Shown piece after piece: positions 1-38,642 of a stretch of 38,642 nucleotides of DNA. How positions within the stretch are numbered: the stretch's first letter is position 1; the number at the start of each line of letters is the position of its first letter. Location of the stretch: positions 1 to 38,642 of IMG/VR virus record IMGVR_UViG_3300043540_000789; one strand, given 5' to 3'. Position numbers and translations under genes: made by a program. The notes below the pieces were generated by a model that did no database searches, had not been told where the DNA came from, and saw only the letters and a list, made by a program, of their open reading frames with translations. This DNA comes from a virus.

Positions 1-232
1 TCAAGGCCACCTTCTGGCCGATTTCGGCCCCACACGTGCGCTCCCAAGCTTCATAGGCGTGCCGCGTAATGAGCCACCGGCGACCCAGCCGGATGCCCGG
101 CAGGATGCCCTGCTCCAACATCGCGTACACGGCGGGGCGACCAATATCAAGGCGCTTGGCCACCTGCTCGGCGGTGATGCGGGCGCTCGCCGCCGACTCT
201 AAACCTGAATGGGGGCTACTCTGCGCAATCAT
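1..232 (-). CDS. Excisionase/MerR-type HTH DNA-binding protein (3' end cut by window edge)
   Basis: The frame opens at an ATG (232) that overlaps the stop of the radical SAM gene as ATGA, and it runs off the left edge without a stop. The 77 visible residues hold a winged-HTH of the excisionase/HTH_17 type: ITAEQVAKRLDIGRPAVYAM, then a turn and a wing containing GIRLGRRWLIT. Such small proteins bind DNA as recombination directionality factors or as regulators. Its place at the end of the leftward block could put it next to an integrase just outside the window, but that is inference. The first ~18 residues before the HTH are Ser/Ala-rich and probably disordered. The HTH assignment is fairly sure; the choice between excisionase and regulator is open. 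Confidence 0.75.
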   Translation of the reverse strand, partial: MIAQSSPHSGLESAASARITAEQVAKRLDIGRPAVYAMLEQGILPGIRLGRRWLITRHAYEAWERTCGAEIGQKVAL

Positions 233-1212
233 TGGACAAGGGCCTCTTCCATGGCGCGCGGCCGCAAATCGCGGAGTTGGCGCGGTTGATAGTTCGCCGC
301 CCGCCATTCTTCCCAGGACACGCGCTTGTCATAGGCGCCAACAACCCACCGCTGAAACCCGACCAGCTCCGGAGTGCGCTGGTAGGGCATTGGATAGGGC
401 AGTGCGCCGAATTGGCGGAGCTTGCGCCGGCGGTAATCGCGGCCTTCGTGCGTCTCGCCGGGAGCGAAACCGATCAGCATGTAGACGAGAAGGTGGCGCG
501 GCCGCACTCCGTTGCGGCACAGCAGCTCCAGACCGGCGAAAAAGCGCGCTTCATCACGAGTGTTGTCCCAGGCCGTGTAGAGGCGGCGCTGGGCCATCCT
601 CGAATCGCGGTAATCCACTGAGGCGATCCCTTCGGCCTGTTCCGCCGTGACGATACGCGCGTTGATTCCCTGCGTGAAGCAAACCTTGAATCGGCCGTCG
701 CGGAGTTCCGCGAGCCGTTCGCGCCATTCCGGGTTGCCAAAGAAATCGTTGTCGAGCAGCACGATTTCCCGTGGCCACGGCTCGCCACGCCAGATTTCCG
801 CGATGGCGCCGTTCGCGCGGGCGCGTCCCTCTTTGGCGGGAACGACGCAGAACGGACACCGCATGCGGCAGCCGCGCATGGCGAAGCCGATGCTCTGGCG
901 ACAATCCGGATAAATGGAGTAGTCCATGTTAGCGGTCGTGATGCCGATGTCCTCCAGCCGGCGGGAGAGATCCCACCCTGTGCCGCCAATGAGCGCGTCG
1001 GGATAAGTATCGAGCACCTTCTGGACAAGCGGCCGGCTGCGCTCGAATATCGTGCTGGCGTACACACGATCGAAGTGTTCGTCGAACAGACCACCGAAAT
1101 CGGCGCCATGCCGAAGCTCGATGCTGTCTCCGCGCCGGCGGTGATGCGCTGCGACGCGCATGAGAGCGAGATTCGGCAGCTTGCCGTCGAGTTGGATGAG
1201 CAGCACGTTCAA
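229..1212 (-). CDS. Radical SAM enzyme, phage type
   Basis: A 327-aa protein with a CX3CX2C cluster (C115, C119, C122 in GCRMRCPFC), the signature that binds the [4Fe-4S] cluster and S-adenosylmethionine. The N-terminal ~80 residues (MNVLLIQLDG start, IGGTGWDL near residue 75) resemble the Rossmann-like leader of B12-type radical SAM proteins, but I see no cobalamin-binding DxHxxG. The substrate cannot be told from sequence. The start is a TTG overlapping the TGA of the 53-aa gene; a GGAG lies about 11 nt upstream. It is the fourth gene of a coupled chain (methyltransferase, DpdA-like, 53 aa, radical SAM, HTH). This hints at a role in nucleic-acid modification, but only by context. It is not QueE-like in its cysteine spacing. 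Radical SAM assignment is secure; the reaction is unknown. Confidence 0.88.
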   Translation of the reverse strand: MNVLLIQLDGKLPNLALMRVAAHHRRRGDSIELRHGADFGGLFDEHFDRVYASTIFERSRPLVQKVLDTYPDALIGGTGWDLSRRLEDIGITTANMDYSIYPDCRQSIGFAMRGCRMRCPFCVVPAKEGRARANGAIAEIWRGEPWPREIVLLDNDFFGNPEWRERLAELRDGRFKVCFTQGINARIVTAEQAEGIASVDYRDSRMAQRRLYTAWDNTRDEARFFAGLELLCRNGVRPRHLLVYMLIGFAPGETHEGRDYRRRKLRQFGALPYPMPYQRTPELVGFQRWVVGAYDKRVSWEEWRAANYQPRQLRDLRPRAMEEALVQ

Positions 1213-1370
1213 CGGCGCACGATCTCCGTGTACGCCCGCTCAATCAAGTCGCTGATCGCGATCAGCTTCTCGCTATCGATCCGGCCGCGCAGCCACTCGC
1301 GGATTTCATCCAGCACCTTGGCTTTGCGCTTCATCGCGTCCAGATCTTTGTATGTCAGCCCGCCATTCAT
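1209..1370 (-). CDS. Small helical protein, unknown function (53 aa)
   Basis: I chose the ATG at 1370 because AGGAGG sits 8 nt upstream and the ATG overlaps the stop of the DpdA-like gene as ATGA. The product begins MNGGLTYKDLDAMKRKAKVL and is charged and entirely helix-prone (Lys/Arg/Glu-rich with regular Leu/Ile). It has no cysteines and no membrane segment. Its stop overlaps the TTG start of the radical SAM gene, so it is translationally coupled on both sides. That suggests a partner or adaptor for one of its neighbours. I do not recognise a family. An upstream in-frame extension exists but has no ribosome-binding site and would overlap the neighbour. Confidence 0.7.
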   Translation of the reverse strand: MNGGLTYKDLDAMKRKAKVLDEIREWLRGRIDSEKLIAISDLIERAYTEIVRR

Positions 1371-2095
1371 CCGAACAACTCCTCCTGTTCGGGCACACTG
1401 GCCCACACGGGCGCGCTCTGCGCACTTTCGTAAGAATCGAGAAGTACTTGGGCACGCACCGGACCCGAAGCATGGCGGTAGCAACCGCCCCAGTTCGTGG
1501 TGCCCACGCCACGGGAAACACCCGCGGAATCGGCAGACGCAAGGGGAAGATGCTTACAGATGGCAGGCCGAAGCATCCGTAAGCCGTGCAGTTTCACCCT
1601 CGGCCTGCCCAGGCTGTCGCAGACGGTTTCCATGAGCTGCTGCACCCGGCTCCACCACTTCGGCGTGCCGATTGTCGCGTACTGCCCGGACGATCCCAGT
1701 GCTACGCGCGGCCACTCGGCCGCCAGTCGCTCCAATCGGTCGAGCGATTCATGGAAGTGCCACACCGGAACGCCGACATGTTTGCCGAGCGGCCATTCGG
1801 TCAAGAGCGCGTCGTTCGCCGCCTCATCCCCGTCGATTACGTCGGGAATAATGGCCCAGTCGAAACCAGGATGCTGCAACCATTCCGCAACCCAGCGATA
1901 GTACTGCGCCCAATCCACGGCGGCACCCTGCTTCCAGACAGAGAACGCGCCGTTATCGACTGCGAACGACTGCGTAACCTCCGCGGCGATTACCACCTGC
2001 TGCGGATCTGCGAAGGAGACCAGCGCGTGCCGGCGCTTCCAGATCTCGACGGCAACCTGCCACGTGGAATGGCGACCGCCATGGTAGTGGATCAC
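1367..2095 (-). CDS. DpdA/tRNA-guanine transglycosylase-like protein (putative 7-deazaguanine DNA modification)
   Basis: A 242-aa protein whose motif order matches the TGT-fold DpdA proteins of phages: a VDNGAF block (D47, analogous to the DSGGF motif holding the substrate-binding Asp of TGT), IIPDVIDGDE, a PVW(H)FHE strand, LGSSGQYATIGTP, KLHGLRM and ASADS (D189, the position of the catalytic Asp in the family). Family members exchange guanine for a 7-deazaguanine in tRNA (TGT) or in DNA (DpdA); phages use the latter to evade restriction. The GTG start is preceded by a near-perfect GGGAGGTGA and overlaps the methyltransferase stop as GTGA. No preQ0 synthesis genes (folE, queC, queD, queE) are visible here, so the host would have to supply the base or the genes lie elsewhere. 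Family placement rests on recognised motifs, not a search. Confidence 0.68.
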   Translation of the reverse strand: MIHYHGGRHSTWQVAVEIWKRRHALVSFADPQQVVIAAEVTQSFAVDNGAFSVWKQGAAVDWAQYYRWVAEWLQHPGFDWAIIPDVIDGDEAANDALLTEWPLGKHVGVPVWHFHESLDRLERLAAEWPRVALGSSGQYATIGTPKWWSRVQQLMETVCDSLGRPRVKLHGLRMLRPAICKHLPLASADSAGVSRGVGTTNWGGCYRHASGPVRAQVLLDSYESAQSAPVWASVPEQEELFG

Positions 2096-3630
2096 GGGGT
2101 CACCTCCCGCAGCACGCGGTCGACATGGTCGATCCGCTCCCCGATCCAGCTCATGACGGGTGTGGCCATGCTATTGCCGATCGCCTTGTATCGCGGGCCA
2201 TCCGGCGTAGCGCCCAGCCGCCGCGCCTCATCGAGCGGGATGCCCAGATACGCGGCCATCTCCTCGATCTCGTCCGCGCGAAGTTTCTGGTGGTAATTGG
2301 GGACCAGCGTGTGGTCGTCGGGAAATCCCTGGAGCCGCTCGCACTCCCTCGGCGTCAATCGCCGCACGGCTACCCACGTCGCCAGCAAGGGTGCGCCATC
2401 GCCGCGACCTGACGCACCGGACTGTGCCTTCAGCGGCGGCGCCACGATACCCGGAGCGCCGCGGCCGTTCCGCGCGAAGCGGGACTCGAAGACCACGGGG
2501 GGTGCAACGGCGCCACCGTCGCTCGCGAGCACGGGCGGTGTGACCTCGCGCGGCACGAAGCCGTCCTGGCCAAAGCCCCGAAAGGCGACCGCGAGCTGGC
2601 CGCCAGCATTCGCGTGCGAGTCGTGATGCCCCATCGCGCGCAGCGTCGGCGCGACATCCTCCATCGCGTCGGCGCCGGAATCCTTACACGAAAATCCAAC
2701 CGGCAGGATTGGCACGCCACGGCCGGTGCCGTCCTCGCTGGCGTCCATCCCCTCGCCACGGAGCGTGTGAGCGACCAAAGCCTCGCACGTGTCGACGCTC
2801 ATGCCAGGGGACCGGTCGCCGCCGGTGCGATTCGCACCAGCCAGCAGCGGAGGTGCTACCTCGACGCAGATTGTCTCCGTTTCGAAGTCCATCCGGCCAG
2901 AGCCGCCATGGGCGTTGCAGGCCGTCGCCACGTCGATCGGACCAGAGGTGTTGTTGCCTCCAAATGGAATCAGGTGGCCGGACTGGGCCTGGGTGTCGTC
3001 GCCGCCACACGTTCCAACGCCATGCGCAGTAAGGGCGGCAACACCCTGGCGCGCTTTTCGGCGCGGCGCAAGATCCCGGCGCAGGCTTTCGCGCTCAAAA
3101 AGTACCGCCGCGGCAGCCTGCCAGCTTCCAAGATGTCCGACAATGAAGACGCGGCGGCGGCGCTGGGGCACTCCGAAGAACTGAGCGTCCAAAATTCGGT
3201 ACGCGACCCCATACCCGAGTTCGACCAGCGTCCCGAGCACGGTTCCAAATGTCCGTCCAGAGTCAATCGACAGGACGCCGGGGACGTTTTCCCAGACGAT
3301 CCAGCGGGGGCGCAGGCGCTTAGCCAGTCGGAGAAACTCCAGCGTGAGGTTGCCACGCGGGTCATCCAATCCGAGCCGCTGGCCGGCGCAGGAGAATGGC
3401 TGACACGGAGTGCCTCCGACGCGAAGATCAATGGGAGTTGCTCCGACGCGCCGGAGCCAATGGCCCCTGATCGACGTGAAGTCGCCAAGATTACGAACCT
3501 CGGGAAAACGGTGAGCGAGCACGGCGCTCGCGAAGGGATTGATTTCAGCGAACCAGGCCGGAGTCCACCCCAATGAGTGCCACGCGACGGTTGCGGCCTC
3601 AATTCCGGAACAAACGGAGCCGTAGACCAT
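2092..3630 (-). CDS. dcm: C5 cytosine DNA methyltransferase
   Basis: Methylates cytosine at C5 in DNA using SAM, probably protecting phage DNA from host restriction. All core motifs are present from the ATG at 3630: motif I VYGSVCSGIEAA (residues 2-13), motif IV GGTPCQPFS with catalytic C76, motif VI WENVPG (E114), motif VIII QRRRRVF (~156), and motifs IX/X near the C-terminus (RLTPRECERLQGFPDD, then YKAIGNSMATPV). Between VIII and IX lies a long target-recognition region of about 240 residues with recurring VAPxL/TLRxxG-like phrases, usual in phage Dcm proteins. The product is 512 aa. A GTG at 3654 would add eight residues; neither start has a clear Shine-Dalgarno, and MVYGSVCSG is the usual N-terminus. 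It is coupled to the DpdA-like gene downstream. No cognate restriction enzyme is seen, so it is probably an orphan. Confidence 0.95.
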   Translation of the reverse strand: MVYGSVCSGIEAATVAWHSLGWTPAWFAEINPFASAVLAHRFPEVRNLGDFTSIRGHWLRRVGATPIDLRVGGTPCQPFSCAGQRLGLDDPRGNLTLEFLRLAKRLRPRWIVWENVPGVLSIDSGRTFGTVLGTLVELGYGVAYRILDAQFFGVPQRRRRVFIVGHLGSWQAAAAVLFERESLRRDLAPRRKARQGVAALTAHGVGTCGGDDTQAQSGHLIPFGGNNTSGPIDVATACNAHGGSGRMDFETETICVEVAPPLLAGANRTGGDRSPGMSVDTCEALVAHTLRGEGMDASEDGTGRGVPILPVGFSCKDSGADAMEDVAPTLRAMGHHDSHANAGGQLAVAFRGFGQDGFVPREVTPPVLASDGGAVAPPVVFESRFARNGRGAPGIVAPPLKAQSGASGRGDGAPLLATWVAVRRLTPRECERLQGFPDDHTLVPNYHQKLRADEIEEMAAYLGIPLDEARRLGATPDGPRYKAIGNSMATPVMSWIGERIDHVDRVLREVTP

Positions 3631-3749
3631 GCTAGACGCCGCACATGCCCACACACTCGTCTTGCCAGGAGGGATTGAGCCAACCGGCCGCCAAAGCGCA
3701 AAGGCCCTCCCATCCCAGCCGAAGCATTGCGCCGGGAAAACCTCTACGA

Positions 3750-3769
3750 TCGATGAGTCGTCTCATCGA
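3750..3769 (-). terminator. Perfect 8-bp hairpin after the small membrane gene
   Basis: TCGATGAG, TCGT tetraloop, CTCATCGA: a perfect stem lying seven bases beyond the stop of the 47-aa membrane protein, in the 145-bp gap before the methyltransferase. On the minus strand a run of four T follows about nine bases later, so it is at best a weak terminator or processing site. It could equally be an operator for the downstream block. Confidence 0.4.
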
Positions 3770-3775
3770 CAGTCG

Positions 3776-3919
3776 TCATCTCAGCCAGCCCCAGGCGGCC
3801 AGGAGTGATGCCGCACTGGCGATTGCCGACGCGATGACAATGGCCTGCCGTGCGCGACGGAGTTGGTCGCGCATGTGCGCCATCATCAACGCTTGAGTGA
3901 CTTCGCAATCCTGTGTCAT
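3776..3919 (-). CDS. Small single-pass membrane protein (47 aa)
   Basis: The ATG at 3919 has a strong GGAGGT eight bases upstream. The product has a polar/charged helical N-terminal half with many Met and Arg (HMRDQLRRARQ) and then one hydrophobic segment, AIVIASAIASAASLLAAW (about residues 26-43), ending WLR. This looks like a type-II or tail-anchored single-span protein of the inner membrane. Function is not recognisable. Small phage membrane proteins of this kind can act in superinfection exclusion or lysis, but nothing here decides that. The start overlaps the stop of a possible 25-aa leader ORF as ATGA. A longer in-frame extension upstream is a shadow of other genes. Confidence 0.65.
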   Translation of the reverse strand: MTQDCEVTQALMMAHMRDQLRRARQAIVIASAIASAASLLAAWGWLR

Positions 3920-3993
3920 TCGTGTACCTCCGGTGCAAACAGCCAATTCGCGATGTTTGGGGCGATCACAGAGGCAAGGGCGAGGTTCTCCAT
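3916..3993 (-). CDS. Possible 25-aa coupled peptide
   Basis: An ATG nine bases after the DUF5131 stop opens a 25-residue frame (MENLALASVIAPNIANWLFA then PEVHE) whose TGA overlaps the next ATG as ATGA. There is no obvious ribosome-binding site. It fills the space between two real genes exactly and has a hydrophobic middle. It may be a genuine small protein or only a leader that couples translation. Confidence 0.35.
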   Translation of the reverse strand: MENLALASVIAPNIANWLFAPEVHE

Positions 3994-4002
3994 CGCGAGT
4001 TT

Positions 4003-4827
4003 CTACGCTGCCCGGCATAGGGCCGCCTCCGGCATCTGGTGCCACTCGCGGCCGTCCAGGAGACAGCCTCGGGCCTGGCTCCCCCAAGACTTGAAGAAGA
4101 ACGGAATACTTTCCGTGATGCACTGGTCGCGAACGGCCTTCGCCCACTCGGGGCACATCGGCCTCGCACCAGGGCCGGACTCGCCGCCAAGGATCAGCCA
4201 GTCCACCGCACGCTCGAAGAGACCGCCTTCTCCATTGGGAATCTCCACGCTTGTGGCCCCGCACGCATCGAGATCAACCCGTCCCAGCATCGGTTCCAAG
4301 CTGATCCCGCGCACGCTCACATCGGGAATGCGTAGGAGTTCGGTAGCCCGACTTGCCGTGGCCGGGCCTGTGACCGTTGTCAGCAACCAGAAGTTGGGTG
4401 GGCAGGCGTGACGTTCGAAGAATTGCCGTGCCCTGCCCGGCCGCTTCGTGCAGAGGATCCAAATGTGCGGAGCTTGCGCCATCGCCGCCAGGTACGGCGC
4501 AAGCCAGTCACTTGGAAGAGATTCCGTGAATATGTCCGCAAGGTCGCCGAGAAAGACCGTTCGGGGATAACCGCTCAACCATGGCTTTCCCGCGCGAACT
4601 TTGCCGGTGAGGTCGGCCCAACGGCAGGCCTGTTCAATGCGTCCGGCGAAGAAGTCCGGGATATCGAAAGATGCCGGCCAGCCGGCGCGGCCCGCGTAGC
4701 GGCCGACGAGGGAAGCCGCGTAGCAGTGGCTCTCAGCGGCGCCGGCGCGGTGCAACTCGCAGCCGTCGCAACCCACAACGGGGTTGACGGTGGAGTCACA
4801 CCAAGGGATTTTAGTCTCTTTCCCCAT
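4003..4827 (-). CDS. DUF5131 family protein (phage Gp37/Gp68-like)
   Basis: A 274-aa protein of the phage Gp37/Gp68 (DUF5131) family. Seen: the diagnostic N-terminus TKIPWCDSTVNPVVGCDGC followed by HCYAASLVGRYAG, then FLGDLADIFTE, ILCTKRPGRA, a GISLEPMLG block, WLILGGESGPGARPM and a C-terminal FFFKSWG. The clustered cysteines near residues 10-35 and the TIM-barrel-like alternation of motifs are family traits. A radical-SAM-like fold has been suggested for the family, but its biochemical role is not established. It starts at an ATG overlapping the upstream stop as TAATG, so it is coupled to the HTH gene. Common in phages and mobile elements, usually among non-structural accessory genes as here. 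Confidence 0.88.
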   Translation of the reverse strand: MGKETKIPWCDSTVNPVVGCDGCELHRAGAAESHCYAASLVGRYAGRAGWPASFDIPDFFAGRIEQACRWADLTGKVRAGKPWLSGYPRTVFLGDLADIFTESLPSDWLAPYLAAMAQAPHIWILCTKRPGRARQFFERHACPPNFWLLTTVTGPATASRATELLRIPDVSVRGISLEPMLGRVDLDACGATSVEIPNGEGGLFERAVDWLILGGESGPGARPMCPEWAKAVRDQCITESIPFFFKSWGSQARGCLLDGREWHQMPEAALCRAA

Positions 4828-5318
4828 TACCGGTGAACCTCTGCGGCCCGACCCTTCCTTCTGGCGTATCGCTTGTTGATCCCCAGGGCATCGAGGTCAA
4901 CCTCGCCGCCGGAACCGCCCGCGCGACGTTTGATGCGGCACCGTAACGCATCAAAGGTTAGGCCAAGTTCCCGTGCGGCGTCCGTGAGACACATCCGTTG
5001 TCCGTGAAGGACCACGAAGTGGTTATCAGATCGGTTCATGCCGCCGCGATTGCGGTTCTCTCTGCGAAGTTGCTCGTTTTCCGTCTCCAAGTTGAAGCAC
5101 ACTTCGCGGAAAGCGATTACGCATTCCAGGTCCGTGCGGTGGTTACCGCTCTGGCGTAGCCCGCACCTTTCGCAGACGTGCGAGTCGATATCCGCATATT
5201 CGACAGTGGGAATCACCCGGCGGGCCCACGCGCGGATGTTTATCCCCGTAAGCGTTTCGAAGTCTCGAACGAGATGCTCCAGCTCTGTGTCATCCTTTGC
5301 CGTGGTTTCGGGAGTCAT
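4827..5318 (-). CDS. HTH protein with a Cys pair, probable phage DNA-binding protein
   Basis: A 163-aa protein. Residues ~1-45 are acidic/helical (DDTELEHLVRDFETLTGINI). A CERCG pair near residue 50 with another Cys at ~65 could bind zinc. A coiled stretch ENEQLRRENRNRGG follows, and then a helix-turn-helix, LTDAARELGLTFDALRCRIK (~residues 111-130), resembling the small HTH domains of phage HNH-associated and regulatory proteins. The C-terminus is basic (KRYARRKGRA). It starts at an ATG sharing one base with the previous TGA (TGATG) and ends sharing one base with the DUF5131 ATG. DNA binding is likely; the regulatory target is unknown. It is close to the repeat-rich 5588-5979 region, which would be a natural site to test. 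Confidence 0.7.
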   Translation of the reverse strand: MTPETTAKDDTELEHLVRDFETLTGINIRAWARRVIPTVEYADIDSHVCERCGLRQSGNHRTDLECVIAFREVCFNLETENEQLRRENRNRGGMNRSDNHFVVLHGQRMCLTDAARELGLTFDALRCRIKRRAGGSGGEVDLDALGINKRYARRKGRAAEVHR

Positions 5319-5587
5319 CAGTCTGGACCGTGGCCGGAGGGGGTTACATGCCTGGATCGGCCGCGACCGATCATCAGATCCACAATGAATGTCAAGTTGG
5401 ATTGCGGCCCATGAATGGGGGGATCGTAGTAAGTTGAGTCTTTGAATTTAAGGTCATAGATCCGAGACCACCGGTCTGTCTCCGGACCTCCGTCGTTGCG
5501 CCGGCTCGCGTAGTACTTATGATTTGCAGCCCGGCGTCTGCACTGGGAACAATGCCCGCAAGAGCACTTGATCAGCGCCGTGGACAC
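5318..5587 (-). CDS. Small Cys-rich protein (89 aa), unknown function
   Basis: The GTG at 5587 has AAGGAG eight bases upstream and is preferred. An in-frame ATG at 5644 lacks a good ribosome-binding site. The product carries KCSCGHCSQCRRRAANHKYY near its N-terminus: four cysteines in CxCxxCxxC spacing followed by basic residues, a likely zinc knuckle that could contact nucleic acid. The remainder is polar with no membrane segment. It is the first gene after the AT-rich gap and is coupled by a TGATG overlap to the HTH gene, so it probably heads the left operon. Similar CxCGxCxxCR proteins are common as small phage ORFs without known function. Confidence 0.65.
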   Translation of the reverse strand: MSTALIKCSCGHCSQCRRRAANHKYYASRRNDGGPETDRWSRIYDLKFKDSTYYDPPIHGPQSNLTFIVDLMIGRGRSRHVTPSGHGPD

Positions 5588-5755
5588 GGTTTTCTCCTTG
5601 CTTTTGAGGGGCTTGTATGGGAGGATGCGGACAGACACAGCCATCCCGCTACGAACGAGATGCTTTGTTCGCGGGTCACACCTTCCCTTGCAAAGGCTGT
5701 GTGGCCCGCTCACCCCACAGTTCTATTACTTACAGGACCAAAGTCCATCGCCATG

Positions 5756-5780
5756 GTAATCCCGAATCAGTCAGGATTAC
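5756..5780. repeat. Inverted repeat, 7-bp arms
   Basis: GTAATCC and GGATTAC separated by 11 bases. Part of the repeat cluster next to the helicase gene. Confidence 0.6.
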
Positions 5781-5787
5781 AAATGTT

Positions 5788-5816
5788 TTAAGATCGACAA
5801 ACTTTTCTACGTTCAA
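5788..5816 (-). promoter_or_regulatory. Weak candidate sigma70-type promoter for the left operon
   Basis: On the minus strand TTGAAC (5816-5811) and TCTTAA (5793-5788) are 17 bases apart, about 200 bp before the GTG of the Cys-rich gene. The -35 is good and the -10 matches only half the consensus. Its support is its position in the only long AT-rich gap before the left block. One of the TTCAAATTA repeats overlaps the -35 box, as an operator would. Confidence 0.35.
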
Positions 5817-5831
5817 ATTAGATTCAAATTA
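5812..5831. repeat. Direct repeat TTCAAATTA x2, 11-bp period
   Basis: Two exact 9-bp copies start 11 bases apart, putting both on the same face of the helix. The AT-rich setting fits iterons or an operator overlapping a minus-strand -35 box. Confidence 0.6.
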
Positions 5832-5878
5832 AGCGTTTCACCTAATTCCGATTAAAGTCAGGTGCGGGGATACGGTAC

Positions 5879-5900
5879 GGAAGTAAACTTCCGCTTACTT
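5879..5900. repeat. Nested inverted repeats
   Basis: GGAAGT-AA-ACTTCC (5879-5892) is a perfect palindrome with a 2-bp centre. AAGTAA (5881-5886) and TTACTT (5895-5900) form a second, overlapping inverted repeat. No T-run follows on either strand, so a protein-binding site is likelier than a terminator. Confidence 0.6.
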
Positions 5901-5907
5901 TCGTGAA

Positions 5908-5936
5908 TCACCCTGCCAACATGCCGTCACCCTGCC
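5908..5936. repeat. Direct repeat TCACCCTGCC x2, 19-bp period
   Basis: Two exact 10-bp copies start 19 bases apart, between the nested palindrome and the end of the helicase gene. Confidence 0.6.
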
Positions 5937-5979
5937 GAGATGCTGGCGCTCCGGGGGCAACGGTCTGCCGCATAAATAC

Positions 5980-7845
5980 TCATGGCATCTCATATTCAGC
6001 GCCTCTCGTATCCTCCGCCCGATTCTCAAACTTCGTGAAAGCATGCAGGAACGTGAGCTTCTGCGTCCCCACCGGTCCATTGCGCTGCTTCGCGATGATC
6101 AGTTCCGCCAAGCCGCGGAGGTTTGGATCGTCAGGCTTGTACAGCTCCTCGCGGAAAATGAAGGACACGACATCGGCATCCTGCTCGACCCCTCCGGAAT
6201 CCCTGAGATCGCTCAGTTGCGGCCGGTGGTTTCCGTGCCGGAGTTCCGGCGCGCGGCTGAGTTGCGAGAGCACCAATAACGGCACGCGCAGCTCGCGGGC
6301 CATGATCTTCAGTCCGCGCGAGAGGGCCCCGACCTCCTGGTTCCGGTTCTCCTTGCCTGGAGATGTCACCAGTTGCAGGTAATCGACCACCACCAAATCG
6401 AGGCTCGCCTGCCGCTCGCCGAGCGCAAGCAGCTTCATCCGGATACTCTTCAACGTGGCGCTCGGGTTGTCGTCGATGAAGAGCGGCATCTCGGAAATAT
6501 CCGCAAATGCCTGCTGTACGCGGTGGCGCTGCTCCCGGTCGAGATGGCCGGCGCGGAACGTCATCTGGTCGACCCTCGCACGCGCGCAAATGATCCTGCT
6601 CAGCAGGGACTCCCGCGACATCTCCAGGGAAAATACGGCGACCGTCTTTCGCAGCTCCGCGCAGTTGTGGGCGATATTCATTGCAAGCGCGGTCTTGCCT
6701 TGGGCCGGGCGCGCCGCCAGAATCACGAGATCGCCCCGGTGAAGGCCGAGTGTCAGCTTGTCGAATCGGTAGTACCCGGTCGGGAGGCCCCGGCTGCGTT
6801 GTGAAGGATCGAGGAAGGCGTTGATTCCGCCATCGAACCACTCGACGATTTCAGTGGGACTGAGCAGGCCGCGCCGTTCGATTTCTTCGGCCTGGATTCT
6901 GCGGCGCGCATCCCCGACCAGGTTTTCCAGATCCGCTACGGAGTTACCTGCCTCGATGAACTCGGTGACGTCTTTCCCAGTGGGAATCTCGACGATCAGA
7001 GCCTCGGCAGCTTTGCCGGCCAATTCGCGTTCGATCGCTTCCGCGCGCTTGCGCCCTGGGTCATCATTATCGGGAATGATGAAGATGCGCCGGCCGCGTA
7101 ACGCCTCCGTATATTCGGGAAGCCATTTCTGGGCCGCGCCCCCGCTGTTCGTCGTGGCAACCAGGCCGCCCGACTCGAGCGTGCCAACGTCCTTCTCGCC
7201 CTCAACAAGGTACACGACCTCGGCCTGAAGGACTGCAGGCAGCCGATACAGCACCCTGCGGACATCGGGCAGTTCCTCATCGCCACCGGCGGGTTCCTCT
7301 TTTACCGGATACCAATCGCCGTCCGGGGACTTGCGGTAGGGACCCTTTCGGATGCCCCACACCCAGGCTCCGTCCCTGGGATGGCGGCGGCGCTGGCGAA
7401 ATTCTTTAGTCTTACCATCACGTCCGGGTTCTATCCGAAGGACCTCGTACAACAGTTGCCCGCGCTCGTCTGTGTAGGGGTACGTCGCAACTACCTTTCC
7501 GGGTTCTTGACGCTGCGACTGGGGCTGCGGATGACGCGGTGCTCGCGAGACGCAGAGACGGTCCGGATCGACGCCCGACAATTCAGCTACGCGCTTTACC
7601 GTATCCGAAAATGTTGCCAACGCTTCGGCCTTCTGGACGAAATCGAAGACATCGCCTCCGGCCTGGCACCCGAAGCAATGAAACAACTGCTTATCGAGCG
7701 TTACCGTGAAGCTCGGCGTCCGGTCCTGGTGGAAGGGGCACAGGCCCAGCAACTCATTCGCGTTGCCGCCACGCCGAAGCTCGACGTACTGCCCGACAAT
7801 CCGCGCGATATCGGCAGCCTTCTTCACGTGATCGGCATCGATCAC
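5980..7845 (-). CDS. Fused DnaG-type primase and DnaB-type replicative helicase
   Basis: A 621-aa bifunctional replication protein, analogous in plan to T7 gp4. The N-terminal CHC2 zinc-binding domain has C36, H39, C57 and C60 (LCPFHQDRTPSF, CFGCQAGG). A TOPRIM domain follows with EGEKD at 215-219 and PDNDDPG at 258-264. The C-terminal helicase has Walker A ARPAQGKTAL (378-387), Walker B VVVDYLQL (485-492), a SQLSRAPE motif (~527) and LRDSGGVEQDADVV (547-560). It would unwind the fork and lay primers. The GTG start has GGAGG six bases upstream and lies one base after the stop of the DUF1376 gene. The RNA-polymerase-type core between zinc and TOPRIM domains is short compared with DnaG, as in phage primase-helicases. 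Confidence 0.95.
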   Translation of the reverse strand: MIDADHVKKAADIARIVGQYVELRRGGNANELLGLCPFHQDRTPSFTVTLDKQLFHCFGCQAGGDVFDFVQKAEALATFSDTVKRVAELSGVDPDRLCVSRAPRHPQPQSQRQEPGKVVATYPYTDERGQLLYEVLRIEPGRDGKTKEFRQRRRHPRDGAWVWGIRKGPYRKSPDGDWYPVKEEPAGGDEELPDVRRVLYRLPAVLQAEVVYLVEGEKDVGTLESGGLVATTNSGGAAQKWLPEYTEALRGRRIFIIPDNDDPGRKRAEAIERELAGKAAEALIVEIPTGKDVTEFIEAGNSVADLENLVGDARRRIQAEEIERRGLLSPTEIVEWFDGGINAFLDPSQRSRGLPTGYYRFDKLTLGLHRGDLVILAARPAQGKTALAMNIAHNCAELRKTVAVFSLEMSRESLLSRIICARARVDQMTFRAGHLDREQRHRVQQAFADISEMPLFIDDNPSATLKSIRMKLLALGERQASLDLVVVDYLQLVTSPGKENRNQEVGALSRGLKIMARELRVPLLVLSQLSRAPELRHGNHRPQLSDLRDSGGVEQDADVVSFIFREELYKPDDPNLRGLAELIIAKQRNGPVGTQKLTFLHAFTKFENRAEDTRGAEYEMP

Positions 7846-7846
7846 G

Positions 7847-8638
7847 CTATTCCTCCTCCCACGGCGCGATCCATTCGGCGTTCGGGTCGACGCCTTCTCT
7901 TGAACGTTTGGTGCTGCGCTCCGCTGCTTTTGCCTCAGCGCTTTCCGGCGGCTGATCCTTCCAAAGGCGGCCCGTATGGCGCTCGTTCCCCGTGAGGAAC
8001 ACGTTCGGCGCCGGGATGTACTTCCCGTCTTCTTCCGCCCAGGCGCGCGACTTCTTCCACCGCCGCAGCCCCGCGAACACCTCCGGCATGGTCAGCTCCG
8101 TGATCTCGCCCAGGGTGACCAGCGAAATCCAGGATTGCAGGGCCGTATCGACCCTGACCGGATTGGGATACTCTGCGATCCAGTTGTGGAACGCCTCAAC
8201 CAAACGTGAGCTTGTGACGCTTGGAGTTTGTGCCGAGGCTGGCGGTGGGGTGCTGGCCGGGTCTGAAGGCGGTTTGACCGCTCCTGATTTCCGGGCGCGC
8301 GCCTCGGCCGATTTCTTCCCGCCCGCGCTCGATTTGCGGCTCCACTCCGCCTGCTTGCGCCGCTCCTCCAGGAGCCGGTCGTTGTACAGCCGCCCACCTT
8401 CAGCCCGGAATTTCGCGCGGATTCTCTCGCGGCTGCGGCCATCCCACTCTTTTCCCAGGCGCGAAAGAACCGCCAGCTCCGAATCGTTGTCCGGCAGACC
8501 GCAGTCCGGCTCCAGCCATGCAATGGCCAGAAGGCGGATGTACGCGCCCTCCTCAGACGGCGTCATGAGCAGGATGTCCTTTGACGAGAGCCACGAATCG
8601 GGATAGAACTGAAACGCCGGTGACTTGTCGCGAGCCAT
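7847..8638 (-). CDS. DUF1376 replication-associated protein
   Basis: A 263-aa protein whose first ~100 residues are a DUF1376 (YdaU-like) domain: FQFYPDSWLSSKDILLMTPS, then EEGAYIRLLAIAW and LPDNDSELAVLSRL. This winged-helix-like domain is common in phage replication proteins that sit just before a helicase, as here. A basic linker (KSAEARARKSGAVK) and a Pro/Ser-rich stretch lead to a helical C-terminal domain with VDTALQSWISLV and WKKSRAWAEEDGKYIPAPN, a form typical of helicase-loader or initiator-like phage proteins. The ATG at 8638 shares one base with the RusA stop; a GTG one codon upstream is also possible. An origin-binding or helicase-loading role is inferred. Confidence 0.85.
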   Translation of the reverse strand: MARDKSPAFQFYPDSWLSSKDILLMTPSEEGAYIRLLAIAWLEPDCGLPDNDSELAVLSRLGKEWDGRSRERIRAKFRAEGGRLYNDRLLEERRKQAEWSRKSSAGGKKSAEARARKSGAVKPPSDPASTPPPASAQTPSVTSSRLVEAFHNWIAEYPNPVRVDTALQSWISLVTLGEITELTMPEVFAGLRRWKKSRAWAEEDGKYIPAPNVFLTGNERHTGRLWKDQPPESAEAKAAERSTKRSREGVDPNAEWIAPWEEE

Positions 8639-9105
8639 CACAGAGACTCCCGAATCCGGATCACTGCTCCCGGAACGCCCAATGCGTCCGGGTGTTCGCC
8701 AGGGAACACCTTCTCGGCCAACAGCCGGACAATGCGGGCATCATCTTCGATGGCTCCCGCCTCCACCAGGGCGTCGGCCGTTGACCGGCAGATTTTATCG
8801 ACATCGGGCTTTTTGTCCGGCCAAGTGCGCCGCCTCCTCGGGGCGCTTCTGGGCTTAGGGAGTGTGAAGATCATCTCAACGTCTACGGGACCGTTGATGC
8901 AGCACTCCCGCGGATACCCTCCCGGATTGAACGCCTCCAGTACGGCGTACTTCACGGCCTCACGCCAGGGCTTAACCCTCGCGGAACTCTCCACCAGGAT
9001 TCCGCGCCCGGCCTTAGTGTGGCCGATGAGCCGCTTCGATCCTTGGGGTGCGGGCAGTCCGACAACGCGGATCTCGACGCTCCGGACTGCCCGCTCGGGC
9101 GTCAT
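8638..9105 (-). CDS. rusA: RusA-family Holliday junction resolvase
   Basis: A 155-aa endonuclease that cuts four-way junctions by paired nicks, resolving recombination intermediates and branched DNA before packaging. Seen: GLPAPQGSKR near the N-terminus, KPWREAVKYAV, and the catalytic stretch KKPDVDKICRSTADAL with D101 and D103, followed by EDDARIVRL with D121/D122. These acidic residues make up the RusA metal-binding site, and the length is normal for the family (120-160 aa). The ATG follows the TAA of the upstream gene directly. It is part of the recombination-replication operon between the SSB-like and DUF1376 genes. Confidence 0.92.
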   Translation of the reverse strand: MTPERAVRSVEIRVVGLPAPQGSKRLIGHTKAGRGILVESSARVKPWREAVKYAVLEAFNPGGYPRECCINGPVDVEMIFTLPKPRSAPRRRRTWPDKKPDVDKICRSTADALVEAGAIEDDARIVRLLAEKVFPGEHPDALGVPGAVIRIRESL

Positions 9106-9918
9106 TTACCCCTCCTCCGGCCCCACGGTCCGCGGCCCGCCGTTCTCCCCGATCACGCTGTCCGCCCAATCCATCACCGCGTGCGCGGACTTCGCCAGCG
9201 TGCGGTTCCCGGCGCCGATGTGGTCCTCCATATCGTGAAAGATCAGGTTCGCCGCATCGAGAATCGCATCTCGGCCGCTCTGGAAGGTGACGTTGGAGCG
9301 CAACGGCTCCTGCCGGCGCTTGCCGTAACCCAAGTCCCAGGTGACGGCAGAGATCCACTGATCGGGGCCGATCTCCAGGAAGCGGATCTCGGCGCCGCCC
9401 CTTTGCTTCTGTCCTTCGACGGCAAACGTCAGCCGGCGGACCGTCGGCTCGTCGTCCGAGTACAGGTCGCCGTGAACCGGGGCGGGATAAGCGCGCGCCT
9501 CGATGAGGCGGGACTCATCCGTGACGGGTTCCGGCTGCGGTGGCTCGGGCGGCTTGGGTTCGTCTGCCGGGTGATTGACCATGAAGTCGAGGACGGCCTG
9601 GCGCTCCATCTCCGTCATGGGCCGCGTGCGAACGATCTCGCCGGTGTCCTGGCGGACGATCGTCGCCTGCCCTGGCTCCGGCTTATCGAGAATGACCTCG
9701 CACGGCACGTTACGCATCTCGTAGCCGGCGCCCAGGAGAGCGGCGAGCTTCGAAGCGCGCCCAATCTGCTCCTCAATCTTGGCCTTATACTGCGAGTCGA
9801 TTTCTTTCTTTTCCTGCTCCAGTTCGGAGCGGAGGCGGGTTGCGGTGGCGAGTTGCCGCGCACTCTCTGCCCATTCGTCGGGCGTGAAATCGCAGCGCAA
9901 GAGCTCGGTGTATTCCAA
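9106..9918 (-). CDS. Conserved phage protein with N-terminal coiled coil, unknown function
   Basis: 270 aa, starting at TTG (9918) with AAAGGAG six bases upstream. Residues ~1-65 are a charged coiled coil (LRSELEQEKKEIDSQYKAKI). A small conserved-looking domain follows, with NVPCEVILDKPEPGQATIVR, then QDTGEIVRTRPM. A proline-rich linker (KPPEPPQPEP) leads to a second region (~140-260) with FLEIGPDQWISAVTWDLGY and a helical end. The first part resembles small phage proteins usually found next to recombination genes. The second part may be a gene fusion. No catalytic motif is apparent. Its position between the SSB-like protein and RusA suggests a role in phage recombination, but this is contextual. 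Confidence 0.75.
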   Translation of the reverse strand: MEYTELLRCDFTPDEWAESARQLATATRLRSELEQEKKEIDSQYKAKIEEQIGRASKLAALLGAGYEMRNVPCEVILDKPEPGQATIVRQDTGEIVRTRPMTEMERQAVLDFMVNHPADEPKPPEPPQPEPVTDESRLIEARAYPAPVHGDLYSDDEPTVRRLTFAVEGQKQRGGAEIRFLEIGPDQWISAVTWDLGYGKRRQEPLRSNVTFQSGRDAILDAANLIFHDMEDHIGAGNRTLAKSAHAVMDWADSVIGENGGPRTVGPEEG

Positions 9919-9941
9919 GGTCGTCTCCTTTCGATGGCGAT

Positions 9942-10505
9942 TTAAAAAGGCACGTCGTCGTCGCTGGGGACGTAGTCGCCCTCCGGCGGCGGTGCGGTCG
10001 GCGCGGCGGATGCGCGGGGGGCGGGTGCAGCCGGCGCGTGCATGGCCTTCAGCGCTTTTCCGAAGAGGTTATCCAGGTCCCGAAGCTTCTTCGGCTCCAG
10101 CGCCTTCACTTCGAGGCTGCCGCCGCCCTGCCGGGCGATGGCCCACCGCTCGCGCTTGGCGCCGTCCTGATCGTCTTCGTGGGAGCACCACATGTCCACA
10201 TCCAGGCCGCGGAAGTCGTGAAAGCCGGGTGTGCTCGGGTCCAACTCCCGGAAGCTGGAACCCTTGAATCCGAGTATCTTCAGGTCTTCCAGGAAGTACT
10301 TGAGGGTCTTGTCTGTGATGGCGCGGAAGTGGGTGCGCTCATACTGCGCCGGCGCCGGAATGTAGCGCGTCGGGTCGGACGGATCGACCTTGCCGAGCAC
10401 CGTGAACTGCAGGACGAACTGCGGCGTGCCGGTCTTCGCCTCACCGAGGGCTTGGCTGGTCACTTTGCAGGCGTACCGGCCAACTTCATAGAAAGGCTTA
10501 GCCAT
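9942..10505 (-). CDS. SSB-like single-strand DNA-binding protein (acidic DDDVPF tail)
   Basis: A 187-aa protein with a beta-rich N-terminal domain (~1-110, FVLQFTVLGKVDPSDPTRYI and similar strands), a Pro/Ala-rich linker (~150-175) and the terminal residues SDDDVPF. The tip closely matches the DDDIPF tail of bacterial SSB, which recruits recombination and replication partners. The fold family could be a DUF669-type phage protein rather than classic SSB. It overlaps the ATPase gene by eight bases and shares an operon with a recombinase-like ATPase, a nuclease and RusA. Together they would form a single-strand annealing or strand-exchange module. Coating of ssDNA is inferred from tail and context. 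Confidence 0.72.
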   Translation of the reverse strand: MAKPFYEVGRYACKVTSQALGEAKTGTPQFVLQFTVLGKVDPSDPTRYIPAPAQYERTHFRAITDKTLKYFLEDLKILGFKGSSFRELDPSTPGFHDFRGLDVDMWCSHEDDQDGAKRERWAIARQGGGSLEVKALEPKKLRDLDNLFGKALKAMHAPAAPAPRASAAPTAPPPEGDYVPSDDDVPF

Positions 10506-11388
10506 TAACTGCCTCCCGGCCCTGCTTTACGGCCACCATGAAGTTGGCCCAGGCCTCCGCGGCACTCGATCCCATATCGACTTCCGCCTGCAGTCCGAGG
10601 CGGTTCTTGGCGTCGTAGGATGCATGGCGCTCCGTGAAGAGCATGCGGTGGTTTCCGCCAGCGCCTTTGCCGCGGGCGGCGCCGGTTTTCTTGTTCTCCT
10701 GGACTGCGGTCAACGTGACCTCGAAGTTGCCAAAGAGAACGACGTCGGCCCATTTGTGCGTGAGGCCCCAGGTTTTGTCATGCATGTCCGGCGTGTAGCG
10801 GTCGTAGTCCGCACCCTCGGGGTTTTTGAAGGGCTTCACCTTCGTATGGCAGAGGGCGACGATGGCCATTCTCCGCTCGGCGCGCAGCCGGTCGAGGGCG
10901 TTGAGGAACTTGCGCCACTCGGCGAGGGCCACCTCGAATCCCCGCATGTAGCCCATGAATCCGCGCTCGCCCCAGTCGTTGTTGAAATCGCGCTCGCACA
11001 CGAACTCATGGCAGAGGCGTTCGGCGCCATTGACCGTATCCAGGGCCAGCGTGCGGTAGGGATGATCCTCCACGGTCAATGTCTCGACGGTTCCGAGGAG
11101 TTCATCCCAGGACTGCAACTCGGGAAAGTGCGGGACCTCCGGCAGCCGGCCGGAATCGATCAGGGTTTCGAGGCCGGTCTCGCCTTTCGTTTCGATGAAA
11201 ACCGGCTTGACCGTCTGCGCCGCGAAGGAGGTTTTGCCCCATCCTTCGACCGCGTGCAGGACCGTGCGGTTGGGAAGCCCGCTACCCTTGCTGCTGATCG
11301 CAGACAGGGGCGGGCGGTTGCTCGTTGCGACCGGCGCCGGCTGCCGCGAGCTCGGTGCCCGCGGAGTGGCTTGCGCTGTTGGTGTCAT
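10498..11388 (-). CDS. RecA-like ATPase (AAA_24/Sak4-type recombination protein)
   Basis: A 296-aa P-loop ATPase. After a low-complexity N-terminus (~1-35, Pro/Ser/Thr-rich) it has a Walker A variant AVEGWGKTSFA (~46-56), a short strand VFIETKGE, Walker B TLALDTVNG with the acidic Asp, and a sensor-like VALCHTKVKPF. Proteins of this layout (PF13479, AAA_24) include phage Sak4-type recombinases, which cooperate with an SSB as here. I chose the ATG at 11388 because AAAGGAG lies nine bases upstream; a TTG six bases before it is too close to that site. The start lies 107 bp inside the upstream nuclease gene, so its low-complexity N-terminus is encoded in an overlapping frame. Confidence 0.85.
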   Translation of the reverse strand: MTPTAQATPRAPSSRQPAPVATSNRPPLSAISSKGSGLPNRTVLHAVEGWGKTSFAAQTVKPVFIETKGETGLETLIDSGRLPEVPHFPELQSWDELLGTVETLTVEDHPYRTLALDTVNGAERLCHEFVCERDFNNDWGERGFMGYMRGFEVALAEWRKFLNALDRLRAERRMAIVALCHTKVKPFKNPEGADYDRYTPDMHDKTWGLTHKWADVVLFGNFEVTLTAVQENKKTGAARGKGAGGNHRMLFTERHASYDAKNRLGLQAEVDMGSSAAEAWANFMVAVKQGREAVNG

Positions 11389-12436
11389 TTTCAATTGCTC
11401 CTTTCTCGAAAGCTAAGAACCACGCCTCCAGCGCCGCGTGCCAGAGGTTGCCGAAGTACAACGCATCGCGCTCTTCTTCGTCCTGCCGCTCAATGCCCAG
11501 TTCGTATTCGTAGAAGTGCTTTCGCCGGCAGGTTTGAAAGCAGCGGATGCGGCTGTTGGTGAGGACATTGCGGCCGTCGCCCTCGATTTCCGGAAGCTCC
11601 GTATGGACACATGGCTTCCGGCGCCAATTGTCGGAATCGGGATCATCGTGCCCCGAGCAAATCCCCAGGAACTTGCACGGACCGCCGTACAGCATGCAGG
11701 CGCCCGAGTTCCGCGCGTGCCGGCCCGTGTTGCGCGCATGTAGGATCTCCTGACCGTGCTCCCACAACTCGACGGCGTAGTCGTGCAACTCGGCGTCAAG
11801 CCGTGGAATGGACCGGCGCTGGAAGTACCACTCCGGCCGCGCCAGCGTGCAATCATGCGCCAGACGCGCTTCGTACATTTCCAGCGTCTCGCGCGGCTTC
11901 TCGACATTAAGCGCCAGGACCGAATCGTCCGAGAGCCGGCGGCCGAAATAATCGTGCGTGACCGCGGCGCTCCGGGCTTCAGCTTTGGTGAGTAGCTTCG
12001 GGCTGATCGTCGGCTTCCGGACTACGTCCCAGACGGCGTCGTCCACCTTGCGGCCGTTGAGCCATTCGAGCAGCATGTAGTGGCTCGGCTGGCCCTCCAC
12101 GATAAGCTGCCGCCAGTAGGGCGCGTTCGGATCGCTGACGTCTTCGGAAGTCGTTTTGTGATCCATCAGCACAACGCGATCCCGAAAGACAGCGCTCACG
12201 TCGATCTTGCCGGCCACGGTGAAGGACCGGCTCTTTCGGCCTGTTTCCGGATTCCAGAGGTCTGACTGAGCCACGCGCTCCACCGCGACCGGCAGATATT
12301 CGCCGTCGGCCCAGCGCGCGTGGTAGCCGGCCAGGAGGCCCCGGCATTTCGCTGCCATGAGCGCGTGCAATTCGTCCGGCGCCTCACCCACGAACGCATG
12401 TACCGCGGTGAGGGCCGTTTCAAGCCGTCTTGGCAT
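11282..12436 (-). CDS. PD-(D/E)XK Fe-S nuclease (Cas4/AddB-like) with permuted module order
   Basis: A 384-aa protein from the ATG at 12436 (AAGGAG seven bases upstream). The nuclease core comes first: AGKIDVS (metal-binding D79), LMDHKTTSED (catalytic D92, K94) and a Q-motif EGQPSHY (114-120). Three cysteines follow in ACMLYGGPCKFLGIC (C247, C254, C260). Only then, at 291-340, comes the module that normally opens these proteins: NSRIRCFQTCRRKHFYEYEL (C303) and LYFGNLWHAALEAW. In Cas4/AddB relatives the first of four Fe-S cysteines belongs to that opening module. So all four ligands seem present, but in permuted order. The C-terminal ~35 residues are low-complexity and overlap the ATPase gene. 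Likely an exonuclease for recombination. Confidence 0.85.
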   Translation of the reverse strand: MPRRLETALTAVHAFVGEAPDELHALMAAKCRGLLAGYHARWADGEYLPVAVERVAQSDLWNPETGRKSRSFTVAGKIDVSAVFRDRVVLMDHKTTSEDVSDPNAPYWRQLIVEGQPSHYMLLEWLNGRKVDDAVWDVVRKPTISPKLLTKAEARSAAVTHDYFGRRLSDDSVLALNVEKPRETLEMYEARLAHDCTLARPEWYFQRRSIPRLDAELHDYAVELWEHGQEILHARNTGRHARNSGACMLYGGPCKFLGICSGHDDPDSDNWRRKPCVHTELPEIEGDGRNVLTNSRIRCFQTCRRKHFYEYELGIERQDEEERDALYFGNLWHAALEAWFLAFEKGAIENDTNSASHSAGTELAAAGAGRNEQPPAPVCDQQQG

Positions 12437-12674
12437 ATTTCTCCTTCGCGTTCTTTTCCGTGCGCCAGCCCCTCGCCGCCGGGCCGTACCAATACTCCGC
12501 CGTCCGGATTGCGTGCTCCAGGTATGGGGAGGCGAAATCCTTCCTGCGCCCGTTGGCCGTGCGCGCGCCGGCGAACATGAGCCAGCGATCGCCATCGCGC
12601 ACGAGCCACACGCGCGTGCCGCCGCAGATTGCGTTCACGCAAGCCGCGTCCGGGGGAATCTGCGGCCCCGTCAT
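12420..12674 (-). CDS. Small phage protein (84 aa), unknown function
   Basis: The ATG at 12674 overlaps the stop of the holin-like gene as ATGA. The product has a compact beta-rich first half (GGTRVWLVRDGDRWLMFAG) and a helical, aromatic and basic second half (YLEHAIRTAEYWYGPAARGW, ending KNAKEKYAKTA). No cysteines in a metal pattern and no membrane segment. Its 3' end overlaps the nuclease start by 17 bases, and the nuclease ribosome-binding site lies inside it. It marks the border between the lysis genes and the recombination genes. I do not recognise a family. Confidence 0.7.
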   Translation of the reverse strand: MTGPQIPPDAACVNAICGGTRVWLVRDGDRWLMFAGARTANGRRKDFASPYLEHAIRTAEYWYGPAARGWRTEKNAKEKYAKTA

Positions 12675-12847
12675 GCGGCGCCCTGCTTTCCGATCATGCT
12701 GCGAGCGAGTACGCCCAGCGCGAATGGGATGAGGTCCTCACTTTTGGGGACCTTGAGGAGCCAGAGGCCCGCGCCGAGGGCGATAAGGACGAGGCTGACC
12801 ACGATGTGGCCAGCCTCGCACTCCAAAAGATTGATGAGCTGTTGCAT
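12671..12847 (-). CDS. Holin-like small membrane protein (58 aa)
   Basis: The ATG at 12847 is 11 bases after the stop of the exported barrel-like protein, with a GAGG about 8-9 bases upstream. The product has a short polar N-terminus, one strong hydrophobic span (HIVVSLVLIALGAGLWLLKV, residues 14-33), then a PKSEDLIP loop, a second moderately hydrophobic helix (FALGVLARSMI) and a short basic tail. Size, topology and position in the lysis region fit a small holin or holin accessory protein. Such proteins are too varied to confirm by eye. The alternative is a generic small membrane protein. Confidence 0.6.
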   Translation of the reverse strand: MQQLINLLECEAGHIVVSLVLIALGAGLWLLKVPKSEDLIPFALGVLARSMIGKQGAA

Positions 12848-12858
12848 GCGCGTGCGCC

Positions 12859-13371
12859 TCAGTTTCCGGTTCGGAACGTGTAGCCGATCTGCGCGTGGAA
12901 CCAGGGCTGCCAGCCGGGGTTGACGGGCGAGTAGATCTCGCGCGCTGCTACCGAGAATCCCCAGTTGGGCGCCTTCGCCGGATGGAAGGTGATCCCGCCG
13001 CCGAGCGTAGCGGACAGACCTACCGCAGACCGGGTGACCGCCGCGCCGCCCTGGCCCAGGACGAATAGATCCACTTTCACCGCCGACGAGGTCGCGGTCG
13101 CTACCACCTGGCGGATGCCGGTCGAGGTCGAGTAAACCAGATTTTTCGGGTCCTTCACGGAGCCCCGCGCCTCGAAGCCCGTCAGCGAACACGTGGTGGA
13201 GCTGGCGTTGCAGATGCCGATGGCCAGGTTGCCGGCCCCATACGGCGCGGTGGTGTAGAGACTCGGCCCAAAGCCGATGTAAATCGCGCTCTGCGCGGAC
13301 GCGGCGCTGGCCAGCGCGAGCATGAGGAGGGCGAACGCAAACGCACGCCCGATCGTCTTCAACGAAACCAT
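12859..13371 (-). CDS. Exported beta-barrel-like outer-membrane protein
   Basis: 170 aa with a clear Sec signal peptide: basic start (MVSLKTIGRAF), a hydrophobic core and a cleavage region SAASAQ near residue 27. The mature part is rich in alternating hydrophobic/polar strands, Gly, Ser and Thr (SAIYIGFGPSLYTTAPYGAG, AVGLSATLGGGITFHP) and ends with aromatic-flanked strands (WFHAQIGYTFRTGN), as in small outer-membrane barrels. Two Cys (NASSTTCSL region) may pair. An AGAGGA ribosome-binding site precedes the ATG. It is unusual to find it inside a phage lysis operon. Phage-coded outer-membrane proteins can block receptors or alter the surface of lysogens. The diderm host is inferred largely from this gene. 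Confidence 0.7.
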   Translation of the reverse strand: MVSLKTIGRAFAFALLMLALASAASAQSAIYIGFGPSLYTTAPYGAGNLAIGICNASSTTCSLTGFEARGSVKDPKNLVYSTSTGIRQVVATATSSAVKVDLFVLGQGGAAVTRSAVGLSATLGGGITFHPAKAPNWGFSVAAREIYSPVNPGWQPWFHAQIGYTFRTGN

Positions 13372-13417
13372 GATTTTCCTCTTTCTGCCCGGAGACCGCC
13401 GGGCGCGGTGGGAACTG

Positions 13418-14278
13418 CTACGGGCGCGAAGAGACGATCTGCGCGCCCTTCACGGTGAGATTGGTTGCGGGGTTCAGATTGCGGTAGATGACGACGCCGT
13501 TCAGGCCGTAGCCGAGCAGCCGGTCGTACCAGCGCGGCTTCGTCAGCCGGTTGACGTTGGCCGTGATGCCTCCGACATTCGTGCCAATAGCCTGCCAGGT
13601 GGTAATCGCCGCAGGGAGCGCGGCGCGCACATCGGAGGACATCTGGCCGAAGTTCATGGCCGCCCGCTCGATGCCTTTCGAAGCGCCGACGTACCGGTTG
13701 AAGACGCAGTCGGGGTTGTACTCGCAATCGAGAAAAAGCGGAGCGGCGTCGTCTACCTGTCTGGCGATACCGGCCGCGTGATCGAGCACCGGCTTGAGAT
13801 CGCCGCGGAGATCCTCAGCCTTGGCCAAGGCGGCGTCCGCGCGCCCGAGGGTGTCCCCCACACGCCGGTCGGCCGTGGTGCGGATCTGGTCCACCTCGCC
13901 CATAACATCCTTGCGCAACGCCGCGACCTGGCGTTCCGTGCGGACCAGGATATCCTGGCGCGCGGCCTGAATCTGGCCGGCGAGATCGCCACGCGCGGCG
14001 GCCACCTGGGCCAGCAACGCCGCCCGCGTGACCGCGACCTCGCGAGAAACGGCCACGGGCAACGCCCGGGCGGCCCACGTGGCGGCGTGGAGCAAGAGGA
14101 AGGCCTGTACGGCCACTCCCGTGAGGGCGGCCAACAGGGCGCACGTGAGCGCGTCTTTCAGCCGTCCCTGGAACGGGCGGGGTGGCGGCCCCAAGGAAAG
14201 TGCGGCTCCAGGTTCCGGTGGCGGAAACGTGATACCGTCCTTCTGCACGGAGGGCGGCGGGTCGTGCAGATCAGACAT
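13418..14278 (-). CDS. Membrane-anchored coiled-coil protein of the lysis region
   Basis: 286 aa. The N-terminal ~40 residues are proline-rich (FPPPEPGAALSLGPPPRPF). A single membrane span follows at ~44-68 (ALLAALTGVAVQAFLLLHAA). Then comes a long helical, probably periplasmic region (~75-175) full of Ala, Arg, Asp and Gln in heptad-like order (LLAQVAAARGDLAGQIQAAR). A C-terminal part has two Cys (LDCEYNPDCVF), likely a disulfide. The ATG has AAGGAG seven bases upstream and overlaps the endolysin stop by eight bases. The plan of anchor plus periplasmic coiled coil recalls inner-membrane spanins, but it is longer than usual. It could instead be an envelope scaffold or exclusion protein. Confidence 0.7.
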   Translation of the reverse strand: MSDLHDPPPSVQKDGITFPPPEPGAALSLGPPPRPFQGRLKDALTCALLAALTGVAVQAFLLLHAATWAARALPVAVSREVAVTRAALLAQVAAARGDLAGQIQAARQDILVRTERQVAALRKDVMGEVDQIRTTADRRVGDTLGRADAALAKAEDLRGDLKPVLDHAAGIARQVDDAAPLFLDCEYNPDCVFNRYVGASKGIERAAMNFGQMSSDVRAALPAAITTWQAIGTNVGGITANVNRLTKPRWYDRLLGYGLNGVVIYRNLNPATNLTVKGAQIVSSRP

Positions 14279-14756
14279 TCACGGTCTCCTTGTGCGCGGC
14301 GGCGATTGCCTGCGCCACGTTTGTCTGGCGGGAGATGGCCGCGGCCAAATGCGCATAGTTGGGGTCTGTCGCGTAAGTCCCGGCGACCGCCGCAATCAGG
14401 GCGGACAGATCGTGATCGTTCTGGTACCTCTCCCAGGCGGCGCGGTACGGCGCTCCTTGCGTGATGAGCCACACATAGTCGCGACACGCGTGCTCGAGGG
14501 AATCGTAGTCCGCGAATTCAGCGGTCACTTCCACGCGATGTCCGCCGACCACCTCGTGCGTCACAACGGCGCAGCACCGGGTGTGGCGGTCGGCTTTCTT
14601 GATGCCGAAGTACCCAGCGTGGCCCACGGGCTTTTCGCCCCATTTCGATTCCAGCGCCCACTGTGCAATCAGCAATTGCGACGGGCAGCCGGTTTGCGCT
14701 TCCAGCGCAATGGCAATACGCGCGACTTCCCTCAGCCGCGCCTCGCGGTCTTCCAT
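14271..14756 (-). CDS. Endolysin, glucosaminidase (FlgJ-type) domain
   Basis: A 161-aa peptidoglycan hydrolase that should cut glycan strands at lysis. Seen: GCPSQLLIAQWALESKWG with the likely catalytic Glu36, then GYFGIKKADRH, a FADYDSLEHACRDYVWL block and YATDPNYAHLAAAI near the end, all standard for the mannosyl-glycoprotein endo-beta-N-acetylglucosaminidase family (PF01832). There is no signal peptide, so release needs the holin. The ATG at 14756 has AAGG nine bases upstream; a GTG three codons earlier is possible but overlaps the ribosome-binding site. It is the first gene of the lysis cassette and is divergent from the secreted-protein gene at 14887. Confidence 0.9.
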   Translation of the reverse strand: MEDREARLREVARIAIALEAQTGCPSQLLIAQWALESKWGEKPVGHAGYFGIKKADRHTRCCAVVTHEVVGGHRVEVTAEFADYDSLEHACRDYVWLITQGAPYRAAWERYQNDHDLSALIAAVAGTYATDPNYAHLAAAISRQTNVAQAIAAAHKETVNV

Positions 14757-14886
14757 TGTTGTCACCTTGTCAGTTGTGGTTTGGCTTAACTTCCGTGGCG
14801 GTAACCGTCAGTGTGCCGCCGGGTTTAGAATCGAACCGTGCACGGGGTTTTCGTGTCCGCCTTCGTGCCGCAACAGGAGGAGATTC

Positions 14887-15447
14887 ATGCGAACTCGCTA
14901 CTTGTTTTGGGCAGCCCTTGCTTGCGCCTGTCTCGGGCTGGACGTCATGGCGCAGCCATCCGCGCCGCTCCCGGCCGTCATTCCGATTTCGTTACAGCAG
15001 ACGATGACCACGGGCATGGTCGGCTTCACGCTGAACCAGACCGCCCGCCTCAGCGTTCTGAACCTGAACCCTGTTCCGTCTACCGCGAACGCGCAACCGA
15101 ACTGCACCGTTGAGCTACAGTTCTTCGATTCGCAGAACCATTCGTTGAAACAGAGTGTAGTCCCCAACTTTGCGCCGCAGACGGCCACTTCGCTGGACCT
15201 GACCGTGGTGCCTGCGACTGCCGCGTCGCTCACTCCGCCACGCGCGCAGGTTCGCGGTGTGGTGACCGTCAACCCGGCGCCGACTCCGGTAATGAGCCCC
15301 GCTGCTGTCGGCTACTGCGGCGTTATGGTCAGCCTGGAAATCTTCGACAATACGACCGGCAGCACCGCCGCTCTGACGACCGATACGCGCGTGATCAGCG
15401 GCATCATGCCTTTGGGGATAGTGCGCAACGGCGTCCTCAAGCCCTAA
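14887..15447 (+). CDS. Secreted protein of unknown function, plus-strand cargo
   Basis: 186 aa, on the strand opposite to its surroundings. A strong AGGAGGAG lies just before the ATG. The N-terminus is a Sec signal peptide (MRTRYLFWAALACACLGLDV) with likely cleavage near MAQ. The mature part is Pro/Thr/Ser-rich and looks like one beta-sandwich domain, with strands such as VELQFFDSQ and GVMVSLEIFDNTTGS and two Cys that may pair. Its stop overlaps the convergent tail-fibre stop by a few bases. A TAGAAT (14826-14831) could be a -10 box, but I see no good -35. It looks like a host-type exported protein acquired as cargo and expressed on its own, perhaps in the lysogen. The family is not recognised. 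Confidence 0.72.
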   Translation: MRTRYLFWAALACACLGLDVMAQPSAPLPAVIPISLQQTMTTGMVGFTLNQTARLSVLNLNPVPSTANAQPNCTVELQFFDSQNHSLKQSVVPNFAPQTATSLDLTVVPATAASLTPPRAQVRGVVTVNPAPTPVMSPAAVGYCGVMVSLEIFDNTTGSTAALTTDTRVISGIMPLGIVRNGVLKP

Positions 15448-18400
15448 ATGAACGAAGGACAGCTTTGTTGCTTCGGCAAGGGCAACGGCCATCCGAACAA
15501 ACAGAGGTGGTCGTATGCCCAGAACTTGATCACGGGAACGCCGGTCCGCTGCGCCGCCTGGTACTCGCGCTGCCAGGGCCACGCCCCCGTGTACCAGCCC
15601 ATCAGATACCGGCAGTGGGCGCGGTCCCAGGAGAGTTCCGCGAACGGGTATGCCGCGCACCGCTTGGCTTTGTCCAGATTGTGTTCCACGCCGGGGTACT
15701 GGTATCCCTCGGAGATGAAAGTGTCGAAGCCGGACCCGGCGCGCGCCTGCCACGCAGGCGGCAGATTCACATAGCGCAGCAACCGGCAGTTGTCCGGATC
15801 GTTCACGTCCATGGCCCAGAGCAGTTCGAACTGCGTAGACGGCCACTGCGCCAGGACCGCCGCCTGGATCGCCGCCACGTAGCTGCCCAATCGCGCACGC
15901 AGGAAGTTCGCGTCCGCGTACCCGTTGACGCTGGGATCGTCGTTGGCGGTAAGGAACGTGTGCAGCGTGCCGCCAAAAGCCGCCGTGGTGTCGTTATCGT
16001 AGAAGGCCATGCCGCTCGCGCCCTGGATGTACCACCACAGCACTTCCCCGAACTGGAGCCGTGGCGTCAGGCCGGCGGCGGCCATCAATCCGGCCATCTG
16101 GGCGAATGCCGACGCCATGTAGCTTTGTACCGGCGTTCCGAAGGCGGCCATGGAGCTTTTGAGGCTGGCGTATCCTGTGTCCGTCTCCGCGGCGGCGCCG
16201 CCAGGGAACCGCTGCACCCACACCTGCCCGTTAACTGGATCGTCGGGTGGGTTGACGAGCTCCTGCGAGAAGGATACGGTCACGCCGATTCCGGCCGCGC
16301 GGAGCGCCGAGAAGTAATCTGCGTGCCAATCGCGGAATGCCCGGTTGAGCGGCTGGTCCGCGCCCGGATCGATTACCCACTGGCCCACGCTCGACCCCGA
16401 ATGCAGATCCCCCGAGCACGCCACAGTGCCGTTCAGAGAACCGCTTTCGGCGACCGCGGGGTTATTGCTATACGTCCAGTTGGGCAGCCAGGATCGCACG
16501 GTGATCGTCAGGACCGGCCCTTCTGCCTTCGCCCACACGCCGACGAGCGTGGCGTTGATGAAGTATGCCAAGTGCGCGGCGACGGTGGACGGCGTGTCCT
16601 GGGCAAAGCACGTCTTCCCAATGGCCGTATCGCCGATGTGAACCCACACCTCGTCCTGGTCCTCAAACGTCCCGCCGAACGTCACGGTCGCGTGCGAGAA
16701 GGACCCACCGGCGCGCATCGCCTGCTTCCACCAGAACACCCCGCAGTAATGGTCGATCTCGCCGACCAGGCCGAGTTTCTGAATGTTCCAGATGACGCGT
16801 TGCGGCGAAAGCTTGTACGTGGCATCGGTATCGAAGTCCGTCGCCAGGGCCACATCCGTGCGCGTCTCCGGGGCGTCGGGAACGTCGCCAGGGACCGCGC
16901 ATTCCAGGAAATCGAAATAGAAGTACCAACCTTGGCTGTTGGCGTTCTTATCGGACTGGCACGTGATGACGACCGTGTGGCGCCCGGCCGCCACGTTCGA
17001 GAACAACTTACGGCGTACCTGGGCCGCCGCGCCGTAAGTGTCCAGCGTCACTGGAGCGCCTCCGTCGAGCGTCGCCCGGATGATGCCGCAGTTGAAGTCG
17101 ATGCGCGTGCCGACGTAAATGTCGTGCATGTGCTGGCAGTGCGTCTCAATCGTGAGAGACCGCGTCTCGTACTGGCTGTACGCTGAGCGAATCGCGCGCC
17201 CGCCGCTCCAGAAAGCGAAGCCATCCGACGGCGCCCACTCCCAATAGCCAGCCTGCGTGACCCAGGCGTTCGACTCCTCGATCCGCACAGAACCAGGCCC
17301 CGCGACCTTGAGCGCGCGGGCCCCGTAGAGATCGCGCACCGTCCAGTTCGTGACGGTGACGATCCATTCGGCGGGGACGTAAGCGGCGCTGTTCTGAAGC
17401 ACCGGCGCGAACGTCAGCCAGAGCTTTTGAAGATCTGTCCATCCGAGCGCATCGAAGTCTATCGCGACGTGCCACGTCAGGTTGTCCGAGGAACCGCCCA
17501 CCAACTGCACATGGTCCGGCGTGAAGCGGAGCGTGCTGGTCGCATGCAGTTCATAGAACGTCACCGAGTTGCCGTCCACGCCGGGCTCCGCGGTGATGGT
17601 GATGCAGGCGTTCCCCGTCTCTGAATCCGTGCCCGCCTCGGCTGAGAGCGCCACTGGACCGTTGTCGTTCCAATTCGTGTGGTTGATTTGATCGACAATA
17701 GCCGCGCAGACCTGAGCCGCAGTAACAGGCTTCAGCGAGGCAGAAGCGGAGCCGTCCGAACTGGAGACGCTGATCGGGCCCACGATGCCCGCCCGGAGCG
17801 TGACCGTAATCTCATTCCCTGCCAGCCCGCCCGCCGCGGCTGTGCAGTTCGGGTCGCCGGCCGTTATCTGGGTGGCGATGTTTGCCGCGATGGAAGCGGC
17901 ATCCGGCTCCGATCCCTGGTCGCAGGAGTAAGTCGCATCCGCGATTTTCACCCAGTGCCTGGCGCCGTTCAACATGACAGCGCCGGACCCATCGGAACTC
18001 GATACCTCTACGGGTCCCACCTGTCCCGCCCGAAGCGAGATCGTAATCGCGTTGCCGCTCGCGGTCGCCGTGCATTGGGTATCGTTCGCCGCGATCTGGC
18101 TGGCGATGTTCGATGCGATGGAGGCGGCATCCGGTTCCGATCCCTGGTCGCACGAATACCGGATCGAGCCCAGCTGCACCCAATGCGCCGCGCCATTCAG
18201 CGTTGCCGGTCCGGAACCATCGGAACTGGACACCGAGATAGGCCCGATCACCCCGGATCGGAGCGTGACGGTAATGGCGTTCGAAGTCACCGTGGCAGAA
18301 CAGTTCGGATCGCTCGCGTTGATCTGGTCGGCCAGGTTCTGAGCGATTTGCGCGGCCGTAAGGGCGCCCTGGCTACAGGTGTAAGTCGTGTTGCCGATCT

Positions 18401-20102
18401 TCACCCAATGGTTCGCCCCGGCCAGCGTCACCGTGCTGGAGCCGTCGGAACTCGACACGGTGACCGGACCGAGGACACCGGTCCTTAACGAGACGACGAT
18501 GGCATTGCTGTCCGCCGTGGCCGTGCAGTTCGGGTCGCTGCTGGCAATCTGCGAAGCGAGGTTCGAAGCCATCTCTGCCGCCGTAAGGGTGCCCTGCTGG
18601 CACGAGTACCGGTTGGCGCCGCACTGCACCCAATGGATGGCTTCGGAACTCCCCGACAGCGTGACCGATGTGGAACCGTCGGAACTCGACACCGTAACTA
18701 GCCCCACTTGCCCGCTGCGCAGAGACACCGTGATCGCGTTATTCGATGCGGTCGCCGTACACACCGGATCGCCGGCAGCAATGGCGCCCGCGATGGCCGA
18801 GGCGATCTCAGCCGCCGACAGACCGCCCTGATCCTGGCTGTATCGATTCGCTCCTACTTGCACCCAGTGGTGGTAGTCTTCAATCGTCGTCGGGCCGCCG
18901 CCGTCTGAGTCAGTGACTACAACCGGGCCGCCCTGCCCGCTGCGCAGACTGACGACGACGCCGTTTCCTTGTGCGCCTCCGGCCACGGCGGTGCATGCGG
19001 GATCTGAGGCGGCAATCTGAGCAGCGATGTTGGATGCGACCTGTGCGCTCGATAGGTAGCCCTGCAAACACGAGTACTGCGTCGAACCGATCTGCACCCA
19101 GTGCCGGTAATCATCCAGGGTTCCTGGTGCGGAGCCATCGGAACTGGAGATTGCAATCGGGCCGGGAACGTTGTCTTTCAGTTGGAACGTCAGCACGTTT
19201 CCGCTCATGGAGACGTTGACGTTCGGATCGCGCGCCACAATCTGCTCGCGGATGTTGTTGGTGATCTGGTTGGATGACCAGCCATTTTCATCGCAGTAAT
19301 ACTGCTGGCCAGCGATCCACACGCTGTGCCGATAAGCGGCATTGCCCTGCCACCAAAAGGCTTGCTGAACGCTCAGCGAAACCGGTTGCCACCAAATGTC
19401 CCGTTCGGTGGAGAGGGCGACGCTCTGCCACCAGATATCCTGCTCGCACGAGGTGGTCGTGCCAGCCGCCGCAATGTCCTGCTCACACGAACCGTTCACC
19501 GCCGACCAGTAGATATCCTGCTCACACGACGGCGAAGCCTGCTGCCACCAGATCTCCTGCTGGCAGGAACTCTGGCCGGCAGTGCTCCAGAAGATCGCCT
19601 GCACGCATGCCGCAGTGGAAGGCAGGACCGCGGAGTCGAACGCCCGGTTCTGATACCACAGCACCACGCGGTCGCCGGGCATCAGGTACGCGCCGGTGAG
19701 AACGAATTTACCGGAGGCGCCGGTGCGCCCTGCCGGACCCGTGGCAAGCTCGATCAGCTTCTTCTGGACGAGCTCCCCCGCGCCGTTGTACGCGTTGAGC
19801 GTTTGCCAGTCGGTCCACGGCCACTTCTTCGATTCGAACGGATGAATCCCGTGGAACGACACATCGAAGTCCAGTTTGATCCCGGCGAAGTTGCCGTCTG
19901 GCAGGTAAGAGAATCGCGGATGGCCGAACGGATCGTCCTTCTGAAACAGCACGAGCACCGCGAAATCTGCCTGATCGCGGAATACGCCCGACAGGTGGAA
20001 TCCGCCGTCCGACGCGCCCCACAATGCGGCCGCCGCTCCATAGGCGTCGAAGCCCTGGAGATGCATCGTCCGGTGAGGCTGGAACTTGAAAAGCTGGTCC
20101 AC
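15444..20102 (-). CDS. Giant tail fibre with tandem repeats and TIM-barrel-like C-terminus
   Basis: 1552 aa, starting at GTG (20102); a TAG six codons upstream rules out a longer form. Layout: an N-terminal ~160-residue structural domain; a Cys/Trp microrepeat region (165-252); seven tandem ~76-residue beta-rich repeats (257-790); a carbohydrate-module-like middle (~870-1080, with jelly-roll-like strands and TLTIETHCQHMHDIYVGTRI); and a C-terminal ~450 residues resembling a glycoside-hydrolase-like TIM barrel (FGEVLWWYIQGASGMAFYDN, WAMDVNDPDNCRLLRYVNLP, FDTFISEGYQYPG). It probably binds and perhaps cleaves a surface glycan. It lies after the tip protein, as receptor-binding fibres do, but a plus-strand DUF262 gene separates them. 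Enzymatic activity is unproven. Confidence 0.85.
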   Translation of the reverse strand: MDQLFKFQPHRTMHLQGFDAYGAAAALWGASDGGFHLSGVFRDQADFAVLVLFQKDDPFGHPRFSYLPDGNFAGIKLDFDVSFHGIHPFESKKWPWTDWQTLNAYNGAGELVQKKLIELATGPAGRTGASGKFVLTGAYLMPGDRVVLWYQNRAFDSAVLPSTAACVQAIFWSTAGQSSCQQEIWWQQASPSCEQDIYWSAVNGSCEQDIAAAGTTTSCEQDIWWQSVALSTERDIWWQPVSLSVQQAFWWQGNAAYRHSVWIAGQQYYCDENGWSSNQITNNIREQIVARDPNVNVSMSGNVLTFQLKDNVPGPIAISSSDGSAPGTLDDYRHWVQIGSTQYSCLQGYLSSAQVASNIAAQIAASDPACTAVAGGAQGNGVVVSLRSGQGGPVVVTDSDGGGPTTIEDYHHWVQVGANRYSQDQGGLSAAEIASAIAGAIAAGDPVCTATASNNAITVSLRSGQVGLVTVSSSDGSTSVTLSGSSEAIHWVQCGANRYSCQQGTLTAAEMASNLASQIASSDPNCTATADSNAIVVSLRTGVLGPVTVSSSDGSSTVTLAGANHWVKIGNTTYTCSQGALTAAQIAQNLADQINASDPNCSATVTSNAITVTLRSGVIGPISVSSSDGSGPATLNGAAHWVQLGSIRYSCDQGSEPDAASIASNIASQIAANDTQCTATASGNAITISLRAGQVGPVEVSSSDGSGAVMLNGARHWVKIADATYSCDQGSEPDAASIAANIATQITAGDPNCTAAAGGLAGNEITVTLRAGIVGPISVSSSDGSASASLKPVTAAQVCAAIVDQINHTNWNDNGPVALSAEAGTDSETGNACITITAEPGVDGNSVTFYELHATSTLRFTPDHVQLVGGSSDNLTWHVAIDFDALGWTDLQKLWLTFAPVLQNSAAYVPAEWIVTVTNWTVRDLYGARALKVAGPGSVRIEESNAWVTQAGYWEWAPSDGFAFWSGGRAIRSAYSQYETRSLTIETHCQHMHDIYVGTRIDFNCGIIRATLDGGAPVTLDTYGAAAQVRRKLFSNVAAGRHTVVITCQSDKNANSQGWYFYFDFLECAVPGDVPDAPETRTDVALATDFDTDATYKLSPQRVIWNIQKLGLVGEIDHYCGVFWWKQAMRAGGSFSHATVTFGGTFEDQDEVWVHIGDTAIGKTCFAQDTPSTVAAHLAYFINATLVGVWAKAEGPVLTITVRSWLPNWTYSNNPAVAESGSLNGTVACSGDLHSGSSVGQWVIDPGADQPLNRAFRDWHADYFSALRAAGIGVTVSFSQELVNPPDDPVNGQVWVQRFPGGAAAETDTGYASLKSSMAAFGTPVQSYMASAFAQMAGLMAAAGLTPRLQFGEVLWWYIQGASGMAFYDNDTTAAFGGTLHTFLTANDDPSVNGYADANFLRARLGSYVAAIQAAVLAQWPSTQFELLWAMDVNDPDNCRLLRYVNLPPAWQARAGSGFDTFISEGYQYPGVEHNLDKAKRCAAYPFAELSWDRAHCRYLMGWYTGAWPWQREYQAAQRTGVPVIKFWAYDHLCLFGWPLPLPKQQSCPSFI
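17733..19328 (-). repeat. Seven tandem ~76-residue repeats in the tail fibre
   Basis: Units begin with HWVxxGxxxYSC (protein positions ~259, 334, 412, 490, 565, 640 and 716), pass through a helix (AAQIASNIAAQI-like), DPNCTA, a strand AITVSLRSG, and end VSSSDGS plus a short loop. Period is 75-78 residues (225-234 bp). Most units carry two Cys, one after YS and one after DPx, a probable disulfide. A decayed eighth unit (AAQVCAAIVDQIN) follows at ~794. The DNA copies have diverged, so this is an old amplification. Confidence 0.9.
19347..19610 (-). repeat. Cys/Trp microrepeats in the tail fibre
   Basis: About seven short units, each ~12-14 residues, of the form SCEQDIWWQ: CVQAIFW, CQQEIWW, CEQDIYW, CEQDI, CEQDIWW, TERDIWW, VQQAFWW. 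Cysteine is lost in the last two. The pattern of one Cys and one or two Trp per unit is unusual for a phage fibre. Confidence 0.85.
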
Positions 20103-20162
20103 GAGTGTGGCTAACCTCTATGAATCGCGGTCGAAGATTCCGGCGACGAACCGCGCGCATGC

Positions 20163-20191
20163 TTTTCACGGGATAGGAAAGATTCTAGAAT
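20163..20191 (+). promoter_or_regulatory. Candidate sigma70-type promoter for the DUF262 gene
   Basis: TTTTCA (20163-20168) and TAGAAT (20186-20191) are exactly 17 bases apart, about 100 bp before the DUF262 start and pointing toward it. Four and five of six bases match the consensus boxes. Confidence 0.55.
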
Positions 20192-20201
20192 GGAACATTC
20201 C
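20182..20201. promoter_or_regulatory. Two abutting palindromes over the -10 box (operator-like)
   Basis: ATTCTAGAAT (20182-20191, perfect) contains the -10 box. GGAACATTCC (20192-20201, 4-bp arms) follows without a gap. A repressor bound here would cover the start of DUF262 transcription. Confidence 0.5.
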
Positions 20202-20294
20202 TGTGGAACGTGGCCCTGGCAGATCTTGCCACCGATTCCACTTTCCAGGCAGAGGCCCGTCAACAAAACCGAAGAGACTGGGAGGCGGCGGCAA

Positions 20295-21839
20295 ATGCAG
20301 GGGCAACTAAAGCACGAAAGGCAGAGCGTCCGTGAGTTGGTAAAAGACTTCCGCGAAGGCAGGCTGCTGGTACCTGAATTCCAGCGAGAATATGTCTGGC
20401 GTAAGGGGAAGGCTCCGAAGCTCATTGAATCTCTGTACCGTCAATTCCCGATTTCATTGCTTCTTGTTTGGGAGAGTCAGGACCGCATTGAGGTGCGGCG
20501 GCAGGACCCTCGCCGAGCATTGATGTCGACCCTCGGTTGGCTGGTCGATGGCCAACAACGCGTCACTACGCTCGTCAAGACTATGTCCGGAGATGAGGGA
20601 ATCGAGGTCGTATTCAATGTCGACGACGAAGAGTTCGCGAGCGCGAACGCCGCCACCCGGCGGGACGACCGTTGGATTCGGGTCTCAGATGCTTGGGATG
20701 ACGATTCATACCGGCGCTACCGAAGAAATCTGCCCGACGACGGCCGTGGGAAGAAGATCGAGGCTCGCCTGGACCGTCTCCGAAAGGTCCTCGAGTACGA
20801 GATCCCTATAATCAGAATGGTTGGCTATAGTTTCCAGGATGCCGTCGAGAGTTTCAAGCGCATCAATTACTACGGTGTACGCCTCAAGACTGAAGATCTT
20901 CAGAGCGCCGAAGTTGCGGCACAACACGCTGGTTTTATTCGCAAGCGCGTCACACCGTTCCTCAACGGATTACAAAAGCGGGGTTATGACCGCATATCGG
21001 CGACTCACCTTTTCCGCGCATGCGCTTTCGCGGCACATCCTGATGGCCGAAGTAGGACACCGCTGCACGAACTGGATGCCCGCGAGATTGAACAGGCGTG
21101 GCGACGCACCACGAACGCAGTAGAAGCAGCACTCGGATTGGTTTCCGGCGAACTCGGTGTTGCGGACATGAGCATCCTGTGGTCTGGCAACCTCTTGGTT
21201 CCGGTGATTGCCCTGTGCGCCACTGTTCCGGCGAAACAGCGAGATGATCGGGAGATTGCGGGCTGGGTGGCGTTGGCAGCGTTGCACCACCGATACAGCC
21301 GATCGGCGGAAACGGCTCTAGAGCAGGATCTTCGCGCCTGCAGAGCGCAAGATCCAATTAGAGCACTGCTGGAGAATCTAAAGCAGGGCCGGAAATATAT
21401 TGGCTCTACTGAGGCAGACTTCGACGGCCTCATCGCGGACAAAAGTGCATTGTTAGCCACATACATAGCCTGCAAACACCTCGGAGCAAAGGACCTGTTT
21501 ACTGGCCGAACTATCCAAGCTCGGTGCAAGATTGACAGACATCACATCCTCCCTCGGGCCCTTTTTCAGCACGGATTCGAGCGTGACCGTGCGGATGTGC
21601 TCGCGAACATCGCTTTTATCATCAGCGACACAAACCAGAGTATTAACGACGCCAATCCGGCAGCATATCTCAGTACGATAAACACGAAGATTCTGGCGAG
21701 CCAGGCAATCCCGTTGCACAAGGCGAACTGGGATATCAGCAAGGCTGAAGTGTTTTGGGACGAAAGAAAAAAGCTCTTGGCGGAAGCGTTCAACGCATTT
21801 TTGAAATCCGCGTTTTCGAGAAGGCGGCTGTTCATTTAG
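20295..21839 (+). CDS. GmrSD-like DUF262/HNH defence protein, plus-strand cargo
   Basis: 514 aa in one chain. The N-terminal DUF262 (GmrS-like, ParB-fold) domain has VPEFQREYVW (26-35) and LVDGQQRVTTL (83-93), the DGQQR nucleotide-binding signature, plus FKRINYYGVRLKTEDLQSAE (187-206). The C-terminal HNH-like DUF1524 region has KIDRHHILPRALF (412-424, H416/H417) with N438 and NQSINDANPAAYL (447-459). Proteins of this plan include type IV restriction enzymes that attack modified DNA, and other DUF262 anti-phage effectors. The ATG at 20295 has GGGAGG nine bases upstream. It has its own promoter and opposes the late operon on both sides, as expected for phage-carried defence against rivals. Base composition is slightly more AT-rich than its neighbours, which suggests transfer. 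Confidence 0.88.
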   Translation: MQGQLKHERQSVRELVKDFREGRLLVPEFQREYVWRKGKAPKLIESLYRQFPISLLLVWESQDRIEVRRQDPRRALMSTLGWLVDGQQRVTTLVKTMSGDEGIEVVFNVDDEEFASANAATRRDDRWIRVSDAWDDDSYRRYRRNLPDDGRGKKIEARLDRLRKVLEYEIPIIRMVGYSFQDAVESFKRINYYGVRLKTEDLQSAEVAAQHAGFIRKRVTPFLNGLQKRGYDRISATHLFRACAFAAHPDGRSRTPLHELDAREIEQAWRRTTNAVEAALGLVSGELGVADMSILWSGNLLVPVIALCATVPAKQRDDREIAGWVALAALHHRYSRSAETALEQDLRACRAQDPIRALLENLKQGRKYIGSTEADFDGLIADKSALLATYIACKHLGAKDLFTGRTIQARCKIDRHHILPRALFQHGFERDRADVLANIAFIISDTNQSINDANPAAYLSTINTKILASQAIPLHKANWDISKAEVFWDERKKLLAEAFNAFLKSAFSRRRLFI

Positions 21840-21877
21840 GTCTCTTGGGCGTCGAATCTGATGTCACAATAGTCGGA

Positions 21878-24800
21878 TCAGGAGTACACGAAGACTGACA
21901 GGTCCGCGCCAGGATAGACGGTCCCGACGGCGGTAATGGCGAGCCGGATATTGGTGTTGGCCGGAATCGTCTCGGCCCCATCGATCTGCGCCGCGGTGGC
22001 CGCAGCGGATTTACTGCCCGCCGGAATCGTCAGGGTCATCCAAGGGTCGCTCCCGGCGCCGATATAGATAGACAGGACCAGCGCCGAGCCCAGCGGAGCG
22101 GACTTCAGATACGCCTTCACCGCGCCGGCGGTGAAATCCTTGGCGAGATAGAAGGCGGGTGCCGCGTCGGCCTGGATCCCCAGCACGCCATTGGCCGGGA
22201 GCGTGAAGCCCGCCACCTTGCCGGCGCCCTCCGCGCCGAACACCCAATCCTCGCGCAGGGGCACGTCGCCGTCGCCCGACTCGTTGCCGTTCACATCCAC
22301 GGTGAAGCCGGCGACCAGCAGCGCCTGATCGATGTAGTTGTCCGTGGGGATATTCAGCGTTACCGCGCGTAGGGAATCGGCGTTGTTGATCGTGGTCGAG
22401 TCGCCCGTGTAATCCCACGCCGGCGCCTCCACAATCCAGACGGAGGTCTGGTCGAGCACCAGGGGCAGGTCCCAGGACAACTGCGTGGGCGTGTTGCCGG
22501 TGATCTTGCGCAACTGGCCGCGCCCCGTGCCCGCAATCACGCGCAGAACGTTGCCGACCTCCGATCCGGGCGCCATGCCATCGGGGTACTCGACGTTCTG
22601 ACAACCCGAGTCGGTAATCTGCGTCGGAGTTGCGGAGTTCTCCGCGTCGGCCTTGTATCGGATCACGAAGACGTCATCCACCTGGACCGACAATTCCTGA
22701 CGGCCCGTAACAACCGCCTGGGGCGAGACGGTGAGCGTGCCCGTGGCGCTGTCGTAAGCCGTGATCGTCAGGTTGAGGAACGGCGCACTGCTCTCAGGCC
22801 GCCCAATGATGGACAGGACCCGCCCGACCGGATTGAACGAGGTCAAGTGCTCGGTGTCGATCAGCCAGGAACTGACGATCTGGTTCGGAGCGTTCACCGC
22901 AGTTACCGGCGCGCCGATGATGCCGCTGTGGGCGATGCGCTTCCCCTTGACCCGGATTTTCGACACATACGGGGATGGCAGGGCCCACGTCGAACGCGCC
23001 AGAGGACCGCCGAACGTGATCGACCCCGGCGTGTACGTGTTGTTCTCTCCGGGCGTCAGGTTTCCGGTTGCCTGTGCGCAGATCTGGCCGTCCTCAGCGC
23101 CGACGAACAGAACGTAGCAGGCCAGCCCGGCGACCGCCGGCCACGTAATGTTGTCCAGCGTGAAGGAGCCGCCGGCCTGCTGACCGGTGCAGATCAGGAC
23201 GATGTTGGAGGGCGGCGATGGCCGTCCGTCCGAATCGATGGCGCACAGGGCCGCACGCAATGTCGTATTGGCGGGGAGCGAGCCGCCGGTCGTGGACCGC
23301 AAGCTCGATCCGATCCCCGGCGCGCCAGCACCCGGCGAGAACTGGTTCACCGGCAGTTTCCCGGTGATGATGAGATTCGCCAGCGCGCTGCCGTCGGCTA
23401 GGATCGTGTACGTCTGGTTCGAATCGAAGGTCCACTCGTTCGGGAACAGCGCGTCCCACGAGGCGGCCTGCACCTGGTAGGGCGCCCAGGCGGGGCCCAG
23501 GGGGATCGGATAGAAGAGGCCGGGAAGCGGCGCGGGCGTCACATCCGCCGGCTTCGGTCCCTGGTCCAGGTCGTACATCGAGTCGGTAACAGTCTGCGCC
23601 TCGATCTGGACGGACCAGTCCTTCCGCAGGCTCCACCGTTGTATCCGGAACTTGCCGGTCCCGCCGGGAACGTCGGGGTGCGTGATCGAGACGACTTGGC
23701 CCACCTCGTTGCCCAGTCCCAGGAGGGTCGTGCCCCAAGTGGCCACGCGCGCACTGCGCCACTCGGTGGGATTGATGCCGCCAATTTCTTCGCGCACGCG
23801 CGTGGCCGCGATCCGGAGCGCCTGGCTGAGCGTCGAGCAGCCCACCGAGTGCATCTGGCTGGTGAGCGGCGACTGCGCGCGGCCGTAATAGGCGGCGTGG
23901 CTCTTATCACAGTACTCGGCGGTGTTGGCCTGGTAAGCGTATGCCACGTCGGCGAAGGAAAGGACGAGCTTCTCGAAGGCCGCCTGAATGGGCGTCAACC
24001 GCAGGCTCTGAAACAGCATGTTGGCCTGGGTGTACGCATCCACCGCACTGGCATTGATGCGGCACCCGAGCTTCAGCTTCCCGAACTCCCAGGTGTAGAA
24101 CCCGAGACAGCAGTTGAGCACTTCCGCCAGCCAGTCCCGGAATGGCTTCTGTGTGCTGATCACGCCTTGGAACTGGAACTGCGTCTCGGTGATCGCGTAA
24201 GTATCCACTTCGGCATACCCGGCGGCCACCGCGTCGGCGATCGGCAGAACGACCAGATTCTGCTGCCCGTCGTAATAGTTCTGCGGGTCGCTGCAATACT
24301 GAAACGTCCAACTGCCGTCCGGATTGCGGTTGATCTGCGCGCCGTTCAGCACCTGCCCCTCGGCGGTGATCGAATACGCCGTGCCGGACGTGGCGCCCAG
24401 GATCGGGGGTACCTGGGCGGCGGCGATCTCGGCGGCGCCGCTTCCGTCGCCCGCGATGAGCGACGGGAGCACGAACGCCGCCACTTGATCCGCCGACGCG
24501 GGCCCGGAGCCGCCGGCGGGGTTCGAACCGGTCGAGGGATCGCCATAGAGCCCCATGGCCCGCAGCACCATGTTCACGGCGATCCAGAACGGGTTCACCA
24601 GGCCGCGAACCGCCGACCGGTTGCCGTCTTTATCCCACGTCCAGCCCCATAGGCCGAAATCGATCGGGACCTTCATCTGGTGCTGGTCCGGCGTGCTGGG
24701 CTGGATCTTGCTGTCCTTCTGAATCCGGATCTCGCAGGCCGCGGTGCCTGCCGCGAAGATGTTCGGTTGCCACACCTGCGGACTGCCTTGGCCGAGCGAG

Positions 24801-26302
24801 AATGAATCGGTCGCGGGATTCGCCGGGTCGTTGCCAGGGATATAGCGCAGGCCGTATCCCGGTTGGTACTTCGAGACGTTCAGATTCCCATCGAGTTTGA
24901 GGCCCTGCCAGAGGAATCCATCCACCATCGGCGCGACCACGTACCGGTAGCCATCGGCATTCTGGACCACCATCGAAGCGGTGAACCCGCCCAGCGGGCC
25001 GGCGCCCAGGATGCCCAGGGAATCGGCATAGTCGGACTCGTCGCGATAGGCAACGAGCATCGCTATCGCGAAGAAGGCGAACAGCGGGTTGCCCCCGCTG
25101 TTGCACCAGATTTCGGGCAGCGCGAGGCCCCACACCGTATCGGAGATGATCGACGTGGCAGTGACCTTATTCCGGCCGAGTCCGGCGAACCCGGTCGAAT
25201 TGTCCAGGATGTTCACGCCCTGGGGATCGGCCTGCTGGCCGCCGAAGTACTTGGCCATGCCGTGCGCCTGGCAGCCGTTGGCCGACTCCAGGTAATAGTC
25301 GCAAGACGCCGGATCGCCGCCGCTCCCGTGGGCCGCGTAGGGACAGTTCACGCCGTCGTCGAAGATCTTCCAGCACTGCCGGCTAACCACGCGCTCCGGG
25401 TACTGGTTCATGATCTGGAAGAACCCGTCGGAGCACGTTACCGGGAAACTGGCAGTGCCATCGCTCACGAAATTCTGGATAACGCCCTTCCACAGTTGGA
25501 GCAGGATGCCGGAATTGACGTGGAACAGGCACAGATCGATCTCGGCGTACTTGAGATCCGTGTCGTTCGCCAACTGCGTCATCACCCGGTCGGCGTTGCC
25601 GAACGTGAAGCGCACGTTGTCCGACGATCCCTTGATGTCCTGGGAGATGATCGCGTCGGAGCCGGGTTCGCCGATGCCGATGAGCCGCGGCAGGTACAAC
25701 TGGCTGCCGACGGTGACGCGCCGGTCGGAGAGGTAGATGTCCGGCACCGCCTGCTCGCGCACGCGGATGTGAATCAGCGGCACAATCTGCTGCACCTCGG
25801 ACGACAACGCCGTCGAGAGCGCGCTCGAGGGGAACCGCACGCAGGTGGATGCGACCGTGTAGCTGGGCGCCTGGGCGGGATCGACCACCTCCACGAAGGT
25901 CAGTCCGGCCTGCACGGCGTTGCGGAGGTACTCCAGTGAAAGCGGAGCCTGGTCGAAGGTGACGAGCGTAGCCGTCGTCGTGCTATCCGGATTCGGAACG
26001 TTGTACGTGAACGCCTTCCACGCCCCCTGCATGTCCTCCCAGAAGGCGCGCAGCGCGCGGGATTCGCTCCAGTTGAGGTTCGGCCTCCGGAACTGGAACT
26101 TGCGCGGGCCGATGCCGGAGTAATACCGCTGCTCCTGTTTGGCGTCGAGCGTCCCGAAGCGGTGGACGATCACACTCCGCTCCACGGACATGCCGAACGG
26201 ATGCTGCGTGACCAGCGGGAATACCTGGGTGCCCGAGATGCCGGAGCCGCCGGTTGATAGGACAATGCCCGGAACCGTAATCCTGCCAATCGTGTCGCTC
26301 AT
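21878..26302 (-). CDS. Fused tail tip protein (L-like and J-like/baseplate hub domains)
   Basis: 1474 aa. Residues ~150-360 resemble the minor tail proteins of the lambda gpL/BR0599 type: YLPRLIGIGEPG, then a four-Cys block CWKIFDDGVNC, PASCDYY, NGCQAHGMAKYFGG (~305-355), like the Fe-S-binding region of gpL. Residues ~700-950 look like a J/gp27-type hub: FRDWLAEVLNCCLGFYTWEF, then VREEIGGINPTEW and GNEVGQVVSITHPDVPGGTG. The last ~450 residues are beta-sandwich-like (fibronectin/Ig-type strands) and may reach the fibre. It overlaps the upstream gene as ATGA. Two genes that are separate in lambda appear fused here. It should form the tip that contacts the cell envelope. Confidence 0.85.
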   Translation of the reverse strand: MSDTIGRITVPGIVLSTGGSGISGTQVFPLVTQHPFGMSVERSVIVHRFGTLDAKQEQRYYSGIGPRKFQFRRPNLNWSESRALRAFWEDMQGAWKAFTYNVPNPDSTTTATLVTFDQAPLSLEYLRNAVQAGLTFVEVVDPAQAPSYTVASTCVRFPSSALSTALSSEVQQIVPLIHIRVREQAVPDIYLSDRRVTVGSQLYLPRLIGIGEPGSDAIISQDIKGSSDNVRFTFGNADRVMTQLANDTDLKYAEIDLCLFHVNSGILLQLWKGVIQNFVSDGTASFPVTCSDGFFQIMNQYPERVVSRQCWKIFDDGVNCPYAAHGSGGDPASCDYYLESANGCQAHGMAKYFGGQQADPQGVNILDNSTGFAGLGRNKVTATSIISDTVWGLALPEIWCNSGGNPLFAFFAIAMLVAYRDESDYADSLGILGAGPLGGFTASMVVQNADGYRYVVAPMVDGFLWQGLKLDGNLNVSKYQPGYGLRYIPGNDPANPATDSFSLGQGSPQVWQPNIFAAGTAACEIRIQKDSKIQPSTPDQHQMKVPIDFGLWGWTWDKDGNRSAVRGLVNPFWIAVNMVLRAMGLYGDPSTGSNPAGGSGPASADQVAAFVLPSLIAGDGSGAAEIAAAQVPPILGATSGTAYSITAEGQVLNGAQINRNPDGSWTFQYCSDPQNYYDGQQNLVVLPIADAVAAGYAEVDTYAITETQFQFQGVISTQKPFRDWLAEVLNCCLGFYTWEFGKLKLGCRINASAVDAYTQANMLFQSLRLTPIQAAFEKLVLSFADVAYAYQANTAEYCDKSHAAYYGRAQSPLTSQMHSVGCSTLSQALRIAATRVREEIGGINPTEWRSARVATWGTTLLGLGNEVGQVVSITHPDVPGGTGKFRIQRWSLRKDWSVQIEAQTVTDSMYDLDQGPKPADVTPAPLPGLFYPIPLGPAWAPYQVQAASWDALFPNEWTFDSNQTYTILADGSALANLIITGKLPVNQFSPGAGAPGIGSSLRSTTGGSLPANTTLRAALCAIDSDGRPSPPSNIVLICTGQQAGGSFTLDNITWPAVAGLACYVLFVGAEDGQICAQATGNLTPGENNTYTPGSITFGGPLARSTWALPSPYVSKIRVKGKRIAHSGIIGAPVTAVNAPNQIVSSWLIDTEHLTSFNPVGRVLSIIGRPESSAPFLNLTITAYDSATGTLTVSPQAVVTGRQELSVQVDDVFVIRYKADAENSATPTQITDSGCQNVEYPDGMAPGSEVGNVLRVIAGTGRGQLRKITGNTPTQLSWDLPLVLDQTSVWIVEAPAWDYTGDSTTINNADSLRAVTLNIPTDNYIDQALLVAGFTVDVNGNESGDGDVPLREDWVFGAEGAGKVAGFTLPANGVLGIQADAAPAFYLAKDFTAGAVKAYLKSAPLGSALVLSIYIGAGSDPWMTLTIPAGSKSAAATAAQIDGAETIPANTNIRLAITAVGTVYPGADLSVFVYS

Positions 26303-26715
26303 GCCACCTCGACCAACTCCAAGCCCTGCACGTTCGACCGGCAGAGATCCGTGCTCTGCGCCCAGTCGCCCCGGAACACCACGGTGACCCGCCCCTGGGT
26401 GCCGTTGCCGGTCGGGTCGTAATTGCTTCCGATCTGCTGGCCGGCGGCCACGTCGAACGGGTTGTAGAAGGCGAACGGGGTCAACCCGCCGTTGTGCGAC
26501 GCCAGGAAGTTATAGAGTGCAGCCACCGCCGATGCGCTCAACCGTTTGTTCTGCCGGAATGTCCGGCGCGAGGTCTGCGCCAGTTGGGAGCGGTGGATGG
26601 TTCCGTCGTGATACTGATTCTGGAGTTGCGCATACTCGCGCACCTCGGTGAACGCGGTGCACAGCGAGGCGGGCATCACGCCGTCCGGCGCGGCTGGCTG
26701 GAGATTACCGGGCAT
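26299..26715 (-). CDS. Distal minor tail protein (gpM/DUF2460-like)
   Basis: 138 aa. It has FTEVREYAQLQNQYHDGTIH near the N-terminus, AVAALYNFLASHNGGLTPFA with FYNPFD in the middle, and RVTVVFRGDW near the end. This set (a helix, the F-Y-F-x-P motif, then paired strands) is typical of siphophage distal tail proteins between the tape measure and the tip protein. Its order here (tape measure, this gene, L/J fusion) matches that. The start shows no good ribosome-binding site. The 73-bp gap before it is shared with the divergent plus-strand gene at 26789. Confidence 0.78.
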   Translation of the reverse strand: MPGNLQPAAPDGVMPASLCTAFTEVREYAQLQNQYHDGTIHRSQLAQTSRRTFRQNKRLSASAVAALYNFLASHNGGLTPFAFYNPFDVAAGQQIGSNYDPTGNGTQGRVTVVFRGDWAQSTDLCRSNVQGLELVEVA

Positions 26716-26728
26716 ACGATCAAAAAGT

Positions 26729-26740
26729 GCGAAAATTCGC
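26729..26740. promoter_or_regulatory. Palindrome in a divergent intergenic gap
   Basis: GCGAA-AA-TTCGC, perfect 5-bp arms, in the 73-bp gap between the minus-strand distal tail gene and the plus-strand 101-aa gene. Suitable as an operator. A TTGCGT nearby could be a -35 for the plus-strand gene, but no good -10 is seen. Confidence 0.4.
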
Positions 26741-26788
26741 CTTGCGTTTTCGGACGAACGAAGTGGTGGATAGTGCGAGGTGACGAAT

Positions 26789-27094
26789 ATGCATCACAAA
26801 ACCGCCAAAGAAACGGTCATCGAGGAGTGCCGCCGGATCGAGACGCTCCTACTGGCGCTCGCCGAAGCCGCCGGCCGCCGGTTCCACGCGCCGCTCGATG
26901 AGCCGGACTTCGAGAGTACCGACGGGCCCGATTACGCCTGGGGCCTGCGCCGGTTGCGCATCCATTGCGAGCGCGTGGCGCAATTCACGGAGGGCATCGA
27001 CGCCGACCTCGATGCCGCCTTGCACAAGATCTCGATGGAAAATATCCGTGCCAACCCCCGCGAGGCGCGGCCAGCGATGTTCCAGGTCAACTGA
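26789..27094 (+). CDS. Small helical protein, plus-strand cargo (101 aa), unknown function
   Basis: The ATG at 26789 has GAGGTG about eight bases upstream. The product is almost wholly helical and charged: MHHKTAKETVIEECRRIETL, then a loop with Asp/Glu/Pro (DEPDFESTDGPDYAWG), then helices RRLRIHCERVAQFTEG and LDAALHKISMENI. It reads like a three- or four-helix bundle with no membrane or catalytic motif. It runs against the late genes and its stop overlaps the convergent tape-measure stop by eight bases. Size, strand and isolation fit a moron-type accessory gene, for example an exclusion or anti-defence factor, but function is unknown. Confidence 0.6.
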   Translation: MHHKTAKETVIEECRRIETLLLALAEAAGRRFHAPLDEPDFESTDGPDYAWGLRRLRIHCERVAQFTEGIDADLDAALHKISMENIRANPREARPAMFQVN

Positions 27095-30000
27095 CCATCA
27101 GCCCCGGCACCTGCATGTTGGCCGCCTGTTGCGTGCGGCCGTAGCTCCCGCCCTGCGCCGCCATGGACTGGTCCATCACGAATTCCGGCGTAATCGGCGT
27201 GCCGTTGATGTTAAGTGCGATGGTCGTGCCGCCCATTCCTCCGGCTGGCAGCACGCCGGGCGTGGGATACGGACTCGTGGCGATCCCGCCCAGCGTCGGG
27301 ATGCCCGACTGGTAGCTGTGCCACTGGTTGTTCTGGAAACTCGCCTGTTGGTAGAGGTTGCCGCCAACCTCCGCGAGGCTGCCGCCGTAAGGCGTCGCGG
27401 CCGACAACGGCATCTTCTGGCCGGTGGCTTCGGAGTAGAGCATCACCAGTTGGCGCACGCTGGGCGAACGCACCGCCACTGAGATCTCGCCACCGAACTG
27501 TTGCTGCGCGATGGCGACCACCTGTTTGACCGTGCCGCTGTTTTTCGGTATGTCAACGCCGTAAACCTGCTTGATCAGCTTCGCCGCGTGAGATTCGGGA
27601 GTCTCCACACCGAAGAGTTTCTCCCCAAACCCGATCCCAAACCCGGCTGCCGCGCCAATCCCGGCTCCAAGCAGTGCGCCAGCGGGGCCAAACTGCGCAC
27701 CCATGCCGGCTCCGACGAGTGCGCCGCCTGCCGTATCCATGGCCATCCCGCCCCAGGTTCCGCGGTGCGAGCCGACCATCCCGCTCATTCCCAACATGAG
27801 GCCGGCAGTCGTCGCCGCCGGGGACGTGAGCACGGAGCCGGCATAAGCCCCAAAACTGGTGCCGGTAGCATCCCACATCTTCTGGTTGATTACGGCGCCC
27901 TTAAGGTTCGCGAGCGATCCCTTCAGGTTCGTGAGCGAGAACCCAGAGCGATCGCTCGTGCCTCCCACGCCCACCATCGCAATAGGACTCCAGCCCGAGC
28001 GCTGCACCCCACCAACCCAGGGCGCGGGGGTGTATCCACCGGCCGGGGAATAACCGCCCGCCCCGCTGTCGCCACCACTGGAGCCGCTACCAACCGGCGT
28101 CGGCGCGTAAATAATCGTGCTGGCTGATGCCGTCTCAGAACCGGCGCCGAACAAAGGCGGGATGTTCACGGTGCCGATGCCGGGAACAGGAATCGGCAAC
28201 GAAGGCGCGCGCCCGCCCATCATCGGCTGGATCATCGACTTCGCGAACCAGCCCAGCACGCCGGTGTTGCTGTGCAATTCGAACGTCAACGCATCGATGC
28301 TCCGCTTCAGCGTATCGGCCCGTGGCACTACCGCCTCGCCCTCGTGGACGACCGCCGTACCGGTCCTGGCGACCGTGCCGCCCTCGTCGTACTGCGGCAG
28401 TTTCCCGCGACCGCCCATACGCCCGCTCTGCTGGCTCCGGATTTGCCGCTCCGTCTTGACGAATGCGTCGCGCAAATGTGGATAGAGCGCGTCCAGCAAC
28501 TCACTGGCCGCGTGCGTGGTCTCTGGAACATCCACTGGAGAGCCGATGTAGTTGCCGCTGGGGTCCAGTTCCGGATCGCGGTTCGCCATGATCATGCGTC
28601 GCGTCTCGCCGCTCTTCGCGCCGCCTTTGCGGCCGAGGGCGACACGTTGCTCATGCGTCATTCCCCACACGTCGCGCCCGCCCTCCTTCCAATACCATTC
28701 GGACTCCGGATCGCTCACGCCCCTGGGACCGATCTTCGGCTTCCGCATGTACTCCAGGTTGCGCGGCGCGCGCACGGAAGCGGAACCTGAGAGCGGTTCC
28801 ATCCCAAGCAGTTCACGCGCCGAGTCCGTGAGGCGCATCCAATCGCCTTCGCGCTCCGCGAGGCCTTTGCGGACCAACGCGGCGCGAACCTGCGACGACT
28901 GCTCCGTGAGCTTCAGGCTTTCGAACGGCTCCTCCCAATTGATCGGGCCGTGCTTCATCGCCGCCAAATACAGCGCCTGCCCGATGCCCTGCCCGCGCAA
29001 TTCCTCGGGGATGCCCATGGTGCTGATTCGCTGTCTACTGGCCGGGAGCTTCGGATTGTAGACATCGCGAATCAGCCCTTCGCCACTGTAGGACACGTCC
29101 TCATTGGCGCCCGGCCACGTGAATCGCTGCTGCGGACCCAGCCAGAGCGTCTGGCCGGGCATCTCCATCCATTCCCCAGGACGGGTCGTCACCTGGACCT
29201 TTTTCACCATGCTGGCGATGCGGGCCAACTTCGCCTCGTCGCTCAACGCCGCGTATCCGCTCGCTCCCGGCGGGCCCATCGGCACCATGCCCAGCATCAC
29301 GCCGTCCCTGCGCTCGGGCGTCATCGCTGCCACACCGCCGGTCAACAGGGCCATGAGGCTCTCGCCGACGCTGATACCGGCAGGCCCGCCCAGTGCGCTG
29401 AGGCCAGCGGGCAGTGCGACGTTGAACAGGCCCATGGTGGCCTTCTCCAGTGCCGCATCCGTCTCCGGCCCGTAATGGCCCACCAGGTTCACGCTGGGCG
29501 GCAAGCCCATATTCCGGAGGCGCTTCAGCGGGATTACCAGTTCCGGGCCAGCCTCGCCCACAATGCTCGGTCCCGTGACCACGCCGCCTTCGGCGAACCG
29601 CGGCAGGCCTCCGGTATTGCGGAGCATCTGCGTCAGGAAGCCGGAAGGCGACGCAACCCCGATATTCGGCGCCACCGCACCGCCCTGGGACGTGAGCGCG
29701 GGTACGCTCCTGCCCATGAACTCCGAAAGGACGGCGGTGAGCAACCAGATCGCGTTGGAGTTCTGCTTCGTGGCCGTCGTGTTGTCGGACGTGACCGTGA
29801 TCGGATCCTGCTTGATGCCACCGCCGAAGGATCCGCCCAGGATGCTGGCGATGCCGCCTTGGCCGAACAGCAACGGGTGAATGGCATTGGCAACCATGCC
29901 GCCGAGACCCTCCTCGACGGGCTTCAGCGTGGCGTCGCGGACGGTCGACCCGAGTTGCTTTGGGAAATCGCCCGGTTTGGTGAAGAGCGTATGCGCCAGC

Positions 30001-32384
30001 CCGGATGTGGCTTTCTCGATCTCCTGCAACTGGTGCTGCCGGTCCTCCTCCCGCTTGTGGTCCGCGGCGGCGCGTTTCTCATCGAGTTCGTCCTGTGCGG
30101 CTGCCAGCCCCGTGAACAGTTCCTTCTGCGCCTCCGCAGCCAGGATCATTTTTCGCGCGGCGTTCTGCTCACGGTCGATCCTGGCGACCTCGATATCGGC
30201 CAACTGGAGGGCGAGGTCCACGCGCACCTGGTAAGCCTCCTCTGGCGTCTTCGCCAACCGCGCCTGTCCCGTGGCGTGCCGCCGCATTTCCTCCCGCTGC
30301 GCCTGGACCCCGAGATCCTCGATCCGCTCCTGTGCTTTGAAGACGTCGTCCCAGTCCTTCATCTGCTCCTTGGATGGGAGGAACAGCGACATCATCTTCT
30401 TGGTCTGGTCGATCTGGCGCTGCTGGTCGTATTTCTCGAAGTCCTCGGTGGACTTCTTTACGATCGGCGCCGCCTGGTCATCCGCCGCCTTCCGGATCGC
30501 CGCAATCTCGGCCTCGGATGCCTTCACCTTGGCAGCCTGCTCCAGCAGGAGGTCCCGCTGGCGGTAGATTTTCTCGAGGGCCGACAGTTCGGCGTCGTCG
30601 CCCTTCTTTTCGAACTCGGCAGCCTGCCGGCGGAAGTCTTTAAGCACCTCGGACTGGTTCTTCTCGGAGTCGAGAGCCGACTTCCACCGGGACTCGGTCG
30701 CTTGCGCCGTGTGGAGCTTCCCCGCCAGTTCCGTAACCTCCGACTTGGTCAGAGGCTTTTCGGGTTCGAACAGTTCCTTCTGGTAACGCTCCACGTCCTT
30801 CTTGGCATCGGCATAAGCCTTCTCCATGCCCTCGTGCGTACCGAAGAACCGTGCGCGAAGACGATCGCTCTCTTCCTTGCCGGCGCGGAGATCCATCCGG
30901 TGCGTCGCCTGCTGGGCGCCCTCCAACTCGTGCTGCAAACCCTCGATCTGCTTCTGGAGGTCGGCCGCTTTCCGCATGCGGCCCACTTCTTCCTCGGTGG
31001 GCGCAAGCATTTGGATCGCGCCAAAATTGCCGACGAGGTTCTGTTGCTGCGTGCGCATGTCCGCGATCTGCCGTTCAATCGCGTCGCGGTTCGCCACGAT
31101 GCCCGGAGCGCGACCCTCCATGTCGGCAATCTGCTGGCGATGCGCACTGCGCGACATGCTCGCGCCTGGACCTCCCGCGGCGCGGATGGCCGCCGCCTCC
31201 TGGCGGGCCTGATCCTCCTCCCTGCGCTGGCGCTCGTCGTCGCCCGCCGTGCCGATATTATTGAGGAACCAATCGACGCCCTTGCCCACCCAGGACACCG
31301 TGATGACGATGCCCTCTTTGAATTTCCGGATCAGCAAATCCCACTTCGTTTCCAGTTGCGCGACCTCGCGCTGATATTCCTGGAAGCGGCGCACGTCCTC
31401 CTCGGTCGGCCCAAAGCCCTGCTCGTGCGCGATGCGGAGGTTCTCGTTCAACTCCGTCATGAACGGGATCGCTTCCACGCCGACCCGCTTAAACAACTCC
31501 ATGGCGGCGGCGTCCCGTTGCAGTCCTACCGGGAGTTTGTTCAATCCTTCCGAGATTTCGACCAGGATCTCCGAGGTGGGCTTCATCTCGCCCGCGGCGT
31601 TCCGCATATCCACGCCCAACCGCTGCAGGGTGACGCGCGCCTTCTCTCCTTGGCTGGAATTCTCGTCGGCAGCCTGGGACAGGCCGCGCATCAGGCGCTC
31701 GACAATCGAGATATCCTGGCCGACCGCCTTGGCCGCGAAGCCGAACTGGCCGACCTCTTTGGCGGTCAGGCCGGTGCGCAGCTCGGCATCCTTCACCCGC
31801 GTGCCGTATTCCCCCAGACTCTTGGCCGCCTCAAATGCCGCAGCAGCGAAGCCAGCCAGGGCGGTCGCCCCCGCCACAATGCCCACGCCGAACGGCCCCA
31901 TCGTGGAAAGCAGGGAGCTAATGGCGCCCTTCGCCCCCTGGATTGGGTTTTCGATGAACTCGGCAATGCGATCTCCAAAGGATTTGATGGCCTCGGAGTG
32001 CTTCTTCAACGCCTCCTCGGCTTCTTTGGCCGCCTTGGCGGCGACTGCCTCCCGGGCGGCCTTCTCTTCGACCGCGATCATCTTCTCGTAGGACTTGGTG
32101 ATCGCGTCGATGGCCGCCGGTTCTTTCGCGTACCGCTGCAGGAGCTGGTCTCGCTGGGAGATGAGCCGATCAACACCGGTCTTGCCATAAGCCTCGGCCT
32201 GCTTTTCGAGAGACGCGATGAGGCGCTGCACGCTGGACCGGGTCTGGTCCGTGATGCGGATGACCTTACCGTGCGCCGACTCGGCCTTCTTCTCGAAGCT
32301 GTCCAGTCCGGCGTTGGCTTTGCCGACGACCGGGGTTACCTGGTCTTCGGCTTCGAGAACTACACGTTCTGCCTGATCCGCCAT
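27087..32384 (-). CDS. Tape measure protein with a GNAT-like inserted domain
   Basis: 1765 aa, the largest protein here; it sets tail length and is ejected with the DNA. Residues ~1-850 are mostly coiled coil with hydrophobic stretches (GPFGVGIVAGATALAGFAAA ~170). The motif VGEAGPELVIPL, common in tape measures, is near 940, and a second such phrase (VHEGEAVVPRADTLKR) near 1345. Between them (~1030-1260) sits a globular insert with GIPEELRGQGIGQALYLAAM (GNAT acetyl-CoA-binding motif RGQGIG near 1126) and later MTHEQRVALGRKGGAKSGET. A glycine-zipper hydrophobic region (~1523-1586, ALVGAGMGAQFGPAGALLGA) could insert into membrane. The ATG follows the upstream TAA directly. Expected tail length is well over 150 nm. 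Confidence 0.93.
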   Translation of the reverse strand: MADQAERVVLEAEDQVTPVVGKANAGLDSFEKKAESAHGKVIRITDQTRSSVQRLIASLEKQAEAYGKTGVDRLISQRDQLLQRYAKEPAAIDAITKSYEKMIAVEEKAAREAVAAKAAKEAEEALKKHSEAIKSFGDRIAEFIENPIQGAKGAISSLLSTMGPFGVGIVAGATALAGFAAAAFEAAKSLGEYGTRVKDAELRTGLTAKEVGQFGFAAKAVGQDISIVERLMRGLSQAADENSSQGEKARVTLQRLGVDMRNAAGEMKPTSEILVEISEGLNKLPVGLQRDAAAMELFKRVGVEAIPFMTELNENLRIAHEQGFGPTEEDVRRFQEYQREVAQLETKWDLLIRKFKEGIVITVSWVGKGVDWFLNNIGTAGDDERQRREEDQARQEAAAIRAAGGPGASMSRSAHRQQIADMEGRAPGIVANRDAIERQIADMRTQQQNLVGNFGAIQMLAPTEEEVGRMRKAADLQKQIEGLQHELEGAQQATHRMDLRAGKEESDRLRARFFGTHEGMEKAYADAKKDVERYQKELFEPEKPLTKSEVTELAGKLHTAQATESRWKSALDSEKNQSEVLKDFRRQAAEFEKKGDDAELSALEKIYRQRDLLLEQAAKVKASEAEIAAIRKAADDQAAPIVKKSTEDFEKYDQQRQIDQTKKMMSLFLPSKEQMKDWDDVFKAQERIEDLGVQAQREEMRRHATGQARLAKTPEEAYQVRVDLALQLADIEVARIDREQNAARKMILAAEAQKELFTGLAAAQDELDEKRAAADHKREEDRQHQLQEIEKATSGLAHTLFTKPGDFPKQLGSTVRDATLKPVEEGLGGMVANAIHPLLFGQGGIASILGGSFGGGIKQDPITVTSDNTTATKQNSNAIWLLTAVLSEFMGRSVPALTSQGGAVAPNIGVASPSGFLTQMLRNTGGLPRFAEGGVVTGPSIVGEAGPELVIPLKRLRNMGLPPSVNLVGHYGPETDAALEKATMGLFNVALPAGLSALGGPAGISVGESLMALLTGGVAAMTPERRDGVMLGMVPMGPPGASGYAALSDEAKLARIASMVKKVQVTTRPGEWMEMPGQTLWLGPQQRFTWPGANEDVSYSGEGLIRDVYNPKLPASRQRISTMGIPEELRGQGIGQALYLAAMKHGPINWEEPFESLKLTEQSSQVRAALVRKGLAEREGDWMRLTDSARELLGMEPLSGSASVRAPRNLEYMRKPKIGPRGVSDPESEWYWKEGGRDVWGMTHEQRVALGRKGGAKSGETRRMIMANRDPELDPSGNYIGSPVDVPETTHAASELLDALYPHLRDAFVKTERQIRSQQSGRMGGRGKLPQYDEGGTVARTGTAVVHEGEAVVPRADTLKRSIDALTFELHSNTGVLGWFAKSMIQPMMGGRAPSLPIPVPGIGTVNIPPLFGAGSETASASTIIYAPTPVGSGSSGGDSGAGGYSPAGGYTPAPWVGGVQRSGWSPIAMVGVGGTSDRSGFSLTNLKGSLANLKGAVINQKMWDATGTSFGAYAGSVLTSPAATTAGLMLGMSGMVGSHRGTWGGMAMDTAGGALVGAGMGAQFGPAGALLGAGIGAAAGFGIGFGEKLFGVETPESHAAKLIKQVYGVDIPKNSGTVKQVVAIAQQQFGGEISVAVRSPSVRQLVMLYSEATGQKMPLSAATPYGGSLAEVGGNLYQQASFQNNQWHSYQSGIPTLGGIATSPYPTPGVLPAGGMGGTTIALNINGTPITPEFVMDQSMAAQGGSYGRTQQAANMQVPGLMVS

Positions 32385-32855
32385 TTATGCAGCCCTGGCT
32401 TCCTGCACGGTAACGATGGACCGGTGCTTGAGCATCAGTTTCAGCAGTGCATCGCGGTCACGCGGGGAGACTCCCCACTGCCGCTCCCGCTGGTTGTTGT
32501 AGAAGGCGATCTCCGAGGCGGTCTGCCGCCGCCCCGGCATCGCCTCATTGAGAAAGCCGATTACCGCACGGTTCTCGTTGACGGTCAGGACCTTCAAGCA
32601 GCGCAAGGTGTGCCCGGTCCACGTCCAGTCGCGGATGGGCTGGCGGCCACGCGCGACCTTGTAATCCGGGTAACCCTTGTGGCCCGCATTGCCGGGCTTC
32701 AGTGGCGCCGCGGCCTGATCGTAGACATTCTGCCCGCTCTGAATCCGCGCCCGGATTGTATCCGCGAGCCCCTGCGCGAAACCTTGCATCTCCTGCGCGG
32801 TGAACGGCGAATAGACGAACCGGGCGCGCCGGATGACGGTTTGGAATCGGGGCAT
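32385..32855 (-). CDS. Minor tail/virion morphogenesis-like protein
   Basis: 156 aa from the ATG at 32855 (a TTG ten codons upstream is possible; neither has a clear ribosome-binding site). It begins MPRFQTVIRRARFVYSPFTA, then a helix (EMQGFAQGLADTIRARIQSG), a loop with PLKPGNAGHKGYPDYKVARG, and a beta region WTGHTLRCLKVLTVNENRAV, IGFLNEAMPGRRQTASEIAF. This order (amphipathic helix, basic loop with conserved Pro/Gly, paired strands around a tail-facing GF) resembles HK97 gp10/Mu gpG-type proteins that help finish the tail or head-tail joint. Placement directly before the tape measure is unusual for gp10, so the assignment is tentative. Confidence 0.62.
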   Translation of the reverse strand: MPRFQTVIRRARFVYSPFTAQEMQGFAQGLADTIRARIQSGQNVYDQAAAPLKPGNAGHKGYPDYKVARGRQPIRDWTWTGHTLRCLKVLTVNENRAVIGFLNEAMPGRRQTASEIAFYNNQRERQWGVSPRDRDALLKLMLKHRSIVTVQEARAA

Positions 32856-32967
32856 GGGATTACCGTTGGTGCCGGGAGGTGGCAACCTTCAGGGATGGGC
32901 GCTTTTCGTCAACTGATCGGGTTGAGCGCAGCACCGCAAGACCTGCATCACGTGCGGACAAGGCTAC

Positions 32968-32998
32968 TTGACAGTCTTGGTATCCTAACAGTGTTAGA
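32968..32998 (+). promoter_or_regulatory. TTGACA promoter element with overlapping palindromic operator
   Basis: A consensus -35 TTGACA (32968-32973) is followed, at an 18-base spacing, by a weak -10 TGTTAG. The perfect palindrome CTAACA-G-TGTTAG (32985-32997) covers that position, as a repressor site would. It points toward the plus-strand genes at 33061 and 33312. Confidence 0.45.
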
Positions 32999-33000
32999 GA

Positions 33001-33035
33001 GGCCCGGCGCGGATAAACCGCCCGGGTCTTTTGTG
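33001..33035 (+). terminator. Strong intrinsic hairpin with T-run
   Basis: GGCCCGG, bulged C, GCGG, loop ATAAA, CCGC, CCGGGTC, then TTTT and more T. The stem has 11 pairs, one of them G-U. It reads as a Rho-independent terminator on the plus strand only. It lies between the TTGACA promoter and the gene at 33061, so it is either the end of a very short transcript, an attenuator in the leader, or a guard against upstream transcription. Confidence 0.65.
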
Positions 33036-33060
33036 TTTATGCCGTGAAAGGAGCCGAACG

Positions 33061-33315
33061 ATGACGCAGCAGGAGTACAAGATTTGGTGCCATGGGACTG
33101 AGGATCAGTACGTAAACCGGACCATAAAGACACTTCACGCTTCCGGCGTCGTTCTGAACGCTGGATCGCTCGTCAATGAATGCAGGAAGGCCCGGCATAC
33201 CTACGCCAGGCTCCCAATGCCCAAACCTGATCCACAATGGTGGAACTGGGATTTGTCGTTCGGCCCTACCTGTAATCCGACGACTGTGTTCTGGCAAACA
33301 GGGCGCCGCCCATGA
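33061..33315 (+). CDS. Small protein, plus-strand cargo (84 aa), unknown function
   Basis: The ATG at 33061 has AAGGAG eight bases upstream. The product begins MTQQEYKIWCHGTEDQYVNR, then TIKTLHASGVVLNAGSLVNE, a basic stretch (CRKARHTYARLPMPK) and an aromatic C-terminal part (DPQWWNWDLSFGPT, ending TVFWQTGRRP). Three Cys, five Trp and mixed strands suggest a small compact domain. It opposes all flanking late genes, has its own upstream control elements, and overlaps the next plus-strand ORF as ATGA. That coupling argues that both are real. No family is recognised. Confidence 0.6.
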   Translation: MTQQEYKIWCHGTEDQYVNRTIKTLHASGVVLNAGSLVNECRKARHTYARLPMPKPDPQWWNWDLSFGPTCNPTTVFWQTGRRP

Positions 33316-33476
33316 CCGGAGGCGTAGATATCCCGCGAGATCTCCAAAGGCAGGCGGTTCACATGACGGCCGGCAAAATCGAAGCGCGTCTTCCCGAGCA
33401 TTCCGCCCCCAGGAAGGCGCTAGCAACAGGCATTCGACCCAGTCGCGTAGTCCCCAAACCACTGATCGGGGCGTGA
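33312..33476 (+). CDS. Small basic protein coupled to the 33061 gene (54 aa)
   Basis: Its ATG overlaps the stop of the 84-aa gene (ATGA), and a CGCCGCC-rich stretch upstream offers no separate ribosome-binding site, so translation is probably coupled. The product begins MTGGVDIPRDLQRQAVHMTA, followed by GKIEARLPEHSAPRKALATG, and ends basic and Pro-rich (RPSRVVPKPLIGA). It is polar with no membrane span. The stop is 16 bases from the stop of the convergent zinc-ribbon ORF. The pair could be a two-component unit (for instance toxin with antidote), but there is no sequence evidence for that. Confidence 0.5.
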   Translation: MTGGVDIPRDLQRQAVHMTAGKIEARLPEHSAPRKALATGIRPSRVVPKPLIGA

Positions 33477-33492
33477 CAACCCGAGACTCCAA

Positions 33493-33867
33493 TCAGCGCC
33501 GCGACAGCCTGCGGAGCAGCAGTTCCTGGAAGCTTGCGCCCTTGTCTTCGTCGGCTTCCTGCTCCTGCCGAACGGCCTCGATCATCTCCATGACGCGGAA
33601 TTCCTCCTCGGTGAGATCCGCCAGGGTGATCGTCACGCCCAGAGCCTTGGCGTTGAGGAGGCGAAAGCAACGGCGCACCAGCACGCCGTTGAACGTCTCC
33701 ATCGCCTCCTCAACGAGGTTGCGCGGGCAGCCGGGGCCGTGGCTTACGTCGATCTGTTTCCACCCCGCGCCGCACGCCGGACATCCGTCGAGTTCAGCCG
33801 GGGAGAAATGGCCGCACTGGCGGCACCGGAATATCCGATCCGGGCAATCCTCCTCCTTGCCGCACAA
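33493..33867 (-). CDS. Zinc-ribbon protein; possible second half of a frameshifted tail chaperone
   Basis: From the TTG at 33867 the product has 124 aa: CxxC-x10-CxxC zinc ribbon (FRCRQCGHFSPAELDGCPAC, ~13-32), then NLVEEAMETFNGVLVRRCFR, LTEEEFRVMEMIEAVRQEQE and a basic end. It sits in the place of the lambda T part of gpGT, between tail tube and tape measure. It is in the -1 frame relative to the 202-aa gene before it. Its frame stays open upstream to 34050, with no ATG or GTG between that point and the TTG. The TTG has only a weak ribosome-binding site. So it may be made by -1 frameshifting rather than by its own start. Confidence 0.65.
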   Translation of the reverse strand: MCGKEEDCPDRIFRCRQCGHFSPAELDGCPACGAGWKQIDVSHGPGCPRNLVEEAMETFNGVLVRRCFRLLNAKALGVTITLADLTEEEFRVMEMIEAVRQEQEADEDKGASFQELLLRRLSRR

Positions 33868-33935
33868 GGTAGCCTGCTGGAGCGCGGACTGGATCAGAAA
33901 CCGGATCGCCGGTCCCGCCGGAGAGTCGGGCGCCG

Positions 33936-34544
33936 CTATTCCGGGTCGTCGTCTCCATCGATGGAGAGTTGCGCGATTACCTCGGAGACCGCTGCCGACT
34001 TGTGCACGACCGGCACCGCGCCGGCATAACCCTCGTGCGAGACGTGCAGTTTATCGTAGAGCGCGCCGCTGGGTTCCAGGAACGCCCGCGTCTCCACCGA
34101 CCGCCGCGCCGCCACCACGCTGGTCGAGGCGCGCTCGTGATCCTGCATCTCCTTCGCGGTCGGCATGCGCAGCACATGCGCCACCCGCGCGCCCGGAACC
34201 TTCATCTCGATCCGGTAATTGATGCCCTCCCGCTCGATATTCACGACCGTGCACCGCTCGATGCGGCCGATCACCATTCCGGCCTCGGCGTCATCGAACT
34301 CCGGACCGTCCTTGTCCACGCGAATCTTCGCGAACAACTCCGCGTTGATCTTGGGCAGGTCCAGATCCTCACTCTGCGACTTGCCGCGGCCGAGAAATCG
34401 GCGAACGGTTCGCTGGCTGCGCGCCCAGCCGCACCATTCCTCGTCCGTCGGAAAGCGGACCTCGCATTGCTTCTCTCCTCCGGAGAGAATCGGAACCACG
34501 AACGGCTTCGTGGCGTCGAATACCGGCGTCTGTGTATCTTTCAT
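33936..34544 (-). CDS. Tail assembly chaperone-like protein (gpG position)
   Basis: 202 aa with AAGAGGTG upstream of the ATG. It opens with a strand-rich region (FDATKPFVVPILSGGEKQCE, VRFPTDEEWCGWARSQRTVR) followed by helices, an IERCTVVNIEREGINYRIEM strand pair, LRMPTAKEMQDHERASTS and a C-terminal helix (AAVSEVIAQLSIDGDDDPE). The first part, with SGGEKQCEVRFPTDEEW, is a form often seen in phage proteins directly after the tail tube. Such proteins coat the tape measure during assembly. Family homology is not certain; placement between tail tube and tape measure supports the role. Confidence 0.68.
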   Translation of the reverse strand: MKDTQTPVFDATKPFVVPILSGGEKQCEVRFPTDEEWCGWARSQRTVRRFLGRGKSQSEDLDLPKINAELFAKIRVDKDGPEFDDAEAGMVIGRIERCTVVNIEREGINYRIEMKVPGARVAHVLRMPTAKEMQDHERASTSVVAARRSVETRAFLEPSGALYDKLHVSHEGYAGAVPVVHKSAAVSEVIAQLSIDGDDDPE

Positions 34545-34578
34545 AAAGCACCTCTTGCGGTTTTTGGGCGGGACCCGC

Positions 34579-35607
34579 TTACTGCGCGATGTTGTTCTGG
34601 GGCGTGATCGCCGTAACGGTCAGCAGGCCGTTGGTGGCGTCGTACAATTGCACGCCGGTGACCTGGAGCGTCACGATGCCATCGGTGTTGCCCAACTCGA
34701 CCACGCTGAAGCCCATCTTCTGGATGACCATCGAGAACGAGTTGTCGGCGTCGCTGCTGAGCGTAATCGTTGCGGACCCTGTGGTCTGGTTGATTAGCTT
34801 CGTGTACTCGGTCGATCCGGCCTGGACGCGCACCACGAACTGGATTCCGAAAGAGCGGTCGCCCCATTCGAACCGGCCTTGCACCTGGTAGCCGTCCTGG
34901 GCGCCCGATCCGGGAAAGAAGCCCGGCCGGAAATTGTTGTCCCAGGATGCGTCCATGGAGACGAACTGCTTGCCGGACCCGCCAGTCAGGTAATCGACCC
35001 CGTTCACCGTCAACGCGCTGATCATCCCGGCGTTGAACTCGTGCGGGACGGTCGCGGCGGGCAGCGCGATGCCGCTGGGCGTGGTGTATTTGCCGGTGGT
35101 CACGCACTCGACCGATAGCATGGCGCCGGCGCGCCCCGGCGAGTTCTTGATCGACAGCTTCCAACCCTTGACCGCACACCCGATCAGGATCTCGTCCAGC
35201 ACAGCGGAGCCCCCAGGGCGGATCTGCTGAATGAACGAGAAATACGGCAGTTCCAGCCCGGTCAGACTCGTGCTACCCAGCGCCGGGGTGATCACGTACG
35301 TGTACGGCCCCGTGCCGGTCAGAACGACGTTGCCCAGCGAAAAGGCCATCGCCCAAGCCAGGAACTCCGACGATGCGTACTTCGAAATCTCGAAGGTCGG
35401 CATGTTGTAGTGAGACTTGAACAATTGCGTGGGAAACTCATGGCCCTTGCCGATCTCGGCGCGGTCGTCCTCATTCACTGGCACCTTGGCCCACGGCTTC
35501 GTGTTGAGGTTCGTGTGCCGCCAGATCCCGGCTAACACGTTCGCCGTGGTGATGTCGGCCTGCTTCTTAAAGCCCCACCCCTGAATCAATTCGTTGATGT
35601 TAGCCAT
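34579..35607 (-). CDS. Major tail tube protein
   Basis: 342 aa, strong GGAGGA before the ATG, one base after the stop of the small gene upstream. It has the all-beta plan of siphophage tube proteins: a short N-terminal arm (MANINELIQGWGFKKQADIT), KVPVNEDDRAEIGKGHEFPT, then repeating strands GPYTYVITPALGSTSLTGLE, GCAVKGWKLSIKNSPG, YQVQGRFEWGDRSFGIQFVV and ATITLSSDADNSFSMVIQKM, and a C-terminal strand pair. It is larger than the lambda V core (~160-250 aa), so it may carry an extra surface domain near 150-240. Six of these per ring build the tube. Its position before the chaperone ORFs and tape measure is the usual one. Confidence 0.82.
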   Translation of the reverse strand: MANINELIQGWGFKKQADITTANVLAGIWRHTNLNTKPWAKVPVNEDDRAEIGKGHEFPTQLFKSHYNMPTFEISKYASSEFLAWAMAFSLGNVVLTGTGPYTYVITPALGSTSLTGLELPYFSFIQQIRPGGSAVLDEILIGCAVKGWKLSIKNSPGRAGAMLSVECVTTGKYTTPSGIALPAATVPHEFNAGMISALTVNGVDYLTGGSGKQFVSMDASWDNNFRPGFFPGSGAQDGYQVQGRFEWGDRSFGIQFVVRVQAGSTEYTKLINQTTGSATITLSSDADNSFSMVIQKMGFSVVELGNTDGIVTLQVTGVQLYDATNGLLTVTAITPQNNIAQ

Positions 35608-35608
35608 C

Positions 35609-35773
35609 TTACTTTTCCTCCTCGGCGAACACGACCGTTTCGCGCTTGGCCGGCGCGGGCGCCTGGCGCCACCCGGCCGCCATCAGGGGCGACAACGCCG
35701 TGGCGGTCGCCTCCACTTCCTTAATCTCGTCGCCGGTCGGCGACTCCATGAAACACGTTGGAACGTTCTGCAT
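35609..35773 (-). CDS. Small linker-position phage protein (54 aa), unknown function
   Basis: The ATG at 35773 has AGGAGAGG about nine bases upstream; an in-frame ATG seven codons earlier lacks a clear site. It begins MQNVPTCFMESPTGDEIKEV, is acidic at both ends (KRETVVFAEEEK) and has an Ala/Pro middle. It lies between the tail-completion protein and the tail tube and ends one base before the tube ATG. It might be a small tail accessory factor. No family is recognised. Confidence 0.65.
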   Translation of the reverse strand: MQNVPTCFMESPTGDEIKEVEATATALSPLMAAGWRQAPAPAKRETVVFAEEEK

Positions 35774-35798
35774 GTGATCCTCTCCTGGCGGCAACCAG

Positions 35799-36296
35799 TT
35801 ACGGGTTATACGATTCGACCAGGCGCACCGGAACTTCGAAGTACTCGAACGTGGTTCCGTCCGCGCCGATCACGACGGTGTTGCGTTTCGCCGAGGGCAG
35901 ATAGAAATCCATCGGCTCGCAATTCGGATCGACGGGAGTGTGCAGCATCCGCAGGCTGCTGCCGGCAGGGGCGTCGTTCACGATCCAGTTGAAGAGATCC
36001 TCGTAGCCGACCTCGGCCGTCTCCGGCGCGCGCAAGTAAAGCGAGAAGTCGTGCACGAACACCAGGGCGTTGCCGAGCCTGCCGGGCCCGCTGCCCTGCC
36101 AAGCGATTAGAATCGAGCCGGGCGGCATCGACAGAATCGCCAGGCGGATGTTGTTCTGCGTCGGCTGGCCGAAGACGACGGTGTTTTCGGAGTACGCCTG
36201 GATGTGGTTGCCGTTGCCGCCCAGCGCCTCCACGAGGCGCGGCAAGGCCTGGAGCGCCGTCACCCACTCCCCGAGCAGCTTCTTAGGATGGATCAT
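35799..36296 (-). CDS. Tail completion/neck protein
   Basis: 165 aa; the ATG lies 14 bases inside the joining-protein gene. Helix first (MIHPKKLLGEWVTALQALPR, LVEALGGNGNHIQAY), then a strand series NTVVFGQPTQNNIRLAILSM, ILIAWQGSGPGRLGNALVFV, HDFSLYLRAPETAEVGYEDL, FNWIVNDAPAG and FEVPVRLVESYNP. This helix-then-sheet plan and its place between joining protein and tail tube fit tail-terminator or completion proteins (lambda gpU/gpZ-type). No close family is recognised. Confidence 0.68.
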   Translation of the reverse strand: MIHPKKLLGEWVTALQALPRLVEALGGNGNHIQAYSENTVVFGQPTQNNIRLAILSMPPGSILIAWQGSGPGRLGNALVFVHDFSLYLRAPETAEVGYEDLFNWIVNDAPAGSSLRMLHTPVDPNCEPMDFYLPSAKRNTVVIGADGTTFEYFEVPVRLVESYNP

Positions 36297-36624
36297 CGGC
36301 GCTCTTTCGTGCGAACAACGAGAGTTGGACCATGCCGTAGGGATCGGGCTGGCGCACGGTCCGCACGACGAACTGCGATCCCCAGGCGGTGACCCAATCG
36401 CCCGGCTGGGGAGGATTCGGGAAATCGGCGGGGTTGACCGAGATTTCTTCCACAGGCCCCATCGCGCCCGATTCCTCCCGCACGCGGACGTGGCGGATGG
36501 CGATGACGGTCAGCGGGTTGCCCGCCGGGAAGCCGCCCTGCACGGGCTGGTACACCACCGGCTCTCCGAACGCATCCTGCATGGCCGCGTTCACGGACGC
36601 GCCAATGGTGGAGCAGTCAGACAT
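36283..36624 (-). CDS. Head-tail joining protein (gpFII-like)
   Basis: 113 aa. It begins MSDCSTIGASVNAAMQDAFG with a helix, then strands VVYQPVQGGFPAGNPLTVIA, IRHVRVREESGAMGPVEEIS, a NPADFPNPPQPGDWV turn and FVVRTVRQPDPYGMVQLSLF. The F-x-x-P-x-x-G-D-W-V phrase and the closing strands match the lambda gpFII/head-tail attachment class (110-120 aa). Such proteins form the ring that docks the tail. It starts seven bases after the decoration-protein stop. Confidence 0.75.
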   Translation of the reverse strand: MSDCSTIGASVNAAMQDAFGEPVVYQPVQGGFPAGNPLTVIAIRHVRVREESGAMGPVEEISVNPADFPNPPQPGDWVTAWGSQFVVRTVRQPDPYGMVQLSLFARKSADDPS

Positions 36625-36631
36625 ATCGGCG

Positions 36632-37384
36632 CTAATCGTTGCTGGCCAGGTTGTAGAACACCCAGACTTCGACCTGACCGGTGGTCAGATCGGCGGCGGC
36701 CACGGTCACGTTGATCTTGCCGGCGGCCGACATCTTGAATGGCGTGGTGGCGCAGGTCGGCTTCAGGACCGCGTCCTGCGACAGCGTTGCCTTGCCCGTC
36801 GCCGTCAGAATGCTGTTGGCGGCCGACCCGGCGGCGGTGCCGATCGCCAGCGTAGCCGCGCCCGCCGAAGCAACCGCCACGGTGGAGTTGATCACGCCGC
36901 CATGCACGACCGCATCCTTCGGGATGGTGTCGCTGTTGGCCGGCGTGATGGCGCCCTGCGCCCCGCCATCGACGGTGAAATCGTACAGCGCGTGCGCCAC
37001 CCGGATGCCGGTGGACACGCCCGTCGCGCCCGGCAGGAAGCCGTTCAAGCGGACGCGCACCGTAGCATCCCCCGAAGCCCCGCCCGGAGCCGCCGCACCG
37101 CTCGCCTGCGCCAACTCGGCCGTGCCGATGACCAGGTTCCCGGCAGAGGTGGACGTGGCCACCTTGTTCGTGTCGTCCCAATAGACGGCGTCGCCCGAGG
37201 CGAAGGTGCTGGTGTCCTTCGCCAGATCGAACACGCCCATGGCGGCGATCTCCAGGGACGCGTTCAGCGCGGCATCGTAGGCCGCCACGCCGAACAGATT
37301 GCCCACCTTGACGCCGCCGCCGGATTTTACCGCGTAAGGCGCCACGACCGTAAGGGTCTCTCCCTTGTGCACGTAGTTCTGCAT
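36632..37384 (-). CDS. DUF2190 capsid decoration protein with extended C-terminus
   Basis: 250 aa; the ATG at 37384 has AAAAGGAAG just upstream. Residues ~1-100 are DUF2190: MQNYVHKGETLTVVAPYAVK, GVKVGNLFGVAAYD, GVFDLAKDTSTFASGDAVYW, DDTNKVATSTSAGNLVIGTA. These trimers sit on capsids and stabilise them. A glycine/alanine-rich linker (~100-125) leads to a second beta domain (~125-250) with DFTVDGGAQGAITPANSDTI, VVHGGVINSTVAVASAG and KINVTVAAADLTTGQVEVWV, which is absent from the ~110-aa family members and may be a surface knob. It follows the capsid gene directly. Confidence 0.85.
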   Translation of the reverse strand: MQNYVHKGETLTVVAPYAVKSGGGVKVGNLFGVAAYDAALNASLEIAAMGVFDLAKDTSTFASGDAVYWDDTNKVATSTSAGNLVIGTAELAQASGAAAPGGASGDATVRVRLNGFLPGATGVSTGIRVAHALYDFTVDGGAQGAITPANSDTIPKDAVVHGGVINSTVAVASAGAATLAIGTAAGSAANSILTATGKATLSQDAVLKPTCATTPFKMSAAGKINVTVAAADLTTGQVEVWVFYNLASND

Positions 37385-37440
37385 CTTCCTTTTCTCTCTT
37401 TCTGGGGGGCCGCCCCGCGGCCCCACCGGTTGCCTGCGCC

Positions 37441-38642
37441 CTACGCTCCGGCGTTCTTCTGAAGGCCGCGGAAGTCGAGCGCCGCCGCGCCGAAATCCAT
37501 GCGCGCCTTGATCTCCACGCCGTCGATCTCGAAGCCCTGCTTGGTTTCGATGTAGACGCCCTGCTGCCCTTCCAGGTAGCAGTACTCCACCGTGTCAATC
37601 TGCGCCGGGTCCGCGACCAGGTACCACGCCGTCGCGCCGCCCGCGGCCGCATCCAGACGCGGTTCGACAACCGGCACCAGCGTCCGCACCCACTCCGGCA
37701 CCACCGCGTCCGGCCGCCAGGAGGCAATGTTGATCGGGTAGACGAGCTGGAGCATCTTGCTCTCCAGCGCCGTCGGCACGGCGATGAAGCGGGGCACCAG
37801 GTTCAGCGGCGTGCCCGCCAGCCCCTTCTGCAAACGCATGGCGGAGCGGCCTTTGCCCAACGCGGTCAGCGGAACCGCGTTCTGCACGTCGCTGTCGATG
37901 CTGCTGCCGGCGCCCGTGAGCAGATTGCCGTGGTTGGCATGGAACAGCGCGGTCGCGGTCTTGTCGCCCGCGTACACCGCCGCCGGATTCGACGTAATGA
38001 TGTTCCACACGGTGTTGGACTCAAGCTGCGCGGCGGCCACGCCCAGCAGCGCCGGGACCCGGGTGAACGCCTGGAGGTCGTCGTTGATGATGACCTTGCG
38101 GGTCAGCGCCACGATCTCGCCGTAGGTGCCCAGCGCGTAGCTGATGTTGTTGTCGGTGAGGTTCGCGCGGTGGTACTCGCCCTTCTCGTTCAGCGCCTGG
38201 AGCGTGGGCGCGTCGGAGAGCATGACCCGGTTGATGGGTTTGAAATCCTGGGCGGTCACCTGCCGGCAGAAGGGCTGGAACGTGCGCGGGTACGCCTCGT
38301 AGCCCTGGCGCAAGGTCTTATTGGCAACGTTGGCCAGGATCGCCGGGAAATCGGCGGTGGACTCCGCGCCAGCCATGAAGAACTCCGGTCCGCGCGAGGG
38401 CCCCTGGAGGGCCAGGTCCGCGATGCGCGTCACGTCCATGCCGCGGGGACTGATGCCGCGCAACTCCAGGTACTCCTTCGCCATGTCGAGGAGCTTGAAA
38501 TTGCGATACTCGCGGGCCATATCCGCGGCCCGGCGCTGCTGCTCGGGGCCGCAGCCGTCGAGATATTCGCCGAGTTCGTTGCCGTTGTGGTCGCGGCGGC
38601 GTGCCAGGAAAAAGCGTGCATCGGAGCGCAGCAGCAGGGCCA
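37441..38642 (-). CDS. Major capsid protein, C-terminal part of a likely protease-capsid fusion (5' end cut)
   Basis: The frame stays open to the right edge without a stop, so the ATG at 38520 is probably internal. The extra 40 residues begin ALLLRSDARFFLARRR and lead into LDMAKEYLELRGISPRGMDV. The capsid part has DFPAILANVANKTLRQGYEA, FCRQVTAQDFKPINRVML, LGTYGEIVALTRKVIINDDL, FHANHGNLL, IAVPTALESKMLQLVYPINI and an aromatic, acidic end. This is the Mu gpT/HK97-like capsid class. Proteins with ALLLR just before this part usually carry an N-terminal ClpP-like prohead protease. The cut gene would then encode both scaffold/protease and capsid. Terminase and portal would lie further right. Confidence 0.88.
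   Translation of the reverse strand, partial: ALLLRSDARFFLARRRDHNGNELGEYLDGCGPEQQRRAADMAREYRNFKLLDMAKEYLELRGISPRGMDVTRIADLALQGPSRGPEFFMAGAESTADFPAILANVANKTLRQGYEAYPRTFQPFCRQVTAQDFKPINRVMLSDAPTLQALNEKGEYHRANLTDNNISYALGTYGEIVALTRKVIINDDLQAFTRVPALLGVAAAQLESNTVWNIITSNPAAVYAGDKTATALFHANHGNLLTGAGSSIDSDVQNAVPLTALGKGRSAMRLQKGLAGTPLNLVPRFIAVPTALESKMLQLVYPINIASWRPDAVVPEWVRTLVPVVEPRLDAAAGGATAWYLVADPAQIDTVEYCYLEGQQGVYIETKQGFEIDGVEIKARMDFGAAALDFRGLQKNAGA

Follow-up and report, generated by a model that had tools for sequence, protein, structure and literature searches.

In the 2019 survey of phage DpdA (Hutinet et al. 2019, PMC6884629), the largest group, phages that have a DpdA but no pathway genes, was left as 'difficult to predict', YhhQ correlated with no group, and the absence of H196 was the criterion separating DpdA2 from the 9g-type DpdA. 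Salmonella phage 7-11 and Pantoea phage MED16 have dADG in their DNA and no preQ0 genes, with LC-MS/MS placing this mark at 0.02% of G in 7-11 and 0.13% of G in MED16 (PMC8306585, PMC6884629). In the MED16 study, 354 marks per million nucleotides were given and little restriction protection came from dADG. Gene-dependent deazaguanine in phage DNA has been reported for CAjan only; for 7-11 and MED16 the reports concern its presence alone, and the low dADG of these two phages could come partly from host DNA or host enzymes. Cap10 of type IV CBASS belongs to a defence system and acts with protein, not DNA, binding a deazaguanylated protein N-terminus (PMC11996544).

The window studied here, meaning the entire stretch of 38,642 bases that was analysed, is a soil phage record classed as linear and possibly a fragment. 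As it codes for a DnaB-primase, RusA, an exonuclease and tail and head proteins, it can be assigned to a tailed phage; it also holds three very long open reading frames (Table 1). On the minus strand lies an ORF with a GTG start and its stop codon at 1367-1369, which very probably encodes a short, host-fed DpdA of TGT fold that would swap guanine in the phage DNA for a 7-deazaguanine base. The initial annotation had reached a DpdA/TGT assignment from four motifs, VDNGAF (around D47), LGSSGQY, KLHGLRM and ASADS (ending in D189/S190), and all four were found in the ORF. They are not due to chance, because PHROG 887 ('queuine tRNA-ribosyltransferase') matches the protein with an E of 5.8e-70 and relatives occur in 27 IMG/VR loci (single-sequence search, 42-77% identity) and in 117 phage records, each below 60% identity, among them BTP1, SPN3UB, SfI, Epa33 and Pam5. 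A profile search for relatives of the short DpdA gave at least hundreds of loci. From species genomes 80 short-dpdA loci were kept, mostly from proteobacterial isolates together with some MAGs, and the family also occurs in temperate phages that infect Salmonella, E. coli, Shigella and Klebsiella.

Table 1. Features of the window discussed in the text, with the matches or observations that describe them.
Feature	Position	Strand	Length	Match or observation
Radical SAM protein	229..1212	-	327 aa	TTG start; phrog_9298, E 6.5e-51; overlaps stop of 53-aa ORF
53-aa ORF	1209..1370	-	53 aa	ATGA overlap with dpdA stop; at the queD place of close relatives
dpdA-like gene, short ('singleton'-type) predicted DNA-guanine transglycosylase	1367..2095	-	242 aa	PHROG 887, fold, residues, selection
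C5 cytosine DNA methyltransferase	2092..3654	-	520 aa	PF00145, E 1.9e-51; phrog_116
DUF5131 (Gp37/Gp68-like) protein	4003..4827	-		PF07505, E 1.1e-53; far side of the methyltransferase-dpdA cassette
Very long ORF	15444..20102		1552 aa	PHROG of unknown function
Very long ORF	21878..26302		1474 aa	no PHROG
Very long ORF	27087..32384		1765 aa	

The length of the protein and the replacement of DSGGF by DNGAF had been taken as oddities. Both proved to be the norm of the family, as seen in an alignment of 77 rows and in the length of complete members, which is mostly 225-260 aa. Every one of the 77 rows has D47, G49, A50, W54, P84, D85, H113, G134, R173, D189 and S190, and 76 have a histidine at position 170; by homology, D47, D85, H113, H170 and D189 are the putative catalytic and base-binding residues of the window protein. 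Comparison of the gene with five close relatives gave dN/dS values of 0.10-0.19, indicating purifying selection and pointing to a working protein. In a quick family tree with some weak forks, for which rows of 9g-type DpdA formed the outgroup and L127, L169, L173 and L187 (internal stop) were left out, the window DpdA falls in a distinct clade of eight rows (SH-aLRT 100) that is tied to Acidobacteriota.

General databases gave little for this protein. Nothing exceeded the cutoffs of Pfam and NCBIfam, PF01702 (TGT) was not matched in Pfam at E values up to 10, and searches of PADLOC and of PDB sequences returned nothing informative, PADLOC having no match for either the DpdA or its radical SAM neighbour. 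The profile of the 77 family rows met only chance coiled-coil matches among PDB sequences.

The structure prediction that had been proposed as a check, with comparison to TGT, supported a TIM barrel of TGT type. The AlphaFold2 model has a pLDDT of 93.2 and a pTM of 0.90. Foldseek by itself returned TGT interspersed with further TIM barrels, tryptophan synthase alpha among them, some of which ranked above TGT, but upon structural realignment of its list the top rows were chains of TGT, DpdA and Cap10 with Z of 14-15.8. These included Cap10 (9ntn; Z 15.8, rmsd 3.5, 230 aligned), archaeosine TGT (1j2b; Z 15.5, rmsd 3.8, 224 aligned), human TGT (7nq4; Z 14.6, rmsd 3.5, 223 aligned) and a bacterial DpdA (7ui4; Z 14.1, rmsd 3.2, 209 aligned). 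When the 77-row profile was compared by hhalign with a seven-row profile of 9g-type DpdA, the probability was 99.3% (E 2.7e-20, 159 columns), with D47, D85, H113, W147, H170 and D189 of the window protein paired with D72, D114, H141, W175, H196 and D215 of 9g, respectively. As H170 is aligned with H196, the window protein is not a DpdA2. By homology, the predicted nucleophile is D189, and D47 would act as general acid/base. A profile search against DpdA and TGT families had also been suggested, and here the DpdA half held, whereas neither PF01702 nor a profile comparison with a TGT alignment of two sequences only gave a match; the link to TGT therefore rests on structure and on the 9g-type DpdA. 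Taken together, family, fold and catalytic residues bear out the DpdA/TGT assignment.

That the top structural match is the Cap10-CdnD structure 9ntn, just 0.3 Z over archaeosine TGT, raises the question of whether the enzyme acts on protein in the manner of Cap10, for example by adding deazaguanine to a host immune protein or removing it as a counter-defence. We consider this the least likely of the readings weighed here, given that the profile joins the family to 9g DpdA, that the invariant DpdA residues are kept, that its partners are DNA methyltransferases and that QueC, the would-be counterpart of Cap9, lies beside dpdA in only two loci.

Several lines of evidence point to DNA as the substrate of the short DpdA. 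In a prophage of Rosenbergiella metrosideri (L182:7884-9614) a short DpdA is fused in a single frame of 576 aa to a D12-class N6-adenine DNA methyltransferase. Across related loci, which are not independent of each other, 14 DNA methyltransferase matches fell within 300 bp of dpdA (111 kb of flank in total), against six in 772 kb beyond 4.5 kb. In addition, the DpdA proteins of MED16 and 7-11 are 37 and 38% identical, respectively, to that of the window over about 190-200 residues and nest inside the short-DpdA family tree. The databases nevertheless name the family 'queuine tRNA-ribosyltransferase', and its TGT fold, its high structural scores and preQ0-related neighbours (QueD, QueE, QueC and VUT) that would equally feed tRNA queuosine could all suit a phage tRNA-guanine transglycosylase that raises the queuosine or preQ0 content of tRNA, whether of host or phage, and so favours translation. 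This is unlikely, as the likely hosts already have a TGT, the zinc-site motif CxCxxC of TGT is absent from every short-DpdA family protein examined, DNA methyltransferases are fused or adjacent to dpdA, and two members of the family come from phages with modified DNA.

In the window itself, the C5 methyltransferase gene was correctly placed directly before dpdA by the initial annotation, the stop of the one and the start of the other sharing the 4 bp GTGA. Such overlaps are chained (GTGA, ATGA, TTGA) through the methyltransferase, dpdA, the 53-aa ORF and the radical SAM gene, which suggests that the four may be co-translated. Homologs of the methyltransferase also adjoin dpdA elsewhere, lying 21 bp after it in two loci of Acidobacteriota genomes (L118, L133). 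A pair of base modifications in this phage, as had been proposed, is plausible. The further description of the region as a modification operon stands only in part. A phage contig (L214) keeps the backbone of the window on both sides (DnaB 79%, DUF5131 73% and radical SAM 81% DNA identity) without the methyltransferase, dpdA or the 53-aa ORF, and has other genes there (window 1212-4003 versus L214:4880-6001); the segment is more like a swappable cassette than a fixed operon. This position is perhaps a hotspot for cassette exchange. The DUF5131 gene, common to both phages, is part of the backbone; its product matches the PADLOC candidate defence models PDC-M41B and PDC-M30B.

The run of overlapping genes also leaves room for a different outcome, in which the enzyme inserts some other modified base or the radical SAM protein two genes downstream alters the inserted deazaguanine. 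We regard this as very unlikely. The radical SAM gene is a backbone gene, because L214 retains it without dpdA; dpdA occurs in only two of 80 loci with a radical SAM homolog, and no radical SAM homolog was detectable in the dpdA loci. It is thus probably not part of dpdA function, and the radical SAM protein was set aside as a hypermodifying partner.

HMMs built here for QueC, QueD, QueE and VUT found none of these in the window, a linear and possibly incomplete contig beyond which the phage may extend, in agreement with the earlier statement that it lacks genes for 7-deazaguanine synthesis. Such genes do adjoin dpdA in relatives. The HMMs, made from seeds checked by Pfam, identified 40 matches in 38 of 187 related loci, namely QueD in 22, a VUT (YhhQ-type) transporter in 10, QueE in six and QueC in two. 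All 40 are on the strand of dpdA and no more than about 600 bp from it, though flanks of up to 8 kb were searched. The identity of QueD as PTPS/QueD was supported by Pfam and NCBIfam, with three proteins above the QueD equivalog cutoff; that of QueC by the same databases (above cutoff in L036); that of QueE by best NCBIfam/Pfam matches, yet below their cutoffs; and that of the transporter by Pfam Vut_1. The 80 phage loci of a control set, selected through an unrelated gene, yielded VUT in just the two with dpdA and none of QueC, QueD and QueE. The five largest neighbour clusters, which include shadow ORFs of dpdA as judged by strand and position, were set aside.

The fullest pathway beside a member of the family is in L036 (1691-3608), where dpdA is directly followed by QueC and QueE. 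Microbacterium phage Megan (L213:1-1458) has two adjacent genes named 'queuine tRNA-ribosyltransferase' and then a QueC-like gene. Genes resembling PAPS reductase occur near short dpdA at variable distance in about 20 loci (e.g., L081:2329-3186).

Among the 13 closest relatives (69-77% identity), QueD begins 0-6 bp after dpdA in 12 (L001-L005, L007-L010, L111-L113). In the window and in L006, its sister, this position is taken by the 53-aa ORF, which is common only to these two; a longer reading of it, of 91 aa, had no match in Pfam. Most simply, the ORF would have replaced queD in the common ancestor of the window and L006, the direction of the change being the less certain part. After the tree was thinned at 82% identity, at least 19 changes of partner state were counted, against a mean of 22.3 and a minimum of 20 upon shuffling, so that partners have been gained or lost many times, with some of the absences false owing to incomplete flanks.

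The initial annotation had left two options, a base from the host or another substrate for the enzyme. The nearest relatives by DNA of the dpdA, methyltransferase and DnaB genes come from genomes and MAGs of Acidobacteriota (65-78% identity), and the host therefore probably belongs to that phylum. Three host-like Acidobacteriota MAGs with the closest dpdA all encode QueC, QueF and TGT. Full-length QueC is present in 43 of the 49 genomes carrying short dpdA, a figure of consistency rather than enrichment, since many bacteria have QueC anyway; the other six lack it, and one of the dpdA loci without full-length QueC, that of an actinomycetote MAG (L179), has a VUT gene beside dpdA. The supply of the base by the host is the better supported of the two options. 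A different substrate is unlikely, since many relatives have a gene for making or importing preQ0 next to dpdA, and the doubt over the substrate is largely answered by the relatives.

From the computed fold, family, residue conservation, selection and neighbourhood, and from the QueC, QueF and TGT of the likely hosts, we infer an activity, a substrate base, a host and a role for the window protein as follows. The short DpdA would cleave the glycosidic bond at selected guanines of the phage DNA, with D189 holding the DNA sugar and D47 assisting as acid/base, as homology with 9g-type DpdA and TGT predicts. A 7-deazaguanine base, most likely preQ0 or its amide, would be put in the place of guanine to give dPreQ0 or dADG, the base being bound by D85, H113 and the G134-S136 loop. 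It would be drawn from the queuosine pathway of the host, the phage apparently making none. In close relatives, the QueD directly after dpdA may raise the supply of the base, while the lineage of the window has the 53-aa gene there. The C5 methyltransferase would add an independent mark, probably against restriction, and the inserted preQ0 and the methylated cytosines would most likely blunt host restriction together.

The weak protection seen with MED16 and its few marks per million nucleotides make sparse, site-specific marking possible as well. It is conceivable, though rather doubtful, that the short DpdA is in general a host-fed marking module, in which phages repeatedly gain one supply gene that fits the limiting step of the host, be it QueD, QueE, QueC or an importer of YhhQ type, and which places sparse marks at particular sites, often with a DNA methyltransferase, rather than serving bulk anti-restriction.

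The recurrent pairing of the short DpdA with one gene for making or importing preQ0, and the fusion of DpdA with a methyltransferase, appear to be new, though part of this may be known from the 2023 DpdA subfamily paper (gkad657), which lay outside our comparison. For the phages left aside by the 2019 survey, the neighbourhoods described here argue that the short-DpdA family would use the preQ0 pathway, mostly supplied by the host, and they name concrete phages where a single partner gene (queD, queE or the importer) could be probed.

Compared with described systems, the window protein resembles Cap10 (9ntn) in structure about as closely as it does archaeosine TGT, but no protein partner like that of Cap10 was seen with it. 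It shares the TGT-type barrel with TGT (Z 14-15.5), while being about 130 residues shorter and having neither the zinc-binding CxCxxC nor a sequence match to the small TGT profile. The same barrel is found in bacterial DpdA 7ui4, the solved chain of which has 413 residues against 242. The DpdA of the 9g/CAjan type (Hutinet et al. 2019, PMC6884629) has the same invariant residues, including the match to H196, but differs in being 305-317 aa long, about 23% identical in pairwise comparison and accompanied by genes for a complete preQ0 or G+ pathway. The window DpdA, probably host-fed, belongs to a known kind and is closest to the singleton phage DpdA group of 7-11, MED16 and Salmonella phage SW9 (DpdA/TGT_1 of PMC8306585), whose members are about 230-276 aa, have the same motifs, come from phages without a full preQ0 pathway and nest among the rows of the family, apart from the 9g type. 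These three singleton phages have no QueD, whereas the close relatives of the window protein carry it.
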